DNA of 64,000 bases, from the NCBI RefSeq assembly GCF_036021035.1, contig NZ_CP107930.1, positions 1,860,001 to 1,924,000 on the forward strand, given 5' to 3'. This stretch comes from Kineococcus sp. NBC_00420 (GTDB lineage Bacteria > Actinomycetota > Actinomycetes > Actinomycetales > Kineococcaceae). Below, one piece after another: positions 1 through 64,000 of this stretch; within the stretch, counting starts at the first letter, position 1; each line of letters begins with the position of its first letter. The notes under the pieces were generated by a model that saw only the letters and a program-made list of their open reading frames with translations, ran no database searches and was not told the origin of the DNA. The translations under genes were made by a program, and so were the position numbers.

Positions 1-984
1 CAGCTTCTCCCGGTCGACGCCGGAACCGCTGACCGGCGTGGCCGCCGCGACGACCCCGACGGTGAGGGCGAGCAACCCGGCCAACGGCAGCACCGCGTGG
101 CCGAGGACGAGCCGCGGGGACCCGTCGTGACCCGGACCGGTGAAGTCGCGGCGCAGGAACAGCCGCCGCGCCAGGGCCGTCGCCACCACCGCCCAGGCGA
201 GGCTCACGAGGACGCCGAGCAGCAGCGGCGCGGTCCGGGCCGGTGCGGTCGACAGACCCCGCCAGGCGGTGAAGGCGTACCCCGGCAGCGCCACCCGCAC
301 CACGGTCGGCACGGGCAGCAGTTGCACGAGCTGCAGAACGAGGGCCAGCAGAGCGGGTAGGAGCAGGCCCACCGGCGAGCGCCCGAACGCGACGGAACCG
401 AGCAGCCCCACCGCGGCGAAGGCCAGCGTCGGGGCCAGGGCGGCGGCCCAGGCCAGCAGCACCGTCAGGGCCGCGCGGCCGGGGCTGAGCAGGTGCCCGT
501 CGAGACCCACCAGCGGGTGGGAACCCACGGCCAGCAGGCCACCGGCGGTGCTGGAGAGGGCCAGCCCCGCCACCAGGACCAGCAGCACGGTGAGGGCGGC
601 GAGGGCCTTGGTGACGAAGATGCGCCGGGGTGAGCCGACGGAGGTCAGGAGGTGCCGCCAGGTCCCGAGCCGGTCCTCGGCGGCGAAGACGTCTCCGGCC
701 ACGAGGGAGGTGAGCAGGGGCAGGAACCAGCTGCAGCAGAACGACAGCACCACGAGCGGCCCGGCCCAGCCGGTCTGGCCCATCCAGCGTCCGAAGACGG
801 TGTCGGTCGGCAGGGTGCTCTGGCGGCTGATGGCGGCCACGAAGGCGCCGGGCCCCACCCAGCACACCAGGAGCAGCAGGCGGGTGCGCCACTGCGCGGT
901 CAGCTTGAGGAGTTCGAACCGGTACCCGGGCAGGGCCGGCGCGGGACGGGTCAGCGGGGCGGGGCGTGCCTCGACGGCGCTCAC
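1..984 (-). CDS. ABC-2 type exporter permease, partial (3' end outside window)
   Basis: Membrane subunit that would pair with the ATPase encoded just upstream. Translating the minus strand from a GTG at 984 gives one open frame to the window edge (about 328 residues) with no stop. Several long Leu/Val/Ala stretches look like six or so membrane helices, one being 'LTVLLVLVAGLALSS', and a 'VAGDVFAAEDRLGTWR' loop is typical of ABC-2 permeases. The start overlaps the ATPase stop as GTGA, so the two are translationally coupled. The substrate cannot be told; antibiotic, peptide or lipid export are all possible. The C-terminus is missing because the window starts inside the gene. Confidence 0.8.
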   Translation of the reverse strand, partial: MSAVEARPAPLTRPAPALPGYRFELLKLTAQWRTRLLLLVCWVGPGAFVAAISRQSTLPTDTVFGRWMGQTGWAGPLVVLSFCCSWFLPLLTSLVAGDVFAAEDRLGTWRHLLTSVGSPRRIFVTKALAALTVLLVLVAGLALSSTAGGLLAVGSHPLVGLDGHLLSPGRAALTVLLAWAAALAPTLAFAAVGLLGSVAFGRSPVGLLLPALLALVLQLVQLLPVPTVVRVALPGYAFTAWRGLSTAPARTAPLLLGVLVSLAWAVVATALARRLFLRRDFTGPGHDGSPRLVLGHAVLPLAGLLALTVGVVAAATPVSGSGVDREKL

Positions 985-1913
985 CGCACGTCCTCGGTCA
1001 GGGCCAGGAACGCCGCTTCCAGGGGGGAGACGACGGGCGCGACCTCGCGCACGGCCACCCCGGCGTGGACGAGCCGGGCGACGAGTTCCTCCAGCGCCGG
1101 GACGGCCCCCCGCACGAGCAGCGCGTCCGCGTCGCGCTGTTGCGCGAGGTCGTCGGCCGGCAGCAACCGCACCCCCGGCGAGGACGCCGCGACCCGCCGC
1201 GCCTCCTCGGGCCGGGAGGTCCGCAGCCGGTGGTCCAGTTCGCCGGACTCGGCGGCCAACTTGGCCAGCGGTCCGGTGAAGACGACCCGTCCCGCGGCCA
1301 GGACGCTGACCTCGCTGCACAGCGCCGCGAGGTCGTCCATGCGGTGGCTGGAGAGGATCACGGACGTTCCCGCGGCGGCGAGCCGGTCAAGGACCCGCTG
1401 GACGTGGCGGGCGCCGGCGGGGTCGAGGCCGTTGGAGGGTTCGTCCAGGACGAGCACGCGCGGGTGCACCACGAGGGCGGCGGCCAGCCCGAGCCGTTGA
1501 CGCATGCCGAGGGAGAACCCGCGGACGCGGTCCTCGGCGACGTCGCCCAGGCCGACCTGCTCGAGCGCGTCGTCGACCCCGCGGCGGTCGCGGCGACGCA
1601 GGTCGGCGACGGCGGTCAGGTTCTGGCGCGCGGTGAGCTGGGGGTAGAGACCCGGGCCGTCGACGAAACCCGCGACGCCGTCGGGGACCGCGCTCCCGTG
1701 CCGCAGCGGGGTGCCCAGGAGTTCCACGCTGCCGCGGTCGGCGACGGAGAGACCGAGCAGCAGGCCGAGGAGGGTCGTCTTGCCCGCCCCGTTGGGACCG
1801 ACCAGCCCGTGGACCTGCCCCTCGCCCACGTCGAGGTCGACGCCGTCGAGGGCGATGACGTCCCCGAAGTTCTTGTGGACGCCACGCGCCCGTACCGGCC
1901 TCACCTGTTCCAC
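981..1913 (-). CDS. ABC transporter ATP-binding protein
   Basis: ATPase of an ABC-2 exporter, 310 residues. Visible motifs are Walker A GPNGAGKTT (about residue 39), signature-region FSLGMRQRLGL, Walker B VLVLDEPSNGLDP and the switch His in SSHRMDD, the order of the CcmA/DrrA-like family. The C-terminal 80 residues are the family's usual variable accessory region. The start is GTG with GAGGAG about 8 bases upstream. A perfect 7-bp inverted repeat lies 16-30 bases before the start and may be a regulator site. It forms an operon with the downstream permease. Confidence 0.9.
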   Translation of the reverse strand: MEQVRPVRARGVHKNFGDVIALDGVDLDVGEGQVHGLVGPNGAGKTTLLGLLLGLSVADRGSVELLGTPLRHGSAVPDGVAGFVDGPGLYPQLTARQNLTAVADLRRRDRRGVDDALEQVGLGDVAEDRVRGFSLGMRQRLGLAAALVVHPRVLVLDEPSNGLDPAGARHVQRVLDRLAAAGTSVILSSHRMDDLAALCSEVSVLAAGRVVFTGPLAKLAAESGELDHRLRTSRPEEARRVAASSPGVRLLPADDLAQQRDADALLVRGAVPALEELVARLVHAGVAVREVAPVVSPLEAAFLALTEDVR

Positions 1914-1928
1914 GGGTAGCTCCTCAAC

Positions 1929-1943
1929 CTCGCTCAGAGCGAG
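1929..1943. promoter_or_regulatory. inverted repeat, possible operator of the ABC operon
   Basis: CTCGCTC-A-GAGCGAG is a perfect 7-bp inverted repeat with a one-base centre, directly upstream of the ABC ATPase ribosome binding site. Such compact dyads are typical repressor sites (GntR, PadR or TetR type), but no regulator gene is adjacent in the window, so the function is inferred. Confidence 0.35.
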
Positions 1944-2050
1944 AGGCTAGGGGCCGTTCGGGTGAGGGTGGCCGACACCAGGGAAACAGCGGATGAACGT
2001 TGCCGGAGGCAATCGGTACCGCCCGCGCTGCCGTACCCGGGGAACTCGGG

Positions 2051-2611
2051 TCAGTCGATCTCGACGACGAAGTCCCACGTCACCAGCGGCGTCCCGAGGG
2101 GTTGCCACGTCAGGGTGGTGTGACCCGTCGCGAACGTGGACGACAGGTGCAGCGTCGCCGGGTGGCCCGGTTCGACCGTCACCGACGGGGCGTCGGCGGT
2201 GAGCGCCTCCGGGTCCTGCTTCTCGTCGAGCCCCAGGAAACCGGCCGCCGCGACGTCGAGGTGGCCCGAGGTCGCGGTGAAGGTGACGGTCAGCACTCCC
2301 GGCGCCGACACCGCGGACAGCGGTTGGCCGGGAGCGGGCGTCGGCACCTCGACGTCCGGCCCCGACACCTGCGCGGTCACGTCGGCGCCGGGCAGGACGA
2401 CGCGGACCGGGTCTCCCGCGGCCACGAGCTGGTAGCCGCCCGCCGAGGCGGTCGGGGTCGCGAGGACCTGGGTCTGCGGCGTGGCCACGGGGTAGGAACC
2501 CGCGCCCGGGGCGGCGTCCGCGCACCCGGCCGTCGCGACCAGCACCAGGGTGCCGGCCGCGACGGTCCGCGCGAGCGCCGCGGGGCGCCGTGCGTTCGAG
2601 CGGTGTCTCAC
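2051..2611 (-). CDS. putative lipoprotein of unknown function
   Basis: 186 residues. The N-terminus has an Arg-rich start, a hydrophobic stretch and a lipobox (VATAGC, Cys about residue 29), so it is expected to be lipid-anchored on the outer face of the membrane. The rest is Thr/Val/Gly-rich with a beta-sandwich look, and I recognise no catalytic motif. The GTG start overlaps the TGA of the phosphoesterase gene upstream (GTGA), implying an operon and perhaps a shared surface role. It ends about 100 bases before the ABC ATPase region. Confidence 0.75.
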   Translation of the reverse strand: MRHRSNARRPAALARTVAAGTLVLVATAGCADAAPGAGSYPVATPQTQVLATPTASAGGYQLVAAGDPVRVVLPGADVTAQVSGPDVEVPTPAPGQPLSAVSAPGVLTVTFTATSGHLDVAAAGFLGLDEKQDPEALTADAPSVTVEPGHPATLHLSSTFATGHTTLTWQPLGTPLVTWDFVVEID

Positions 2612-4215
2612 TTCACCTGGTCCAGGGGCTGGTGGCTGACGGGTTCCTGGACCTCGTCGAGGCGGGCGACGGCCGCGTAGATCCCGCCCTCGCCGGACGG
2701 TCTCGGCGCCAGGACCTTCGCCTTCGGGTTGTTGTAGACGTCGGGTCCGAACGGTCGCAAGCCGTCCGCCCCGGCGTAGCCGAGGTGGCCCTGGCCGTCG
2801 GAACCGCCGCGGTCGACCTGGAACAGGTCCTCCATCGACCGCAGCCAGCTGTAGTGGTTGTACGGCTGGTCGGTCACCGACCCCGGGGTCACGTAGGGGC
2901 TGATGAGGACGGAACCGGTGATCCCGCCGCCGGGGGTGGTGTCCTGGTTGAACGCCCGGTCGCCGGGCTGGTCGGTGTTCGGGCCGGGCAGCTCGTTGCA
3001 GCAGGCGACGACGGACTGGGCGGTGTTCGCCTGGCTCTCGACGCTGCTGCCGTTGTTCGCAGCACTGGCCGCACCCGTCACGGTGCCCAGCCCCGCGTCG
3101 GGCGTGTAGTTCTTGTCCGCGATGGAGTTCCCGTAGACCTTGTAGGGCGGGAACCCCTCGTCGAAGGTGATGTCGATGAGCCCGCCGTCCTGGTAGGCGG
3201 GGCTGCGCATGATCGCCGGGACGACCTGTTCCAGGAACAGGTCAGCGGCGTACAGGCCGCCCTGGGTGTTGGCCGGGGTCTTGCGGTCGCCGGTCAGCAC
3301 GTTCGAGCCGCCGGAGAGGTTGTCCCCCTTGCAGGTGGCGTCGTGCGCGTCGCTGCAGTTGTCCGGACTGATCCAGGAGAAGGCGGGGGTGGTCTTCTCG
3401 CTCTTGAGGTCCGCCAGCAGGTTCTTCGCCAGCGGCACGACGTGCCGGGCGCAGTCGCCGTTGTCGAGCAGCGAGTGGAACCACGCGAAGGGGTTGTGCT
3501 TGGGGACGTACTGGTCGTCGACGGTGGTGCTCGGCGCGGCCAGGCTCCCCGGGGAGGCGTAGGGCCCCTCGGCGGCACCCGGGTCGACCACGGCGGGACC
3601 CGGACCCGGCAGCGGGTTGCCGCAGGTCGTCGCCTCGCGTGCGGGGTCGTTGCCCATGTCCTGCATGTAGCCCTTGTAGCTGACGTGCTGGGCGTCGAAC
3701 TGGTTGAACAACGTCTTGACCTGCCGGGGGAAGACGCAGCCCGGCTGGGTGGACCCGTCGTGGTAGGTGCCGTCCGGACGCTGGGTGTCGTCGAGGATCT
3801 TGAACTGCCCGTCCGCGACCTCCTGGACCGGGCCGGTCTCGTTGTAGTAGGGGCAGTCGGCCTGCGGACCCGGCGACGGCGCCTGACCGCTGACGAGCGA
3901 GAGGTAGTTGTCCTCGCTGAAGTGGCCGGTGCCGTAGTACTGGCGGGCGAGGACGCCGTAGGACGGGAGCGTCTTCCAGAGGTAGGAGTTCTGGTTCAGG
4001 CCGGTGAACGACGCCTCGTACGACTTGTTCTCGAGGACGATCGTCCACACGTGCTTGATCTTCGGCGGCGTCCAGGACGGGCCGGAGTGGGCCTGGGCGG
4101 CCGCGGTGCTGCCGGCGACGAGGAAGCCGGCGACGAGGACGACGATCGAGACGAACGCCGCGCTGGACCGGCGTCGAGGCCGGGTAGAACGTCCGGTGGG
4201 ATCCACGGGCCACAC
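2608..4215 (-). CDS. secreted phosphoesterase (phospholipase C / acid phosphatase family)
   Basis: Exported hydrolase of the phosphoesterase family that includes bacterial phospholipases C and AcpA-like acid phosphatases. After an Arg-rich n-region and hydrophobic core ending AAAQA, the mature protein opens with IKHVWTIVLENKSYEASF, the typical metal-binding start of the family. It later shows YYGTGHFSEDNYLSLVSGQ, TFDEGF and a C-terminal YNHYSWLRSMEDLF. I prefer the GTG at 4215 because AGGA sits 9 bases upstream and it leaves a normal-length signal peptide. GTG 4206 and an upstream start at 4329 are alternatives. The substrate (phospholipid or phosphomonoester) is unknown. Confidence 0.85.
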   Translation of the reverse strand: MWPVDPTGRSTRPRRRSSAAFVSIVVLVAGFLVAGSTAAAQAHSGPSWTPPKIKHVWTIVLENKSYEASFTGLNQNSYLWKTLPSYGVLARQYYGTGHFSEDNYLSLVSGQAPSPGPQADCPYYNETGPVQEVADGQFKILDDTQRPDGTYHDGSTQPGCVFPRQVKTLFNQFDAQHVSYKGYMQDMGNDPAREATTCGNPLPGPGPAVVDPGAAEGPYASPGSLAAPSTTVDDQYVPKHNPFAWFHSLLDNGDCARHVVPLAKNLLADLKSEKTTPAFSWISPDNCSDAHDATCKGDNLSGGSNVLTGDRKTPANTQGGLYAADLFLEQVVPAIMRSPAYQDGGLIDITFDEGFPPYKVYGNSIADKNYTPDAGLGTVTGAASAANNGSSVESQANTAQSVVACCNELPGPNTDQPGDRAFNQDTTPGGGITGSVLISPYVTPGSVTDQPYNHYSWLRSMEDLFQVDRGGSDGQGHLGYAGADGLRPFGPDVYNNPKAKVLAPRPSGEGGIYAAVARLDEVQEPVSHQPLDQVK

Positions 4216-4387
4216 CCAAGCAGTTCCTGGCCGTTCGCGGTAGTTGCTTCGAGCGATCAGTCTGTGAACACCTGACCTCGCGTCCCCCGGCACGGACTGG
4301 GCCGGACGGGTTGCGGGAGTCGGGGACACGGGCGCTACCCGGGGTATGGTCGTGACACGAGCTGCGCCCGTGAGGGCGGTGCTTCGT

Positions 4388-4459
4388 GCGGGTCAGGTGT
4401 CCGTGGTGACGCGCTCCGGTTCCACCGGAGAGGGCCAGGTTCAAGCCCTGGGACCCGCT
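4388..4459 (+). tRNA. tRNA-Gly (anticodon TCC)
   Basis: A complete cloverleaf folds by hand. The acceptor GCGGGTC (4388-4394) pairs with GACCCGC (4452-4458), with discriminator T. The D stem is GTGT/ACGC. The anticodon stem CTCCG/CGGAG holds the loop GTTCCAC (anticodon TCC at 4421-4423). The T stem CCAGG/CCTGG holds the loop TTCAAGC. CCA is not encoded. The T-U-C-C anticodon loop and GCGGG acceptor match glycine identity. Confidence 0.93.
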
Positions 4460-4581
4460 CTTCCTCCCCTCCTCCGCGGGCGGTCACCCGTACGGCGCCT
4501 GTGCCGTGGAGCAACCGTTGCCGATACCTGTTCTGCCGCCCCCACCAGGCGGGGAGCACCACGGCGACGAGAGGCACGACC

Positions 4582-4833
4582 ATGCCCGGCACCGACTGGG
4601 AGCAGCGCGCGAGCTGCCGCGACTACGTCGAGGTCTTCGACCAGACCTTCGACTCCACGACCCGCACCAGTGCCCGCCACCACGGTCTCGCCGCCGAGGT
4701 CTGCCAGACCTGTCCCGTGCGGCGCGACTGCCTGCGGGAGGCGCTGGCCGTCGAGACGGCCACCACCCGCTTCGGGATGCGGGCCGGCCTCATGCCCGCC
4801 CAGCGGAGTCACCTGGCCCGGCAGAGCGCGTGA
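4582..4833 (+). CDS. WhiB-family iron-sulfur regulator
   Basis: Small actinobacterial redox regulator of 83 residues. Four cysteines in WhiB spacing (C12, then C41-x2-C44-x5-C50 in EVCQTCPVRRDC) should bind a [4Fe-4S] cluster. The usual G-V/I-W-G-G turn is replaced by FGMRAGL, as in divergent Wbl proteins. The basic C-terminus HLARQ may contact DNA or sigma factor. The ATG at 4582 has GAGAGG at a suitable distance; a longer frame from 4501 lacks a good ribosome site. It follows the tRNA-Gly gene on the same strand. Confidence 0.88.
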   Translation: MPGTDWEQRASCRDYVEVFDQTFDSTTRTSARHHGLAAEVCQTCPVRRDCLREALAVETATTRFGMRAGLMPAQRSHLARQSA

Positions 4834-4849
4834 CGCGGAGCGGGGCAGG

Positions 4850-5539
4850 TCACCGGGGGGTGGAGCCGGGTCCCGCCTGGTGCAGCAGCGCCGCGAACGC
4901 CCGGGGGTCCTCCAGCGGTCCCAGGTGACCCGTCGCCGTCGTGGTGAGCTCCGCCCCCGGGACGGCCGCCGCGATCGCCGTGTGGAACTCGGGCGGACAG
5001 AGGGCGTCGTGGATCCCGGAGACCACCCGGACGGGCACGGTGAGCGTCGGCAGGCGGCCGAGCAGGTCCTGTCGGCTGTCCTGCAGCGCCAGTTGACGAC
5101 GCAGCACCGCCGCTCCGACGGCGTCCGCCATCGCCAGGGTCCGTTCGACCAGGTCCGGGCGGGCGACCGCCGTGGACGGGGCGAGCAGCAGGGGCAGGAT
5201 CTCCTCCTGCAGGACGCGCGGCGGGACGCCCGCGTCCAGCCGCCGTCGCCACTCCCCCCACCCGCGGCGTTGCCCGTCCGTGGGCGCCCGGGCGTTCGTC
5301 GCCGTCAGCAGCAGCCCCGCGACGCGTTCGGGGGCGCGCAGGGCCAGGGCCGTCGCGACGACGGCCCCCAGGGACGAACCCCCCAGGAGGAAGCGCGGCG
5401 GCAGCGTGCGCAGCAGGTGCCCGACCTGCTCGTCCACGCTCTCCCGGTCCAGCGGCGGGGTGAGGGCGTCGTCCACCCCACACCCGCTCCACAGGTCCTC
5501 GGAGCAGTTCATCCCCGCCAGCAGCACCCAGCGCGTCAC
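4850..5539 (-). CDS. alpha/beta hydrolase
   Basis: 229-residue alpha/beta-hydrolase-fold protein. The nucleophile elbow is GGSSLG (Ser about 55), followed by a helix and APERVAGLLLTAT. The acid is probably in VVSGIHDALCPP and the catalytic His in TGHLGPLEDP. The N-terminus opens directly in a beta strand (VLLAGMNCSEDLW), with no export signal. The substrate is unknown. The GTG start lies only 16 bases after the stop of the 53-residue small ORF on the same strand, so the two are probably cotranscribed. Confidence 0.8.
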   Translation of the reverse strand: MTRWVLLAGMNCSEDLWSGCGVDDALTPPLDRESVDEQVGHLLRTLPPRFLLGGSSLGAVVATALALRAPERVAGLLLTATNARAPTDGQRRGWGEWRRRLDAGVPPRVLQEEILPLLLAPSTAVARPDLVERTLAMADAVGAAVLRRQLALQDSRQDLLGRLPTLTVPVRVVSGIHDALCPPEFHTAIAAAVPGAELTTTATGHLGPLEDPRAFAALLHQAGPGSTPR

Positions 5540-5555
5540 CCCACCGGCCCCCCGT

Positions 5556-5717
5556 TCAGCCCTCGACCGCCCCGTCGGTCGTGGTCGCCTCGTGGAGCTC
5601 CCGGGGCATCTCGGCGAAGCACGCGGAGTTCTCCGAGAGGTCGCTGGTGGTGGGCAGCGTGAGGTCGTTCATCCGGCCCGAGACCACGATGGCCGTGGCA
5701 GCGGTGTCGTCGGTCAT
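5556..5717 (-). CDS. small ORF, 53 residues, unknown
   Basis: Encodes a 53-residue acidic, Thr/Ser-rich peptide with one Cys (SDLSENSACFAEMP in the middle) and a Thr-rich tail. A GGAG stands 6 bases before its ATG at 5717. It sits 55 bases after the aldolase stop and 16 bases before the hydrolase start, all on the minus strand. I recognise no family. Leader-plus-short-core shape would fit a modified-peptide precursor, but no modifying enzyme is next to it, so this is speculation. It could equally be a small protein partner of the hydrolase. Confidence 0.5.
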   Translation of the reverse strand: MTDDTAATAIVVSGRMNDLTLPTTSDLSENSACFAEMPRELHEATTTDGAVEG

Positions 5718-5772
5718 CTGCGCTCCGGGGGAAGGGTTCCTGGTGACATCGGTCTGAACTCCGTTCCCGGCG

Positions 5773-6576
5773 TCAGGCGTGCGGGACGAGGAGTTCCGTG
5801 AGGTGCGCCATGAGGGCGTGCGCGAGGTTGTAGACCACGATCTGCGCACCGTCCTCGAACGCCGCCGACGCCCGCTGGGAACTCCCGACGATGTCCACCC
5901 GGAGTTTCCCGCCGGCCGCGACGGCCGCGTTGACCCGGGCGATCGCCGCGGGGACCGGCAGGTCGTCCGGACCGGTGGCCGCGGCGAGGTCGGCGGGTCC
6001 CACCATGATGCCGTCCAACCCCGGGGTCGCGACGATCTCCTCGACCGCACCGACCCCGGCGGGGGACTCGACCATGCCCAGGACCAGGGTGCGGCGCAAC
6101 AGGTCTGCCAGGTGCGTCCGGGCGTCCGTGGTGCCGAACCGCCCGGCCCGCCCGTACGTCGCGAAACCCCGCCGACCTACCGGTGGGTAGTGCGCGGCGG
6201 CGACCACCGCGGCCGCCTCGTCGGCGCTGTCGACGTGCGGGGCGAGGATGCCCTCGGCCCCCTGGTCGAGGACCCGCAGGACCATTCCCGGGTCGTCGCT
6301 GCCGACCCGCACCAGGACGGGAACCCCGTGCAGCGCGGCGCAGGCGATGTGCTGGCGCAGCGCCAGCACGTCGGCTGGGCCGTGCTCACAGTCGATCAGC
6401 ACGAAGTCGTGACCGGCCACGCAGACCATCTCCACGAGTTCCTCCGCGGGCATCCGCAGCAGCACCCCGAGCAGACGTTCGCCGGCCTGTGCGCGCTCGC
6501 GCAACGACGTGTCGGCGCGCTCGCGCAACGACGTGTCGGCGCGCTCGCGCAACGACGTGTCGCGCAGCGCCGCCAT
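5773..6576 (-). CDS. HpcH/HpaI-family class II aldolase
   Basis: Predicted metal-dependent aldolase cleaving 2-keto-3-deoxy sugar acids or related 4-hydroxy-2-oxo acids to pyruvate plus an aldehyde. Family marks are LIDCEHGP, GILAPHVDSADEA, the metal Glu in LGMVESPAGV and GLDGIMVGPADLA. Length is 267 residues against about 250 for the family. The excess is an N-terminal block of three perfect DTSLRERA repeats (residues 6-29). The ATG overlaps the SDR stop (TGATG). It is the last catabolic gene of the hisD-like/SDR/aldolase operon. Confidence 0.85.
   Translation of the reverse strand: MAALRDTSLRERADTSLRERADTSLRERAQAGERLLGVLLRMPAEELVEMVCVAGHDFVLIDCEHGPADVLALRQHIACAALHGVPVLVRVGSDDPGMVLRVLDQGAEGILAPHVDSADEAAAVVAAAHYPPVGRRGFATYGRAGRFGTTDARTHLADLLRRTLVLGMVESPAGVGAVEEIVATPGLDGIMVGPADLAAATGPDDLPVPAAIARVNAAVAAGGKLRVDIVGSSQRASAAFEDGAQIVVYNLAHALMAHLTELLVPHA
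6492..6562. repeat. three 24-bp tandem repeats inside the aldolase gene
   Basis: Three consecutive copies of a 24-bp unit (6492-6515, 6516-6539, 6540-6562; last copy one base short before divergence) encode DTSLRERA three times at the aldolase N-terminus. The copies are identical at base level, so the expansion is recent and in frame. Confidence 0.9.
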
Positions 6577-7343
6577 CACGCCACCATCCCGGCGGAGAGG
6601 TCGACGTCGGCCCCGCACATGCCGGGCATCGCGAGCATGGCGAGCACGGCCCGTCCGACCTCCTCCTCGGTGACCATGCGCCCCAGGGCCGCGCGCGAGA
6701 CGAACGCCTCCTCCGCGACCTCGACCGGGACCCCCCGACGTTGCGCCTCGAGCCGGAGGTTGCGTTCCATCCGCGGTCCGAGCACGGGCCCGGGCGAGAG
6801 GGAGTTCACGCTCACCCCCGCCGGACCGACCTCGAAGGCCAACGTCGAGGTGAGTCCGAGGACGGCCATCTTCGACGCGCAGTACGGGGTGCGGTTCGCG
6901 AGCGGGCGCTTGCCCGAGACCGACGCGAGGTTGACGACGTCCCCGGCCCCCCGCGCGACCATCGCCGGCAGGAAGGCGCGGCACAGCAGGAACGTTCCCC
7001 GCACGTTGACGTCGAACACCGCGTCCCAGTCGTCGACGGAGATCTCCGTCAGGGGGGCCACCGGCCCGGGGACCCCGGCGTTGTTCACCAGGACCGAGAT
7101 CTCCTCCTCCGCCAGTTCGGTCCGCAGGCGCTCGACCGCGGACTCGTCGGCGACGTCGCAGGACGCGGTGCGGGTGCGCTCCCCCAGCCGCCCGGCGACC
7201 TCGGCCAACCGGCCGCGGTCGCGTCCCACCAGCACGACGCGCGCGCCGGCCCCGTGCAGCGCGGTCGCGATGGCGGCCCCGAGACCGCTCCCGCCGCCGG
7301 TGACCAGCGCGGTCCGGCCGGTGAGGTCGGTGAGGTCGGTCAC
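6576..7343 (-). CDS. SDR-family NAD(P)-dependent oxidoreductase
   Basis: Classical short-chain dehydrogenase of 255 residues. The dinucleotide motif is TGGGSGLG, followed by NNAG, the catalytic Ser in LASVSGK, YCASK (Tyr-x-x-x-Lys) and a PGPV segment. The GTG start overlaps the stop of the HisD-like gene (GTGA), and its own stop overlaps the aldolase ATG. It likely oxidises or reduces a hydroxyl of the same hydroxy-acid intermediate handled by its neighbours. The substrate is not visible. Confidence 0.85.
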   Translation of the reverse strand: MTDLTDLTGRTALVTGGGSGLGAAIATALHGAGARVVLVGRDRGRLAEVAGRLGERTRTASCDVADESAVERLRTELAEEEISVLVNNAGVPGPVAPLTEISVDDWDAVFDVNVRGTFLLCRAFLPAMVARGAGDVVNLASVSGKRPLANRTPYCASKMAVLGLTSTLAFEVGPAGVSVNSLSPGPVLGPRMERNLRLEAQRRGVPVEVAEEAFVSRAALGRMVTEEEVGRAVLAMLAMPGMCGADVDLSAGMVA

Positions 7344-8665
7344 GGCGTCCCCGTCCCGACCGCGAGCGCGTCCTCGATCCAGTCGAAGCGGCGGCCGGTG
7401 TGCTTCCAGGCCCGGACGTCGCCGGAGCGGGCGTGTCCCTCGAAGAGCTCCACCCGCGCGGCACGGCCGCAGACCTCCCCCAGCCGGGCCGAGGACGCTG
7501 GGTCGCTGATCTCCTGGTAGGTGACCGTGCGCAGGTACTTGCCGACCCACAGACCTCCCGTGTAGCGGGCCGCGCCCAGCGTGGGCAGTACGTGGTTGGT
7601 GCCGATCACCTTGTCGCCGTAGGAGACGCAGGTGTTCTCCCCGAGGAACAGCGCGCCGTAGTCGTGCATCTTCACCAGCGCCTCGCGCGGTGCGCGGGTG
7701 AAGACCTGCACGTGCTCGAAGGCGAAGGAGTCCGCCAGCGCATACGCCTCGTCGAGGTCGTCCACCACCAGCACCTGACCCCAGTCGCGCCAGGCCGGTC
7801 CTGCGTAGTCGGCGGTCGGCAGGCCGGGCAGCAGCCGTTCGACGTGCTCGAGCACCCGCTCGCCCAGCGCGCGCGAGGTGGTGATGAGCACCGCGGGCGA
7901 CTCGGGACCGTGCTCGGCCTGCGAGAGCAGGTCGACCGCGACGAGGAAGGGGTCGGCGGAGTCGTCGGCGACGACGAGGATCTCGGTGGGTCCGGCGAAC
8001 AGGTCGATGCCGACCTCCCCGAACAGCTGCCGCTTCGCCTCGGCGACGTAGGCGTTGCCGGGACCGGCCAGGAGGTTCACCGGGGCGATGCTCTCCGTGC
8101 CCAGGGCCATGGCCGCGATCGCCTGCACCCCACCGAGGACGTGGATCTCGTCGGCCCCGGCGAGTTTCATGGCCGCGACGGTGGCGGCCGGGACCTCACC
8201 CCGGATGGGTGGGGTGCAGGCCACGACGCGGGGCACGCCCGCCACCTTGGCGGTGACGATCGTCATGTGCGCGGACGCCGTCAGCGGGTACTTCCCCCCG
8301 GGGACGTAGGCGCCGACCGCCTGCACGGGCACGTGCTTCTGTCCGAGCCGCACTCCGGGCAGGGTCTCGACCTCGAGGTCGACGAGGGAGTCGCGCTGGG
8401 CCTGGGCGAAGGTGCGCACCTGGTCCTGGACGAACCGGATGTCCTCGATCACCTGGGGGTCGAGGCCGGCCACGATCTCCTCGACCTGGTCGTCGTCGAG
8501 CCGGGAGGGTCGCGTCCAGCCGTCGAACTGCTCGGCGTAGCGGCGGACCGCGTCGTCGCCCTCGCGACGGACAGCGGCGACGATCGTCCCCACCCGCTCG
8601 GCGACGTCGGCCTGGGCCGTGTCCGCGAAGGACTTCGTGGGGGCGCTCTTGAGCTGCAGGGGCAT
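7340..8665 (-). CDS. histidinol-dehydrogenase-like (HisD/HpsN family) dehydrogenase
   Basis: 441-residue NAD-dependent zinc dehydrogenase of the HisD superfamily. Marks are LAGPGNAYVAEAKRQLFG, Zn ligands in SQAEHGPES, the catalytic pair in FEHVQV and GTNHVLPT. The catabolic setting (LacI regulator, aldolase, SDR, no his genes) argues against histidine synthesis and for a degradative paralogue such as sulfopropanediol 3-dehydrogenase (HpsN). The exact substrate is unknown. The ATG at 8665 is preceded by GAGGG. It is the first gene of the minus operon, divergent from lacI, with two operator-like motifs between. A second paralogue lies at 13113. Confidence 0.85.
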   Translation of the reverse strand: MPLQLKSAPTKSFADTAQADVAERVGTIVAAVRREGDDAVRRYAEQFDGWTRPSRLDDDQVEEIVAGLDPQVIEDIRFVQDQVRTFAQAQRDSLVDLEVETLPGVRLGQKHVPVQAVGAYVPGGKYPLTASAHMTIVTAKVAGVPRVVACTPPIRGEVPAATVAAMKLAGADEIHVLGGVQAIAAMALGTESIAPVNLLAGPGNAYVAEAKRQLFGEVGIDLFAGPTEILVVADDSADPFLVAVDLLSQAEHGPESPAVLITTSRALGERVLEHVERLLPGLPTADYAGPAWRDWGQVLVVDDLDEAYALADSFAFEHVQVFTRAPREALVKMHDYGALFLGENTCVSYGDKVIGTNHVLPTLGAARYTGGLWVGKYLRTVTYQEISDPASSARLGEVCGRAARVELFEGHARSGDVRAWKHTGRRFDWIEDALAVGTGTP

Positions 8666-8702
8666 CGTCGGACCCTCGTTCCGTCGTGGTGTGCAGGGGT
8701 TT

Positions 8703-8737
8703 GCGTATACGTATGCTCGAACTGCGTCTACGTATAC
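8703..8737. promoter_or_regulatory. paired operator-like sites between hisD-like gene and lacI
   Basis: Two related 14-mers, GCGTATACGTATGC (8703-8716) and GCGTCTACGTATAC (8724-8737), start 21 bp apart, two helical turns. Read on the minus strand the first is GCATACGTATACGC, which matches 13 of 14 bases of the site at 9836-9849. The TACGTA cores have the central CG typical of LacI-family operators, so the adjacent LacI regulator is the likely binder. Confidence 0.65.
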
Positions 8738-8799
8738 CGGACCGAGGCACCCGTCGGCTAGACTCCAGCGGTCGCAGCGGGTCGCGGAAGGGTTCACCC

Positions 8800-9795
8800 A
8801 TGGCAGTCACGAGCCGCGACGTCGCCCGTGTGGCCGGCGTCTCCCAGCCCACGGTCTCCCGGGCCCTGCGGGACGACCCCCGGCTCTCGAACGCCACGAA
8901 GCAGCGCGTCCGCGAGGCCGCCCAACTGCTCGGGTACGTGCTCAGCGACGCCGGCCGGGCCCTGTCCTCCGGGCGCACCCGGCGCATCGGGTTGCTCGTC
9001 ACCGACCTGAACAACGAGTTCTACCACCACATCATCGCGCCGGTGCACCACGAACTCGAGAGCCGCGGGTACCAGCTCCTGCTGCACACCGAGTCCGACG
9101 ACAACGGGAGCGTGGTGGACCGCCTGCTGGCGAACGGGATGGACGGGGTCGTCCTGGCCACGACCACGATCGACTCCACCGCCCCCCTGCGGTTGCGCGA
9201 CCGGGGGCTGCCGTTCGTCTACCTCAACCGCACCAGCACCCAGGTCGACGCCGACGCCACGGTCGTGGATCCCGTGCCGGGCTTCACGGCTGCCGTCCGC
9301 CGCGCGGTCGAGTTCGGCCACCGCCGGGTGGGCGCCGTGCTCGGACCGACCAACACCAGCACGGGACAGAGCCGGGAACTCGCGCTGCGCTCGGCCCTGG
9401 CCGACCACGGCCTGCCCCTGGAAACGCGGTACGTGCGCCGCGGCCCCTACGACACCGCCGTCGGCGACGCCGCGGTGAGCGAACTGCTGGAACTGCCCGA
9501 ACCTCCCACGCTGATCTTCTGCGGCAACGACGTGGTCGCCTACGGCGCCCTCAACGCCGCCGGCCGCACCGGCGTGCACGTCCCCCGGGAGGTCTCGATC
9601 GTGGGTTTCGACGACCTCCCGCCCGCCGCCTGGCCGATCGTGCAGCTCTCGACCATCGCCTACGACTTCGAGCAGATGGCCCGCGAGGCGGCCCGGCTCG
9701 CCGTGCGCCGCATCGAGGATCCAGGAGCCCCCCTGTCCCACACCACGTTCACCACCACCTTCGTCGAGCGCGGAACCCTCGGAACCACGGGCTGA
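8800..9795 (+). CDS. LacI-family transcriptional regulator
   Basis: 331-residue repressor. The N-terminal helix-turn-helix is SRDVARVAGVSQPTVSRALRD, followed by the hinge helix LSSGRTRRIGLLV and a periplasmic-binding-protein-like sensor domain with VSIVGFDDLP. The ATG at 8800 has GGAAGGG about 9 bases upstream; the frame is open earlier but without a ribosome site. It sits between the two arms of the catabolic locus, and near-identical operator-like motifs precede the hisD-like gene and the SnoaL-like gene. It therefore probably controls both and itself. The effector is likely the substrate or an intermediate. Confidence 0.92.
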   Translation: MAVTSRDVARVAGVSQPTVSRALRDDPRLSNATKQRVREAAQLLGYVLSDAGRALSSGRTRRIGLLVTDLNNEFYHHIIAPVHHELESRGYQLLLHTESDDNGSVVDRLLANGMDGVVLATTTIDSTAPLRLRDRGLPFVYLNRTSTQVDADATVVDPVPGFTAAVRRAVEFGHRRVGAVLGPTNTSTGQSRELALRSALADHGLPLETRYVRRGPYDTAVGDAAVSELLELPEPPTLIFCGNDVVAYGALNAAGRTGVHVPREVSIVGFDDLPPAAWPIVQLSTIAYDFEQMAREAARLAVRRIEDPGAPLSHTTFTTTFVERGTLGTTG

Positions 9796-9821
9796 CCCCC
9801 CGAGCCACCGTGCGCAACCCC

Positions 9822-9850
9822 TTGCACCGGTTTGTGCATACGCATACGCT
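9822..9850 (+). promoter_or_regulatory. promoter of the SnoaL-like/bicupin operon with operator
   Basis: TTGCAC (9822-9827), 17 bp, TACGCT (9845-9850) forms a good -35/-10 pair. The motif GCATACGCATACGC (9836-9849) covers the spacer and the -10 box and matches the sites upstream of the hisD-like gene, so bound LacI-type repressor would block polymerase. Confidence 0.6.
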
Positions 9851-9907
9851 CAGCGTCGTGGTGGGCGCAGCAGCCCACCGCGACCACCGACGAAGGGATG
9901 CTCCCCA

Positions 9908-10888
9908 GTGGCTCTCGATCCGGTCGCGTACGCGCCGTACGCGGATCCCGACGACTTCATCCGCGAGGTGACCGACCTCATCTGGGTCGACCGCTCCATC
10001 AGCTTCATCCGCGAGAACTACGAACCGGACTCGATCGTCCACGGCGCCTACGGGACTTCCACCACACGGCAGGAGGTGATCGAGGGGACGCTGCAGCGCA
10101 TCTCGGCGGACCCGGACCGGACCGGCCAGGCCGAGGACGTGGTGTGGGAGGCGCGGGGCCAGGACGCGTTCCTCAGCTCCCACCTCGTGCTGTCGGGGCA
10201 CCTGCACACCTCCGCGCACAGCCGCACCATCGCCAACTGCCTCTACCGACGCGGCCGCATGGTCGAGGAGTGGGTCGTGCGCGACTCCCTCGCCGGCGCG
10301 CTGGACCTGGGGCTGGACCTCGACGAGCTCGCCCGGGCCCAGACCTTCCGCGGGTACACGGGTTCCTGGACCCAGCCCGCACCGGTCGACGTCGTCGCCG
10401 CGGGCGACTCCGGCCCCCGTCCGGACGAGCACCGCCCCGAGGTCGAACGCGTCCTGGAGATGATCCGGACGGTCTGGAACGACCGCGACCTGCAGAAGGT
10501 GGAGGCGTTCTTCGCACGCGACCTCGTCCTGCTGACCGTCGGCAACCAGGTCGTCATCCGTCCCGAGGGGTACCGCCGGGCCCTGCTGCGGTTCCTGGAG
10601 TGCTTCCCGGCGGGGCAGTTCGAGGTCCGCGACGTCCAGACCAACGACGACGTCCGCTACGCCGGGCTGCGGGTCGCGGTGACGTGGAAGTTCGTCGGCG
10701 ACTACACCGGCGCCCCCACCTACGGTCCGCGCACGGGGAAACCCGTCGACGTGCTCGGGATCTCGCAGTTCACGTTCCACCGCGGCGCTCTCGTCAAGGA
10801 GGTGCGCCTGTACGACGACATCGCCCTGCGCACCCAGATCGCGGCCGCCCGCGGCGACGGCGACACCGTACCCGTCAACATCTACTGA
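9908..10888 (+). CDS. double SnoaL/NTF2-like domain protein
   Basis: 326 residues made of two NTF2-like halves. Residues about 15-140 carry FIRENYEPDSIVHGAYG and a conserved HTSAHSRTIANCLYRRGRMVEEWVVRD. Residues about 175-310 carry VWNDRDLQKVEAFFARDLVL and DVLGISQFTFHRGALVKEVRLYDD. Such cone-shaped domains act as isomerases, cyclases, hydratases or ligand holders; the fused pair is less common. GTG start with AAGGGA upstream; an out-of-frame ATG precedes it. It is followed after 30 bases by the bicupin on the same strand, so they probably act on the same compound. Confidence 0.75.
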   Translation: MALDPVAYAPYADPDDFIREVTDLIWVDRSISFIRENYEPDSIVHGAYGTSTTRQEVIEGTLQRISADPDRTGQAEDVVWEARGQDAFLSSHLVLSGHLHTSAHSRTIANCLYRRGRMVEEWVVRDSLAGALDLGLDLDELARAQTFRGYTGSWTQPAPVDVVAAGDSGPRPDEHRPEVERVLEMIRTVWNDRDLQKVEAFFARDLVLLTVGNQVVIRPEGYRRALLRFLECFPAGQFEVRDVQTNDDVRYAGLRVAVTWKFVGDYTGAPTYGPRTGKPVDVLGISQFTFHRGALVKEVRLYDDIALRTQIAAARGDGDTVPVNIY

Positions 10889-10918
10889 GAATCCGTACTC
10901 CCTCTGGAGGAGGAACGC

Positions 10919-12097
10919 ATGACCACCACCGAGCACGTGCGCCCGGAACTGAGCGACGTCACCGTCGGGGCTGCGGAGATCCAGCGCCGCACCGTCCGCA
11001 AGAGCGACTGGGTCCCCTGCAACGCGGCCTTCATCGACTGCCGCACGCCCGGCTCCGACCGCAAGGAGAACTACGCCTTCATCGGCGGCGGCGTCTCGCA
11101 GAACGCCTCCCAGTTCATCAACCTCACCGAGCCGCACGGTTTCAACACCGGGGCCGCGGGGATGCCGAACGGCATCTCCAACAACCTGCACCTGCACTTC
11201 ACCGCAGAGGTGTTCGTCAACCTCGGCGGCGAGTTCCGCCTGCGCTGGGGTGTCGATGGGCAGCAGGGCGAGTACGTCAGCACCGACGGCGACGTCGTCT
11301 CGGTCCCGACCTGGATCTTCCGCGGGTTCACCAACGAGGGACCGGACGACGGGATCCTCTACACCGTGCTGGGCCGCGACGTGACCGGCGGGATCATCTG
11401 GGGTCCCTCGGTGCTGGAGGAGGCCGAGTCCCACGGCCTGCACCTGACGGCCGACAACCGGCTGATCGACACCGTCGCGGGCGACGCGCTGCCCGAGGGC
11501 GTCGCCCTGATCACCCCGATGAAGACGCGCTACATCGACGAGCTGACGTCCTACTCCGTCGAGGAGATGCGCCGTCGCGTCGTGCAGCCCGGCGACCGCG
11601 TCTACAGCCGAAACGCGTTGCTGTGCGCGACGTTGCCCGGCGGGGCGGCCGAACTGGCCCTGGTCATCGGGTACGGCATGACGCAGGACCGTCGCCAGAC
11701 CCCGTCGATCACCGAACCGCACTCGTTCAACCTCGCCTGGGTCCGGGCCGTGGCGGAGGAGGGTCTGCTGCTGCACCGCCACGACCGCAACCAGGCCCTG
11801 CTGGTGAAGTCCGGTCGCTGGTCGGTGACCCTCAACGGCGATCCGGCCACGGCGATGGAACTCGGCGTGGGCGACTCGTTCTCGGTCCCGCCGGGGGCCT
11901 GGCGCGCGTTCCGCTGCGTGCAGGAAGGTCCGGACGGCCCGGGTGAACTGCTGGTCATCAACTCCGGTGACGACCGCGTCTACCTGGAATGGGCTCCCGA
12001 GGTCGTCTACGCCGCCCGCCGCACCGATCGGATGATCGACCCCAACGGCTACCTCGCGCCGGTCGGCGTCATGGTCACCGCCACCGAGGACGACTGA
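10919..12097 (+). CDS. bicupin protein, possible dioxygenase or isomerase
   Basis: 392 residues with two cupin barrels. The first has HLHFTAEVFVNLGGEFRLRWG and the second HRHDRNQALLVKSGRWSVTLNG plus FSVPPGAWRAFRC. His-x-His and Glu/Gln positions suggest metal binding. Bicupins include ring-cleaving dioxygenases and sugar-acid isomerases; I cannot choose. A strong GGAGGAGG ribosome site precedes the ATG. It is cotranscribed with the SnoaL-like gene and under the same LacI-type operator. It ends 9 bases before the convergent LysR gene. Confidence 0.75.
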   Translation: MTTTEHVRPELSDVTVGAAEIQRRTVRKSDWVPCNAAFIDCRTPGSDRKENYAFIGGGVSQNASQFINLTEPHGFNTGAAGMPNGISNNLHLHFTAEVFVNLGGEFRLRWGVDGQQGEYVSTDGDVVSVPTWIFRGFTNEGPDDGILYTVLGRDVTGGIIWGPSVLEEAESHGLHLTADNRLIDTVAGDALPEGVALITPMKTRYIDELTSYSVEEMRRRVVQPGDRVYSRNALLCATLPGGAAELALVIGYGMTQDRRQTPSITEPHSFNLAWVRAVAEEGLLLHRHDRNQALLVKSGRWSVTLNGDPATAMELGVGDSFSVPPGAWRAFRCVQEGPDGPGELLVINSGDDRVYLEWAPEVVYAARRTDRMIDPNGYLAPVGVMVTATEDD

Positions 12098-12106
12098 CCG
12101 CCCCGT

Positions 12107-13033
12107 TCAGCCGGGCCAGGCCTCGCCGGCCCCGTCGGCGTCGTGCGCGAGCAGGCGTTGACGGGCCAGCCGGACGAGTTCGCGCGTGGCCGGCGACAGG
12201 GCGATCCCCTCACGCTGCACCAGGGCCACGACGTCGTGCAGCGGGGTTTCGAAACCCACCGTCCCGAGCCCCGGGGGGAACGCCGCGCTGTCCACCACGG
12301 CCCGGCTGACGAAGGTGTCGCCGATCCCCCGCGCCACGAGGCCGAGCGCCGCCTCGACGTGCTCGACCTCGATGAGGGGTTCCAGCCGGACGCCCTCCAG
12401 CCGCGCGCGGTCGGCGAGCTGGCGACGCGTCGGGTCCCGCCAGCCGTGGTGGGCGTCGTAGAGGACCAGCGGCGCGGCGGCCAGGTCGGCCATCGTCACC
12501 GGACGCCGCAGTCGGGCCGGGTCCGCGCTGACGTAGCGGACCTCGTCCCGCAGGACGGGGGTGACCGTCAGCCCGGCGTCGTCGACGGGCAGGACGACCA
12601 GGCCCGCCTCGATCTCCCCCGCGGCCACGGCGGCCGCCACCGCCACCGAATTCAGCCCCACCAGCCGCACCCGGACCGCGGGGTGGCGCCGGTGGAACTC
12701 CGCGACGAGGTCGGAGAGCAGGTAGTAGTCGGCGTTGCGCAGGACCCCGAACGTGGCGACCCCGCCGCCCAGACTGCGCAACGCCCGCACGGCGTCGCTC
12801 CCGGCGTCGGCCGCGGAGACGGACTGCTCCGCGAAGGGCAGGAGCTGCTCACCCGCGCCCGTGAGGACGAGCCGCCTCGGCCCGCGTGTGAACAACGCGA
12901 TCCCGTGCTCCTCCTCGAGCCGCCGGACGAGTTCGGAGGCCGAGGCCGAGGCGATCTCCAGGTCCACGGCCGCCGCGGTGAACGATCCCGCCCGGGCGGC
13001 CGCGAGGAAGGCCCGGAGCTGGTTCAGCGTCAC
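12107..13033 (-). CDS. LysR-family transcriptional regulator
   Basis: 308 residues. The N-terminal winged helix-turn-helix is LNQLRAFLAAARAGSFTAAA, followed by a LysR substrate-binding domain that includes GIGDTFVSRAVV. The GTG start lies 7 bases after a TACCCT -10-like box, so the message may be leaderless. It is divergent from the second hisD-like gene with only 79 bases between, the classic LysR arrangement. It probably controls that gene and the nitrilase. The effector is unknown. Confidence 0.9.
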   Translation of the reverse strand: MTLNQLRAFLAAARAGSFTAAAVDLEIASASASELVRRLEEEHGIALFTRGPRRLVLTGAGEQLLPFAEQSVSAADAGSDAVRALRSLGGGVATFGVLRNADYYLLSDLVAEFHRRHPAVRVRLVGLNSVAVAAAVAAGEIEAGLVVLPVDDAGLTVTPVLRDEVRYVSADPARLRRPVTMADLAAAPLVLYDAHHGWRDPTRRQLADRARLEGVRLEPLIEVEHVEAALGLVARGIGDTFVSRAVVDSAAFPPGLGTVGFETPLHDVVALVQREGIALSPATRELVRLARQRLLAHDADGAGEAWPG

Positions 13034-13040
13034 GATCGAC

Positions 13041-13106
13041 AGGGTAGTCCTGCGGGTACCGGAGGATCTCCGGGTCTTGTCCTGAGGGTCGCGCAGTTCC
13101 TAGCCT
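13041..13106. promoter_or_regulatory. divergent promoter region of lysR and second hisD-like gene
   Basis: Going right, TTGTCC (13077-13082), 18 bp and TAGCCT (13101-13106) end 6 bases before the ATG at 13113, which lacks a ribosome site, so transcription should start at the ATG. Going left, TACCCT (13046-13041) lies 7 bases before the LysR GTG. Between them CCGGAG-GAT-CTCCGG (13059-13073) is a perfect inverted repeat, a plausible LysR site. Confidence 0.55.
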
Positions 13107-13112
13107 TCCCGC

Positions 13113-14438
13113 ATGCAGTTCACCCCCGCCGTCCTCTCCGCCCTCGCCGGCCGGTTCTCGCCGGTGAAGGTTCCCGCCGTCCAGACCCCGCCCGCCCAGC
13201 GCGACCCCGCGGTCGCCGCGCGCGTGTCCGGGATGCTCGCCGACATCGAGGAGGGCGGGCTCGACGCCGTCCTGCGCTACGCCGCGGAACTCGACGGCTA
13301 CGACGGCAGCGACGGCAGCGCCGTGGAACTCGACGCCGACACCATCGCCCGCAGCGGCGAGCGCCTGCCCCCCGAGCTGCGCGAGGCGATCGAACTCGGT
13401 GGTGAACGCACCCGGGCCTTCGCCGCGGCCCAGCGCGCGCACCTGAGCGACTTCTCCGTGGAGCTGACCCCGGGCCTGCTCGTGGGCCAGCGCTACGTGC
13501 CCGTGGGCCGGGTGGGGGCCTACCTGCCGGCCGGGCGGTTCCCGCTGACGGCGAGCGCGTTCATGACGGTGGGCGTCGCCAAGGTCGCCGGGGTTCCCTC
13601 CGTCGTGGCCTGCACCCCGCCGCAACCCCACGGCGGCGCCAACGACGCCGTGCTGTACGCCGCGGCGGTCTCCGGGGTCGACCGGGTGTTCGTCCTCGGC
13701 GGGGTGCAGGCCCTGGCCGCGATGGCCTTCGGCCTCGTCGGCGAGGGCCCCGTCGACATGCTCGTGGGAGCCGGCAACGCGTTCGTCGCGGAGGCCAAGC
13801 GCCAGCTGTTCGGCACCGTCGCGATCGATCTCCTCGCCGGTCCCTCGGAGGTCGCGGTGCTGGCCGACGACAGCGCCGACCCGGTCCTCGTCGCGGCCGA
13901 CCTGCTCGGGCAGGCCGAGCACGGTCCGAACTCCCCCGCGGCATTGGTGACGACGTCACGGGAACTCGCGCAGGCCGTCGTCACCGAGGTCGACCGGCAG
14001 CTCGGGGGGCTCGCGACGCGCGACATCGCCGGTGCCGCCTGGCGCGACCACGGCAGCGTGACCTGGGCCGCGGACCGCGAGACGGCCGCGACGCTCATGG
14101 ACGACCTGGCCCCGGAACACCTCGAGGTGCTGACGACCGAGGACGACTGGTACCACGACCGACTGACGAACTACGGCTCGCTCTTCCTCGGGGAGTGGTC
14201 GACGGTCGCCTACTCCGACAAGGGCATGGCCGGGACCAACCACACGTTGCCGACGGCTGGCGGCGCCCGGCACAGTGCCGGGCTGTCCGTCGCGCGCTAC
14301 CTGAAACCGCTGACGTACCAGCGGATCTCGCGCGAAGCCACGCCCGACCTCGCGACGGCGGTCCAGGTGATCTCCGACTCCGAAGGCATGGCCGCGCACA
14401 GCGCCACCGCCACCCTGCGCACCGCCCGCTGGCGGTGA
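13113..14438 (+). CDS. second histidinol-dehydrogenase-like (HisD/HpsN family) dehydrogenase
   Basis: 441 residues, the same length as its paralogue at 7340-8665. Marks are LVGAGNAFVAEAKRQLFG, Zn ligands in GQAEHGPNS, the catalytic pair in PEHLEV, GTNHTLPT and the C-terminal SEGMAAHS. The second copy in a catabolic context, with no histidine genes, again suggests an alcohol-to-acid dehydrogenase of degradation rather than HisD proper. The start is leaderless (see promoter entry). It is followed after 19 bases by the nitrilase and divergent from LysR. Confidence 0.85.
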   Translation: MQFTPAVLSALAGRFSPVKVPAVQTPPAQRDPAVAARVSGMLADIEEGGLDAVLRYAAELDGYDGSDGSAVELDADTIARSGERLPPELREAIELGGERTRAFAAAQRAHLSDFSVELTPGLLVGQRYVPVGRVGAYLPAGRFPLTASAFMTVGVAKVAGVPSVVACTPPQPHGGANDAVLYAAAVSGVDRVFVLGGVQALAAMAFGLVGEGPVDMLVGAGNAFVAEAKRQLFGTVAIDLLAGPSEVAVLADDSADPVLVAADLLGQAEHGPNSPAALVTTSRELAQAVVTEVDRQLGGLATRDIAGAAWRDHGSVTWAADRETAATLMDDLAPEHLEVLTTEDDWYHDRLTNYGSLFLGEWSTVAYSDKGMAGTNHTLPTAGGARHSAGLSVARYLKPLTYQRISREATPDLATAVQVISDSEGMAAHSATATLRTARWR

Positions 14439-14457
14439 CGCGGTGCACGGAGCGCGC

Positions 14458-15273
14458 ATGACCACCTCCGTGGTCCGGATCGCCTGCCACAGCTCCGCCC
14501 CCCGCATCGCCGACCTGGCCGCCAACACCCGGGACGCGCGGGCCGCCGTCCGCGCGGCGGTGGACGCCGGGGCCGACCTCGTCGTCCTGCCCGAGCTCGT
14601 CACGTCCGGGTACGTGTTCGCCTCGCCCGAGGAGGCGGCGGGGGTGGCGATCACCCGCGACGACGAGGTGTTCGCCGGCTGGGCCGAGGAGGCGGCGCGC
14701 GGGGACGCGGTCGTCGTCGGGGGTTTCTGCGAACGCGGGGAGGACGGTCTGTACAACAGCGCCGCCGTCGTCGACGCGTCCGGTGTCCTGGCCGTGTACC
14801 GCAAGGTCCACCTGTGGGACGAGGAGAAGCGGTTCTTCCGGCCCGGCAACGCCCTGCCGCCCGTGCTGACGACGCGGGTCGGCGCGATCGCCCCGCTGGT
14901 CTGCTACGACCTGGAGTTCCCCGAGTTCACTCGCGCCCTCGCGCTGGCCGGCGCGGAACTGCTGGCCGTCCCGACGAACTGGCCCCTCGTCCCGCGCCCG
15001 GCCGATGAACGTCCGCCCGAGGTCGTCATCGCCATGGCCACGGCCCGGGTCAACCGGGTCGTCGTCGCGTGCTGCGACCGCACCGGGACCGAACGAGGCC
15101 AGGAGTGGACGGCGGGAACGACGGTCGTGGGGGCCGACGGGTGGCCGGTGGCGTCGCGCGACCACGAGGGTCTGCTGCTCGTCGACGTCGACCTGGCGCC
15201 GACGCGCGACAAGCAGCTGACCCCTCGGGCCCACCTGTTCGACGACCGACGACCGGACGTCTACCCGGCGTGA
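14458..15273 (+). CDS. nitrilase-superfamily carbon-nitrogen hydrolase
   Basis: 271 residues with the full Glu-Lys-Cys triad: Glu in LVVLPELVTSGY, Lys in VYRKVHLW and Cys in PLVCYDLEFPE. This makes it an amidase, carbamoylase or nitrilase of the CN-hydrolase family. ATG 14458 is chosen because GGAG sits 6 bases upstream; an in-frame ATG at 14443 lacks one. It lies 19 bases after the hisD-like gene, so an amide or nitrile nitrogen is probably removed from the same substrate. Followed by a small hairpin. Confidence 0.88.
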   Translation: MTTSVVRIACHSSAPRIADLAANTRDARAAVRAAVDAGADLVVLPELVTSGYVFASPEEAAGVAITRDDEVFAGWAEEAARGDAVVVGGFCERGEDGLYNSAAVVDASGVLAVYRKVHLWDEEKRFFRPGNALPPVLTTRVGAIAPLVCYDLEFPEFTRALALAGAELLAVPTNWPLVPRPADERPPEVVIAMATARVNRVVVACCDRTGTERGQEWTAGTTVVGADGWPVASRDHEGLLLVDVDLAPTRDKQLTPRAHLFDDRRPDVYPA

Positions 15274-15289
15274 TGTCCCCCTGGGTCAC

Positions 15290-15309
15290 GTCCCCGACTC
15301 GACGGGGAC
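15290..15309 (+). terminator. hairpin after the nitrilase gene
   Basis: GTCCCCG-ACTCGA-CGGGGAC: 7-bp perfect stem with a 6-base loop, 17 bases past the nitrilase stop. There is no U-tract, so termination is plausible but not certain. Confidence 0.45.
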
Positions 15310-15390
15310 CTGCGCCCTTGCCGACGTCGGAGCCGACCGGGAGGCCCACCGCGGCGAGCAGCAGGACCTCGAACGCTGCCGGCGGCGGCG

Positions 15391-15962
15391 CTGGGCGAGA
15401 CGGTGGAGGCAGGTCACGACGACCGTCCCGAGGACCTGACCCACCCTGCTCAACTACCGCAAGGACGGCCTGGCGTTCTAGAACCAGGTCGCGGTGAGTC
15501 CCATCTTCGGTCCGGGCGGCGAACTGACCCACTTCGTCGGCATCCAGACCGACGCCAGCGGCCGAGTCGCCGCAGATGAAGCCCGAGATGCCGCCCTCGC
15601 CGCTGAGAAGAGCGCACGGGCCCAGGCTGATGCCGCCCGGGCCCAAGCCGACGCCGCGCGCGAGGTCGCCCACCGCGCACGAACGCAAGCTGAGACCGCC
15701 CGACGGCAGGCCGAAGCCGCCCGAGGACAAGCCGAACGGCCCGCACCCAAGCCGAGGAATCCCGCGCACTGGCCGAGCGCTCGCGTGGGCAGGCCGAGCA
15801 GTCCCCCGCCGTTGCCGAGGAACAATGGACTGTTCCCGGATTCGTAGGCACGGGATCAAACTGCGAGTTCGGCGATCTCCTCGATCTTTTGACCGCCTTG
15901 AGGAGCTGCCCGCAGCCTTGGAGGCGCACTGGTCCGTCGAGCCGGCCCGAGGTGCGCGATGA
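15391..15962 (+). pseudogene. broken PAS/LOV-domain signalling protein
   Basis: Remains of the second half of a PAS/LOV domain and a coiled coil. The segments TLLNYRKDGLAF and NQVAVSPIFGPGGELTHFVG are joined across a TAG at 15479-15481 where the family has Trp (TGG), a nonsense change. The upstream part (LGETVEAGHDDRPEDLT) is in another frame, the Ala/Gln-rich coil (ARAQADAAR, repeated) shifts frame near 15739, and the last part (DRLEELPAALEAHW) is in a third frame whose TGA overlaps the next ATG. The flavin-binding Cys half is absent. The gene is dead, and the protein was probably a kinase or phosphatase regulator. Confidence 0.75.
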
Positions 15963-16153
15963 GCGCCCTGCAGGCCCCGGAGCGACGTGGCAGCGGGTGG
16001 TTCACTCTCGCCCTCGTCTGCGCTGGCGTGGGCCGCCTGGCGAGCCTGTGGCTATTGGCGCAGGCCATTGTGGCCGACGCGGTGTGGCTGCCGGCTGCGT
16101 GGCTGATCGCGGTCAACGTGTTCATCGGTGGACTGGCCTGGCGTCAGCGCTGA
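15959..16153 (+). CDS. small membrane protein, 64 residues
   Basis: Two hydrophobic segments (WFTLALVCAGVGRLASLWLL and AVWLPAAWLIAVNVFIGGLAW) predict two membrane helices with a short polar start. The ATG overlaps the stop of the last frame of the PAS/LOV pseudogene (ATGA) and GAGGTG precedes it, so it was probably the second gene of that operon. No family is recognised. It may now be unexpressed. Confidence 0.55.
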   Translation: MSALQAPERRGSGWFTLALVCAGVGRLASLWLLAQAIVADAVWLPAAWLIAVNVFIGGLAWRQR

Positions 16154-16171
16154 GACGCACAGAAGCCCCAG

Positions 16172-16455
16172 GTGGTGTATCGGCGGATTCTTGTGGTCCT
16201 CGCAACACCGTATGGTTAGACGGTCGTCAGTAGATCACGCAGACGCTCGGCTGGGTTCTCCCAGCCGAGCGTTTTGCGTGGGCGGCCGTTGAGCTGTTGT
16301 GCGACGTGCTCGAGGTCTGCGGCAGTGTGTAGCGACAGGTCGGTCCCCTTGGGGAAGTACTGGCGCAGCAGGCCGTTGGTGTTCTCGTTCGACCCGCGTT
16401 GCCACGGCGAGTGCGGATCGCAGAAGTAGACCGGCACCCCGGTGGCGAGACTGAA
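16172..16455 (-). mobile_element. IS30-family remnant with transposase C-terminus
   Basis: The minus strand from 16455 to the TAA at 16216 encodes the last about 80 residues of an IS30 transposase, including FCDPHSPWQRGSNENTNG with the catalytic Glu and a RKTLGWENPAERL tail. Beyond the stop, 16172-16209 (GGTGTATCGGCGGATTC and on) resembles the terminal repeat of actinobacterial IS30 elements. The 5' part is cut off by the IS256 element at 16456. The left boundary is approximate. Confidence 0.75.
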
Positions 16456-17997
16456 GAGCGTGTCAGATGGTCTGTGTAAGAGGCGTTGCCAACACGCTGG
16501 CGTGAAGCCGGCGAGAGGAGACCTCGATGAGCACCAGCACCAACACCGCAGGACGCCTGGCACGAGCCCTGGACAGGGCCGAGCAACAGTTGCAGCCTGA
16601 GGCCGTGCCCAAACGCCGACCCGACCCCCGCGAGGCGACGCCTGCCGCCGCGTTGCGGCGGGAGTTCCTCGGCGACGACGTCATCGATCAGATGATCGCC
16701 CAGGCCGGTCAGGGCGGTGTCGCGTTGACCGGCGAGGGCGGGTTCCTGCCCGAGCTGATCCGCCGTGTCCTCGAACGCGGGATGGCCGTCGAACTCGATG
16801 ACCACCTCGGCTATGAGAAGGGCGACCCCGCCGGTCGGGGGACGGCGAACTCCCGCAACGGCTCGACACCGAAGACGGTGGCCACCGAGGTCGGGGACGT
16901 CGCGTTGGCGACCCCTCGGGACCGGGCGGGGACGTTCGAACCGCGGTTGGTGCCGAAGGGCGCCCGGCGTCTGGGTGGGCTCGAAGAACAGATCATCTCC
17001 CTCTACGCCGGTGGGATGACGGTCCGCGACATCCAGGCCCACTTCAACCGGACCCTGGGCACCGACCTCTCACACGAGACGATCGCGAACGTCACCGACG
17101 CGGTCCTGGAGGAAGTGAAAGCCTGGCAGTCGCGCCCTTTGGATGAGGTGTGGCCGGTGCTGTTCCTGGACGCCATCGTCGTGAAGGTCCGTGACGGTGG
17201 CCAAGTCCGTAACCGTCATGCGCACATCGTGATCGGTGTCGACACCGATGGTGTGAAGCACGTCCTGGGGATCTGGGTCGATGCCAACGAAGGTGCGAAA
17301 TTCTGGGCCGGGGTGTGTGCGCAGCTGGCGAATCGGGGCGTGCGTGACGTCCTGATCGCCTGCTGCGACGGGCTCGTGGGTCTTCCGGAGGCCATCGAGG
17401 CGACCTGGCCGAAGGCGGTGGTGCAGACGTGCGTGGTGCACTTGATCCGGGCCGCGAACCGCTACGTCGCTGACAAGGACCGCAGAGCGTTCTCCGCGGG
17501 GCTGAAGACCGTCTACACCGCTGCTGACGCGGCCTCGGCGCGGATCGCGTTCGAGGAGTTCACCGAGTCCGCGTTGGGCCGGAAGTACCCGGCGGCGATA
17601 GCGGTGTGAGAGCGGGCGTGGGAACGGTTCACCCCGTTCCTGGACTTCCCACCAGCCGTCCGTCGCGTCATCTACACGACGAACTCGATCGAGTCGTTGA
17701 ACTACCAGCTCCGCAAGATCATCAAGAATCGGGGTCACTTCCCCTCCGACGACGCGGCGGTGAAGCTGTTGTGGCTGGCGATCCGCGATATCGAGGACAA
17801 GCGGGCCCGGGCGCGGGAGAAGGACCGCGGCAAGCCCGCCAACCAGCGCTCAGGGCCAGCGAAACTGATCGAGGGTGCCGGCACCCACGGCTGGAAGATC
17901 GCGCTGAACCAGCTCGAACTCATGTTCCCCGACCGTCTCGATGGTCACATCAACTGACGAACTCAACAGTCACTTACACAGAAGTCTTGACAGGCTC
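16456..17997. mobile_element. IS256-family insertion sequence, inactive
   Basis: 1542-bp element. Imperfect terminal repeats at 16456-16480 and 17973-17997 match at 19 of 25 positions; both start GAGC and end TCTGTGTAAG when read inward. The transposase is inside, with a premature stop. No 8-bp target duplication is seen: the left flank is IS30 sequence and the right flank is an unrelated helix-turn-helix gene. Deletion or recombination between elements has therefore removed one original flank. Confidence 0.85.
16527..17957 (+). pseudogene. IS256-family transposase with nonsense codon
   Basis: 476-codon mutator-type transposase. The first Asp is in LFLDAIVVKVRDGG, the second in ACCDGLVGLPEAI and the Glu in TTNSIESLN. 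Codon 361 is TGA at 17607-17609 in the context PAAIAV-stop-ERAWERF, where the family has Trp (TGG). The frame is otherwise intact to the final stop. The truncated product ends before the catalytic Glu, so it cannot transpose without readthrough. Confidence 0.88.
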
Positions 17998-18216
17998 CCA
18001 GCTCTCGGTGACGCCAAGCAGTTCAGCGACCTGCGCGCAGGTCATCAGGGTTGGAGCCGGCGCGCCGCCCAGGTGCTCGACGAGTGCGGACACCTGCTCC
18101 GTGAGGCGCGCGACGTGCTCGGTCAGAACCAGCACGGGGTCCCGCTGGTAGCCGTCATAGGGCGCAGTCACAACGCGGAAGATCCTGTACTGCCCGTATT
18201 GGTGTCGCCGTGACAC
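17998..18216 (-). pseudogene. helix-turn-helix (excisionase-like) gene cut by the IS256 end
   Basis: From a GTG at 18216 the minus strand encodes about 73 residues ending inside a helix-turn-helix of the MerR/excisionase HTH_17 type (LMTCAQVAELLGVTESW), where the IS256 terminal repeat begins. A preceding amphipathic stretch (LTEHVARLTEQVSALVEHLGG) looks like a dimerising helix. The rest of the DNA-binding helix is gone. An internal GTG near VTAPYDGY is an alternative start. Such genes are common on integrative elements. Confidence 0.6.
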
Positions 18217-18423
18217 GCCGCGTTCGGCAGAGGCCGACTGCAGTGCGTCAAGACTTGCCGCGGACGTCGAGGTCCGTGGTTTGTCTCCCGATGGTGAAGT
18301 TGATCTTCGCGCTGGCGGCGCTGGGCGCCCCCCGGAAGGGGGTGACGCAGGTTGTGACGTTTCGTCACCTTGCACCGATGTACCTGCAACGCTCAGTGGC
18401 AGTCCAACTACCCAGGAGCCCCC

Positions 18424-18954
18424 GTGTCGAAGACCCCCAAGGCGCCGCTCACCGTCGAGCAGGCTGCGAAGCGCAAGCGCACGAACAAGCGGATCCTCAT
18501 CGGCGCTGGAATTTTCATAGCGTTCTGCGTCGGTGCCGCAGCTGGCGGCGGCGGAAGCGACGACGCTTCCGCCGATGTGGCAGGTAGCGCTCCGACCGCC
18601 ACCGTTACGGTGACCGCCTCTTCGGCCGCCGAGCCCGTAGCCGCTGCAACTGTGACCGCGCCCGCTGCAACCGTGACCGTCACCGCAGACGCGCCAGCGC
18701 CGGCCCCCGCCGCTGTCCAGCAGGCCAGCGGAAAGAGCGTCGGGAACGGCGACTGGCTCGTGGGTAGCGACGTGGAGCCGGGGACCTACAAGTCCTCCGG
18801 AGTCGACGGCAGCCTCTGCTACGCCGACACCAGCGACGGGAACGGGAACATCAACCAGCAGGAGGTCACCCCTGAAGGCCCGACCATCATCACCGTCTCC
18901 GCCAAGGACAAGGTGTTCTCCGTCAGTGGCTGCGAGGACTTCGTCCTGCAGTGA
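18424..18954 (+). CDS. membrane-anchored protein with C-terminal extracellular domain
   Basis: 176 residues: a Lys/Arg-rich N-terminus (AAKRKRTNKR), one membrane helix (ILIGAGIFIAFCVGAAAGG), a low-complexity Ala/Thr/Val/Pro linker with repeated ATVTVTA, and a C-terminal module GDWLVGSDVEPGTYKSSG followed by CYADTSD and SGCEDFVLQ. This module is common at the ends of actinobacterial surface proteins; the two Cys may pair. The GTG at 18424 has AGGAG 7 bases upstream. It lies among mobile-element remnants and may be cargo. Confidence 0.75.
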   Translation: MSKTPKAPLTVEQAAKRKRTNKRILIGAGIFIAFCVGAAAGGGGSDDASADVAGSAPTATVTVTASSAAEPVAAATVTAPAATVTVTADAPAPAPAAVQQASGKSVGNGDWLVGSDVEPGTYKSSGVDGSLCYADTSDGNGNINQQEVTPEGPTIITVSAKDKVFSVSGCEDFVLQ

Positions 18955-18956
18955 CC

Positions 18957-19258
18957 TCAGCGGTCCCGGTCAGCGCGCTTCTCCTCGAGCCAGATGCGGA
19001 ACTCGTCGGTAGCCCGGTACGTCGTGACCTGGCGGGGCAGGTCCCACGGCTGGGCAGGCGGGTGCTCCTCGACGACGGGAACCGTGGTCCCCCGCAGTGA
19101 CGTGAGGATGACACCCAGCAGTGGCGCCGGCTCCTCGCCCCACCCGAGCTCGAGGAGCCGGGCCCGGTCCCCGTCGGTGAGTCGCGCCCACCAGTGCCCC
19201 CAGTCGTGCCCGGCCCACCAGTCATCCGGGTGGCATCGAAGAGCGCGGGCATGGGCCC
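18957..19258 (-). pseudogene. gene fragment lacking a start codon
   Basis: A minus-strand frame ending with TGA at 18957 reads as plausible protein: DDWWAGHDWGHWWARLTDG, RLLELGWGEEPAPLLG, then DEFRIWLEEKRADRDR. It is Trp-rich and acidic with normal third-position GC. No ATG, GTG or TTG is found in frame before it runs under the divergent gene at 19343, so it looks like the 3' end of a truncated gene. Family not recognised. It converges with the gene ending at 18954, two bases away. Confidence 0.4.
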
Positions 19259-19342
19259 AGGATGCGGCACGGTGGCCGGGCGAGGTTGAGCGGGCTGGGC
19301 CGTAGGGGGAACTTCCCCGGCCTGACCTGCGAGCATCGATGC

Positions 19343-19642
19343 ATGAGCGACAAGCCGACCCGGGAACACCTCCAACGTGTCCTGCAAGAGGCGAAAGCGA
19401 GTAGCGCAGGCGGTCAGGCCGATCTTGACGACCTTCGACGCGCTGCGATGCTGCAGAAGATGGTCGAACTGCAGGAGAAGGCCAAAGCGATGGGACTTGA
19501 TCACATAGCCGTCAACGCGCAGGTCGCCATCAACGAGATGAAGGCCGCAGAGGACGCACTCCGGGCAAGCCTGAGCGCGGCCGATGAAGCCCACGACCTC
19601 GGATTGAAGATCCTCATCCAGAAACGGGACGACCAGGACTAA
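19343..19642 (+). CDS. small alpha-helical protein of unknown function
   Basis: 99 residues, nearly all charged and Ala-rich helix (LRRAAMLQKMVELQEKAKAMGL and on), predicted soluble coiled coil. ATG 19343 is the best start in the frame; no strong ribosome site is seen. It sits between the unknown fragment and the IS3 element in the mobile region, with lower GC than the core genes, so it is probably acquired. No function can be proposed. Confidence 0.5.
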   Translation: MSDKPTREHLQRVLQEAKASSAGGQADLDDLRRAAMLQKMVELQEKAKAMGLDHIAVNAQVAINEMKAAEDALRASLSAADEAHDLGLKILIQKRDDQD

Positions 19643-19715
19643 CACGGCCGGAGCTTGACCCGGTTTTCCGGACACCAACCTGAGGTGATGATGTCGCCCA
19701 GAGAGGAGTCCTACG

Positions 19716-20032
19716 ATGCCCCGACCCCACCCGCCGGAGTTCCGTCAACGCGCCGTGCAGCTGGCCCAGCTGCGTGAGCAGCCGATCGCCAAGATCACCG
19801 CTGACCTCGGCGTCAGCGAGTCTGCCTGCGACGCTGGGTGCGCCTGGCCGAAGGCGGCAGCAGGAGCGCCGGCGGTCGCGCCGGGTCAGACACCGCTGCC
19901 GCGCTCGACGCCGGCGAACACGCTGAGCTGATCGAGCTGCGCCGTAGGACGCGGGTGCAGGCGATGGAGATCGACATCCTCAAGCGGGCCAGCGCCTACT
20001 TCGCCCGGGACGTGCTGCCGGACCCAAAATGA
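19716..20032 (+). pseudogene. IS3 orfA (helix-turn-helix) with frameshift
   Basis: Begins MPRPHPPEFRQRAVQLAQLR with the usual helix-turn-helix (AKITADLGVSES). One base is missing near 19821-19823; shifting frame restores LRRWVRLAEGG and the rest of orfA, including ELRRRTRVQAMEIDILKRAS (leucine zipper) and ARDVLPDPK. The GAGAGGAG ribosome site upstream of the ATG remains. Non-functional. Confidence 0.8.
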
Positions 20033-20947
20033 TCTTCCCGCTGGTCCACGACCTTGCCGGCGACGGTCTACCCGTCGCGGTGACCTGGCGGGTGCTGGGC
20101 GTCTCTCGCTCGGGCTACCACGAGTGGCGCGACCATCCCGCGTCGGACCGCTTGAGGGCGGATGCGGCACTGACCCAGACGATCGTCGAGGTCCACGCCT
20201 CCTCTCGGGCCACCTACGGCGCGCCGCGGGTGCCCGCCGAGCTGCGCCTGGGCCTGGACCTGGACCTGGACCTGGGTATCGCCTGCGGACGCAAGCGCAT
20301 CGCCCGGCTGATGCGCGCGGCCGGCCTGGTCGGGGTCTGTCACCGCCGCAAACGCTCCGGCGCCAAGCCACTACCGGCCCCGCACGAAGACCTGGTGCGG
20401 CGCCGGTTCATCGCCGAGGAACCCAACCGCCTCTGGGTCTCGGACATCACCGAGCACCCCACGAGCGAAGGCAAGGTCTACTGCACCGCCATGGTCGACG
20501 TGTTCAGTCGATGTGTTCAGTCGGATGGTGGTGGGCTGGTCCGTCGCCGATCACATCCGCGCTGAACTCGTTGCTGAACTCGTTGTCGATGCCCTCGAGA
20601 TGGCCTGTTGGCGACGTCGTCCGCAGCCGGGAATCATCGTCCAGGCCGATTGAACCCGCCCAGTACACCTCCTGAGTTTTCGGCACCGGCTGCGGGCGGC
20701 TGGTCTGCTGGGTTCGATGGGCCGGGTCGCCTCCAGCGTCGACAACGGGCTGATAGAGATTTTCTGGTCGACGATGTAGCGCGAGCTGCTGGACTGCCGC
20801 GCCTGGGCCACCAGGGCGGAGCTGAGCTCGGCGGTGTTCGAGTGGATTGAGGCGTTCCACAACCCGCGCCGGCGTCACTTCGGTATCGGCTACCTCAGCC
20901 TCGTCGAGTACGAAGCCCTTCACACCGCAGCGACTGCTGCGGCATGA
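20029..20947 (+). pseudogene. IS3 orfB (DDE transposase), heavily decayed
   Basis: Starts in the -1 position relative to orfA's end, as normal for IS3. The first part is intact through WVSDITEHPTSEGKVY (first Asp). Then a short duplicated stretch (gtgttcagtcg twice, 20500-20522) shifts frame, a second duplication (ctgaactcgttg twice, 20561-20584) follows, and later parts lie in different frames with a stop in STM-stop-REL. A Leu-Asp repeat near 20245-20280 is also extra. The product is dead. Confidence 0.85.
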
Positions 20948-20986
20948 TCAAGCCACCCACCTGCCCGGGAAACCGGGTCAAGCTCC

Positions 20987-21400
20987 ACGCGCGTCATCGC
21001 GGTCCCGCGGAGCCTCATCGACGAGCTGGCGGCCGAGGTCGCGGGCAAGGGGCCGGACGACCTCGTCTTCACAGCACCCAGGGGCGGGTTGCTGCTACTG
21101 CGCAATTGGCGGGCCAAGGTCTTCAAGCACGCCATCAAGAAGGCAGGGCTGGAGGGGCTAACGCCTCATGGGCTCAGGCACACTGCGGCGTCCCTAGCGG
21201 CGTCTGCCGGCGCCAGCGTGCGACACGTCCAGGCCCTGCTGGGTCACGCTTCGCCGGTGCTGACGCTGTCGACCTACCAGCACCTCTTCGACGATGACCT
21301 GGACGCCGTTGCGGACCGGCTGGATGCGGCTGCTGAGGCCGCTCGGATCGCTCGTGCGGACCAGCTGCGGACTGAGGCAACGGTGAGCCGCCTTGCCTAG
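20987..21400 (+). pseudogene. tyrosine recombinase (integrase) C-terminal fragment
   Basis: About 137 residues of a phage/ICE-type integrase catalytic domain: VIAVPRSLIDELAAEV, HGLRHTAASLAA (His-x-x-Arg), LLGHASPVLTLSTYQHLF (His and nucleophile Tyr). The N-terminal arm-binding domain and the first catalytic Arg region are missing because the IS3 element abuts at 20986. It ends 24 bases before the 3' end of the tRNA-Lys gene, the usual place of an integrase beside its attachment site. Confidence 0.85.
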
Positions 21401-21424
21401 GGCGTTTCCGCCGGTCAGAGGGGG

Positions 21425-21497
21425 TGGGCCCCGTCGGGATCGAACCGACAACCCGCGGATTAAAAGTCCGCTGCTCTGCCAATTGAGCTAGAGGCCC
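21425..21497 (-). tRNA. tRNA-Lys (anticodon TTT)
   Basis: The minus strand folds as a cloverleaf. The acceptor GGGCCTC pairs with GGGGCCC (one G-U), discriminator A. The D arm is GCTC...GAGC. The anticodon stem GCGGA/TCCGC has loop CTTTTAA (anticodon TTT). The T arm is GTCGG TTCGATC CCGAC. CCA is not encoded. The integrase fragment lies just past its 3' end, so the gene likely served as attachment site; a second copy of the 3' end was not found in the mobile region. Confidence 0.96.
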
Positions 21498-21595
21498 CGG
21501 ACCCCGGAAGGTCCGCGGCCATCATCGCAGACCTGCCCTCTCCCCCGCGACCGAGCACGCCCCGACGGCGACGTGCCCGGTCACGAGGAGACGGG

Positions 21596-23032
21596 TCAGG
21601 AGTCGAGGTTGGCCATCACGTGCTTGATGCGCGTGTAGTCCTCCATGCCGTACATCGACAGGTCCTTGCCGTAGCCGGACTGCTTGAACCCGCCGTGCGG
21701 CATCTCGGCGACGAGCGGGATGTGGGTGTTGATCCACACGCAGCCGAAGTCGAGGGCCGCGGAGACGCGCATGGCGCGGCCGAAGTCCTTCGTCCACACG
21801 CTGGAGGCGAGGCCGTACTTCGTGCCGTTGGCCCAGCGGATCGCCTCGTCCTCGTCGGTGAAGCGCTGGACGGTGATGACGGGGCCGAAGATCTCGTTCT
21901 GCACGGCCTCGTCGTCCTGGGTCAGGCCGGACACGACGGTGGGTTCGTAGTAGAAACCGCGGGCCAGGTCGCCGACGGAACGCGCGCCACCGGCCCCGAG
22001 GAGGGCGTGGTCGGGCAGGCGGTCGACGAACCCCGAGACGTGGGCCAGCTGGTTGGCGTTGTTGACCGGGCCGAGGGCGGCGTCGGCGTCGTCGGGGAGA
22101 CCCACCTTGGTGTTCTTCGCCTGCTCCGACAGGGCGGCGACGAAGTCGTCGTGCAACCGCGGCGCGACGAGGACGCGGGTCGCGGCGGTGCAGTCCTGGC
22201 CGGCGTTGAAGTAGCCGGCGCCCGCGATCGCCTCGGCGGCCGCGGCGACGTCGGCGTCGTCGAACACCACGACGGGTGCCTTGCCGCCGAGTTCCAGGTG
22301 GACGCGCTTCACGTCCTTCGACGCCGACTCCGCGACCTGCATGCCCGCGCGGATGGAACCGGTGATGGCGACGAGCTGCGGGGTCGGGTGCTCGACGAGC
22401 GCGCGTCCCGTCCCGCGGTCACCGCAGACGACGTTGAGGACCCCCGGCGGGAGCACCTCGTTCGCGACCTGCGCCAGCAGCACCGACGACGCGGGCGTCG
22501 TGTCGGACGGCTTCAGGACGATGGTGTTCCCGGCGGCCAGGGCGGGGCCGATCTTCCAGATCGCCATCATCAGCGGGTAGTTCCACGGCGTCACCTGACC
22601 GACGACACCGATCGGTTCCCGGCGCACCCACGAGGTGTGACCCGCGAGGTACTCCCCCGCCGCCCGGCCCTCCAGGACCCGCGCGGCACCGGCGAAGAAC
22701 CGCAGCTGGTCCACCGCGGGCGGTAGTTCCTCGCTGCGGGTCAGCGCGATCGGCTTCCCGGTGTTCTCCACCTCGGCGGCGATGAACTCCTCGGCACGTT
22801 CCTCGATCGCGTCGGCGAGGTCCAGCAGGAACTTCTGCCGTTCCGAGGGGGTCGTGCGCCCCCAGGTGGAGAAGGCCTTCGACGCGGCCTGGTACGCCGC
22901 GTCGACGTCGGCGGCACCCGAGACGGGAGCCGTCGCGTAGGCCTGTCCGGTGGAGGGGTTCACGACCTCGCTGGTCGCACCGTCGAGCGCGTCCCGCGAT
23001 TCACCGGCGATGACGTTCTGGAACTGCTTCAC
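21596..23032 (-). CDS. aldehyde dehydrogenase, probable gamma-aminobutyraldehyde dehydrogenase
   Basis: 478-residue NAD(P)-dependent aldehyde dehydrogenase. Marks are [23 protein letters not shown], the general base Glu in HLELGGKAP, the nucleophile Cys in [10 protein letters not shown] and [11 protein letters not shown]. It resembles the aminobutyraldehyde branch, fitting conversion of 4-aminobutanal (from putrescine) to GABA. The GTG start overlaps the permease stop (GTGA). It is the last gene of the four-gene putrescine operon and ends about 100 bases from the tRNA-Lys gene. Confidence 0.88.
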
Positions 23033-24564
23033 GACTGGACTTCTCCTTCGAGGTCGGCGGAACTGCTGCGGCCACGGACGATCGTCTCGCCCCGGAAGAA
23101 CCCCGGGCGGGCCCGGTACTGGAAGAACATCACGACGACACCGAGAGCGAGCACCCCCACCCCGAGCAGGAACACCAGCCCGATGCCGAACACCTGCGAC
23201 CCCGAACCGTAGTCGGGGTCCATCGAGTCGACCGCGGTCTGCACGAAGAACACCAGCAGCAGCACCCCACCGACCAGCGGCGCGAGGCAGCGGGACAGGA
23301 ACGCCTTCACGTCACCGGCCCAGCTGCCGCGGAAGTACCAGACGCAGGCGAGCGCCGTGACGCCGTAGTAGAAGCAGACCATCATCCCCAGTGCGGAGAT
23401 GGTGTCCCACAGGACGTCCTCGGACACGACACGCATCGCGGCGTAGAACGCCGAGGCGACGGCGGCGGAGACGATCGTCGCGTACCCGGGCGACTGGAAC
23501 GTGCGGCTGACCCGGGCGTAGGCCGGCGGCAGCGCGCCGTAGTGGCCCATGGCGAGCATCGTGCGGGCCGGGGAGATGAACGTCGACTGCAGCGACGCGG
23601 CCGAGGACGCGAGCACCGACAGCGACATCAGCACGGCCACGGGGCCCATGACGGGGCCGGCGAGGGCGGCGAAGATGTTCTCCTGGATGTCGGCGTTGCC
23701 CAGGCCGAGACCGTCGGATCCCGTCCCGGAGAACGACAGCACGGCGAGGGCGATCGTCAGGTAGAGCACGACGATCGCGGCGATGGTCGCGAGCGCCGCG
23801 CGTCCGGGGGTGCTGCGGGCGCCGGAGGTCTCCTCGTTCATGGTGAGGACGACGTCCCAGCCCCAGTAGATGAAGACCGACAGCGAGATCCCGGTGGCGA
23901 AGGCGGAGAACGACCCGACGCCGAGGGGGTTGAACCACTCCGGGTCGATCGCGAGACCGGCCGGCGCGGAACCGTCGACGACGTGGACGAACGCGGCGAT
24001 CGCGAACCAGAGCAGCACGACCACCTGGAACGCGACGAGGACGTACTGGACGACCTTCGTCGCCTCGAGCCCGCGGTAGGAGATCCAGCACGCGAGCGCC
24101 ATGAACACCAGGCAGGTGGCGACGTTGACGACGACGTTCGTCGAGAGGTCGGCGATCGAGTCCCGGCCGGTCACCTGGGAGAGCATCAGGTAGAAGAAGT
24201 CGACGGCGATGCCGGCGAGGTTGGACAGGACGAGCACGGTCGCGGCGAGGAGGCCCCAGCCGCCCATCCAGCCGATCCAGGGGCCGAAGGCGCGGGAACT
24301 CCAGGTGAACGTCGTCCCCGCGTCCGGCATGGCGCTGTTGAGGGCGCGGTAGCCGAGGGCGACGAGCAGCATGGGGACGAAGCCGACCAGGAAGATGGCG
24401 GGCAGGTGCTCGCCGACCGCGGAGGCGGTCGGACCGAGGGCGCCGGTCAGGGTGTAGGCGGGGGCGATGGTGGAGATGCCGATGACGACGGCACCGAGCA
24501 GCCCGACCCGGCCGTCACCGAGTCCCTTGGACTCGCTGACCTGTCGTTCCGGTGCGGCGGTCAC
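23029..24564 (-). CDS. APC-superfamily amino acid/polyamine permease
   Basis: 511 residues with about 12 hydrophobic segments. The N-terminal helix [21 protein letters not shown] and the stretch [24 protein letters not shown], cut here into two parts ([15 protein letters not shown] and GPWIGWMGG), are typical of APC transporters. It likely imports putrescine or another amine, judged by the flanking oxidase and aldehyde dehydrogenase. Start and stop both overlap neighbours as GTGA, showing tight coupling. Confidence 0.88.
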
Positions 24565-25427
24565 GAGTCACCCCGGGGCACGACGACGACGGGGACGGGG
24601 ACGTGGCGCAGGATCCGCGCCGCGGTGGGCCCGAGGAACGTCTGGCGGCCCTGGGCCAGGCGGGAGGAGCCCAGGAGCAGCAGACCTCCTGCGGCCCAGT
24701 TGATCGAGCCGACTGCTTCAGCCATCGTGCGTCCTCGCCCCATCTCCACGGTGACGTCCACCCCGCGGGAGCGGCTCGCGACGTCGTCGACCAGGTGCTG
24801 CACCGTGGCGACGGCCTCGCGGTCCGCGCCGGCGTTCTCGTCGAGTTCGACGAGGCTGACGACGTGCAACGGCAACCCGGTGCGGGCGGCCGCTTCCCAC
24901 GCTTCCTCCAGCACGGTCGGTGCACCCTGGCGGGTGCCGACCGCGACGTAGAGCTGATCGATGCCCGCCGGGGGTTCCCGTCGGGGCACGAGCATCACGG
25001 GCAGCGGTGCGGAGTGCAAGAGGGCACGCGCCGCGGGGCCGACGCCGAACGGGATCGCTCCCCCGCCGGCGCCGACGACGACGGCGGACGCGCCGAACTC
25101 CGCGGCGGCATCGAGCAACCCCTCCGGGACGGAGCCGGCGGTGCGGACGTGGGTGCGCAGCTCGACGTCGTCGGGCAGTTGCGCGACGGCCTCGGCCAGC
25201 CAGCTCTCGGCCTGTGCGGTGATGAGGCCGGTGACGTCCCCGACCGGCGGGTACGGACCGCCGAACGGGTCGTCGGTCTTGACGACGGAGACCACGTCGA
25301 GGGTGACGTCGAGGGAGCGGGCGAACACCGCGGCCCAGCTCAGCGCGTCCTGGCCGCGGTCACCGCCGTCGAAGGCGACGACGTAGGACGGGTGGGAGTA
25401 CCGGAGGACCCGATCGACGGGGGTCAC
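24561..25427 (-). CDS. tandem universal stress protein
   Basis: 288 residues holding two USP domains. The first has VVAFDGGDRGQDALSWAA and an ATP-loop-like GAGGGAIPFGVGPAARALL; the second has GSSRLAQGRQTFLGPTAARILRHVPVPV. It probably binds ATP. Its place inside the putrescine operon, overlapping the oxidase stop (GTGA) and the permease start, suggests it modulates uptake or the oxidative load made by the amine oxidase. That role is inferred. Confidence 0.85.
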   Translation of the reverse strand: MTPVDRVLRYSHPSYVVAFDGGDRGQDALSWAAVFARSLDVTLDVVSVVKTDDPFGGPYPPVGDVTGLITAQAESWLAEAVAQLPDDVELRTHVRTAGSVPEGLLDAAAEFGASAVVVGAGGGAIPFGVGPAARALLHSAPLPVMLVPRREPPAGIDQLYVAVGTRQGAPTVLEEAWEAAARTGLPLHVVSLVELDENAGADREAVATVQHLVDDVASRSRGVDVTVEMGRGRTMAEAVGSINWAAGGLLLLGSSRLAQGRQTFLGPTAARILRHVPVPVVVVPRGDS

Positions 25428-26794
25428 GACAGCGCTGCGGTGACGTCGGCCGCGGCGTCCCGTCCGCTGCGCAGGGCGCCGTCGACGTGCTGGTACCCCT
25501 CGGCGGCGAGGTCGGAGCAGGCCCAGTGGATCGGCCCGACGGGGCGGCGCTGGTCGGCGCCGTAGCGGGAGAGGCCGCCGAGGTCGAAGCTGGCGGCGTA
25601 GGCCCCGCGGGTCCACTCCTCGCTGCCCCAGTCGGACTCGAAGTACACGTCGGGTTCCAGGGCGCGGTCGCCGAGGAACTCCGCGATGGAGGCGAGGATG
25701 CGCGCGCGGCGCTCGCCCTCGGTCAGGGCGTGCAGCTCGTCGGCCTTCTCGTCGGAGACGAACGCGACGAGGGTGCCGCGGTCGTCGCCGTGCAGGGTGT
25801 TGTCGTAGACCTCCTGGACCAGCGTGGAGGTGCCGAACGCGGTGCCGGACAGGCCGTCCGCGCGCCAGAACGGCGTCGGGTAGACGGCGTGGACCTTGAT
25901 GACGAGGCCCATGGAGAGGTGCTGGTGCATCTGGTGCTGACGACGCGGCAGCGGCGGGTCGTAGCTGATGCGGGAGAACAGCGGCGGCGGGACGGCGACG
26001 ACGACGCGGCGGGCGCGCACCGTGACCCGGTCGGACTCGACGACGACGCCGGAGTCGGAGTGGCGGATCGTGCGGACCGGCGTCGAGAGGTGCACCCGGT
26101 CGCCGAGGTCGGCGGCGAGGCGCTCGGAGACCGACTGCATCCCGCCGACGACGCGCTTGTCGAGGATGAAGGACTCGTCGGTGAGGTTCGTGAACGAGCC
26201 GGCCGAGGCGGCCATCAGCACGGCCTGCAGCGTCGAAAACGCGTGGGCCGGTTTCGTCAGCATGGCCCCGGCGATGAACAGCGCGACGGCGGTCCGGGCC
26301 TCCTCGTCGTCGGACTGCTGGTGCAGCCAGTGCTCGAACGAGACGGTGTCGAGTTCCCGGGCACGGGGGTGGGCCCACGGTGCGTGCGCCCCGACGGAGG
26401 CGGCGAGGTCGTCCATCAGCTCGGTGAGGCGGTGGATCTCCTTGGCCGTGGCGTCGGAGACGGGGAACGTGTCGCCGCGGTAGCGGGAGCGGACGCCGTC
26501 GGCGCCGATGAAGACGTTCTCACCGTCGCGGTAGCGCGAGTAGGTGTCCATGCCGAGTTCGGCGAGGAGGCCGAGGAGTTCGGTCTGGTCCGGGGAGACC
26601 CACTGGCCGCCGATCTCGAGGGTGGCGCCCTCGACCTCGTCGGTCCAGGTGCGCCCGCCCACGCGGTCCCGCGCTTCCAGGACGACGACGTCGAAGCCGG
26701 CCCGGGTGAGGTGGCGCGCGGCGTTGAGGCCGGCGGGGCCGGCGCCCACGACCACGACGTCGGCGATCGGTTCGGGGGGTGTTGCGGACTCCAC
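25424..26794 (-). CDS. puo: flavin amine oxidase, probable putrescine oxidase
   Basis: 456 residues. The N-terminal FAD Rossmann motif is VVVVGAGPAGLNAARHL, followed by EARDRVGGRTW and EIGGQWVSPDQTELL. A C-terminal GPIHWACSDLAAEGYQHVDGA, split as GPIHWACSDLA and GYQHVDGA, is the second flavin-contact region. It closely recalls actinobacterial putrescine oxidases, giving 4-aminobutanal, ammonia and hydrogen peroxide. First gene of the operon; promoter and operator are described separately. The TetR gene diverges upstream. Confidence 0.86.
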   Translation of the reverse strand: MESATPPEPIADVVVVGAGPAGLNAARHLTRAGFDVVVLEARDRVGGRTWTDEVEGATLEIGGQWVSPDQTELLGLLAELGMDTYSRYRDGENVFIGADGVRSRYRGDTFPVSDATAKEIHRLTELMDDLAASVGAHAPWAHPRARELDTVSFEHWLHQQSDDEEARTAVALFIAGAMLTKPAHAFSTLQAVLMAASAGSFTNLTDESFILDKRVVGGMQSVSERLAADLGDRVHLSTPVRTIRHSDSGVVVESDRVTVRARRVVVAVPPPLFSRISYDPPLPRRQHQMHQHLSMGLVIKVHAVYPTPFWRADGLSGTAFGTSTLVQEVYDNTLHGDDRGTLVAFVSDEKADELHALTEGERRARILASIAEFLGDRALEPDVYFESDWGSEEWTRGAYAASFDLGGLSRYGADQRRPVGPIHWACSDLAAEGYQHVDGALRSGRDAAADVTAALS

Positions 26795-26845
26795 GGGTCC
26801 TCCTGAGGTCGTCGTCGGCCAGGCACCACCTAAAGTGATTGGGCT

Positions 26846-26876
26846 TCATTAATGACCTGCGGAACGGTGCTGTCAA
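26846..26876 (-). promoter_or_regulatory. promoter of the putrescine operon with palindromic operator
   Basis: On the minus strand TTGACA (26876-26871), 17 bp, ATTAAT (26853-26848) is a near-consensus promoter. TCATTAATGA (26846-26855), a perfect 10-bp palindrome, covers the -10 box. This stretch is AT-rich against its surroundings. The divergent TetR gene starts about 40 bases away, so its product is the likely repressor. Confidence 0.7.
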
Positions 26877-26895
26877 GGGTTGCGGAAGGATTCGA

Positions 26896-27570
26896 GTGCG
26901 TCAGGATGACCCGGTGATCGTCCCACCCCGCCGTCCCCGCGGCCGGCCCAGCAACCCGCTGCTGACCGTCGACGGCATCACCACCGCCGCCGTCGCGCTG
27001 CTCGAGGAACGCGGGCAGGACGGGCTGACGATGGCGGCGCTGGCCCGCAGGCTCGGTGTGGCGCCCTCCGCGCTCTACAACCACGTCACCGACAAGCAGG
27101 ACGTGCTGCGCGCGGTGCAGGACCACGTGAACGCCCGCATCGACTGCTCGGCCTTCGAGACGCTGCCCTGGGACGGGGCGCTCGCCGCGTGGGCCCGGTC
27201 CTACCGCGACGCCTACGCCCGACACCCCGCCCTCGTGCCCGTCATCGCGATCACCCCGGTCCGCAGCGCCCCGCACACCGTCGCCATGTACGAACGCGTC
27301 ACGGCCGGGCTGCTCGCGGGCGGCTGGCCCGAGCACCTGCTGACCGACGTCGTCGTCGCCGTCGAGTCCTTCGTCCTCGGCTCCGCGCTGGACACCCAGG
27401 CGCCGGCGGACATCTTCGACCCCGGCGACCTCGAGGACTCGGCCCCGGTGTTCACCGCCGCCACCCGTGCCCGGCCCGGCGGTGACACCGCCCTCGCCGC
27501 CTTCGACCTCGGCCTCGGCGCCCTCCTCGCGGGCCTGCGCGCCCTCCTCCCCGCACGTCGAGGAGGATGA
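26896..27570 (+). CDS. TetR-family transcriptional regulator
   Basis: 224 residues from GTG 26896, which has GGAAGG 6 bases upstream (an in-frame ATG at 26839 lies inside the operator region, and GTG 26914 is another choice). The helix-turn-helix is GLTMAALARRLGVAPSALYNHVTDK, followed by a C-terminal ligand domain with DTQAPADIFDPGDLED. It probably represses the divergent putrescine operon. It is also followed after 30 bases by an SDR gene on its own strand, so it may govern both. Confidence 0.88.
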   Translation: MRQDDPVIVPPRRPRGRPSNPLLTVDGITTAAVALLEERGQDGLTMAALARRLGVAPSALYNHVTDKQDVLRAVQDHVNARIDCSAFETLPWDGALAAWARSYRDAYARHPALVPVIAITPVRSAPHTVAMYERVTAGLLAGGWPEHLLTDVVVAVESFVLGSALDTQAPADIFDPGDLEDSAPVFTAATRARPGGDTALAAFDLGLGALLAGLRALLPARRGG

Positions 27571-27600
27571 GGGGACTCACCGAGGAGAACAGGAACCGCC

Positions 27601-28389
27601 ATGGCCCTGCCGCCGTACCCGGCCAGCCCCTTCCCCCTGCAGCGCACCGCGATCGTCACCGGCGCGGCCTCCCCGCGCGGGATCGGCCGGGCCACCGCCG
27701 GCCGGCTGGCCTCCCGCGGGTGGTCGGTGGCGGTCCTGGACCTCGACCCGACCGCCAGCTCCGCCGTCGCCGCGGAGCTGCAGGAACTCCACGGCGTCCC
27801 CTGCCTGGGCCTGGGGGTGGACATCAGCGACCGGCCGAGCGTGCGGGACGCCGTCGCGACGGTGGTCGCCGAACTCCCGCAGCTCGTCGCGCTGGTCAAC
27901 AACGCGGGCGTGAGTTCACCGGTCCCGTTCCTCGAGGTCACCGACGAGGAGTGGCGACGGGTCGTCGACGTGAACCTGCACGGCACGTTCCACGTCACCC
28001 AGGAGGCCGCGCGGGTGATGGTCGCCCACCGCCTCGGACGGATCGTCAACGTGTCCTCCGCCTCGGCCCAACGCGGCGGCGGGGTGTACGGCCGGGCCGC
28101 CTACTCCGCCTCCAAGGCCGCCCTGCTGGGTCTGGCCCGGACCCTGGCCCGCGAGCTCGGGCCCTACGGTGTGACGGCGAACTCGGTCTCGCCCGGCTCC
28201 ATCGACACCGACATCATGGGCGGCCCGCTCACCGACGAGCGCAAGGAGTTCCTGCTGCGGGAGCTGCCGGTGGGACGCATCGGTACGGTGCAGGACGTGG
28301 CGGCGGTCATCGCGTTCCTGCTCAGCGAGGACGCGGGGTACCTGACCGGCGTCACGTACGACGTCAACGGCGGATCGCACATCGCCTGA
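27601..28389 (+). CDS. SDR-family oxidoreductase
   Basis: 262-residue classical short-chain dehydrogenase. TGAASPRGIG is the cofactor loop, then NNAG, the catalytic Ser in NVSSASAQ, YSASK (here AAYSASKAALLG) and SPGSIDTDI. It resembles gluconate 5-dehydrogenase/3-oxoacyl reductase types. The GGAGAA ribosome site precedes ATG 27601. It heads a set with an idonate-dehydrogenase-like enzyme and a 3-hydroxyisobutyrate-dehydrogenase-like enzyme, suggesting sugar-acid oxidation. Confidence 0.85.
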   Translation: MALPPYPASPFPLQRTAIVTGAASPRGIGRATAGRLASRGWSVAVLDLDPTASSAVAAELQELHGVPCLGLGVDISDRPSVRDAVATVVAELPQLVALVNNAGVSSPVPFLEVTDEEWRRVVDVNLHGTFHVTQEAARVMVAHRLGRIVNVSSASAQRGGGVYGRAAYSASKAALLGLARTLARELGPYGVTANSVSPGSIDTDIMGGPLTDERKEFLLRELPVGRIGTVQDVAAVIAFLLSEDAGYLTGVTYDVNGGSHIA

Positions 28390-28414
28390 GCACGACCGAT
28401 CGAGGAGTGACGAC

Positions 28415-29452
28415 GTGAGAGCCGTGACCGTGCACGCCCCGGGTGACCTGCGGGTCGAGGAGTTCCCGACCCCCGAACCGGCCCGCGGCGAGGTCCTCGT
28501 GCGCATCGTCTACGGCGGGATCTGCGGGTCGGACCTGCACTACGCCCAGGACGCCCGGAACGGGAACTACCGCGTCCTGGAACCCCTCGTCCTGGGACAC
28601 GAGGTCGTCGGTGTCGTCTCGGACGTCGGGGCGGACACCCCCGCAGCGCCACCGGTCGGAACCCGCGTCGCGATCCACCCCGCGACGCCCTCCGCACCCG
28701 CCGGCGCGACCGGAGCGACCGGCCTGCACCTGCAGCGCGGCGGGACGTACCTGGGCAGCGCGTCGACGCAGCCCCACACGCAGGGCGGTTTCGTCGAACT
28801 GCTCCGCGTGGGCGTCGACCGGTTGCGGGTCCTCCCCGACGGTCTGCCGCTGCGCCGGGCCGTGCTGGCCGAACCGCTGGCCGTCGTCCTGCACGGCGTC
28901 TCCCGCCTCGGGGACCGGGTCCGCGGCGCGCGGGTGCTGGTCAGCGGGGCCGGGCCCATCGGCGCCCTCGCGGTCGCGGCCCTGCGCCACGCCGGTGCCG
29001 AGCACGTCACGGCCGCCGACCTGCAGGAACTCCCGTTGCGGGTCGCCTCCGCCGTCGGCGCCGACGCGACAGTGAACCTCTCGACCGGCGGGCTCCCCGA
29101 GGCGGAGTTCGACGTCGTCGTCGAGGCGGCCGGTGTCGTCCCCTCCCTCGTCGCGGCGATCCGGGCCGTCCGGCCGGGCGGCGCGATCCTGCAACTGGGC
29201 ATCCTGCCGGCCGGGCCGCAGCCGATCCCCGTGTCCGAACTCGTCGGCAAGGAGGTCGCGTTGTTCGGGACCCAGCGCTTCGACGTCGAGCTCGACGCCG
29301 CCGTGGCCCTCCTCGCCGCCGAACCCGGGTTGGCGGCCGTCGTCACCGACGTGTACGAGATCGGCGACGCGGCAGCCGCATTCGCCCGGGCGGCGGACTC
29401 CGCGCAGTCGTCGAAGACCGTCCTGGCCGTCAGCCCCGACCCGGACGCGTGA
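28415..29452 (+). CDS. MDR zinc-type dehydrogenase, L-idonate 5-dehydrogenase-like
   Basis: 345 residues of the medium-chain dehydrogenase family. The catalytic zinc site is present (GGICGSDLHY and LGHEVVG), as is the NAD motif SGAGPIGALA. Overall order and the FGTQRFDVELDAAV tail recall L-idonate 5-dehydrogenase. The loop that normally holds the four structural-zinc cysteines reads APAGATGATG, with no Cys, so only one zinc should bind. The GTG start follows a GAGGAG. Its stop overlaps the next GTG (GTGA). Confidence 0.82.
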   Translation: MRAVTVHAPGDLRVEEFPTPEPARGEVLVRIVYGGICGSDLHYAQDARNGNYRVLEPLVLGHEVVGVVSDVGADTPAAPPVGTRVAIHPATPSAPAGATGATGLHLQRGGTYLGSASTQPHTQGGFVELLRVGVDRLRVLPDGLPLRRAVLAEPLAVVLHGVSRLGDRVRGARVLVSGAGPIGALAVAALRHAGAEHVTAADLQELPLRVASAVGADATVNLSTGGLPEAEFDVVVEAAGVVPSLVAAIRAVRPGGAILQLGILPAGPQPIPVSELVGKEVALFGTQRFDVELDAAVALLAAEPGLAAVVTDVYEIGDAAAAFARAADSAQSSKTVLAVSPDPDA

Positions 29453-30324
29453 GCAGCGCCGCGGTTCTCGGGCTCGGCCCGATGGGGCGCCCGATCGCCG
29501 GGCACCTCCTGGACCACGGGGTCGACCTCCGGGTCTGGAACCGCACGGCGTCCGTCGCCGCCGCCTTCGGCGACCGCGCCGTCGGGAGACCGTCCGAGGT
29601 CCGCGCCGAGGTCGTGTTCTCCGCCCTGCCCGACGTCGACCAGTTCGACGACGTCGCCCCCGACGACGTGGTGCGCACCTGGGCCGGGCACGGCACCCGC
29701 CACGTCGTGGTGCTCAGCACCACCTCGCGCGACAAGGTCACCGCTCTCCAGGACCGGTTGCAGGGGCACGGGATCGCCCTCGTCGACGCTCCGATGAGCG
29801 GTGGCGACGCGGGCGCGCGGGCGGGCGCCCTCAGCCTGATGGTCGGCGGCAGCCCCGAGTCGTTCGCCACCGTGGAACCCCTGCTGCGCAGCTTCGCGAC
29901 CACGGTGGAGCACCTCGGACCGGTCGGGACCGGAACCGCCGCGAAGCTCGCGAACCAGGTCGTCGTCGCGGCCACCGTCGCCGCCGTCGCCGAGGCCCTC
30001 GACCTCGCCCGGCGCGCCGGGGTCGACGGGGAGCAGTTGTTGCGGGTGCTGCGCGGCGGTCTCGCCGGGGGCGTGTTCCTGGACAGCAAGGCCGACCGGA
30101 TGCTGACCGGCGACCACAGCCTCGGCGGCAGCATCGACAACCAGGTCAAGGACCTGCGCTACGCCGCGGAACTGGCGGACCAGACCGGAGCCCCTCTGCG
30201 TCAGGCCCGCCGCACCGCGGAACTCTTCGTCGAGGCCGTGGAACGCGGTCTGGGTGGTCTCGACCACACGGCCGTCCACCGCGTCGTCTCCGCCGACCGG
30301 CCACCGGGCGACACGGGCGGGTGA
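29449..30324 (+). CDS. NAD(P)-dependent 3-hydroxyisobutyrate-dehydrogenase-like oxidoreductase
   Basis: 291-residue beta-hydroxyacid dehydrogenase. Marks are AVLGLGPMGRPIAGHLL (nucleotide fold), VDAPMSGGDAGARAGALSLM (substrate loop) and the catalytic Lys in GTAAKLANQVVVA. Typical reaction is oxidation of a 3-hydroxy acid to a semialdehyde. GTG start overlaps the upstream stop. With the SDR and idonate-like dehydrogenase it forms a three-enzyme sugar-acid or hydroxy-acid set. Confidence 0.87.
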   Translation: MSSAAVLGLGPMGRPIAGHLLDHGVDLRVWNRTASVAAAFGDRAVGRPSEVRAEVVFSALPDVDQFDDVAPDDVVRTWAGHGTRHVVVLSTTSRDKVTALQDRLQGHGIALVDAPMSGGDAGARAGALSLMVGGSPESFATVEPLLRSFATTVEHLGPVGTGTAAKLANQVVVAATVAAVAEALDLARRAGVDGEQLLRVLRGGLAGGVFLDSKADRMLTGDHSLGGSIDNQVKDLRYAAELADQTGAPLRQARRTAELFVEAVERGLGGLDHTAVHRVVSADRPPGDTGG

Positions 30325-30455
30325 ACGCCCCTCGGTCGAGTTCCGCGGTCGAGGGTCGAGGGTCGCGGCGCGCCCCGGTGCGGGCGAGCACGCCCACGAT
30401 GAGCGACAGGTGCTGCGCTGCAGTGACGCGCGACGAGAACAGGTTCCGGCTCACG

Positions 30456-30475
30456 CCCCCGTCCTGTCCCGGGGG
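30456..30475. terminator. GC hairpin between convergent operons
   Basis: CCCCCG (30456-30461) pairs with CGGGGG (30470-30475) over an 8-base loop, with further alternative pairings just downstream. The position, between convergent genes ending at 30324 and 30501, suits a terminator. The rest of the 176-base gap holds GC repeats (cggtcgaggg) and nothing else I can name. Confidence 0.3.
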
Positions 30476-30500
30476 ACCCGGGGGCAGACGACGAGACGAC

Positions 30501-32369
30501 TCAGGACTCCGGACGCTCCGGCGCGTCGCGCGGGTCGACCTGCTCCATGATCACCACGGCTCCCGCGTCGCCCTCGCCCTGCAGCGAGCTGACGGTCACC
30601 TGCACCGTCACCGGGCGCCCCCGCCGGTTGACCGAGGGCACGAGCAACGTCGAGGACACACCGTCGGCGACGGCAGCCCGGACGGCCGGTCCGATGCGTT
30701 CCAGCGGGAGGCCGATGTCGAGGGTCAGCAGGTGCGCTCCCACGACCTCGTCGCTGCGCACCCCCCAGAGGTCCGCGGCCCAGGAGTTCCAGATCCGCAC
30801 GCCCAGGTCCGCACCCACCACGGCCACCCCGACCTGCAGACTGGCGAAGACGCTCTCCATGTAGGAGTTCAGGGCGTCGACCTCGTCGGTCCGGTCGCGC
30901 AGCTGGGTGTTGAAGATCTGCAGCTCGTCGTTCATCGACTGCAGCTCCTCGTTCATCGTCTCGAGTTCCTCGTTGGTCGAGTGCAGTTCCTCGTTCGTCG
31001 TCTCGAGCTCCTCGACGGTCGACTGCAGCTCCTCGTTCGTCGTCTCGAGTTCCTCGTTGGTCGACTGCAGTTCCTCGTAGGCGGTCTCGAGCTGGCGGTG
31101 CGTGGCCTCCAGCTCGACCTGCAGCCGGTGGGTCCGGGTCACCTCCACGAAGCTCACCGCGGTACCCAGCGTGGCCCCCTGGGGGCCGACCAGCGGAACG
31201 ACCTGGACGTCGACCCACTGGACGTCCTGGCGGGCGCGTGACCACTCCACGTCCCGGATCCAGACCGTCCGCCGGTGCGCGTGCGCCTCCTCCACCGCCG
31301 ACCGCAGCTCCAGCGGGCGGTAGGAGACCTCCAGGTCCTGGAACGGGCGGCCGACGTCGGCGGCGGACAACCCGAACGAGAGGTCGGCACGCTGGTTGGA
31401 GGTCACGACGCGACCGTCGGCGTCCAGCACCAGCTGGGCCACCGGACTCGCGGCGAGCGCCGCCGAACGCAGCACGTCGTGGTCGGAGGCCTGGTCCCCA
31501 CGCTCGTGCAGCGACGTCCGGCTCCCGGCCTCGCGCAGACCCTCCACCCGGCGGAACAGCCGGTTCTTCAGGTCCGCGGGTTTGAACAGGGCCGAGTGAC
31601 CCAGGAGCATCTCCGCCTTGCCGAGGAACAGGATCCCGTGGGGTCGCAGGGCGTAGTGCAGACGTCCCGCGATGTGCGTCTGGGTCTCCGCGGTCAGGTA
31701 CATCAGGGTGTTGCGGCACACCAGGAGGTCAAGGTGCGAGATCGGCGCGTCCTGGACGAGGTCGGCGCGGCCGAAGATGACCGAGCGCCGCAGGTCCTGC
31801 CGGAACGTGAACTGACCGCCGCGTCGCTCGAAGTACCGGGCGAGGAGTTCCTCGGGGATCCCCTCGACCTCGCGTTCGGAGTAGGTGGCCGTCCGGGCCT
31901 GCGCCAGCGCCGCCTCGTCGGCGTCGGTGGCGTAGATCTTCACCCGGCTCCGGAACTCGTCCGGGCCCAGCAGTTCCGCGAGGACCATCGCGACGGTGTA
32001 CGCCTCCTGACCCGAGGCGCACCCGGCGCTCCAGACCCGCAACGTCCCCTCGGATCGCCGGGTGAGGACCTCCGGGAGCAGGACGTCGCGCAGCACCGCC
32101 CACGCCTCGGGATCGCGGAAGAACGACGTGACGTTGATGAGGATCGTGTCGAACAGGGCCGCGAACTCCTCGGCCTCCACCTCGAGGACGTCGCGGTACT
32201 CGGCGAAGGAGGCGACCCCGACGTCGCTCATGCGGCGGCGCACCCGGCGCAGCAGGCTCGCCCGTTTGTACCCCGTCAGGTCCAGCCCGCGGACGGAGCG
32301 CAGGTGGTGCAGGAAGTCCTCGAACTCCGCGCCCTCCTGGACGCCCGCCGCTCCCTCCTCGGTGCTCAT
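30501..32369 (-). CDS. CheR methyltransferase with PAS-coil-PAS extension
   Basis: 622 residues. Residues about 15-280 form a CheR methyltransferase (NVTSFFRDP, SAM site in WSAGCASGQEAYT, DLLVCRNTLMYL). A PAS domain follows (about 300-410), then a regular heptad coil built from units such as ELQSTNEELETTNEE (about 420-480), then a second PAS domain to the end. No kinase domain follows. CheB is encoded directly upstream with an ATGA overlap. No receptors, CheA or CheW are nearby, so it belongs to a non-flagellar signalling route. Confidence 0.88.
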   Translation of the reverse strand: MSTEEGAAGVQEGAEFEDFLHHLRSVRGLDLTGYKRASLLRRVRRRMSDVGVASFAEYRDVLEVEAEEFAALFDTILINVTSFFRDPEAWAVLRDVLLPEVLTRRSEGTLRVWSAGCASGQEAYTVAMVLAELLGPDEFRSRVKIYATDADEAALAQARTATYSEREVEGIPEELLARYFERRGGQFTFRQDLRRSVIFGRADLVQDAPISHLDLLVCRNTLMYLTAETQTHIAGRLHYALRPHGILFLGKAEMLLGHSALFKPADLKNRLFRRVEGLREAGSRTSLHERGDQASDHDVLRSAALAASPVAQLVLDADGRVVTSNQRADLSFGLSAADVGRPFQDLEVSYRPLELRSAVEEAHAHRRTVWIRDVEWSRARQDVQWVDVQVVPLVGPQGATLGTAVSFVEVTRTHRLQVELEATHRQLETAYEELQSTNEELETTNEELQSTVEELETTNEELHSTNEELETMNEELQSMNDELQIFNTQLRDRTDEVDALNSYMESVFASLQVGVAVVGADLGVRIWNSWAADLWGVRSDEVVGAHLLTLDIGLPLERIGPAVRAAVADGVSSTLLVPSVNRRGRPVTVQVTVSSLQGEGDAGAVVIMEQVDPRDAPERPES

Positions 32370-33409
32370 CCGGCCACCCCGCTCCGCTCGTCCGGCTCAC
32401 CCGGTGGCGGGGTCGTGGTGTCGCCCCGTTCCCGCCCCACCAGCAGGTGGCGGATGAGGTGCGCGGCCTCGGCGGTCTCCGCAGCGCGTTCGTCGAAGCG
32501 CGTCGCGCTGATGCGGCGACCCGACTCCTCGGCGCGCCGGCCGAGTTCGCGGTTCAGCGCGGAACGCTCCTCGAGACTGCGCAGAGCCATCCACAACGCG
32601 CGGTCGAGGGCGGCCGACTGCTCCTGCAACAGGCTCTCGGCCGACCAGGCGTGCCCCACCCGGCACCGGAACCGCAGGAACCCGTGGTCCTCGATGCGCC
32701 AGAGCACCCCGGCGCAGTCGGGGCAGGAGAAACCGGACGGCGTTCCGGGGTGGTCGTCAGCGGCCATGACCCCGAGGTCGAAACCCGCTTCGGCGATCTC
32801 CGCGTCGAGTTCGGCGCCGGTCCCCACCGGCGCCTCCGGCGCCGTCTCGCGCACCAGCTTCCCGAGCAGGGCCGGGATCTCCGCCAACGGCAGGACGTGT
32901 TCGGGGTCCGCGGCGGCGATCGCGTTCAGCGGCATCGCCGCGTAGAGGGCGTCCGAGGGTTCCTGCACGACCCCGATCCCGCCGCGGGCCCGGAGGGCGA
33001 CGAGGCCGGCGGAACCGTCGTCCAGCGTTCCCGAGAGGACGACCCCGATCGCACGCGGTCCCACGGCCTTTGCGGCAGAACGGAAGAGGGTGTCGATCGA
33101 GGGACGGTGACCGTTCTCGTGCGGCCCCGCGGAGAGCGCGACGTGGTCGTCGGTGAGCATCAGGTGCCGGTCGGGGGTGGCGACGAGCACCGTGGACCGC
33201 GGCAGGGCCTCTCCCGGGACCGCAGAGCGGACGGGAAGCGGCGTGCACCGGTCCAGGATGGCCGCGAGCGCCCCGGTCCCGCTCGCCGACACGTGCAGCA
33301 CGACGAGCACCGTCGCGGGGAAGTCGGCCGGTAGACCGGCGACGAACTCGCGCAACGACTCCACCCCGCCGGCACTGGCACCGACGAGCACGACGTCCCG
33401 GGTGCTCAC
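32366..33409 (-). CDS. CheB-type methylesterase without receiver domain
   Basis: 347 residues. Residues 1-190 are a CheB catalytic domain: Ser in LVGASAGGVESL, His in VVLHVSASG and Asp in SGTLDDGSAGL. There is no N-terminal receiver, so phosphorylation control is absent. A C-terminal part has FSCPDCAGVLW and FRCRVGHAWS, a small metal-binding-like module found in orphan CheB proteins, then a helical tail. GTG 33409 lies 6 bases after TAGGCT, so the transcript is probably leaderless. It overlaps CheR-PAS downstream. Confidence 0.87.
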   Translation of the reverse strand: MSTRDVVLVGASAGGVESLREFVAGLPADFPATVLVVLHVSASGTGALAAILDRCTPLPVRSAVPGEALPRSTVLVATPDRHLMLTDDHVALSAGPHENGHRPSIDTLFRSAAKAVGPRAIGVVLSGTLDDGSAGLVALRARGGIGVVQEPSDALYAAMPLNAIAAADPEHVLPLAEIPALLGKLVRETAPEAPVGTGAELDAEIAEAGFDLGVMAADDHPGTPSGFSCPDCAGVLWRIEDHGFLRFRCRVGHAWSAESLLQEQSAALDRALWMALRSLEERSALNRELGRRAEESGRRISATRFDERAAETAEAAHLIRHLLVGRERGDTTTPPPGEPDERSGVAG

Positions 33410-33435
33410 CTCGCGAGCCTAGCCGTGACGACGGG

Positions 33436-34263
33436 TCACACCCCGCCGGCGTCGTCGAGCAGGGGGTCCCACCGGCCCTGAACGACGGCCTCGGCGAGTT
33501 CGTGGACCGTTCGGCCGGTGACGAAGGCGACGGCCTGCAACCGGCTCACGATTTCGTCGACCTGAACCCCGTGCCGTTGCCGGAGGACCCCGAGAGCCGT
33601 CGACACGGTGTCGGGACGCAGGTACGGGACCGTCTCCCCGGCCGCCGACGACCCGCTCGCGGTGGGCGGGGCCGTGCGCGTCAGCAGCAACGCCAGCAGG
33701 AGGTCGGCGAGGCGGGTGAGGACGAACTCGTCCTGGCGGTCGAAGGCCCGCGGCAGGTCGCGGGCGACGGTCAGGACCCCCACCGTGCCCGTTCCGGGGG
33801 AGGCGACGGGCAGCGCCGCGAGGGAACGGAAGGACGCCCACCGCCCGAGACCCGCGAGGTAGGGCCAGCGCCCGTGCTGCGAGGCGAGATCGGCGACGAG
33901 CACGGGGCGTCCGGTCCGGAGCGCCTCGACCTCGGGTCCCTCCTGGACCGAGTGCTGCTGGTCGACGAACAGGACGAGCCCCGGGTCGGAGCCCGCCAGC
34001 GGAGCGACCGGCACGCCGGCCGAGACCAGGCTGACGGCGGCACGGTCGAAGGGCACGACGCGGGCGGTCTCGAGGCACAACGCGAGCTCGGGCGAGGTCT
34101 CCGAGAGCCGCGGCGGCCGCGGGTCATCACCGGGCGAGGGGCGACCGCCCAGGCGTCCGGCCAGCTGCCGGTTGGCCCACCGCAGCCGCTCGTCGGTCCG
34201 TCGGGCTCGGGCCATCACCTGGGCCGCCTGGCCCAGCACCTCGCGGGAGGACGCGGCGCTCAT
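33436..34263 (-). CDS. GAF-ANTAR domain regulator
   Basis: 275 residues. A GAF sensor domain (about 55-190; FDRAAVSLVSAGVPVAPLAG, FRSLAALPVAS, TVGVLTVARD) is followed by an ANTAR RNA-binding domain (about 215-265; ALGVLRQRHGVQVDEIVSRL). ANTAR proteins prevent termination at paired hairpins in target leaders. It is 26 bases upstream of the CheB start on the same strand, so it may be part of that signalling unit. The ATG is 6 bases after CACGAT, a weak -10. Confidence 0.85.
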   Translation of the reverse strand: MSAASSREVLGQAAQVMARARRTDERLRWANRQLAGRLGGRPSPGDDPRPPRLSETSPELALCLETARVVPFDRAAVSLVSAGVPVAPLAGSDPGLVLFVDQQHSVQEGPEVEALRTGRPVLVADLASQHGRWPYLAGLGRWASFRSLAALPVASPGTGTVGVLTVARDLPRAFDRQDEFVLTRLADLLLALLLTRTAPPTASGSSAAGETVPYLRPDTVSTALGVLRQRHGVQVDEIVSRLQAVAFVTGRTVHELAEAVVQGRWDPLLDDAGGV

Positions 34264-34321
34264 GGGTCCATCGTGGCGGCTGCGGGCCGGTCCCGCACCG
34301 TCGAGACGGGAGGATCGTGCG

Positions 34322-34963
34322 GTGACCGCTCAAGGCTTCCTGCTGCTGCTCGAACTCGTCGGGGTCTTCGCCTTCGCCCTCGACGGTGCGTTGTCCGCCA
34401 TGCGGGCCGCCCACCTCGACCTGTTCGGGGTCGTGACCCTGGGCATCGTGACGGCGCTGGGGGGCGGGATCCTGCGGGACCTGCTGCTCGGGGAACTCCC
34501 GCCCGCCACGTTCCGCACCTGGTACTACCTGACGACCGCGACGGTCGGCGCTCTCGTCGCCTTCTGGGGACACCGCCTCGTGGGCCGCATGTCCCGCCCC
34601 ATCCTGGTCTTCGACACGATCGGACTGTCCCTGTTCGCCGTGACCGGCGCGCAGCTCGCCGTGCACTCGGGACTCGGGGCGGGCCAGGCCATCCTCCTGG
34701 GGGGGCTGACCGGCGTGGGTGGCGGCACCCTGCGCGACGTCCTGGTCCTGAAGGTCCCGACCATCCTCACGGGCGGCCTCTACGCGGTCCCGGCGCTGGT
34801 GGGTTCGTCCGTGGCCGTCGTGGGTCCCCTGGTCGGTCTGGAATCGGGGGTGGCCGCCTTCGCCGGGGGTGTCGTCTGCGCCGGGCTGCGCGTCGGTGGG
34901 GTGCTGGGCGGGTGGCGGGCCCCCAGCGCACCCCGGTCCGCACGCGACGCCTCCGGGGAGTGA
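34322..34963 (+). CDS. TRIC cation channel family membrane protein
   Basis: 213 residues with seven hydrophobic segments in two repeats. The paired Gly-rich signatures ALGGGILRDLLLGELPP and GVGGGTLRDVLVLKVPT are diagnostic of the TRIC/UPF0126 family, which conducts monovalent cations as trimers. GTG 34322 has GGGAGGA upstream and starts right before the first helix. It diverges from the GAF-ANTAR gene. A short C-terminal tail is Arg/Ser-rich. Confidence 0.9.
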   Translation: MTAQGFLLLLELVGVFAFALDGALSAMRAAHLDLFGVVTLGIVTALGGGILRDLLLGELPPATFRTWYYLTTATVGALVAFWGHRLVGRMSRPILVFDTIGLSLFAVTGAQLAVHSGLGAGQAILLGGLTGVGGGTLRDVLVLKVPTILTGGLYAVPALVGSSVAVVGPLVGLESGVAAFAGGVVCAGLRVGGVLGGWRAPSAPRSARDASGE

Positions 34964-34990
34964 CCCGCCACCCTGGTCACGGCGAGCCCG

Positions 34991-35884
34991 TCACGGCGTC
35001 GGCATGCCGCCGTTGACGTTGATCACCGCACCCACGACGTAGCTGGACTCCGCGGAGGCCAGGAACACGTACGCGGGGGCGACCTCGGCGGGCTGACCCG
35101 CGCGACCGAGCGGCGTCGACGTGCCGAACTCCGGCATCGCGTCGTCCGGCTGCCCGCCCGCGATCTGCAGCGGCGTCCAGACCGGGCCCGGTGCGACCAC
35201 GTTGACGCGGATGCCCTTGGGGGCGAGCTGCTGGGCCAGGGCCTGCGACATGGCGATGATCCCCGACTTGGTCGTCGCGTAGTCGACGAGGTTCGGGGAG
35301 GGCTGGTAACCCTGCACCGAGGCGGTGTTGATGATCGTGGACCCCGGCGGCAGGTGCGGGACGGCCTCCTGCACGATCCAGAAGAGCGAGTTCAAGTTCG
35401 TGCGCATCGTCTCCTCGAACTGATGCGACGTGAGGTCGGCGATCTCCTCGACGTGCTGCTGCTTGCCGGCGACGTTGGCGACGAGGTCGATGCCACCCAG
35501 CTCGCGCACCGTCGTGGCGACGAGGCCACGGGCGAACTGCTCGTCGACCAGGTCGCCGGGGGCCAGCACGGCCTTGCGCCCGGCCTCGGTCACGAGTTTC
35601 GCGACCTCCTCGGCGTCGACCTGCTCCTCCGGCAGGTAGTTGAGGACGACGTCGGCACCTTCGCGCGCGAAGGCGATCGCCGCGGCCCGCCCGATGCCGG
35701 AGTCCGCCCCGGTCACCAGGGCCTTGCGACCCGACAGCCGACCGGTCCCCCGGTACGTCGACTCCCCGTGGTCGGGTTTCGGGGACTGCTCGGCGGCGAG
35801 TCCCGGGCCGTCCTGCGGCTGGGGGTCGAAACCGCCCTGGTGGTAACGGGTCACGGGGTCACTGAAGGTGTACTGGTCGGTCAT
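34991..35884 (-). CDS. stress-type SDR oxidoreductase (YghA/YdaD-like)
   Basis: 297 residues. The N-terminus carries the family's extra segment (YTFSDPVTRYHQGGFDPQPQ, then GLAAEQSPKPDHGESTYRG), followed by the Rossmann fold TGADSGIGRA, the Ser site in NTASVQGY, YATTKSG and a Gly-rich INVNGG end. Such proteins are general-stress-induced aldehyde/alcohol reductases of unknown physiological substrate. ATG 35884 is used; the frame extends upstream without a better site. It converges on the TRIC gene with a 6-bp hairpin (GTGACC/GGTCAC, 34960-34980) between. Confidence 0.85.
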   Translation of the reverse strand: MTDQYTFSDPVTRYHQGGFDPQPQDGPGLAAEQSPKPDHGESTYRGTGRLSGRKALVTGADSGIGRAAAIAFAREGADVVLNYLPEEQVDAEEVAKLVTEAGRKAVLAPGDLVDEQFARGLVATTVRELGGIDLVANVAGKQQHVEEIADLTSHQFEETMRTNLNSLFWIVQEAVPHLPPGSTIINTASVQGYQPSPNLVDYATTKSGIIAMSQALAQQLAPKGIRVNVVAPGPVWTPLQIAGGQPDDAMPEFGTSTPLGRAGQPAEVAPAYVFLASAESSYVVGAVINVNGGMPTP

Positions 35885-35978
35885 GGGTTCCACGGTAGGC
35901 AGGACGGAGGAACCCCGCTCGCCGGGTCGCACGGCCCGTCGGCGTGCGACCGGGGCGGGGGAACCTCACGCTGGTGGC

Positions 35979-36317
35979 ATGGACGACGACGAGGAGGAGG
36001 ACGTCGCGCAGCACTTCGACGACGCCGTGAACATGACCCCGAAGGAACTCGAGGACTGGCTCGCCACCGAGGAGTCGAAGTCCGTCGGGGTGGGTGAGGG
36101 AGAATCGGTCGGGCACCACTCGGGCCGGCGCATCGTCGAGATCCTCCGCGGGAAGAAGGGGGACCGTACCGACGCCGACGCCGACGCCGACGCCGAGCAC
36201 ATGCGCAAGGTGGCCGGTTACGTCGCCCGGCACTCGAAGCAGCGCCCCGACGGCGACGTCACGGACACGAAGTGGCGCTACTCCCTCATGAACTGGGGCA
36301 ACGACCCGCTGAAGTGA
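35979..36317 (+). CDS. DUF3140-type DNA-binding-like protein
   Basis: 112 residues. Acidic N-terminus (MDDDEEEDVAQHF), then NMTPKELEDWLATEES, GHHSGRRIVEILRGKK and MRKVAGYVARHSKQRP ending in WRYSLMNWGNDP, which fits the DUF3140 family seen in stress clusters. An Asp-Ala repeat (DADADADAE) links the two halves. There is no clear ribosome site; CACGCT lies 6 bases before the ATG, so a leaderless start is possible. Function unknown. Confidence 0.75.
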   Translation: MDDDEEEDVAQHFDDAVNMTPKELEDWLATEESKSVGVGEGESVGHHSGRRIVEILRGKKGDRTDADADADAEHMRKVAGYVARHSKQRPDGDVTDTKWRYSLMNWGNDPLK

Positions 36318-36459
36318 AGATCCGGAGAACACGGCCGGTTCAGGATGCGGGGCGGCGCGGTCGTGGGCACTGTGGACACAGGCGCCCGCAGTTCAGGGCG
36401 CACCACAGAGAAGACCTCGATCCAGTCGGCGTCCCGCGACGCCGCAGGAGGAGCACCGC

Positions 36460-36918
36460 ATGAGCAGTGTCATCGAAACCGTCGACGTCTCGGTCCCGGT
36501 CCACACCGCGTACAACCAGTGGACCCAGTTCGAGTCCTTCCCCGAGTTCATGGGCGGCGTGGAGCGCATCACTCAGACGGACTCCACGCACACCCACTGG
36601 GTGACGAAGATCGCCGGGGTCGAGCGCGAGTTCGACGCGGAGATCACCGAGCAGCACCCCGACGAGCGGGTCGCCTGGAAGAGCGTCGACGGCAAGGAGC
36701 ACGCCGGTGTCGTGACCTTCCACCGCCTCGGTGACAACGAGACGCGCGTCACCGTGCAGCTCGATTGGGAGACCGAGGGTCTCATCGAGAAGGCAGGCGC
36801 CGCGATCGGCGCCGACGACCGTCAGATCAAGGCGGACCTCAAGCGCTTCAAGGCGTTCATCGAGTCCCGCGGCGGCGAGACCGGCGCCTGGCGCGGAGAC
36901 GTCACCCCCGCGACCTGA
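36460..36918 (+). CDS. SRPBCC-family (polyketide cyclase/dehydrase-like) protein
   Basis: 152 residues of the helix-grip fold: VDVSVPVHTAYNQWTQFESFPEFM at the start (read as VDVSVPVHTAYNQW then FESFPEFMGGV), WVTKIAGVEREFDAEI, RVAWKS and a long C-terminal helix. These bind hydrophobic ligands; in actinobacterial stress clusters they are common and uncharacterised. AGGAGGAG ribosome site. A strong hairpin follows the stop, so it is the end of a transcript. Confidence 0.85.
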   Translation: MSSVIETVDVSVPVHTAYNQWTQFESFPEFMGGVERITQTDSTHTHWVTKIAGVEREFDAEITEQHPDERVAWKSVDGKEHAGVVTFHRLGDNETRVTVQLDWETEGLIEKAGAAIGADDRQIKADLKRFKAFIESRGGETGAWRGDVTPAT

Positions 36919-36929
36919 CGTGCGCGCGC

Positions 36930-36962
36930 AACGGCCCGGCACCCTCGAGGTGCCGGGCCGTT
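36930..36962 (+). terminator. 14-bp stem terminator after the SRPBCC gene
   Basis: AACGGCCCGGCACC (36930-36943), loop CTCGA, GGTGCCGGGCCGTT (36949-36962): perfect 14-bp stem, 12 bases after the stop. No long U-tract, as usual in actinobacteria. It may also end the opposite strand. Confidence 0.8.
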
Positions 36963-37034
36963 CGCGTACCCCGGGTCGCAGGGTGGGCACTGGAGACGGC
37001 CGCGGTGCGTCCGACGGCCGTCGCCACGACCTCC

Positions 37035-37410
37035 TGGCGATCGAGTGGAGTTTCTGGTTCTGGGACCGCGACGTGAGGAGTCCGAACGCCACGTCGGGCG
37101 TGATGCCGTGCCGGGCGATGAGCACACCCTCGGCCTGCTCGATGACAGCCCGGGGCTGCATGGCGACCACCAGGTTGTCCGCCCGGCCGTCGGACTCGGC
37201 CGGCGGCGCGGCGTTGCCCAGAGCCACGCCCGCGTACTGCGCGAACAGCCACAGGGACTGATCCGTCTCGTCGCCGAGGAGAAGTCCGGGAAGGCCTCGA
37301 CGGTGCTGGTGTCCTCGATCCGGAGGGTGGTGTCCGCCTGCGCCGCAGCCAGGCAGGGTCCGAACCCCAGTGAGCACTGCCGTTCGTCGCGGTCGACGGT
37401 GTGGACGCGA
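37035..37410 (-). pseudogene. broken GAF-ANTAR gene
   Basis: The minus strand carries GAF remnants (CSLGFGPCLAAAQADTTLRI, IEDTSTVEAFPDF) in one frame and, after a shift near 37265, SLWLFAQYAGVALGNAA and an ANTAR domain (AVIEQAEGVLIARHG and on) in another. The join skips about 45 residues of a normal GAF domain, so there is both a deletion and a frameshift. No good start is seen. It is the third GAF-ANTAR locus in the window and the only dead one. Confidence 0.7.
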
Positions 37411-37495
37411 CCAGGGCCGAGCGGTCGTGCGTGTGGCTGGAGGTTCAACCCGCGGAAGAACCTGCACGACGACGCCCGGCCCCGGTCACAGGAGG

Positions 37496-37639
37496 TCAGG
37501 TCGGTTCGGGATCCTCGTGGGTGCGCTCGTCGGCCTCCTCGGCCTCCTGCGCGAAGCCCGTGTCGTTGCCGTAGCCGTCCAACGTCGGCGACTCGGCGGC
37601 CTCGTCGGTGCCGGGCGTTTCCTCGGGTTGTGTGGACAC
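37496..37639 (-). CDS. small acidic protein, 47 residues, downstream of catalase
   Basis: A GTG at 37639 with AGGAGAGG 6 bases upstream opens a 47-codon frame: very acidic, with TLDGYGNDTGFAQEAEEADE in the middle. It begins 23 bases after the catalase stop on the same strand, so it should be cotranscribed. No family is recognised. It lies in a region otherwise covered only by antisense frames, and its good ribosome site and position are the reasons for calling it. Confidence 0.55.
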   Translation of the reverse strand: MSTQPEETPGTDEAAESPTLDGYGNDTGFAQEAEEADERTHEDPEPT

Positions 37640-37662
37640 GTCGATCCTCTCCTCGGTGGGAC

Positions 37663-39795
<2,133 letters not shown>

Positions 39796-40055
39796 GGGTG
39801 GGCCTTCCTGGTGAACCGCTCCGCCGCCTGCGCGACGCTTTCGACTGCTGGTCCTGCGGATCGACCGTAGGCCCGGGTTGCGCGGGTCGCTCGTTCAAGG
39901 CCCTGGCCCCGCAACTGTCCAGGGCGCACCCCGACCCGGAGCGTGCGGCTCCCCGAGGCCTCCGCTTGCCGACGTCGACGGTGGGTGCTGGAGTGAACCT
40001 CACCGGGTGCAGCAGGCCGCCCTGACGACCGTGGAAACGGCTTCGGAGGCTGCTG

Positions 40056-40844
40056 ATGGAACCACCCACCGCGACGGTGGTCGATGATCCCGCTGTCGAC
40101 CAGCTGGTGCTGACGCACCTGAGCCTGGCGAGGTCGCTCGCTGCGCACTACCGCAACCGCGGCGAGCCCTACGACGACCTGGTTCAGGTCGCGAGCCTCG
40201 CGCTGGTCAAGGCGGCGCAGCGCTACGACCCCACCACCGGCTACCGGTTCGCCTCCTACGCCACCCCCACGATCATCGGCGAGATCCGCCGCCACTTCCG
40301 CGACCACGGGTGGTTCGTCCGCCCCCCGCGCAGTCTGCAGGAACTGCGGTTGCGCCTGCAGGCCGAGGAGGCCGGCCCGGACGAGGTCCTCGCCGCCCGC
40401 CTGGGAGCCAGCGTGGCCGACGTCAGGGCCGCACGGGAGGCCTCCAACGCCTACTCCGCCGTACCCCTCGACGCTTCCTGGGACTCCGACGACGCACCGC
40501 TGACCGAGCTTCTCGCCGACGGTTCCGACGACGTCGCCACCGTCGACGACCTCCTCTCCCTGCGCCGCATCGCAGCGGACCTCGACGACCGGGACCGCCG
40601 GATCCTGCACCTGCGCTTCTACGAGGACGCCACGCAGTCTGAGATCGCGGCTGAACTCGGGGTCAGTCAGATGCAGGTCTCGCGGCTGCTGAACACCTTG
40701 TTCCGACGGATGCGCGCTCTCCTCGAGGATCAGGTACCCGTCCGCGAACTCACCGCCGAACGAGGGCGGAGCGGCCCCGTGGCCACCCCTGCGTGGTCGC
40801 GCATGCCGTCGAGGAGTTCGGTCAGCACGTCCCGGGCGGCGTGA
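40056..40844 (+). CDS. RNA polymerase sigma factor, SigB/SigF/SigG type
   Basis: 262 residues. Region 2: LVQVASLALVKAAQRYDPTT and YRFASYATPTIIGEIRRHFRD. Region 3 is between about 100 and 135, and region 4 is DATQSEIAAELGVSQMQVSRLL. This is the group-3 general-stress/sporulation class. GGAGG lies upstream of the ATG. No anti-sigma gene is adjacent. It diverges from katE, which it may control. Its last 38 codons (40730-40844) lie over the 3' end of the convergent epimerase gene; that tail is Arg/Ser-rich and may not be needed. Confidence 0.9.
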   Translation: MEPPTATVVDDPAVDQLVLTHLSLARSLAAHYRNRGEPYDDLVQVASLALVKAAQRYDPTTGYRFASYATPTIIGEIRRHFRDHGWFVRPPRSLQELRLRLQAEEAGPDEVLAARLGASVADVRAAREASNAYSAVPLDASWDSDDAPLTELLADGSDDVATVDDLLSLRRIAADLDDRDRRILHLRFYEDATQSEIAAELGVSQMQVSRLLNTLFRRMRALLEDQVPVRELTAERGRSGPVATPAWSRMPSRSSVSTSRAA

Positions 40845-41770
40845 ACGGGCCTCCAGTCCAGCACCTCGCGCGCGCGGGTGGTGTCCATCACCGGCACTCC
40901 CAGGCCGAGATCCAGCCACCCCGGCTGGACCGGGTGCACGTGGGCGCGGTAGCTGACGTCGACCGCCGCTCGCACGAGCCTGCGGTTCAGCGCCACGTGG
41001 CGGGGCGCCTTGAACGCCCGGGCCAGGTCGTCCGCCGTGAGCACCGGGTCGTCGGCGACGTTGAACGCTCCACCGGGAACCCGCTGCACCGCACGGGTGA
41101 TGGCGTCGGCGAGGTCGTCGGCGTGGACCACCTGGAAACGCAGACCCGTCGGGAGCGGGAGGGTCGGCAGCGGGATCCGCCGGATGGCCCGGGTCGGTGC
41201 GAACCCACCGGCGAAGTAGCGGGCGATCTCGCTGCCCGCGTCCCGCTGGAACACCAGGGCCGGACGGATGCGCGTCACGACGAGTTCCGGGTGCTCGCGC
41301 TCCACGTCGTCCAGCTGGGTCTCCACGAAGGCCTTCTCGCGGGAGTACTGCGAGGACGGGATCCCGGTGGCGGGCCAGGACTCCTGGACGGGTTCGTCGT
41401 CGCTCGGGTGGGTCGTGTAGGCACCGACGGAGGAGACGTGGACGAGGTGCGGGACCCCCGCCCGCAGCGCCGCGTGCACCACCTGCCGGCTCCCCGTGAC
41501 GTTGACCCGGGTCATCTCCCGGGAATCCCGGGCCGGCTGGATGAGCCACGCGGTGTGGATCACCGCGTCGACGTCGGCGAAGACCTCGATCAGCCGTTCC
41601 AGCGCAGCGGGTCCGGCGACGTCGAGGCTCTCCCACCGGACCCCGGCGTAGACCCCGACCGGGTCGGGCAGCCGTCGGCAGATCCCGACGACCTCGACGT
41701 CCTCCGCGGCGAGGCGACGCAGCAGGGCGGTTCCGACGTTGCCGGTGGCTCCGGTGATGGCGATGCGCAT
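40730..41770 (-). CDS. NAD-dependent epimerase/dehydratase family protein
   Basis: 346 residues of the extended SDR type. Marks are MRIAITGATGNVGTALLRRL, HTAWLIQP, HVSSVGAY, the catalytic Tyr-x-x-x-Lys in SQYSREKAF and VHADDLADAI. It acts on a nucleotide sugar or a similar small substrate; unknown. ATG 41770 is used, although a GTG just upstream in frame (41815 frame) is open. It overlaps the sigma-factor gene tail to tail by 115 bases. Confidence 0.85.
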   Translation of the reverse strand: MRIAITGATGNVGTALLRRLAAEDVEVVGICRRLPDPVGVYAGVRWESLDVAGPAALERLIEVFADVDAVIHTAWLIQPARDSREMTRVNVTGSRQVVHAALRAGVPHLVHVSSVGAYTTHPSDDEPVQESWPATGIPSSQYSREKAFVETQLDDVEREHPELVVTRIRPALVFQRDAGSEIARYFAGGFAPTRAIRRIPLPTLPLPTGLRFQVVHADDLADAITRAVQRVPGGAFNVADDPVLTADDLARAFKAPRHVALNRRLVRAAVDVSYRAHVHPVQPGWLDLGLGVPVMDTTRAREVLDWRPVHAARDVLTELLDGMRDHAGVATGPLRPRSAVSSRTGT

Positions 41771-41943
41771 GTCACCACGCTCCCATCGGGTTCCGGTCCG
41801 GCAACCGGACGTCATCGCACGCGGGACGTCGACGACGAGGGGCGGAGGAGGGGCTCACGAGTTTCCGCTACCCCCTCACGGACCCCCCGAAACATCGTTC
41901 GTTCCACCTCGCGCAACCTCGGCGGAGGGCGTAGGACCGTCGC

Positions 41944-42828
41944 ATGCCCCTGATGCGTTCCCTGTTCGACGCTCCCTCGCGGTGGACGGTCCTCGACCCG
42001 GTGGCCGCACGGGCCAAGGACACCGCCGACCGTCTGCTGCCCGGTGGTTCGCTGCGAGGTCTGCTGCACGGCCGCCCGGCGGGCCATCCCGTCCACCCGG
42101 CGATGGCGATGGTCCCCGTGGGCACCTCCGTCTCGGCGTTCGTCCTCGACGCCGCCGCGGTGCTGCTCCCGGGAGGGCAGGCTCTGGGCGCCCCCGCGCG
42201 GCTGCTCGCTGCCGCGAGCGTCGCCACCGTCGCGCCGACCGCTGTCGCCGGCTGGGCCGACTACGTCGACCTGCACCCCGACCAGCAGCGCACCGCGATC
42301 GTGCACGCGGCGGGCAACGCGGTCGCGGCCACGCTGTGGACGGCGTCGTTGTTCGCCGGTCGACGGGCCCGGCTGCTGCGGACCGCAGGAACCCTGGCCG
42401 CCGGGGCGGCCGGAGCCCTGGGCGGCCACCTGGCCTACCGCTGGTCGGCGGGAGTGAACCACGCCGAGCACCTGGTCCACCTGGCCGGCGACGGGCAGGA
42501 GTTCTCCGACATCGGGACGCTCGACGACCTGGCCGAGGGCCGTCCGGAGCAGCGGTGGATCGGGGACGCGCCGTTGTGCGTCCTGCGCCGAGGCGGTTCC
42601 GTCATGGCCCTCACCGACACCTGCACCCACCTCGGCGCCCCGTTGCACGACGGCGAGGTCACGGGGACGGGTTCCGCGACGACCATCACCTGCCCCTGGC
42701 ACGCGAGCGAGTTCCGCTTCGCCGACGGTGAGGTGGTCGACGGTCCGGCCACCGCTCCGCAGCCGGTCGTCGAGACCCGGGTGGAGGCGGGGCGCGTCAT
42801 GGCGCGCGTCGTCGGACCGCCCCTCTGA
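41944..42828 (+). CDS. DUF2231 membrane domain fused to Rieske [2Fe-2S] domain
   Basis: 294 residues. Residues about 45-165 form a four-helix DUF2231 membrane domain (PAGHPVHPAMAMVPVGTSV, ADYVDLH). Residues about 190-290 are a Rieske ferredoxin with cluster ligands CTHLGAPL and CPWHASEF. This suggests a membrane-bound electron-transfer protein. No ribosome site is clear; TAGGAC stands 6 bases before the ATG, possibly leaderless. Followed 32 bases later by a zinc alcohol dehydrogenase, which may share redox duty. Confidence 0.88.
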   Translation: MPLMRSLFDAPSRWTVLDPVAARAKDTADRLLPGGSLRGLLHGRPAGHPVHPAMAMVPVGTSVSAFVLDAAAVLLPGGQALGAPARLLAAASVATVAPTAVAGWADYVDLHPDQQRTAIVHAAGNAVAATLWTASLFAGRRARLLRTAGTLAAGAAGALGGHLAYRWSAGVNHAEHLVHLAGDGQEFSDIGTLDDLAEGRPEQRWIGDAPLCVLRRGGSVMALTDTCTHLGAPLHDGEVTGTGSATTITCPWHASEFRFADGEVVDGPATAPQPVVETRVEAGRVMARVVGPPL

Positions 42829-42860
42829 GTTCGAGAACACCCGAGGAGAAGGAGAACAGC

Positions 42861-44069
42861 GTGCGAGCACTGACGTGGCAGGGGAAGCGTTCGGTCAGCG
42901 TCGAGGACGTACCGGACCCGCAGGTCGTCGAGCCGACGGACGCGGTCGTGCGGATCACCTCGACGGCGATCTGCGGTTCCGACCTGCACCTCTACGAGGT
43001 CCTGGCCCCCTACATGGCCAAGGGTGACGTCCTGGGTCACGAGCCGATGGGCATCGTCGAAGCGGTGGGGTCCGCCGTCACGAACCTGAGCCCGGGCGAC
43101 CGGGTCGTCATCCCGTTCAACATCTCCTGCGGCCACTGCTTCATGTGCGACCGCGGGTTGATGTCGCAGTGCGAGACCACCCAGGTGCGGGAGAAGGGCT
43201 CTGGGGCGGCCCTCTTCGGGTTCAGCTCCCTCTACGGCTCCGTCCCCGGCGGCCAGGCGCAGTACCTGCGCGTCCCGCACGCCGACTTCGGCCCGATCAA
43301 GGTCGGCCGGGAGGGCGACAACGGACTTCCGGACGAGCGGTACCTGTTCCTCTCCGACATCCTCCCCACCGCCTGGCAGGGCGTGCAGTACGCCGACGTC
43401 CCCGAGGGCGGCACCCTCGCGGTGCTGGGCCTGGGGCCGGTCGGTCAGTTCGCGGCCCGCATCGGCCGACACCTCGGGTACGAGGTCATCGCCGTGGACC
43501 CGGTCGAGGAACGTCGCCAGATGGCCCACCGCAACGGGGTGACGGCGATCGACTTCACCGACGGCAGCGGTTCCGACGTCGTCACGCAGCTGCGTGAACG
43601 CACCGACGGCCGCGGCCCGGACGCCGTCCTCGACGCCGTCGGCATGGAGGCTCACGGCGGGACGGAGGGGGCCGTGGCCAAGGCGGCCCAGACCGCCGTC
43701 GGTCTGCTGCCGGACAAGCTCGCCCAGAAGGTCATGGAGACCGGCGGGATCGACCGGTTGTGGGCCGTGCGGACGGCCGTCGACGCCGTCCGTCGCGGGG
43801 GCACCGTGTCGTTGTCGGGCGTCTACGGCGGCGAGGCGGACCCGATGCCGATGATGACGATGTTCGACAAGCAGCTGCAGTTCCGCATGGGCCAGTGCAA
43901 CGTGAAGAGCTGGATCGAGGACCTGCTGCCCATCGTGGAGGACCCGACCGACCCGCTCGGCATCGACGACCTCACCACTCACCGGGTCCCGCTCGAAGAC
44001 GCCCCGGACGCGTACGAGATGTTCCAGACCAAGCGTGACGGGTGCATCAAGGTCGTCCTCAAACCCTGA
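42861..44069 (+). CDS. zinc-dependent alcohol dehydrogenase (formaldehyde-dehydrogenase-like)
   Basis: 402 residues. The catalytic zinc ligands are in TAICGSDLH and LGHEPMG. The structural zinc site is complete (CGHCFMCDRGLMSQC). The NAD motif is VLGLGPVGQFAARIG. The long insert and total length recall glutathione-independent formaldehyde dehydrogenases. GTG start with GGAGAAGGAG upstream. A gap of about 140 bases to the next gene contains no feature; its base composition looks like a decayed gene end but no start exists. Confidence 0.87.
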   Translation: MRALTWQGKRSVSVEDVPDPQVVEPTDAVVRITSTAICGSDLHLYEVLAPYMAKGDVLGHEPMGIVEAVGSAVTNLSPGDRVVIPFNISCGHCFMCDRGLMSQCETTQVREKGSGAALFGFSSLYGSVPGGQAQYLRVPHADFGPIKVGREGDNGLPDERYLFLSDILPTAWQGVQYADVPEGGTLAVLGLGPVGQFAARIGRHLGYEVIAVDPVEERRQMAHRNGVTAIDFTDGSGSDVVTQLRERTDGRGPDAVLDAVGMEAHGGTEGAVAKAAQTAVGLLPDKLAQKVMETGGIDRLWAVRTAVDAVRRGGTVSLSGVYGGEADPMPMMTMFDKQLQFRMGQCNVKSWIEDLLPIVEDPTDPLGIDDLTTHRVPLEDAPDAYEMFQTKRDGCIKVVLKP

Positions 44070-44208
44070 CGCCTGCTGCACCACCCGCGCCGCGGTCTCG
44101 CGCTGCGGACCGCGCTCGCCGCGCCCCTCGCCGGGATCGTGGCGGGCGCGGTGTCGTCCCGCGGTCGCCGAGGAGTGACGGGGCCCTGGTCCCCACCCGT
44201 GAGCGGCG

Positions 44209-44883
44209 TCAGGCGCTGAGGTCGTGGGCGACACCGGCGGGGGTCCGTCCCAGGAGCCGGTCGCTGGTGAGGACGGGGTGCGCGGTGGAACTCAGGACGT
44301 TCGCCCCCGGCAACGCCCGGACCCGGTCGACGAACTCCCGGTCCTCGTGCGCCGGCCGGGACGGGAACCCACCGGCGGCCCGGTACGTCGAGGCGCGCAC
44401 GCCGAGGTTCGCGCCGTGCACGTGGCGGTGGCCCGCGGCGCAGGTGCCTGCGGCGTACCGTCTCCGCCACTCGGTGTGGAGCGTGGCGGGCCCTGCGAGT
44501 CGGACGGTTCCGAGCAGCAGGTCGATCCCCGCGTCGCCCGCGCGCCGGTGGTGCGGCAACCACTGCCCGGGCACGACCGAGTCCGCGTCGGTGCAGGCGA
44601 TCCAGGTCGAACGGAGTTCCCGGGCCGAGCGGCCCGCGAGCGCCTCGTCGACTCCCGCGGCCCGGGCCGCACCGACGTTGCCGGCCCGGGAGCGGATCAC
44701 GTGAGCGCCTGCGGCGACCGCGGTCTCGGCGGTCGCGTCGCGGCAGAGGTCCGCCACGACGACGAGGTCGACGGGGATCCCGAGACGGCCGGCCGAAAGG
44801 AGGACCGAGGTGACGGCAGCGGCGATCGTCGTCTCCTCGTCGCGGGCGGGCACGACGACGACCATCCGCTCGAGGGCGGTCAC
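44209..44883 (-). CDS. family-2 glycosyltransferase
   Basis: 224 residues. The GT-A fold start is MVVVVPARDEETTIAAAVTS; the metal/nucleotide motif is CTDADSVVP. An acceptor region GANLGVRASTYRAAGGFP and HEDREFVDRV resembles the ED motif of GT2 enzymes. No membrane helices, so it is cytosolic. The ATG overlaps the stop of the PIG-L/methyltransferase gene (ATGA), making it the last gene of a three-gene cassette. Sugar donor and acceptor are unknown. Confidence 0.85.
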   Translation of the reverse strand: MTALERMVVVVPARDEETTIAAAVTSVLLSAGRLGIPVDLVVVADLCRDATAETAVAAGAHVIRSRAGNVGAARAAGVDEALAGRSARELRSTWIACTDADSVVPGQWLPHHRRAGDAGIDLLLGTVRLAGPATLHTEWRRRYAAGTCAAGHRHVHGANLGVRASTYRAAGGFPSRPAHEDREFVDRVRALPGANVLSSTAHPVLTSDRLLGRTPAGVAHDLSA

Positions 44884-46277
44884 GGGGTCAGTCCACCGGC
44901 CCGGGCGACGGAGGTCGCGGGGGGTCGGACGAGGACGTCGAGCAGGAAGTCCTCCTCCTCGTGGTGGGCGAGGACGGTGAGTTCCGGGGTGGCGCGCAGC
45001 ACGCGGTGGACCTCGTCGCCGGTCAGCGGGTAACCCTGGACGAGGTGTCGCCAGTGGCAGGCGACGAGCACCCCGTCCGCGCTCAACGCGGCCGTGGCGC
45101 GGGCGAGGAGGTCGGCGAGGTCGGCCGGTCCGCAGTAGTAGGCGACCTCGGACAGGACGACGAGGTCGAACTCCCCGGCGGGGAACTCCTGCGGGACCCG
45201 GGCCACCCTGGTCTCGACGGTGTCACCGAAACCCGCGGCGGTGACGCGGTCCCGGGCCTGCCGGACGGCGGACGCAGCGATGTCGAGGGCGAGGAGCCGG
45301 TCGCACCGGGCGGCGAGGTCGACGCTGAAGACCCCTGCGCTGCAGCCGATCTCGAGGACGGACGTGAACCTCCGCCGGGGCAGCACCGCAGCGGTGAGGG
45401 CACGTTTGCGCTGCTCGTACCAGCGGTCCTCGAAACCCCAGGGGTCGTCGCCGTTCTCGGTGTAGAAGCCGTCGAAGAACTCCACGCCGAGGCTCCCGGT
45501 GCGTTCCTGCCCGTCGGGGACCAGGAAGACCTCGACGTCCCGGTCGAAGTGCTGCTGGACGGCGGGCGGCAGCAGGACCTCGTCCCCCGGGAGTTCGGAC
45601 AACGGTCGTGTCTGCGAGACGTGCTCGGCGAGGGCGGCGCCCTTCTGCCCGCGGGCGACGGGGTCGAGGTCGAGGCGGACACCGGCCGTCCACGGGATCC
45701 GGTGGTCACCGGGGTGCGCCCAGTGCCACGCCCACACCGGGTACTGCAGGCAGCGGACGCCGGCGGTGACGGCCAGTTCCGCGCAGACCAGGCCGGCGGT
45801 GTCGTGGTCGGGGTGGGCGTCCCCGGACCACGGGCTGATCAGCAGGGTTCCGGGCCGGAGCAGGTGGTGCACCGCGTCGCGCACGCGAGCGGGGGCTGCC
45901 GTCAGCGTCCCGTCGGGGATCTGCGCCCGGTGCACCCGGGCGTCCGGCGCGGTCAGGGCGACGGCGCGGGCGACCTCCACGGCACGGACCTCGGCGAGGC
46001 GGTCGGGGGTCGTGGTGGACGACGCGGGGTGCGACGCCTCGCCGTCGGTGAGGACCAGGACGTCCAGGGGCAGGCCGCGGGCGGCGGCGGTGGCGAGGAG
46101 CCCGCCGGCGCCGAGGGTCTCGTCGTCGGGGTGGGCGGCGACGACGAGCACGTGCGCGACGCCGTCCCAGGACAACCGCGGGAGGTCGCGCAGGCCGGGC
46201 CACGCCAGCCAGTCCGCTTCGGGTGTCCCGTCGCCGTCGTGGGTGAACTCGACGGGTCCCTCGTTCACGACGGCCAT
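44880..46277 (-). CDS. PIG-L deacetylase / SAM methyltransferase fusion
   Basis: 465 residues. Residues about 40-230 are a PIG-L (LmbE) deacetylase with zinc motif VVAAHPDDE and the matching HPDHD further on. Residues about 265-440 are a class I methyltransferase with motif I FTSVLEIGCSAGVFSVDLA and FDLVVLSEVAYY, of the NodS type. N-deacetylation of a glycoside followed by methylation is the likely logic. It overlaps the acyl-CoA-dehydrogenase-like gene by 13 bases and the glycosyltransferase by 4. Confidence 0.88.
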   Translation of the reverse strand: MAVVNEGPVEFTHDGDGTPEADWLAWPGLRDLPRLSWDGVAHVLVVAAHPDDETLGAGGLLATAAARGLPLDVLVLTDGEASHPASSTTTPDRLAEVRAVEVARAVALTAPDARVHRAQIPDGTLTAAPARVRDAVHHLLRPGTLLISPWSGDAHPDHDTAGLVCAELAVTAGVRCLQYPVWAWHWAHPGDHRIPWTAGVRLDLDPVARGQKGAALAEHVSQTRPLSELPGDEVLLPPAVQQHFDRDVEVFLVPDGQERTGSLGVEFFDGFYTENGDDPWGFEDRWYEQRKRALTAAVLPRRRFTSVLEIGCSAGVFSVDLAARCDRLLALDIAASAVRQARDRVTAAGFGDTVETRVARVPQEFPAGEFDLVVLSEVAYYCGPADLADLLARATAALSADGVLVACHWRHLVQGYPLTGDEVHRVLRATPELTVLAHHEEEDFLLDVLVRPPATSVARAGGLTP

Positions 46278-47257
46278 GCCGTCCCCTCCTCGGTCTCCTG
46301 GTCTGCTGTCTCGCCGGGTTCTTCGTCGGGTTCCTCGAGCATCTCGCCGAGGGCGGCGACGTCGCGTTCGGCGTGGTCCTGGCGCAGGTACACGGTGAGG
46401 TCGGCGACCCGGGCCGCGTGGGCGGCATCGAAGGTCAGCGGCGCCGGCCCGAGGGCGTGACCCACGGTCCGCAGGACGTCCTCGGCCGCTTCCGCGACGA
46501 TCGCGCGGGTCCGCGCGGCCAGCACCTCACCGGCCCGTCCGGTGGCCCTTCCGGCGTCGACGTCGACGGCGGCCGCCTCGAGCGCCAGCCGGGCGTTGCG
46601 CAGCCGCAGGTCGACGATCCCACGGTGGTACCGGGCGAGCTGGTCGTCCCGGGTCCCGTGCCGCAGGGCGCGGGCGACGCCCACGGCACCCCCGAACCAG
46701 CAGGCCGCGACCCCGATGCCGCCGTGGGCGAAACCGGGTCGCCGCAGGTACCAGCCGGCCTCACCGACGGGCTCGGCGGGTGCGCAGTGCAGGTGCACGG
46801 GTCCGCTGGGGACCTCGACGAGACCCCGGCTGTGCCAGGCGCCGGCCTCGACCTCGACGGCCCCGCTCTCCCGGCCCGCCGCGAGGTCGACGGCGAACAG
46901 CCGGCGACCGGACGGCGTGTGGGCGGTGACGAGGGCGTGGGAGAGGTCGCCGGCGAGCGAGCACCAGGGTTTGGTGCCCTCCAGGACCCACCGCCCCGCC
47001 GCGGTGCGGGCGTCCAGCCGGACGGTGCCCGACTCGGCGGCGAAGACCCCCCAGGTGCTTCCCGGGGGAAGGGCCTGCCCGGCTTCGGCCAGGATGGCGA
47101 CCGCGTCGAGGTGGGCCTCGAGGATCCGGGCCGTCGTCAGGTCCTCCGCGGCCGACGCGGCGAGGAACCGCCAGCGACGCAACGTGTCGCCGGATCCGGG
47201 CAGCGGCACGGTCGCCGAGGAACTGCTCGCCACGGCGAGCGCCTGCTGGATGGGCAC
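46265..47257 (-). CDS. acyl-CoA dehydrogenase-like flavoprotein
   Basis: 330 residues, short for the family (about 380). FAD/substrate region WVLEGTKPWCSLAGDLSHAL, then GLVEVPSGPVHLHCAPAEPVG and a C-terminal helical domain containing GTRDDQLARYHRGIVDLRL and RTVGHALGPAPL. The catalytic Glu is not obvious. The acidic tail (EEPDEEPGETADQETEEG) overlaps the next gene. GGAGG precedes the GTG/ATG start. First gene of the cassette with PIG-L/methyltransferase and GT2. Confidence 0.8.
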   Translation of the reverse strand: MPIQQALAVASSSSATVPLPGSGDTLRRWRFLAASAAEDLTTARILEAHLDAVAILAEAGQALPPGSTWGVFAAESGTVRLDARTAAGRWVLEGTKPWCSLAGDLSHALVTAHTPSGRRLFAVDLAAGRESGAVEVEAGAWHSRGLVEVPSGPVHLHCAPAEPVGEAGWYLRRPGFAHGGIGVAACWFGGAVGVARALRHGTRDDQLARYHRGIVDLRLRNARLALEAAAVDVDAGRATGRAGEVLAARTRAIVAEAAEDVLRTVGHALGPAPLTFDAAHAARVADLTVYLRQDHAERDVAALGEMLEEPDEEPGETADQETEEGTAWPS

Positions 47258-47320
47258 GTGCGGGAACCTCCGGATCTCGGTGTCGCGGAGGGCTTCACGA
47301 CCAGCTGGAACGTAACCCCG

Positions 47321-48058
47321 TCAGACCTGCCCGGCGCGTCGGAGCACACCGTCCACCGGGTCCAGGTCGTCGACGATCTCCTGGGCGACGTCGCGCAGTC
47401 GCCGTCGCTCGGCCCGGGCCCGGGCCCGGAGCCGCTGGAACGCCTCGTCGGGGTGGCAGCGGTAGCGCTCCGCGAGCGCACCCTTGGCCTGTTCCAGCAC
47501 GATCCGGCTGTCGAGGGCCTCCTGCAGCTGGGCCCGCACCCGCGCCCCTTCGGCGACGTGCTCGAGCTGAGTGAGGCCGATGGCCCCGAACGAGGCCATC
47601 GCGTGGGCGACGTCGGACTCGACCGCCGAGTAGGGACCCTCGTGGTCGCGGAAGAGGTTCAGGGCCCCGATGGTCCGACCGCCGCTCCCGACCGGAACGC
47701 TGTGGACCGCCATCACCCCGGCCTCGCGGGCGCTGCGGGCGAACTCGGGCCAGCGGGCGGTGAGCTCGGCCGCGGTGGGGACCGAGACGACCTGCCCCGT
47801 GCGGTAGGCGTCCAGGCAGGGGCCCTGGCCCGTCTGCAGCTGCACGACTTCGACGCCGCGGACGTCGTCGGACGTGGCGGCCAGCGGTTGCAGGTGCCCG
47901 TCGCCGTCCTCGACGACCAGACCGACCGCGCTGGCCGACAGCAGCCGGGCGCAGTGGTGCACGAGGCGGTGGGCGAGGTCCAGCGCCTCACCGTGGTCGG
48001 CGAGCACCTGGGCGACGTCGTTGACCGCCGCGGCGACCGCATCGGCGCGTACGTCCAC
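47321..48058 (-). CDS. GAF-ANTAR domain regulator
   Basis: 245 residues. GAF domain with VQLQTGQGPCLDAYRTGQVV and GALNLFRDHEGPY, then a canonical ANTAR domain LDSRIVLEQAKGALAERY and RRLRDVAQEIVDDL. GTG 48058 is chosen because GGAGGA is 6 bases upstream; the frame runs further but without a site. It would act as an RNA-binding antiterminator under a GAF-sensed signal. Encoded just upstream of the acyl-CoA-dehydrogenase-like cassette on the same strand, 63 bases from it. Confidence 0.9.
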   Translation of the reverse strand: MDVRADAVAAAVNDVAQVLADHGEALDLAHRLVHHCARLLSASAVGLVVEDGDGHLQPLAATSDDVRGVEVVQLQTGQGPCLDAYRTGQVVSVPTAAELTARWPEFARSAREAGVMAVHSVPVGSGGRTIGALNLFRDHEGPYSAVESDVAHAMASFGAIGLTQLEHVAEGARVRAQLQEALDSRIVLEQAKGALAERYRCHPDEAFQRLRARARAERRRLRDVAQEIVDDLDPVDGVLRRAGQV

Positions 48059-48314
48059 GCCAGTCCTCCACGAAGCCGGCGTTCTGCCGGCTGGTCGTCC
48101 CGCCACACCTCGTCGGCACGCCCCGGGCTGCACGTGCCCGTCCATTCTTCACGACCACGCGTCCTGGGCGACACCGGGTCCGGGTGGTGATCACGAGGCT
48201 ACGATCACCGGGGTCCCGCGACGAGGACCGCCACGACCACCACGCACGACGGGGCAGGCGCAACGATGACGCGGATCCAGCGCACGGTCACCTCCGAGGG
48301 ACGGGTCTCCTGAC

Positions 48315-49217
48315 GTGTTCGGGCCGCTGAGCGCGTTCCCCGTCACGCCGCTGGACGACGGCCGCGTCGACGCGCGGGGCGTCCACACCCTGGTGAGCAG
48401 GGCAGCGCGGGGTGGCGCCGACTCCATCGGTGCCCTCGGTTCCACCGGTGGCTACCCCTACCTGAGCCGGGCCGACCGCCGGCGGGTCGCGGAACTCAGC
48501 GTCGAGGCCGCGGGCCCGGTCCCGGTGCTCGTGGGTGTCGGGGCGCTGTCGACGCGCGAGGTGCTGGAGCACGTCGAGGACGCGCAGGCCGCAGGGGTGG
48601 CGGGCGTCCTGCTGGCGCCGTTGAGCTACCAGCCGCTGACCGACGACGAGGTCTTCGCGTTGTACGAGGACGTGACCGGGGAACTGTCGGTCCCGTTGTG
48701 CGTCTACGACAACCCGACGACGACGCGGTTCCGCTTCGGCGACGAACTGCTGGGACGGGTCGCCGCGTTGCCGCACGTGGTGTCGGTGAAGATCCCCGGT
48801 GTCCCGGGCGATCCCGCCCAGGCCACCGAGCGGGTCGCCCGGCTGCGGGCCGTCCTCCCGGCCGGGGTCAGCGTCGGCGTCTCCGGCGACGTGCACGCCG
48901 TGACCGGTCTGGGGGCCGGCTGCGACCTCTGGTACTCGGTGCTGGCGGGGGCCCTCCCCGGTCGCTGCCGCGCGGTCGTGGACGCCCTCGCCGCCGGCGA
49001 CGGTCACCGCGCACGGGAACTCTCCGACCAGTTGCTGCCGCTGTGGGACCTCTTCGCCGGGTACGGCGGACTGCGGGTCGTCTCGGCGGTGGTCGAGGCG
49101 CTCGGCTGCGTCCCGGCCGCCACCCCGCCCCGGCCCCTGCTGCCGCTGCCCGAGGCGGCGCGCCGTCAGGTGCAGGAGGCGCTCGCCCTGGTCTCGGCGA
49201 GCGGTCCGCTGGCCTGA
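48315..49217 (+). CDS. DapA-like (dihydrodipicolinate synthase family) aldolase/lyase
   Basis: 300 residues, TIM-barrel Schiff-base aldolase family. Marks are GADSIGALGSTGGYPYLSRADR (as GADSIGALGSTGG then YPYLSRADR), the Tyr in LCVYDNPTTT and the catalytic Lys in VVSVKIPGVPGD. The lower conservation suggests a catabolic 2-keto-3-deoxy acid or hydroxyproline-type lyase rather than lysine synthesis. The 100-base gap to CtlX contains only its promoter. Upstream, GGTGATC (48186) and GATCACC (48203) form a dyad of unknown meaning. Confidence 0.8.
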   Translation: MFGPLSAFPVTPLDDGRVDARGVHTLVSRAARGGADSIGALGSTGGYPYLSRADRRRVAELSVEAAGPVPVLVGVGALSTREVLEHVEDAQAAGVAGVLLAPLSYQPLTDDEVFALYEDVTGELSVPLCVYDNPTTTRFRFGDELLGRVAALPHVVSVKIPGVPGDPAQATERVARLRAVLPAGVSVGVSGDVHAVTGLGAGCDLWYSVLAGALPGRCRAVVDALAAGDGHRARELSDQLLPLWDLFAGYGGLRVVSAVVEALGCVPAATPPRPLLPLPEAARRQVQEALALVSASGPLA

Positions 49218-49322
49218 CCCCGCACATCGTCGGTCGCAACTGCGCGCTCCGCGCAGCGTGGGGCCACGAACGGTGCAGCTCGCCGCTGGTCTGCGCGCAC
49301 CGCCGCTGCCTACCGTCGTGGG

Positions 49323-50279
49323 GTGACCGCCACCCTCGACACGCCCACGTCCACCGGGACCGCCCAGGCCCCGGCCGCGGTGGTGCTGGTGCGGCCGCAC
49401 CACTTCCGTCCGAACCCGGAGACGGTCGCGGACAACAGCTTCCAGCGGCCCGCGCGGGGAGGGGACACCGCGGGCCCGGCCCACGCCGAGGTCACCACCC
49501 TGGCGGCCACCCTGGAGGCGCACGGGGTCCGGGTGCACCTCGTCGAGGACACCGGGCACACCACCCCGGACAGCGTCTTCTGCAACAACTGGTTCTCCAC
49601 CCACCCCGACGGCACGGTCGTGGTCTACCCGATGCACGCCGAGAACCGACGGGGAGAACGTCGCGCCGACGTCCTGGAACTCCTCGCCCGTGACTACGTC
49701 GTCACCCGGACCCTCGACCTGGGCGCGGGGGTCACCCCCGGGACGGCCCTGGAGGGGACGGGCGCGATGGTCCTGGACCACCGTTCGCGCACCGCGTTCG
49801 TGTGCCGTTCCCGCCGCACCGACCCGGCTCTCCTGCAGCGTTTCTGCCGGGAACTGGAGTTCGAGCCCGTGGTCGTCGACGCCGAGGACGACGGGGTTCC
49901 CGTCTACCACACGAACGTGCTGATGTCCGTCGGCACGGACGTCGCGCTCGTCGGTACCGGGCTCCTCACCGACGCGGGCCAGCGCCGCCGGCTGGTCGCC
50001 GCCCTCGAGGGTTCCGGCCGCGAGGTCGTCGACCTGCCCCGGGAGGCGATCCGGAACTTCGCCGGGAACTGCCTGGAACTCCAGGGTTCGCAACGCCTGC
50101 TCGCCCTCTCCGAACGCGCCGAACGGGCTCTCCCGGACCGGGTCCGCGCGGTCGTGGAGAACCACGTGCGGTTGCTGCCCGTCCCCGTCCCCACCCTGGA
50201 ACTCGCCGGGGGTTCCGTCCGCTGCACGTTGGGCGGGATCCACCTCACGCCGAGGAGTGGGTCGGACCGTCAGAGGTGA
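49323..50279 (+). CDS. CtlX-like citrulline/arginine hydrolase (amidinotransferase fold)
   Basis: 318 residues of the guanidino-modifying fold: VLVRPHHFRPNPETVADN, DSVFCNNWFSTHPDGTVV, GAMVLDHRSRTAFVC, PVYHTNVLMSVG, FAGNCLELQG and nucleophile Cys in SVRCTLGGIHL. This matches the citrulline-utilisation hydrolase group. TACCGT ends 6 bases before the GTG and no ribosome site is present, so it is probably leaderless. It overlaps the end of the epoxide-hydrolase pseudogene by 10 bases. Confidence 0.85.
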   Translation: MTATLDTPTSTGTAQAPAAVVLVRPHHFRPNPETVADNSFQRPARGGDTAGPAHAEVTTLAATLEAHGVRVHLVEDTGHTTPDSVFCNNWFSTHPDGTVVVYPMHAENRRGERRADVLELLARDYVVTRTLDLGAGVTPGTALEGTGAMVLDHRSRTAFVCRSRRTDPALLQRFCRELEFEPVVVDAEDDGVPVYHTNVLMSVGTDVALVGTGLLTDAGQRRRLVAALEGSGREVVDLPREAIRNFAGNCLELQGSQRLLALSERAERALPDRVRAVVENHVRLLPVPVPTLELAGGSVRCTLGGIHLTPRSGSDRQR

Positions 50280-51065
50280 CGGAACGTCGTCCGGATCTCC
50301 TCGACGAGGAGTTCCGGCTGTTCCAGCAGTGCGAAGTGGCCACCGCGGGCGACCTCACCGAAGTGGACGAGGTTCGGGTAGCGACGTTCGCCCGCCGCCG
50401 GGACCGCCGGACGTACTCGCCCGGCATGACGCTGAGCCCGACCGGGACGGTCAGGGGGTCCTCGAGCGGGAACTCCGACGTCCTGGAACATCGCGTCGAT
50501 CCAGGACGCCAGTCCGGGGAGTCGGTCAGGGAGTACCCGATGGTCCGGGGTCGGGTCGACACCTCCTGCGAGTACGCCGACAGCACCCGCCAGTGGTAGC
50601 CGGACCCCTCCAGCATCGTCCGTTCCTCGGGGGTCGTCGCCCGGACCTCCTCGTCGGTGGGTGTGAACAGGGCCGTGGTGAGGTGGACGCCGGCGAGGCC
50701 GATGGTGGCGGTGGCCTCGAGGGCGGCGAGTTCGGCGGTGACCGAGGCGCCGAGGTCGCCTCCCTGGGCGAACCACCTCGGGTACCCGAGACGCTGCATC
50801 AGGACGGTCCAGGCCTTCGCGGTCCGGCCGAGGGTCCAGCCGGTCGTGGTGGGTTTCCCGGAGAAGCCGAACCCGGGCAGGCTGGGGATCACGAGGTGGA
50901 AGGCGTTCCCGGCCCGCGAAGGCCTGGGCCGTCGACTCGGGTCGTGAACTGCCCCCAGCCGGGGCCACCGGGTGTTCACGAGGCGACGCTGCAGGTCGTC
51001 GAGGTCGGCCTGGGCGACGTCGAGGGTGAAGGGGACGACGGCCGTGGCGTCGGTCGTGGCGTGGT
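50270..51065 (-). pseudogene. epoxide hydrolase, broken by a deletion and frameshifts
   Basis: Parts of an EphA-type epoxide hydrolase are recognisable. PFTLDVAQADLDDLQRRL and NTRWPRL come from the N-terminal domain, then (after about 80 missing residues) AFHLVIPSLPGFGFSGKP, RWFAQGGDLGASV (nucleophile Asp), GYSLTDSP, GLASWIDAMFQDVGVP, DPLTVPVGLSVMPGE and HFGEVARGGHFALLEQPELL. The last four pieces alternate between two frames, so there are at least three frameshifts. No start codon precedes the N-terminal piece. The divergent MarR regulator may once have controlled it. Confidence 0.8.
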
Positions 51066-51087
51066 CTCCCGTGCGCTCGCAGACTTA

Positions 51088-51140
51088 ATCATCTCCATGA
51101 AAGATGATCCTTGGACATGACGTTCTGTACGACGTACAGT
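51088..51140 (+). promoter_or_regulatory. marR promoter with two palindromes
   Basis: TTGGAC (51111-51116), 18 bp, TACAGT (51135-51140); the latter ends 6 bases before GTG 51147, so the message should be leaderless. CTGTACG-A-CGTACAG (51125-51139) is a perfect dyad over spacer and -10. A second perfect dyad, ATCATCT (51088-51094) and AGATGAT (51102-51108) with a 7-base spacer, lies upstream. Either may bind the MarR protein. Confidence 0.65.
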
Positions 51141-51146
51141 CCTGGG

Positions 51147-51710
51147 GTGACGAGTTCTCTGCGAGCGGTAGATCCCCTGCCCGAGATCGACTGGGACGCC
51201 GGCGGGATCGAGACCGAACTGGGCTGGGGGCTGGCCGCGGTGCAGCAGGGTTTCTCGCGCGCCGGGACGACCGCGGTCGCCGACCTGCCGGCCGGGCCCC
51301 GGGGGTACCAGGTGCTCGTGGCGATCACCACCGAGGAACCCTCCTCGCAGCTCGCGCTGGCCCACCGTCTCGGCATCGACAAGACGCAGATGACCTACGT
51401 CGTCGACGCGCTCGAAGCGGCAGCGCTCGTCGAACGACGCCCGGACCCCGCCGACCGGCGCGTCCGCCAGGTGCACCCGACACCGGCGGGTCGGACAGCG
51501 CTCGCCGCGGCCCGCACCGCCCTGCGCGCGGCGGAGGCGGACCTGATGCGGCACCTGAGCGAGGCCGAACGGACCCGGCTGCGACACCTCCTGGCCCGGG
51601 TCGCCCTCACGGCCGTCGACGTCGCGCCCGGCACGCCGGCCGTTCCCGACGTCCCCCTGGCCGTCCCCGGTCGATCACGTCGACCGACCACTGCTCCCGA
51701 GAAGAAGTGA
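51147..51710 (+). CDS. MarR-family transcriptional regulator
   Basis: 187 residues. Winged helix-turn-helix: YQVLVAITTEEPSSQLALAH, LGIDKTQMTYVVDALEAAALV and the wing ERRPDPADRRVRQVHPT. GTG 51147 is used; a longer frame from 51111 would start inside the promoter. The C-terminal tail (PGRSRRPTTAPEKK) is basic. It is followed 10 bases later by the NmrA-type gene, which it probably regulates with itself. Confidence 0.88.
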   Translation: MTSSLRAVDPLPEIDWDAGGIETELGWGLAAVQQGFSRAGTTAVADLPAGPRGYQVLVAITTEEPSSQLALAHRLGIDKTQMTYVVDALEAAALVERRPDPADRRVRQVHPTPAGRTALAAARTALRAAEADLMRHLSEAERTRLRHLLARVALTAVDVAPGTPAVPDVPLAVPGRSRRPTTAPEKK

Positions 51711-51720
51711 GACGAACCCC

Positions 51721-52638
51721 GTGACCACCACCGTCCTCGTCGCCGGCGCCACCGGCGACCTCGGCCACCGCATCGTCCGCGAACTCCTGCGGCACGACCT
51801 CCGGCTGCGGGTCCTGACCCGCCCCGGCAGCACGACGGCCACCACGTCGTTCGGTGCCGAACCCCGCGTCGAGGTGGTCGTCGCCGACTACTCCGACCAC
51901 GCCGCTCTGACCGCGGCCGCGACGGGGGTCGACGTGGTCGTCTCCGCGGTCAGCGGCACCCGTCCCGTGATCGTGGACGCCCAGCGCGCCCTGCTCGCGG
52001 CCACGGTCGCCGCCGGCGTCGCGCGGTTCGTCCCCTCGGACTACTCCGCGGACTACCGCAGCATCGCCCCGGGCAGCAACCGCAACTTCGAACTCCGGCG
52101 GGAGTTCGCCGCCGACGTCGACGCCGCACCGGTCCGCGCGACGTCGATCCTCAACGGGATGTTCACCGACCTGCTCACGGGTGAGGCGCCGATGATCCTC
52201 TTCGGCCGCCGTCGGGTCCTGTTCTGGTCCTCGCCCGACCAGGTGCTCGACTTCACGACGAAGGACGACGTCGCCCGCTTCACCGCGCTCGCCGTCCTGG
52301 ACCCGGACACCCCGCGCGTCCTCGAGGTCGCGGGTTCGCGGGTCTGCGCCCGGGACGTCGCCCGGACGATGACGGAACTGACAGGAACCCCCTTCCGGCT
52401 GCAGTGGGCCGGTACGACGGGAACCCTCTCAGCCATGAGCAAGGTCGCCAGATCACTGTCCCGCGACCCCGACGAGACCTTCCCGGCCTGGCAGGGCATG
52501 CAGTACTTCGCCAGCATGTTCAGCGGTCACGCGCAGCTGCGCCACGTCGACAACGACCGCTACGGCCCCCACGCGTGGACCAGCGTCCGCGACGTCCTGG
52601 GCGACCACGTCGGGGGTGCACCGGTTCAGGGCCGCTGA
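51721..52638 (+). CDS. NmrA/isoflavone-reductase-like NAD(P)-binding protein
   Basis: 305 residues, atypical SDR. The dinucleotide site is TVLVAGATGDLGHRIVREL and an early acidic/basic switch is RVLTRPGS. RFVPSDYSADYRS and NFELRREF are the family's active-site region; ILNGMFTDLLTGEAPM is the lid. Such proteins reduce aromatic ethers or quinones, or sense NADPH. GTG start with an AGAAG upstream. It forms an operon with MarR and ends 13 bases inside the convergent GH43 gene. Confidence 0.83.
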   Translation: MTTTVLVAGATGDLGHRIVRELLRHDLRLRVLTRPGSTTATTSFGAEPRVEVVVADYSDHAALTAAATGVDVVVSAVSGTRPVIVDAQRALLAATVAAGVARFVPSDYSADYRSIAPGSNRNFELRREFAADVDAAPVRATSILNGMFTDLLTGEAPMILFGRRRVLFWSSPDQVLDFTTKDDVARFTALAVLDPDTPRVLEVAGSRVCARDVARTMTELTGTPFRLQWAGTTGTLSAMSKVARSLSRDPDETFPAWQGMQYFASMFSGHAQLRHVDNDRYGPHAWTSVRDVLGDHVGGAPVQGR

Positions 52639-53585
52639 GCGCCGAACCGGGCCTCGACGCGCTCGAACTCCCCCGCCCGCAGCGGGAGGATCCCGCCGTG
52701 CTTGGTGTTCGCGGGGACGTGGAACTCCCCGGGCGGCAACGGGTACCACCCGCCCCGGAGCGGGTCGTCGCTGGTGAGGACCAGGTAGCCCTGCGGGCGC
52801 ACCGAGAACTGGTCGACGAAGAGGAACCACCGGTCGCGCCGCGCGTCGTGCACCAGCACGGGGGCCTCGACGTCGGCGTAGAGGTCGTCGGCGATCCGCT
52901 CGGCCACGACGCGGAAACCGTCACCGGTGTCGACCTCGGCGAAGAGCTTGCGCGAACCCGGCAGCCGGGAGTCGTCCTTGGACACCCGGAGCACGGCACC
53001 GGGGAACCGGTGGACGGTGGTGTCGATGACCGCGACCCCGCGGTCGATGAGGACCTCCACCCCCTCGACGCTGCGGAAGTCCCGCGTCCTGGCGGTGAGG
53101 ACGCGGCTGTAGCTGTCGCCCGCGTGCTCGACGTCGGCGGGGTCGTAGAGGGCCGAGGACCAGACGAGGGTGAACTCCCCGCTGCCGGGGTCGAAGCTCG
53201 CCTCCGGGGCCCAGGCCATCCCGGCCTCGGGCGGGGCGACCTCGAGCAGCCACGGGTCCGACCAGGTGAGCAGGTCGACGGAGCGCCACACCACGATGCT
53301 GCGCGCACCGTGGCGCGTCCAGGCGTCCCAACCGCGGTCGTCGCCGCCGTAGATCCGCAGGTCGGTGGCGAGGACGAAGAACTCCCCGTCCCCCCGCACG
53401 AGGAAGGGGTCGCGGATGCCGCCGGTGCCCAGCGTCGGCCGCAGGACAGGCGCTCCCCCGTTGAGCCGGCGCCAGAACCTCGGGTCGTCGCCGTCACTGA
53501 GGGAGAAGAACACCTGCTCGCCGTGCCCGTCGGGGTCCTCGACGTGGTGGACGAAGAGGTAGCCGAACTCGTCCGCTGAGGTCAC
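52626..53585 (-). CDS. glycoside hydrolase family 43-like protein
   Basis: 319 residues, five-bladed propeller pattern: GYLFVHHVED, GGIRDPFLVRGDGEFFVLATDL (with the Asp base, read as GGIRDPFLVR), WAPEASFDPGSGEFTLVWSS and DVEAPVLVHDARRDRWFLFV (Glu acid). There is no signal peptide, so it would act inside the cell on oligosaccharides such as arabino- or xylo-oligomers. GTG 53585 lies 6 bases after TAGCCT, so it is probably leaderless. Its promoter abuts that of the divergent hydrolase-TetR operon. Confidence 0.85.
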   Translation of the reverse strand: MTSADEFGYLFVHHVEDPDGHGEQVFFSLSDGDDPRFWRRLNGGAPVLRPTLGTGGIRDPFLVRGDGEFFVLATDLRIYGGDDRGWDAWTRHGARSIVVWRSVDLLTWSDPWLLEVAPPEAGMAWAPEASFDPGSGEFTLVWSSALYDPADVEHAGDSYSRVLTARTRDFRSVEGVEVLIDRGVAVIDTTVHRFPGAVLRVSKDDSRLPGSRKLFAEVDTGDGFRVVAERIADDLYADVEAPVLVHDARRDRWFLFVDQFSVRPQGYLVLTSDDPLRGGWYPLPPGEFHVPANTKHGGILPLRAGEFERVEARFGAQRP

Positions 53586-53591
53586 GTCCGC

Positions 53592-53646
53592 AGGCTAGTT
53601 GACAACTACGGCTAATGGCCTTAGCTTTTAGCTAACGCAATTAGCC
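53592..53646. promoter_or_regulatory. divergent promoters with nested palindrome (TetR operator)
   Basis: Rightward promoter: TTGACA (53599-53604), 17 bp, TAGCTT (53622-53627). Over it lie two concentric inverted repeats, both centred on 53628: inner TTAGCT-TTT-AGCTAA (53621-53635) and outer GGCTAAT (53610-53616) with ATTAGCC (53640-53646). Leftward, TAGCCT (53597-53592) serves the GH43 gene. The TetR protein encoded second in the rightward operon is the likely binder. Confidence 0.8.
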
Positions 53647-53664
53647 ACTAGCCCGGAGGACGAC

Positions 53665-54513
53665 ATGCTCCAGCACCTCACCACCGACGAGGGCACCCTC
53701 GCCTACGACCTGACCGGCACGGGACCGCTCGTCGTCCTCGCCCACGGGATGGGCGACAGCCGGCACTCCTACCGCTTCGTCGCCCCGGCCCTGGTCGCCG
53801 CCGGCTACCGCGTCGCCAACGTCGACCTCCGCGGCTGCGGAGACTCCAGCCCGACCTGGGCGAGCTACAGCCGCACCGACATCGCCGGCGACCTCGTCGC
53901 CCTCGTCCGCCACCTCGGCGGCCCCGCCGTGATCGTCGGCCAGTCGATCAGCGGCGGCGCCGCGACCATCGCCGCCGCCACCGCACCCGACGCGATCTCC
54001 GCCGTGGTCGAGCTCGCCCCCTTCACCCGCAAGCAGTCCGTCGACCTCGTCGGCCTGCTGCGCAACAAGAACCACCGCAGCGGGGCGCTCCAGCTCGGCA
54101 AGGTCATGACCACCGGCAGCCTCAAGGGCTGGCTGGCCTACCTCGACCTGGCCTTCCCCACCAAGCCCGCCGACTGGGACACCGAACGTGCCCGCATCCA
54201 GGACACCCTCGCCCGGCCCGAGCGGATGGCCGCCCTGCGCGGCATGACGAAGACCTCCCCCGTCGACGCCGGCGCCCAGCTGGCCAACGTCCGCTGCCCC
54301 GTCCTCGTCGTCGAGGGTGGTCTCGACCCCGACTGGGCCGACCCCCGCGCCGAGGGGGAACGCATCGTCGCCGACCTGCCCGCCGGTCTCGGCGAACTCG
54401 CCGTCATCGACGGTGCCGGGCACTACCCGCACACCCAGACCCCCGACGCACTACTCGCCCTCGTCCTGCCCTTCCTCGCCCGGTCCCTCCCCCAGGACGC
54501 CGCCCGTGCCTAG
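53665..54513 (+). CDS. alpha/beta hydrolase
   Basis: 282 residues. Oxyanion region VVLAHGMGDSRHSYR, nucleophile elbow VGQSISGG (Ser), acid in VEGGLDPDW and His in DGAGHYPHTQTP. This is the full fold of small esterases/haloperoxidase-like hydrolases; the substrate is unknown. GGAGGA lies 5 bases before the ATG. Its stop overlaps the start of TetR, and the operon is under the nested palindrome, so it probably degrades the compound that TetR senses. Confidence 0.88.
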   Translation: MLQHLTTDEGTLAYDLTGTGPLVVLAHGMGDSRHSYRFVAPALVAAGYRVANVDLRGCGDSSPTWASYSRTDIAGDLVALVRHLGGPAVIVGQSISGGAATIAAATAPDAISAVVELAPFTRKQSVDLVGLLRNKNHRSGALQLGKVMTTGSLKGWLAYLDLAFPTKPADWDTERARIQDTLARPERMAALRGMTKTSPVDAGAQLANVRCPVLVVEGGLDPDWADPRAEGERIVADLPAGLGELAVIDGAGHYPHTQTPDALLALVLPFLARSLPQDAARA

Positions 54514-55078
54514 AGCCGGACTGGACCCCGCCACCGTCACCGAGGCCGGCGCCGCGCTCGCGGACGAGATCGGCATCGCCCAGCTCAGCATGGGGGGCCT
54601 CGCCGAACGGCTCGGCGTGAAGACCCCCTCGCTCTACAAGCACGTCGACGGCCTCGCCGACCTCACCCACCGCATCGCGGTCCTGGCCGCCACCGAGGTC
54701 GGCGACGCGCTGCGCGACGCCACCCAGGGCCGCGCCGGGGGCGAGGCGCTGGCCGGTGCGGCGCAGGCGCTGCGGCGCTACGTGAAGGCCCACCCCGGCC
54801 GCTACGCGGCGACCGTCGGCGTCCGCGCGAGCGGATCGGACGACCCGTTCGTCGCCGCCTCGCTGCGGACCCTCGCGTCCCTCTCCGCCGTGCTGCACGG
54901 CTACCGCCTCGACCCCGCCGACGAGGTCCACGCCCTGCGGATGCTGCGCAGCGTGCTGCACGGGTTCGCCACCCTGGAGGCCTCCGACGGTTTCCAGATG
55001 GCCACCGACGTCGACGAGAGCTTCGACTGGCTCATCGAGTTCCTCGATCGGGGTCTGCGGGCGAACGCGGAACGGTAG
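54506..55078 (+). CDS. TetR-family transcriptional regulator
   Basis: 190 residues. Helix-turn-helix IAQLSMGGLAERLGVKTPSL followed by YKHVDGLADL, then a C-terminal TetR domain (LRRYVKAHPGRYAATVG, LDPADEVHALRMLRSVLHGF). The GTG at 54506 overlaps the hydrolase stop; the frame runs upstream only as an antisense-like shadow. It is likely an autoregulator acting at 53610-53646. Confidence 0.88.
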   Translation: MPRAGLDPATVTEAGAALADEIGIAQLSMGGLAERLGVKTPSLYKHVDGLADLTHRIAVLAATEVGDALRDATQGRAGGEALAGAAQALRRYVKAHPGRYAATVGVRASGSDDPFVAASLRTLASLSAVLHGYRLDPADEVHALRMLRSVLHGFATLEASDGFQMATDVDESFDWLIEFLDRGLRANAER

Positions 55079-55087
55079 CTTCGCGTC

Positions 55088-55762
55088 GTGATCAGTGCCC
55101 CGACGGAGTTCCTGCCCCCGACCCGGGCGACGTGGCGGGGCTGGGCCGCGGTCCGGGCGGCGTTGCTGGTGCTCACCGCCGTGACCGTGCTCGGGGCCCT
55201 GCTGCTGGGAGTGCGGGAGTCCACCGTCGCCGACCTCGAAGGAGCGGTGCTCGCGGGCCGGGTGTCGAGCGTGCAGGTCTCCGGCGGGCTACCGCCGGAG
55301 GCGACCAGCGGTGAGGCCACCCAGCAGGTCTCCTGGCGCGAAGGCCGGCAGCGCCACCGCACCGAGAACCGCCAGGTCCTCGGCGGGACGAGCACCGCGC
55401 CGGACGTCAGGGTGCTCGTGGCGTCCTGGGACCGCAGCGTCCCGGTCGAGACCGTCCCCTGGGGCTCCGGGCCCACGTGGGACGTCCTGGGTCTCGGGGT
55501 CCCCACCTGGGTCGGCGTCCTCACCCTGGTGCAGGGCTTCGGCGGGCTGGTGGTCCTGGTCAACGCCGCCCCGCCCTGGCGCGCGACCCGCTGGGCGTGG
55601 TTCTGGTTGTTCTCCCTGCCCTTCGGCGTGACCGCGTTCCTGCTGCTCAGCGGGCCGCTACCGGGCCGCCCCACGGAACGCACGAGTTCCCGGCGGCTGC
55701 GGGGCGGCTGGGCGTTCGTCCTCTCGATGGTGGTGCTCGGCGGGGTGCAGGGTTCGTTCTGA
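55088..55762 (+). CDS. membrane protein of unknown function
   Basis: 224 residues with four hydrophobic segments: AALLVLTAVTVLGALLLGV near the start, a large outside loop (about 45-135, Ser/Arg-rich with RENRQVLGG), then GVPTWVGVLTLVQGFGGLVVL, WFWLFSLPFGVTAFLLL and GGWAFVLSMVVLGGV. No family is recognised. TAGCTT ends 6 bases before the GTG and no ribosome site is seen, so it is likely leaderless, with the -10 box overlapping the end of the TetR gene. Confidence 0.7.
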   Translation: MISAPTEFLPPTRATWRGWAAVRAALLVLTAVTVLGALLLGVRESTVADLEGAVLAGRVSSVQVSGGLPPEATSGEATQQVSWREGRQRHRTENRQVLGGTSTAPDVRVLVASWDRSVPVETVPWGSGPTWDVLGLGVPTWVGVLTLVQGFGGLVVLVNAAPPWRATRWAWFWLFSLPFGVTAFLLLSGPLPGRPTERTSSRRLRGGWAFVLSMVVLGGVQGSF

Positions 55763-55774
55763 CCCCGCCGACGC

Positions 55775-56803
55775 TCAGAGCGTGCCGGGAACCGTGCCGG
55801 GGTCGCCGTCGGCCGCAGCGGCGAGCGCCGGGACGGCCTGCTCGATCGCGTACGGCAACGAGAGCGGGCTGGAACTGCCCAGCGCGCCGGCGAAGTCGCT
55901 GTCGAAGGTCGGCACGTAGACGGTGCGGCCCTGCGTCACGACGGCCAGGGCGGCGGCGGCCGGGTTGCTCGCGAACTCCGCCGCGCTGCGCCCGAGGACC
56001 ACGAGCACGTCGGTGTCCAGCAACCCGACCTGTTCCTCGCTGAGGCCCTTCGGGTCCACGGCGGTGTTCTCGTCGAAACCGAACTGCAGGAAGAAGTTCC
56101 CGCGGGGGTCGGTGGAGTCGAGGGGGTAGTAGCCCTCGTTGAAGAGCAGCACGCTGACGGTCTTGCCCGTGAACTCGGGGTGCGCGTCGGCGGCGGTCTG
56201 GAAGTGGCCCTCGACCTCGTCGGTCAGTGAACTCGCCTCGTCGGCCTTGCCCAGCGCCTTCCCGATGGCGGCGAGCTCCTCCTGCCAGCTCGCGGCCGCC
56301 GTCGAGTTCGCGGCCTGCCCCGCGGGGACGAGGTCGCCGATGGTCGGAGCGATCTGGGAGAGCTTGTCGTAGTCGGCCTGCTCGAGGTAGGCGTAGGCCC
56401 CGATGATGAGGTCGGGTTCGAGCGAGGCGATCGTCTCGAAGTTCAGCTCCGCCTGCCCGACCGAGGTGATCCCGCCGGCCGGGAGCAGGTCCACGGCCCA
56501 CGGGCGCTTCGAGGCGTCGTAGCTGCCCAGCGGGGTGCGGGCCCCCACGGGGATGACGCCGAGGGCGAGGACGAAGTCCTCCTCGTTGTAGCCGACGGTG
56601 ACGACCTTGGTGGGGGCCGCTTCGATCGTCGTGGAACCCAGCTTGTGCTGGATGGTGACGGGGAAGGCGCCGTCACCGGCGGAGGAGGTGGTCTGCGAGG
56701 ACGCCGACCCCGGGGTGGTGGAGTCGTCACCGCCTCCGCAGGCGGCGAGGGTGGTGAGGGCGCCGGAAGCAGCCAGCGCGGCGAGGACGGATCGACGGTG
56801 CAC
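55775..56803 (-). CDS. siderophore/iron ABC transporter substrate-binding lipoprotein
   Basis: 342 residues. Signal peptide MHRRSVLAALAASGALTTLA with lipobox LAAC (Cys 22), a Ser/Thr-rich linker, then the type III binding-protein fold: PTKVVTVGYNEEDFVLALG, LEPDLIIGAYAYLEQADYDK, DVLVVLGRS and a C-terminal PYAIEQAVPAL. It would capture ferric siderophores for an ABC importer not in this window. GTG 56803 lies 6 bases after TAGCCT inside an iron box, so it is leaderless and iron-repressed. Confidence 0.92.
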   Translation of the reverse strand: MHRRSVLAALAASGALTTLAACGGGDDSTTPGSASSQTTSSAGDGAFPVTIQHKLGSTTIEAAPTKVVTVGYNEEDFVLALGVIPVGARTPLGSYDASKRPWAVDLLPAGGITSVGQAELNFETIASLEPDLIIGAYAYLEQADYDKLSQIAPTIGDLVPAGQAANSTAAASWQEELAAIGKALGKADEASSLTDEVEGHFQTAADAHPEFTGKTVSVLLFNEGYYPLDSTDPRGNFFLQFGFDENTAVDPKGLSEEQVGLLDTDVLVVLGRSAAEFASNPAAAALAVVTQGRTVYVPTFDSDFAGALGSSSPLSLPYAIEQAVPALAAAADGDPGTVPGTL

Positions 56804-56826
56804 CCGTCAAGGCTAGCCTACCCTCA
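56804..56826 (-). promoter_or_regulatory. DtxR/IdeR-type iron box and -10 of the siderophore-binding gene
   Basis: CAAGGCTAGCCTACCCTCA (56808-56826) matches about 14 of 19 positions of the DtxR/IdeR consensus TTAGGTTAGCCTAACCTAA. On the minus strand TAGCCT (56815-56810) inside it is the -10 box, 6 bases before the GTG. Iron-loaded regulator would therefore block the promoter. Confidence 0.75.
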
Positions 56827-56851
56827 CCTCCAGTTCTCGCACCGCGGCCGG

Positions 56852-58305
56852 TCAGCCCACGTGGCGGCGGACCTCACCGGGTGCGAGGACGAGGTCCGTT
56901 CCGGCGAGATCGACGACCCGGACGTCGTCGGCGAGGTCGACGACCAGGACCGCGCTACCGCCCGCCCCAGCACCGCCGATCAGGTGGACCCCCTGCGGCA
57001 GAACGCATCCCGGCGCGAGCCGCAACCGCCGCGACCCGTCGAGCCCGGCCAGCAGCCGCACGCCGGCGGCCGTGGAGCCGTCGACGTCGCCGAAGCTGAC
57101 GCTCGCGACCCCGGGAACGGCGAAGGCGGCGGCGCTCGCGACCACCCAGGCCGCGAAACCCTTCGAGCCACGAGGGGGATCGCCACCGCCTGCCGGGCGG
57201 TGAGCTCCTGGACGGTGAGGGCCTCGAGGACCTGATCGCGACCGGTGTCGTGCATCTGCGGCGTGCTGGCGAAGACCACCCCGGCGGCGTCCGCGGGCAC
57301 CACCTCCACCGTCCGGTTCAGTTCGGTGAAGTGCGACCGGGCGCCGGCGACGAGGTCGGCGGTGAGCCCCGCGCAGGCCGCGCGCAGGGCGGCCCAGAGT
57401 TCCGGGGTGCTGACGTGCGTCGTGCGCGAGTGAACGCCGAACCGGAGCACCTCGACGCCGTGCGTCGCGTTCACCACGGCCCCGACCTCGGCCGGATCGT
57501 CGGTGACGATGCGGACGTCGAGGGGGCGTGCGCAGCGCCGGGCGCGTTCCAGCACCCCGGGCCACTCCGGGTCCGCGGTGACCAGTTCGACGAGCAGCGG
57601 CCCGGCGAAACCCTCGAAGTCCGACGTGGTCCCCCACTGCGGCAACGGTTCGTCGGTGACCACCAGGTCGACGTGGGTGGGCCGGGCGGGGACGGGCGCC
57701 GGGAGGGCGTTGGGTGCGCAGCGGACCACGACCTGCTGGCGCACGACCGCCCCCGGTTCCAGCCGCACGGGGAACGGTTCGGACAACGGGGTGCTGTACG
57801 TCTTGAACGACGCGTCGCTCCAGTTGCGCTGGTCCTCCAACTCGAACACGTCGCCACGGAACTCGACCGCGACGTCGACCCCGGGGCGGCTCCACCGCAG
57901 TTCCGCGACGTCGCGGGCCGGCTGGTGCGGGGCGATGGCGACCGGGAACTCCGACGCCGTCCACGCGCCGTCCGGGTGCCGAACCCGCAGGGGCGTCCCG
58001 GCGTCGGCGCGGGCGCCGATCTCCCACGTCGCGTCGACGACGTCCTCACCCCCCTCGTCGTGGAACGGGCCCTGGAACCGGAGTTCCCCGTCGCGCGTGG
58101 TGACGTCGAGGACGGTGGCCGGCGCGGTCCGCCAGTCGCGGTCGCGCAGGACCCCGCGGACGGCCCGCAGCACCGGGACCCCGGAGAAGGTCAGGTTCGA
58201 CAACGACCCGCCCCGGCGCAGTTCCAGCGACCACGGCCCCAGGTCGACCCGGCGGGGTCCGGGTTCCTCGTCGCGCCAGATCCCGCCGAGGTCGAGGGAG
58301 TTCAC
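56852..58305 (-). pseudogene. D-apionate-lactonase-like protein with a frameshift
   Basis: From GTG 58305 the frame reads VNSLDLGGIWRDEEPG, GVPVLRAVRGVLRDRDW, VFELEDQRNWSDASFKTYST, FASTPQMHDTGRDQVLEALT and QELTARQAVAIPL. It then shifts near 57170 and continues as GSKGFAAWVVASAAAFAVPG to LVLAPGEVRRHVG and the stop at 56852. The EDQRNWSDASFKTY and late PQMHD motifs recall ApnL-type D-apionate lactonases. One missing or extra base separates the parts: a true pseudogene or a sequencing error. GTGA overlap with the SDR upstream. Confidence 0.65.
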
Positions 58306-59057
58306 AACGTCGTCATCCCCCCGTCGACCCGGAACAGGCTGCCGGTGGCGAAGGAGGACTCGTCGCTGGCCAGGTAGACCATGATGCCGACGACGTCGGC
58401 GGGGCGGCCGGGGCGACCCAGCGGGGTCCGGGCGACGATGGCGGCCCGGGACCCGGCGTCGCCGGAGATCGAGGTCACCAGGGGTGTCTCGGTGTACCCG
58501 GGGACGACGGTGTTCACCCGGATCCCGCGGTCGGCGTAGGCGGCGGCCACGGTCCGGGCCAGGCCGTGGATCCCGGCCTTGGTGCTGGAGTAGGCGGTGA
58601 AGTCCCGGCCCTCGCCGTTCAAGCCCGTCGGGGAACCGGTGAGGACGATGGACCCACCGGTCGCCAGCATCGCGCGCACGGCGTGCTTCACGGTCAGGAA
58701 GGTTCCCGTGAGGTTCACGGCCACCGTGCGTTCCCAGACGGCCAGGTCGAGGTCGGCGATCGGGGCGTCCTGGCCGAACAACTGCACCCCGGCGTTGGCC
58801 ACGACGACGTCGAGGGTGGACCCGCGTTCGAGCACCGCGGCGAACGCGGCCTCGACGGAACTCTCGTCGGCGATGTCGAGGGTGAGGCCGAACGATCCGC
58901 CACCCGCCGCGCGCGCCGCCTCGGCGGCGCCGGCACCGTCGCGGTCGGTGAAGGCGACCCGCGCCCCCTCGGCGACGAACCCCTCGGCCACCGCCCGGCC
59001 GATGCCGGAGGCGGCCCCGGTGACGAGGATGGTCTTGCCCTGCAGTCGCTCGCTCAC
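58302..59057 (-). CDS. SDR-family oxidoreductase
   Basis: 251 residues. TGAASGIGRAVAEGFVAEGA, NAGVQLFG, the Ser in VLTGSPTG, YSSTKAGIHGLART and PGYTETPLV, all classical SDR features. GTG 59057 has GGGGAG 6 bases upstream. First gene of an operon with the lactonase-like gene and divergent from a FadR-type regulator with a palindromic operator. Its substrate is probably a sugar or sugar acid feeding the lactonase-like step. Confidence 0.87.
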   Translation of the reverse strand: MSERLQGKTILVTGAASGIGRAVAEGFVAEGARVAFTDRDGAGAAEAARAAGGGSFGLTLDIADESSVEAAFAAVLERGSTLDVVVANAGVQLFGQDAPIADLDLAVWERTVAVNLTGTFLTVKHAVRAMLATGGSIVLTGSPTGLNGEGRDFTAYSSTKAGIHGLARTVAAAYADRGIRVNTVVPGYTETPLVTSISGDAGSRAAIVARTPLGRPGRPADVVGIMVYLASDESSFATGSLFRVDGGMTTL

Positions 59058-59130
59058 GCGTCTCCCCTGACTCCGACCACTGCGTCGCGGACCGGTCCGG
59101 CTCCGCATCGTGCGCGGCACCCGTCTGTGT

Positions 59131-59144
59131 GTCAACCGGTTGAC
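59131..59144. promoter_or_regulatory. palindromic operator of the FadR-type regulator
   Basis: GTCAACCGGTTGAC is a perfect 14-bp palindrome between the divergent SDR (start 59057) and GntR (start 59180) genes, of the GTNNNAC type bound by FCD-domain GntR proteins. TACCTT (59168-59173) ends 6 bases before the GntR start. Confidence 0.7.
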
Positions 59145-59179
59145 CGGTGCCCCTCCCCACTGTCGGGTACCTTGACGGC

Positions 59180-59944
59180 GTGCCGGCCTACCGCAGAGAC
59201 GACCCTGCGCTCGTGCAGATGGAACTCAAGGCCGTCCCCCGCGGCAGCGCCGTGTCGGAGGTCGTCCGCCAGCTGACGGGTCTGCTGTCCTCCGGTCAGT
59301 TCGCCCCCGGTTCCCGTCTGCCCCCCGAGCGCCAGCTCGCCGAGGAACTCGGCGTCGGCCGCTCCGCCGTCCGCGAGGCGCTGGCCGCTCTCGACGTCCT
59401 CGGCATCGTCACCGTGCGTCCGGGCTCGGGGACCTACCTGCGCGACAGCATGTCCGAACTCCTGCCGACCACGCTGAGCTGGGGACTCATGCTCTCGGCC
59501 AAGCACACCTCGCAGCTCTCCGAGGTGCGCAGCGCCCTCGAGGTGCACGCGGCGGCGCTCGCCGCGGAGCGCATCGACGACGGCGGCGTCGAGACCCTGC
59601 GCACCTCGCTGGGGCAGATGGAGGCGAACCTCGACGACCTCCCGGCCTTCGTGGAGGCCGACGCGCTGTTCCACGTCACCATCGCCCGCTCCTCCGGCAA
59701 CGACGTCCTGGGCGATCTCCTGCAGACGACGCGCAGCCTGCTGCGGCTGTGGGTGGACCGCGGGCTGCGCCGCCGGGAACAGGCCGAGACCGCCTGCGTG
59801 GAGCACCGCGCCGTCTACGAGGCCGTCGCGGCCCACGACGCGCACCGCGCGGAAGCGGCGATGCGGACGCACATGCGCACCGCCGGCAGCCGGGTCGAGC
59901 ACTCCGACGAGGACAACGCCACCCCCTCCGACGCACAGACGTAA
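59180..59944 (+). CDS. GntR-family (FadR/FCD) transcriptional regulator
   Basis: 254 residues. The N-terminal winged helix is VVRQLTGLLSSGQFAPGSRL, ERQLAEELGVGRSAVREALA and a wing GIVTVRPGSGTYL. The C-terminal FCD domain has EVRSALEVHAAALAAERI, DALFHVTIARSSGN and EHRAVYEAVAAHDAHRAEAA, with the His/Asp metal positions. GTG 59180 preferred (leaderless, see operator); ATG 59219 is an alternative. It probably represses the divergent SDR-lactonase-like operon in response to a sugar acid. Confidence 0.88.
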   Translation: MPAYRRDDPALVQMELKAVPRGSAVSEVVRQLTGLLSSGQFAPGSRLPPERQLAEELGVGRSAVREALAALDVLGIVTVRPGSGTYLRDSMSELLPTTLSWGLMLSAKHTSQLSEVRSALEVHAAALAAERIDDGGVETLRTSLGQMEANLDDLPAFVEADALFHVTIARSSGNDVLGDLLQTTRSLLRLWVDRGLRRREQAETACVEHRAVYEAVAAHDAHRAEAAMRTHMRTAGSRVEHSDEDNATPSDAQT

Positions 59945-60028
59945 CCGGCAGGTAACACGGGAGGTCTTTCCCCCCGCCTCAGGAGTCACCACAGTCACAG
60001 GTGACCCATCCTGATGCGGAGGAACCTC

Positions 60029-60328
60029 GTGATCGACCTGGCAACTCTGAGCGAAGAAGCTCTCGACACCCTCATCACCACCCGGCTCGCCCTGGCCGGT
60101 GTCGACCTGGCGCAACTCCCCGAGGTCGCCGACCCGGCGACCGGGGTCCCGACCCGCGCCGCGGCCCTGGAGTCGCTGCGCGCGTTCCTCGTCCAGACCG
60201 TGCCGCAGCTCAACGCCTGGGAACCGCCCGTCGCCTCCCCCGAGGCCGCGCAGCAGGCCGCCGCGCCACTGCTCTACCCCTCGATCGCGACGGCCTGGGC
60301 CCCCGGGTCGGAAGGGGGTGCCGCGTGA
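60029..60328 (+). CDS. small protein encoded upstream of the amidase
   Basis: 99 residues from GTG 60029, which has GGAGGAA 5 bases upstream; an ATG 15 bases earlier lacks a site. Helical, no signal: LATLSEEALDTLITTRLALAGVD, given as LATLSEEALD and LITTRLALAGVD, then NAWEPPVASPEAAQQAAAP. Its TGA overlaps the amidase GTG, so the two are coupled, perhaps as chaperone or partner. No family is recognised. Confidence 0.7.
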   Translation: MIDLATLSEEALDTLITTRLALAGVDLAQLPEVADPATGVPTRAAALESLRAFLVQTVPQLNAWEPPVASPEAAQQAAAPLLYPSIATAWAPGSEGGAA

Positions 60329-61884
60329 GCCGCGCCCTGAACCGCCGGACGTTCCTCGCCGCCTCCGGCGGGGCCACGTTCGCAGCCGCTGCCGCGGTGT
60401 CCCCCACCGCCCAGGCCGCGCCCGACGTGACGTTGCGCGCGGCCGCCGTGGACGACCCCACCGAGGCGACCATCGCCGAAGCCCTGACGATGCTGCGGGC
60501 CGGCACCCTGTCCGCGACCGAACTCGTCCAGACCCACCTCGACCGGATCAACCGGTTCGACGGCACCTACCAGGCGTTCAACACCGTGACCGCCGACAGC
60601 GCACTGACGAAGGCCGCCGAGGTGGACGCCCGGGGCGACGTGCGCCGGGCGTTGTCCGGGATCCCGCTGTGCATCAAGGACAACTACTGGACCGCCGGCG
60701 TGCGGACCACCGCGAACTCCCGGATCTTCGCCGACTTCGTCCCCGACACCGACGCGACGGCGGTGTCCCGACTGACCGCGGCCGGCGGGATCGTCCTCGG
60801 CAAGGGACAGATGGGCCCGCTCGCCACGACCCGCGCGACGACCCCCGCCGGAGTCGTCACGACGGTCAACGCCTGGACCCCCGAGGACGTCACCGTGGAC
60901 CCGGGCGGTTCCTCGACCGGACCCGCGACCTCGGTGGCGGGCCGGCTGGCGACGAGTTCCATCGGGACCCAGACCGGCGGGAGCATCACCGAACCGTCGC
61001 GCCAGCAGAACCTCACGGGTCTCAAACCGACGATGGGCCGCACCTCGATCCACGGGATCATCCCGTTGTCCTTCACCCGCGACCACTCCGGCCCGCTGGC
61101 CCGGGACGCCATGGACGCGGCGATCGTGCTGTCGGTGCTGGCCGGCCCGGACCCGCTGGACCCGCGGACGCTGGGGTTGCCGAAGGTCCCCGACCTCGTC
61201 ACGGCGGCGACGCCCGTCTACGGCGCCAGGGGGGTCGAGCTGCGCCGGGCCACCCGGATCGGGGTTCCGGGCGACTTCTTCACCGACCTCACCCCGGAGG
61301 TCGCCGCCGCCCGCCAGAGCTTCCTCGACCGCCTCGCGGCCGTCCCCGGAGTCACCCTCGTGGACGTCACGTACCCGACCGACTGGGAACTGCTCACGGG
61401 AGCCTTCAACGCGATCCGGCTCTCCGAGCGCACCGAGCCGTTCCGGCACTGGCTGCGCCAGGACCTGTCGCTGTTCGGGGTGAGTTCGCTGTCCTGGCTG
61501 CAGGGCCTGCTGCTCTCCGGGGACGAGTGGATCACCGGGCAGCGCGCCAAGACGTGGCTGTTGCAGGAACTGTTCTCGGGGTTGTTCACGCAGTGCGACG
61601 TGGTGCTGCAGACCTCACCGGTGCCCTTCGACATCCTCGGCCTGCCCGAGATCGCGTTCCCGATCGGCGAGGCTCCGGCCTACGACAGCGGGCCGCTCGC
61701 CCCGGTCGGCGTCATCCTCGGCGGCCAGCCCTACGAGGAGGACCGGTTGCTGCAGGTCGCCGCCGCGCACCAGGCGGTCTCGGACTTCCACCTGCGCCGC
61801 CCCGCCGACCCGGCACCGGCGCGACTGCTCAGTTCGGCTGCGCTGCAGCTGGACGCGGCCACCGTCGCCCGCACCGCCCAATGA
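60325..61884 (+). CDS. Tat-exported amidase (amidase-signature family)
   Basis: 519 residues. Twin-arginine signal NRRTFLAASGGATFAAAAAV ending AQA, then the amidase-signature domain: Lys in CIKDNYW, nucleophile Ser in DPGGSSTGPATSVAG and the cis-Ser in GTQTGGSITEPSRQ. It hydrolyses an amide outside the membrane; substrate unknown. GTG start overlaps the preceding small gene. A 19-bp hairpin follows. The region 61885-61948 is only this hairpin. Confidence 0.9.
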   Translation: MSRALNRRTFLAASGGATFAAAAAVSPTAQAAPDVTLRAAAVDDPTEATIAEALTMLRAGTLSATELVQTHLDRINRFDGTYQAFNTVTADSALTKAAEVDARGDVRRALSGIPLCIKDNYWTAGVRTTANSRIFADFVPDTDATAVSRLTAAGGIVLGKGQMGPLATTRATTPAGVVTTVNAWTPEDVTVDPGGSSTGPATSVAGRLATSSIGTQTGGSITEPSRQQNLTGLKPTMGRTSIHGIIPLSFTRDHSGPLARDAMDAAIVLSVLAGPDPLDPRTLGLPKVPDLVTAATPVYGARGVELRRATRIGVPGDFFTDLTPEVAAARQSFLDRLAAVPGVTLVDVTYPTDWELLTGAFNAIRLSERTEPFRHWLRQDLSLFGVSSLSWLQGLLLSGDEWITGQRAKTWLLQELFSGLFTQCDVVLQTSPVPFDILGLPEIAFPIGEAPAYDSGPLAPVGVILGGQPYEEDRLLQVAAAHQAVSDFHLRRPADPAPARLLSSAALQLDAATVARTAQ

Positions 61885-61888
61885 CGAA

Positions 61889-61931
61889 CCCCGCGGTGGT
61901 CGAGCACGTCGAGTGCTCGACCACCGCGGGG
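61889..61931. terminator. 19-bp perfect hairpin between amidase and nrdF
   Basis: CCCCGCGGTGGTCGAGCAC (61889-61907), loop GTCGA, and its exact reverse complement (61913-61931). It lies between the convergent amidase and nrdF ends and should stop both transcripts. Confidence 0.9.
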
Positions 61932-61948
61932 TCAGGGGTGTGAGGAGG

Positions 61949-64000
<2,052 letters not shown>

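Follow-up and report, generated by a model that had tools for sequence, protein, structure and literature searches.

A conserved deacetylase, methyltransferase, glycosyltransferase and ACAD-fold cassette in Kineococcus and other bacteria, with a proposed role in making an N-methylated amino sugar

Architecture of the locus

The window, the entire 64,000-nucleotide stretch of Kineococcus sp. NBC_00420 DNA that we analysed, carries on its minus strand a trio of genes coding for a protein with the acyl-CoA dehydrogenase (ACAD) fold, a fusion of a PIG-L deacetylase with a methyltransferase (MT), and a GT2 glycosyltransferase (Table 1). The ORF calls confirm the overlaps of 13 and 4 bases that an earlier, sequence-only reading of this DNA had described. 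The corresponding proteins from other Kineococcus loci are 71% (ACAD-fold protein), 62-65% (PIG-L-MT fusion) and 53-62% (GT2) identical to those of the window. That reading had also drawn attention to a GAF-ANTAR regulator just upstream. Its position was correctly given, but it does not appear to belong to the unit: an ANTAR relative was recovered at just 1 of 80 homologous loci (L044, 30% identity; tblastn, up to 6 kb of flank per side), and this gene was therefore rejected as a member of the cassette.

Table 1. Genes of the cassette and its surroundings, with positions in the window
Feature	Position	Strand	Length and basis
ACAD-fold, flavoprotein-like gene, cassette gene 1	46265..47257	-	330 aa; ORF, Pfam, alignment, AF2, fold matches
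PIG-L deacetylase (about aa 1-255) and NodS-family SAM methyltransferase (about aa 256-465)	44880..46277	-	465 aa; Pfam/NCBIfam
GT2 glycosyltransferase	44209..44883	-	224 aa; Pfam, alignment A2
GAF-ANTAR regulator, outside the cassette	47321..48145	-	Pfam; 63 bp upstream, same strand
Long catalase (HPII/KatE type), context	37663..39795	-	Pfam Catalase_C; NCBIfam HPII 894 bits (cut-off 1102)
SigB/SigF/SigG-type sigma factor, context	40056..40844	+	NCBIfam TIGR02980 203.3 bits (cut-off 234.35)
Rieske protein with DUF2231-like part (below cut-off), context	41944..42828	+	Pfam
Zinc alcohol dehydrogenase, context	42861..44069	+	Pfam

Domains of the fusion protein and the GT2

The middle gene had been read as a zinc deacetylase joined to a SAM methyltransferase and followed by a GT2, and Pfam recovers all three domains above their cut-offs: PIG-L (PF02585, 76.9 bits against 28.2) and NodS (PF05401, 51.3 against 24) in the one protein, and GT2 (PF00535, 41 against 23.3) in the next. 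PIG-L enzymes bear a zinc motif of the form HPDD ... HxxH, and HPDDE and HxDH are invariant in all 15 aligned fused sequences (alignment A3, 15 of 32). The MT domain has as its top PDB matches 4isc and next NodS (3ofk), and scores 58 bits against the rhizobial NodS equivalog NF041650, below the cut-off of 300. PDB 4ISC, a putative methyltransferase of Pseudomonas syringae, is a near relative (E 1e-42; in Foldseek, 46% identity), with an entry title that gives no function. The AF2 model of the fusion has a pLDDT of 89.8 and a pTM of 0.67, with the mutual orientation of the two domains unsure.

The PIG-L domain also resembles BshB1 (TIGR04001, 56.7 bits) and MshB (TIGR03445, 22.5 bits), which, along with the redox setting, would fit a route to a low-molecular-weight thiol or redox cofactor like mycothiol or bacillithiol, in which PIG-L takes the MshB/BshB step. 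We regard this as very improbable, given that both scores lie far below the respective cut-offs (182.5 and 224.35), that the flanks contain no recurrent gene for a Cys ligase and that the window genome has four PIG-L genes, leaving room for a separate MshB.

In the GT2, the DxD motif is present as D99-A100-D101, which together with E180-D181 is invariant in 30 of 30 aligned sequences (alignment A2: the window, 24 of 72 genome loci and 5 plasmid loci). This protein also shows weak matches to polyprenyl-phosphate and exopolysaccharide GT2s in NCBIfam, and GT2, NodB-type and PIG-L enzymes often have envelope glycans as their targets. Both points favour a cassette that modifies a lipid-linked or cell-surface glycan, that is, an envelope amino sugar and not a soluble small molecule. 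However, the flanks have no transporter, flippase or polymerase gene in common, at least as a recurring feature, and the proteins are short with no signal peptide or membrane part evident by eye; hence we consider an envelope target unlikely.

Conservation and phyletic spread of the cassette

The sequence-only reading had proposed a neighbourhood search as its check, and in such a search the genes proved to be co-conserved. In the search made with the fusion, 87 relatives were confirmed and 80 were retained; the counts leave out the window itself (L003) and the other PIG-L genes of its genome (L001, L002 and L004), and include as misses two PIG-L genes lacking a cassette (L064 and L084). All four domains occur in the same order at 71 of these 80 loci, with the GT2 inverted in one. 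The exceptions include L039 and L091, with no profile-matched PIG-L between ACAD and MT, and L088, with no GT2. A second sample of 31 loci anchored on the ACAD-fold gene has the MT at 29, a deacetylase at 29 and the GT2 at 27; here the exceptions are L108 (ACAD and PIG-L only), L116 (no deacetylase) and L117 (ACAD alone), and the gene order is shuffled in five (L109, L113, L114, L115 and L116). No additional gene among the flank ORF groups recurs at a rate like that of the cassette genes: groups 3-14 and 16-19 overlap the cassette genes and, judged by position, look like shadow ORFs, and the remaining groups span 4-6 genera.

The cassette is found on chromosomes and plasmids (alignment A2 includes 5 of the 8 plasmid GT2s, so that the GT2 profile matches those five by construction). 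Its hosts include Kineococcus, Curtobacterium, Nocardioides, Deinococcus, xanthomonads, Acinetobacter and others. The isolates belong to Actinomycetota, Pseudomonadota and Deinococcota, and one MAG contig each bears the label Spirochaetaceae, Myxococcales or Dormibacterota. The identities among Kineococcus loci and the retention of the gene set across phyla speak for more than a chance arrangement. PIG-L and MT are fused at 31 of the 80 loci, split at 46, and at 3 one of the domains is absent; the fusion is a derived actinobacterial version of adjoining genes of a four-gene cassette. Neither this origin nor the stress genes nearby had been remarked upon in the sequence-only reading.

Displacement of the deacetylase

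At 18 of the 31 ACAD-anchored loci the cassette has a gene for a NodB-type deacetylase, which is unrelated to PIG-L, and no PIG-L match; PF01522 was detected in both of the two such genes scanned. In the L119 deacetylase it scores 86.1 bits (cut-off 23.1), and the top NCBIfam match is NodB (TIGR04243, 122.8 bits, below the cut-off of 240). PIG-L thus occupies the slot in most lineages and the NodB-type enzyme in one, with the NodB-type forms falling in a single clade, pointing to one event, in a tree of swap and fusion history made by a quick method and having long branches. Given this replacement, deacetylation looks like the required step of the cassette. The deacetylation and methylation of an N-acetyl sugar conjugate, which had been suggested from the sequence, is the best reading in light of the swap and of the MT belonging to the NodS family. 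The swap also allows a direct test of the substrate, as the PIG-L and NodB-type enzymes should share one compound.

The ACAD-fold protein

The Pfam ACAD middle domain scores 23.4 bits in this protein, below the cut-off of 33.3, and at E 0.1 ACAD_1 matches 14 and ACAD_2 matches 2 of the 42 family members aligned (alignment A1, 42 of 75). The ACAD fold is nevertheless present overall in the AF2 model (pLDDT 93.1), which superimposes on 4kto with a VIA Z of 29.9 (rmsd 2.3, 296 residues aligned). The invariant residues of the family are E47, H49, D51, S100, W141, Q293, H295 and D299.

The catalytic base of MCAD, Glu376, presumably lies eight residues past the Asp of the RD motif, and in the HMMER alignment the D286 region pairs with this motif in 2dvl. 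At the equivalent position, 294, Glu is absent from all 42 sequences (H in 25, S in 8, D in 3, C in 3, W in 2 and G in 1), in agreement with the earlier suspicion that the catalytic Glu is lacking. The alternative base of isovaleryl-CoA dehydrogenase (IVD), which we take to be Glu254, corresponds to Gly179 in 42 of 42, with the position mapped by eye. As judged from the alignment, then, the family has neither canonical acyl-CoA dehydrogenase base, which speaks against the earlier proposal of a flavoprotein acting on an acyl part. The protein could also be a divergent enzyme that dehydrogenates an acyl group, which would accord with the fold, with the Asp of the window at 294 and with Glu297, present in 32 of 42; the state of both base positions and the lack of any recurring acyltransferase or CoA ligase in the flanks make this decidedly unlikely.

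A different possibility is that the protein belongs, as a two-component flavin monooxygenase, to the DszC/KijD3 group and catalyses N- or S-oxygenation of the product, which would be compatible with an amino-sugar route. In the profile search the top PDB matches are 5gj7/5z8t (1.3e-12; titled, respectively, putative acyl-CoA dehydrogenase and flavin-containing monooxygenase) and then TdsC (4.2e-9), with the dehydrogenase 2dvl (1e-8) ranking behind them. Within a small set, the family profile likewise scores two DszC-like proteins (2.8e-16 and 9.9e-11) over L096, a dehydrogenase-type protein of the window genome (8.3e-6). Furthermore, a Pyr_redox_2 gene, flavin-dependent reductase-like, lies inside 17 of the 18 NodB-form cassettes, but its top matches are ferredoxin reductases. 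Against this, the window sequence alone finds 2dvl as its top PDB match, as does Foldseek; dehydrogenases and monooxygenases are tied in the VIA comparison (Z 28-30 for both), and the Pfam ACAD matches noted above also weigh on the dehydrogenase side. The DszC histidines, too, seem by eye not to be retained. Taken together, we give a monooxygenase something approaching an even chance, though short of it.

The DszC/TdsC catalytic residues, which we take to be His92, Ser163, Trp205 and His391, were considered as a conserved set and dropped, only the counterparts S100 and W141 being left. Counted along the profile alignment, the residue matching TdsC His89, our presumed equivalent of His92, is not conserved, and the invariant His49 pairs with TdsC His94. 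By eye, from the end points of the fold alignment, the DszC His391 position appears to be the invariant Gln293, with the invariant His295 two residues on. According to passages of PMC11134501, the C-terminal His391 of DszC helps form C4a-OOH; the passages of PMC9832474 contain nothing on the residues queried.

Genomic context and stress

No more than 8 kb from the cassette are the long catalase, the only Catalase_C match of the window genome, and the SigB/F/G-type sigma factor. For comparison we used 20 hand-picked control regions (18 from genomes of ACAD-anchored loci and 2 from generic-ACAD control genomes), a number too small for a rate. KatE relatives occur at 5 of 80 and 1 of 31 loci versus none of the 20 controls. 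The sigma-factor marker (0 of 80 and 2 of 31 versus two matches in 20) and an epimerase marker (0 of 80 and 1 of 31 versus one match in 20) are no commoner near cassettes. Relatives of the alcohol dehydrogenase (46-67% identity) are seen at 5 of the 80 homologous loci, with one match in the 20 controls, and Rieske relatives at 3 of 80 at 1e-10 and 2 of 80 at 1e-15. The stress neighbours differ from locus to locus.

The passages of PMC5660220 describe a drop of roughly 31- to 62-fold for four Acinetobacter genes presented as a single operon, and a drop in the trehalose genes otsAB too; the RNA data there are from colistin-dependent mutants and include no stress test. These neighbouring stress genes and this one transcriptome suggest that the product probably serves survival of desiccation, osmotic or oxidative stress.

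A proposed pathway

On balance, we favour the view that the cassette is a conserved biosynthetic set for an N-methylated amino sugar, made in the cytosol by Nod-factor-like chemistry and used under stress. We infer its substrate, step order, product and stress role as follows. The GT2 would most likely link an N-acetyl-hexosamine to a cytosolic acceptor; the zinc deacetylase, PIG-L or NodB-type, would free the amine; and the NodS-family methyltransferase, going by family and structure, would N-methylate it. The ACAD-fold protein would use a distinct active site to oxidise the amino sugar or its aglycone in a flavin-dependent reaction, and the fusion would couple deacetylation with methylation. 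Non-sugar amides, too, serve as PIG-L substrates, and the MT might O- or C-methylate instead.

More tentatively, and with rather more doubt than confidence, we suggest that at least three phyla encode an undescribed N-methyl amino-sugar protectant, through a Nod-factor-like route outside rhizobia with interchangeable PIG-L and NodB-type enzymes and an ACAD-fold finishing flavoenzyme whose active site is new (E-H-D and Q-H-D motifs). Annotation gives the cassette genes generic-enzyme labels; if our reading is right, one metabolite explains the recurring set, and there is a testable way to a possible stress-protective amino sugar.

The sequence-only reading had seen in the cassette a candidate for an undescribed small-molecule pathway. 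No product is named for it in the titles, abstract starts and passages searched of the open-licence PMC literature. The terms sought do not occur in PMC6181384, PMC10325922, PMC7083833 and PMC9239045, and the matches in PMC7143919 and PMC13130816 are unrelated. Within these searches, neither outcome that the reading had named as refuting, an assigned product or a lack of co-conservation, arose.

Comparison with known systems

A counterpart judged by gene names and order alone is ACICU_02432-02435 of Acinetobacter baumannii, listed in passages of PMC5660220 as consecutive glycosyltransferase, SAM-methyltransferase, LmbE (PIG-L) and acyl-CoA-dehydrogenase-related genes, with PIG-L and MT separate; the same four gene names appear near blsA in PMC6240043. 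In the passages of both papers they are entries in a table or genome description, without a functional test.

The ACAD-fold protein has its fold in common with the flavin monooxygenases DszC, TdsC, XiaF, KijD3 and DnmZ, and a W/F-C-S stretch with TdsC, but it is shorter than these and its invariant residues differ.

The mycothiol and bacillithiol routes (MshA/MshB, BshA/BshB) likewise pair a glycosyltransferase with a PIG-L deacetylase, the glycosyltransferase there being a GT4. The logic is alike, but the cassette has a GT2, scores far below the MshB/BshB cut-offs, and includes a methyltransferase and no recurring Cys ligase.

The head-group enzymes of the rhizobial Nod factor, NodB, NodS and NodC, bring together a deacetylase, a methyltransferase and a GT2, and this trio is common to the cassette. 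The differences are that the cassette proteins score under the NodB and NodS equivalog cut-offs, that the deacetylase of the window is a PIG-L, that the GT2 is short (224 aa), that the ACAD-fold protein is extra, and that the cassette occurs far outside rhizobia. If the proposed pathway is right, Nod-factor-type chemistry, deacetylation followed by methylation of the amine, exists beyond symbiosis.

Conservation and phyletic spread of the cassette

The three window genes overlap by 13 and 4 bases, as the sequence-only reading had claimed, and lie in a genome of 5.43 Mb on a single contig; within the searched genome set their nearest relatives occur in Kineococcus species. They encode an acyl-CoA-dehydrogenase-fold (ACAD-like) protein, a fusion of a PIG-L deacetylase to a SAM methyltransferase (MT), and a GT2 glycosyltransferase. 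A single scan of genome contigs with the fusion as query yielded 80 loci, to which profiles of the four domains were applied. The order ACAD, PIG-L, MT and GT2 on one strand was recovered in 70 of these and a further locus (L044) retained all four domains with the GT2 inverted, which establishes co-conservation of the cassette genes in 71/80. The ACAD is missing in four loci (L011, L019, L051, L063) and the GT2 in two (L016, L045), the stored stretch in each case stopping at the place expected for the gene. In L039 the ACAD is directly followed by the MT, with no PIG-L profile match over its 4.5 kb, while L064 and L084 show PIG-L alone of the four domains in the profile search. Clustering of the ORFs of the 80 loci and the window revealed no fifth family at a comparable rate: clusters beyond the first three either overlap the cassette genes, and are then probably shadow ORFs, or span only 4–6 genera.

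These loci come from Actinomycetota, Xanthomonadales and one Pseudomonas, with single MAG contigs labeled as Spirochaetaceae, Myxococcales and Dormibacterota. Among plasmids, tblastn turned up 34 records with a relative of the ACAD and 68 with one of PIG-L-MT; Acinetobacter (19 for each) was among the biggest groups, together with Sulfitobacter (13) and Deinococcus (7) for PIG-L-MT. ACAD, PIG-L and MT adjoin each other in 7 of 8 plasmid regions examined; in the eighth, from Cupriavidus (L091), the ACAD is followed by the MT, and an annotated PIG-L about 3 kb away on the other strand is unmatched by the cassette profile. Six of the eight regions carry an annotated glycosyltransferase beyond the MT, on one strand or the other, and the GT2 profile, which itself included five of the regions concerned, matched seven. 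The cassette is real and ranges over several phyla, more widely than had been seen from the window.

The ACAD-like protein was also used as an independent anchor. Its profile matched 151 of 296 actinobacterial genomes at E 0.001, many weakly, and the 31 strongest places outside the window genome (E 1.3e-18 or better) were taken with their flanks. The MT is present in 29 (exceptions L108, L117), a deacetylase in 29 (exceptions L116, L117) and the GT2 in 27 (exceptions L108, L117, L118, L120), with the contigs of L118 and L120 ending where the GT2 would fall. Five weaker ACAD places (L136-L140), one of them a paralogue from the window genome itself, served as controls and contained no partner genes save a weak MT match (9e-5) in L139. 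Since the gene order is shuffled in L109, L113, L114, L115 and L116, the linkage reflects more than inherited order.

Features in the window and in comparison loci
Sequence	Coordinates	Strand	Feature	Remark
Window	46265-47257	-	ACAD-like protein	Pfam: ACAD middle domain, below cut-off
Window	44880-46277	-	PIG-L-MT fusion	Pfam: PIG-L and NodS-family methyltransferase
Window	44209-44883	-	GT2	Pfam: GT2
Window	33436-34263	-	GAF-ANTAR-like	ANTAR below cut-off
Window	47321-48145	-	GAF-ANTAR-like
Window	34991-35932		SDR oxidoreductase	PRK06128 448.9 bits (cut-off 481), PRK07985 424.2 (cut-off 538); presumably of a kind occurring among general-stress proteins
Window			Long catalase	Within 8 kb of cassette; sole Catalase_C match in genome
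Window			SigB/SigF/SigG-type sigma factor	Within 8 kb; just below model cut-off
Window			Rieske protein and zinc alcohol dehydrogenase	Within 8 kb; Pfam
L085, Deinococcus plasmid	9307-10488	opposite	GT2	Longer (L085, L087, L089: about 296-393 aa)
L087, Bradyrhizobium plasmid	9499-10389	opposite	GT2	Longer
L089, Komagataeibacter plasmid	9288-10388	opposite	GT2	Longer
L087, Bradyrhizobium plasmid	633-1064		BLUF photoreceptor	About 6 kb from cassette; compare blsA
L086, Acinetobacter ursingii plasmid	4851-6257		Haem_oxygenas_2 protein	Near cassette, catalase close by; recalls DtpC-KatE pair
L022, Nocardioides	3377-4138	opposite	Extra separate PIG-L	Near cassette
L023, Nocardioides	3377-4138	opposite	Extra separate PIG-L	Near cassette
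L116, ACAD-anchored locus	7533-9782		Frame resembling DNA photolyase (by eye)	Beside shuffled cassette without deacetylase match

Displacement of the deacetylase and fusion to the methyltransferase

PIG-L is the deacetylase in 11 of the 31 ACAD-anchored loci, and its profile has no match in the stretches of 18 others (L118-L135). There the ACAD is preceded by a gene related to the deacetylase of L119; the L119 and L124 deacetylases are both polysaccharide deacetylases (PF01522). The order in these loci is NodB-type deacetylase, ACAD, MT, Pyr_redox_2 and GT2. Pyr_redox was found in 17/18 and GT2 in 16/18, the gaps lying at contig ends (L118, L120). With four loci as queries, the block genes recur in 16-18 of the 18 and flank genes in at most 12; those of L124 and L131 match none of the other loci. 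Hence, this block outlives its surroundings. That the same gene set can contain an unrelated enzyme with this general activity, an exchange confined to one clade and counted as a single event, provides the best support here for deacetylation being the required step, the substrate probably being an N-acetyl sugar.

PIG-L and MT share one frame in 31/80 fusion-anchored loci (L005-L035), are separate adjacent frames in 46 and lack one partner in 3. A quickly built tree covered 115 methyltransferases, of which 33 are fused, 62 are split, 17 come from the NodB form and 3 are uncounted. On it the fused label requires 2 changes, although the fusion may have had only one origin, and the NodB-form MTs fall on one side of a branch with SH-aLRT 98. 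Together, these counts and the tree suggest that the fusion looks like a derived arrangement in actinobacteria and that its halves likely act one after the other. The PIG-L motifs HPDDE and HxDH are invariant in 15/15 aligned fusions, as are the DAD and ED motifs in 30/30 aligned GT2 proteins.

The ACAD-like protein

The AlphaFold2 model (pLDDT 93.1) adopts the ACAD fold; in fold comparisons it is equally close to dehydrogenases and to monooxygenases (Z 28-30). HMMER aligned the region around D286 with the RD motif of 2dvl, and we take the catalytic glutamate of dehydrogenases to lie eight residues past the aspartate of that motif. The suspicion that this residue is missing holds throughout the family: none of 42 members has glutamate there (H 25, S 8, D 3, C 3, W 2, G 1), the window protein having aspartate. 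The second base position, which we assume to be that of isovaleryl-CoA dehydrogenase, is glycine in all 42. Glu297 (Glu in 32/42, Asp in 5/42) is a conceivable substitute base. Positions invariant in 42/42 include E47, H49, D51, S100, W141, R173, W187, R251, Q293, H295 and D299.

A place on the monooxygenase rather than the dehydrogenase side is possible. The family profile ranks 5gj7/5z8t and then TdsC ahead of the dehydrogenase 2dvl among PDB matches, and scores two DszC-like proteins above the dehydrogenase-type protein of the window genome; in contrast, 2dvl is the top match of the window sequence alone and in Foldseek, and at E 0.1 the Pfam model ACAD_1 matches 14/42 members against 2/42 for ACAD_2. 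The F-C-S stretch of TdsC is kept as W-C-S, with aromatic 98 and Ser100 in 42/42. In XiaF, Thr146 touches the flavin N5 (PMC5481743); by our own reading it corresponds to Ser100. Given this mixed evidence and the base losses, we call the protein a flavoprotein-like enzyme and not a canonical acyl-CoA dehydrogenase.

Genomic setting and relationship to known systems

KatE relatives occur in 5/80 fusion-anchored, 1/31 ACAD-anchored and 0/20 control regions, and those of the alcohol dehydrogenase in 5/80, 0/31 and 1/20. Of the 8 plasmid regions, 3 have an annotated catalase; further plasmid neighbors include otsAB with DUF421, Ku/LigD, GlgE and CsbD (one region each). One study presents Acinetobacter baumannii ACICU_02432-02435 (glycosyltransferase, SAM-methyltransferase, LmbE and acyl-CoA-dehydrogenase-related) as one operon; in two colistin-dependent mutants its expression drops by about 31- to 62-fold and that of otsAB by 12- to 50-fold (PMC5660220). 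Another study places the same four gene names near the photoreceptor gene blsA in this species (PMC6240043). In a third study, double loss of the DtpC-KatE pair much lowers desiccation tolerance, and the synthesis of a small molecule is among the possibilities put forward there (PMC13232832). The parts of the open-licence PMC literature that we searched yielded no named product for the cassette.

The top curated matches of the GT2, TIGR04283 (39 bits) and glucosyl-3-phosphoglycerate synthase (38.3), are both far below their own cut-offs. Among solved structures, 4ISC (Pseudomonas syringae) is the closest relative of the MT domain (E 1e-42), followed by NodS in the structure comparison, and NodB is the top NCBIfam match of the L119 deacetylase, at 122.8 bits against an equivalog cut-off of 240. 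The analysis demonstrates the gene set, its linkage, the exchange of the deacetylase and the loss of the ACAD bases; the substrate, the sequence of steps, the N-methylation, the flavin reaction and a part in stress are inferred. The cassette is a compact one, found in several phyla, with Nod-factor-like enzymes, and would probably make an N-methyl amino sugar that may serve under stress.
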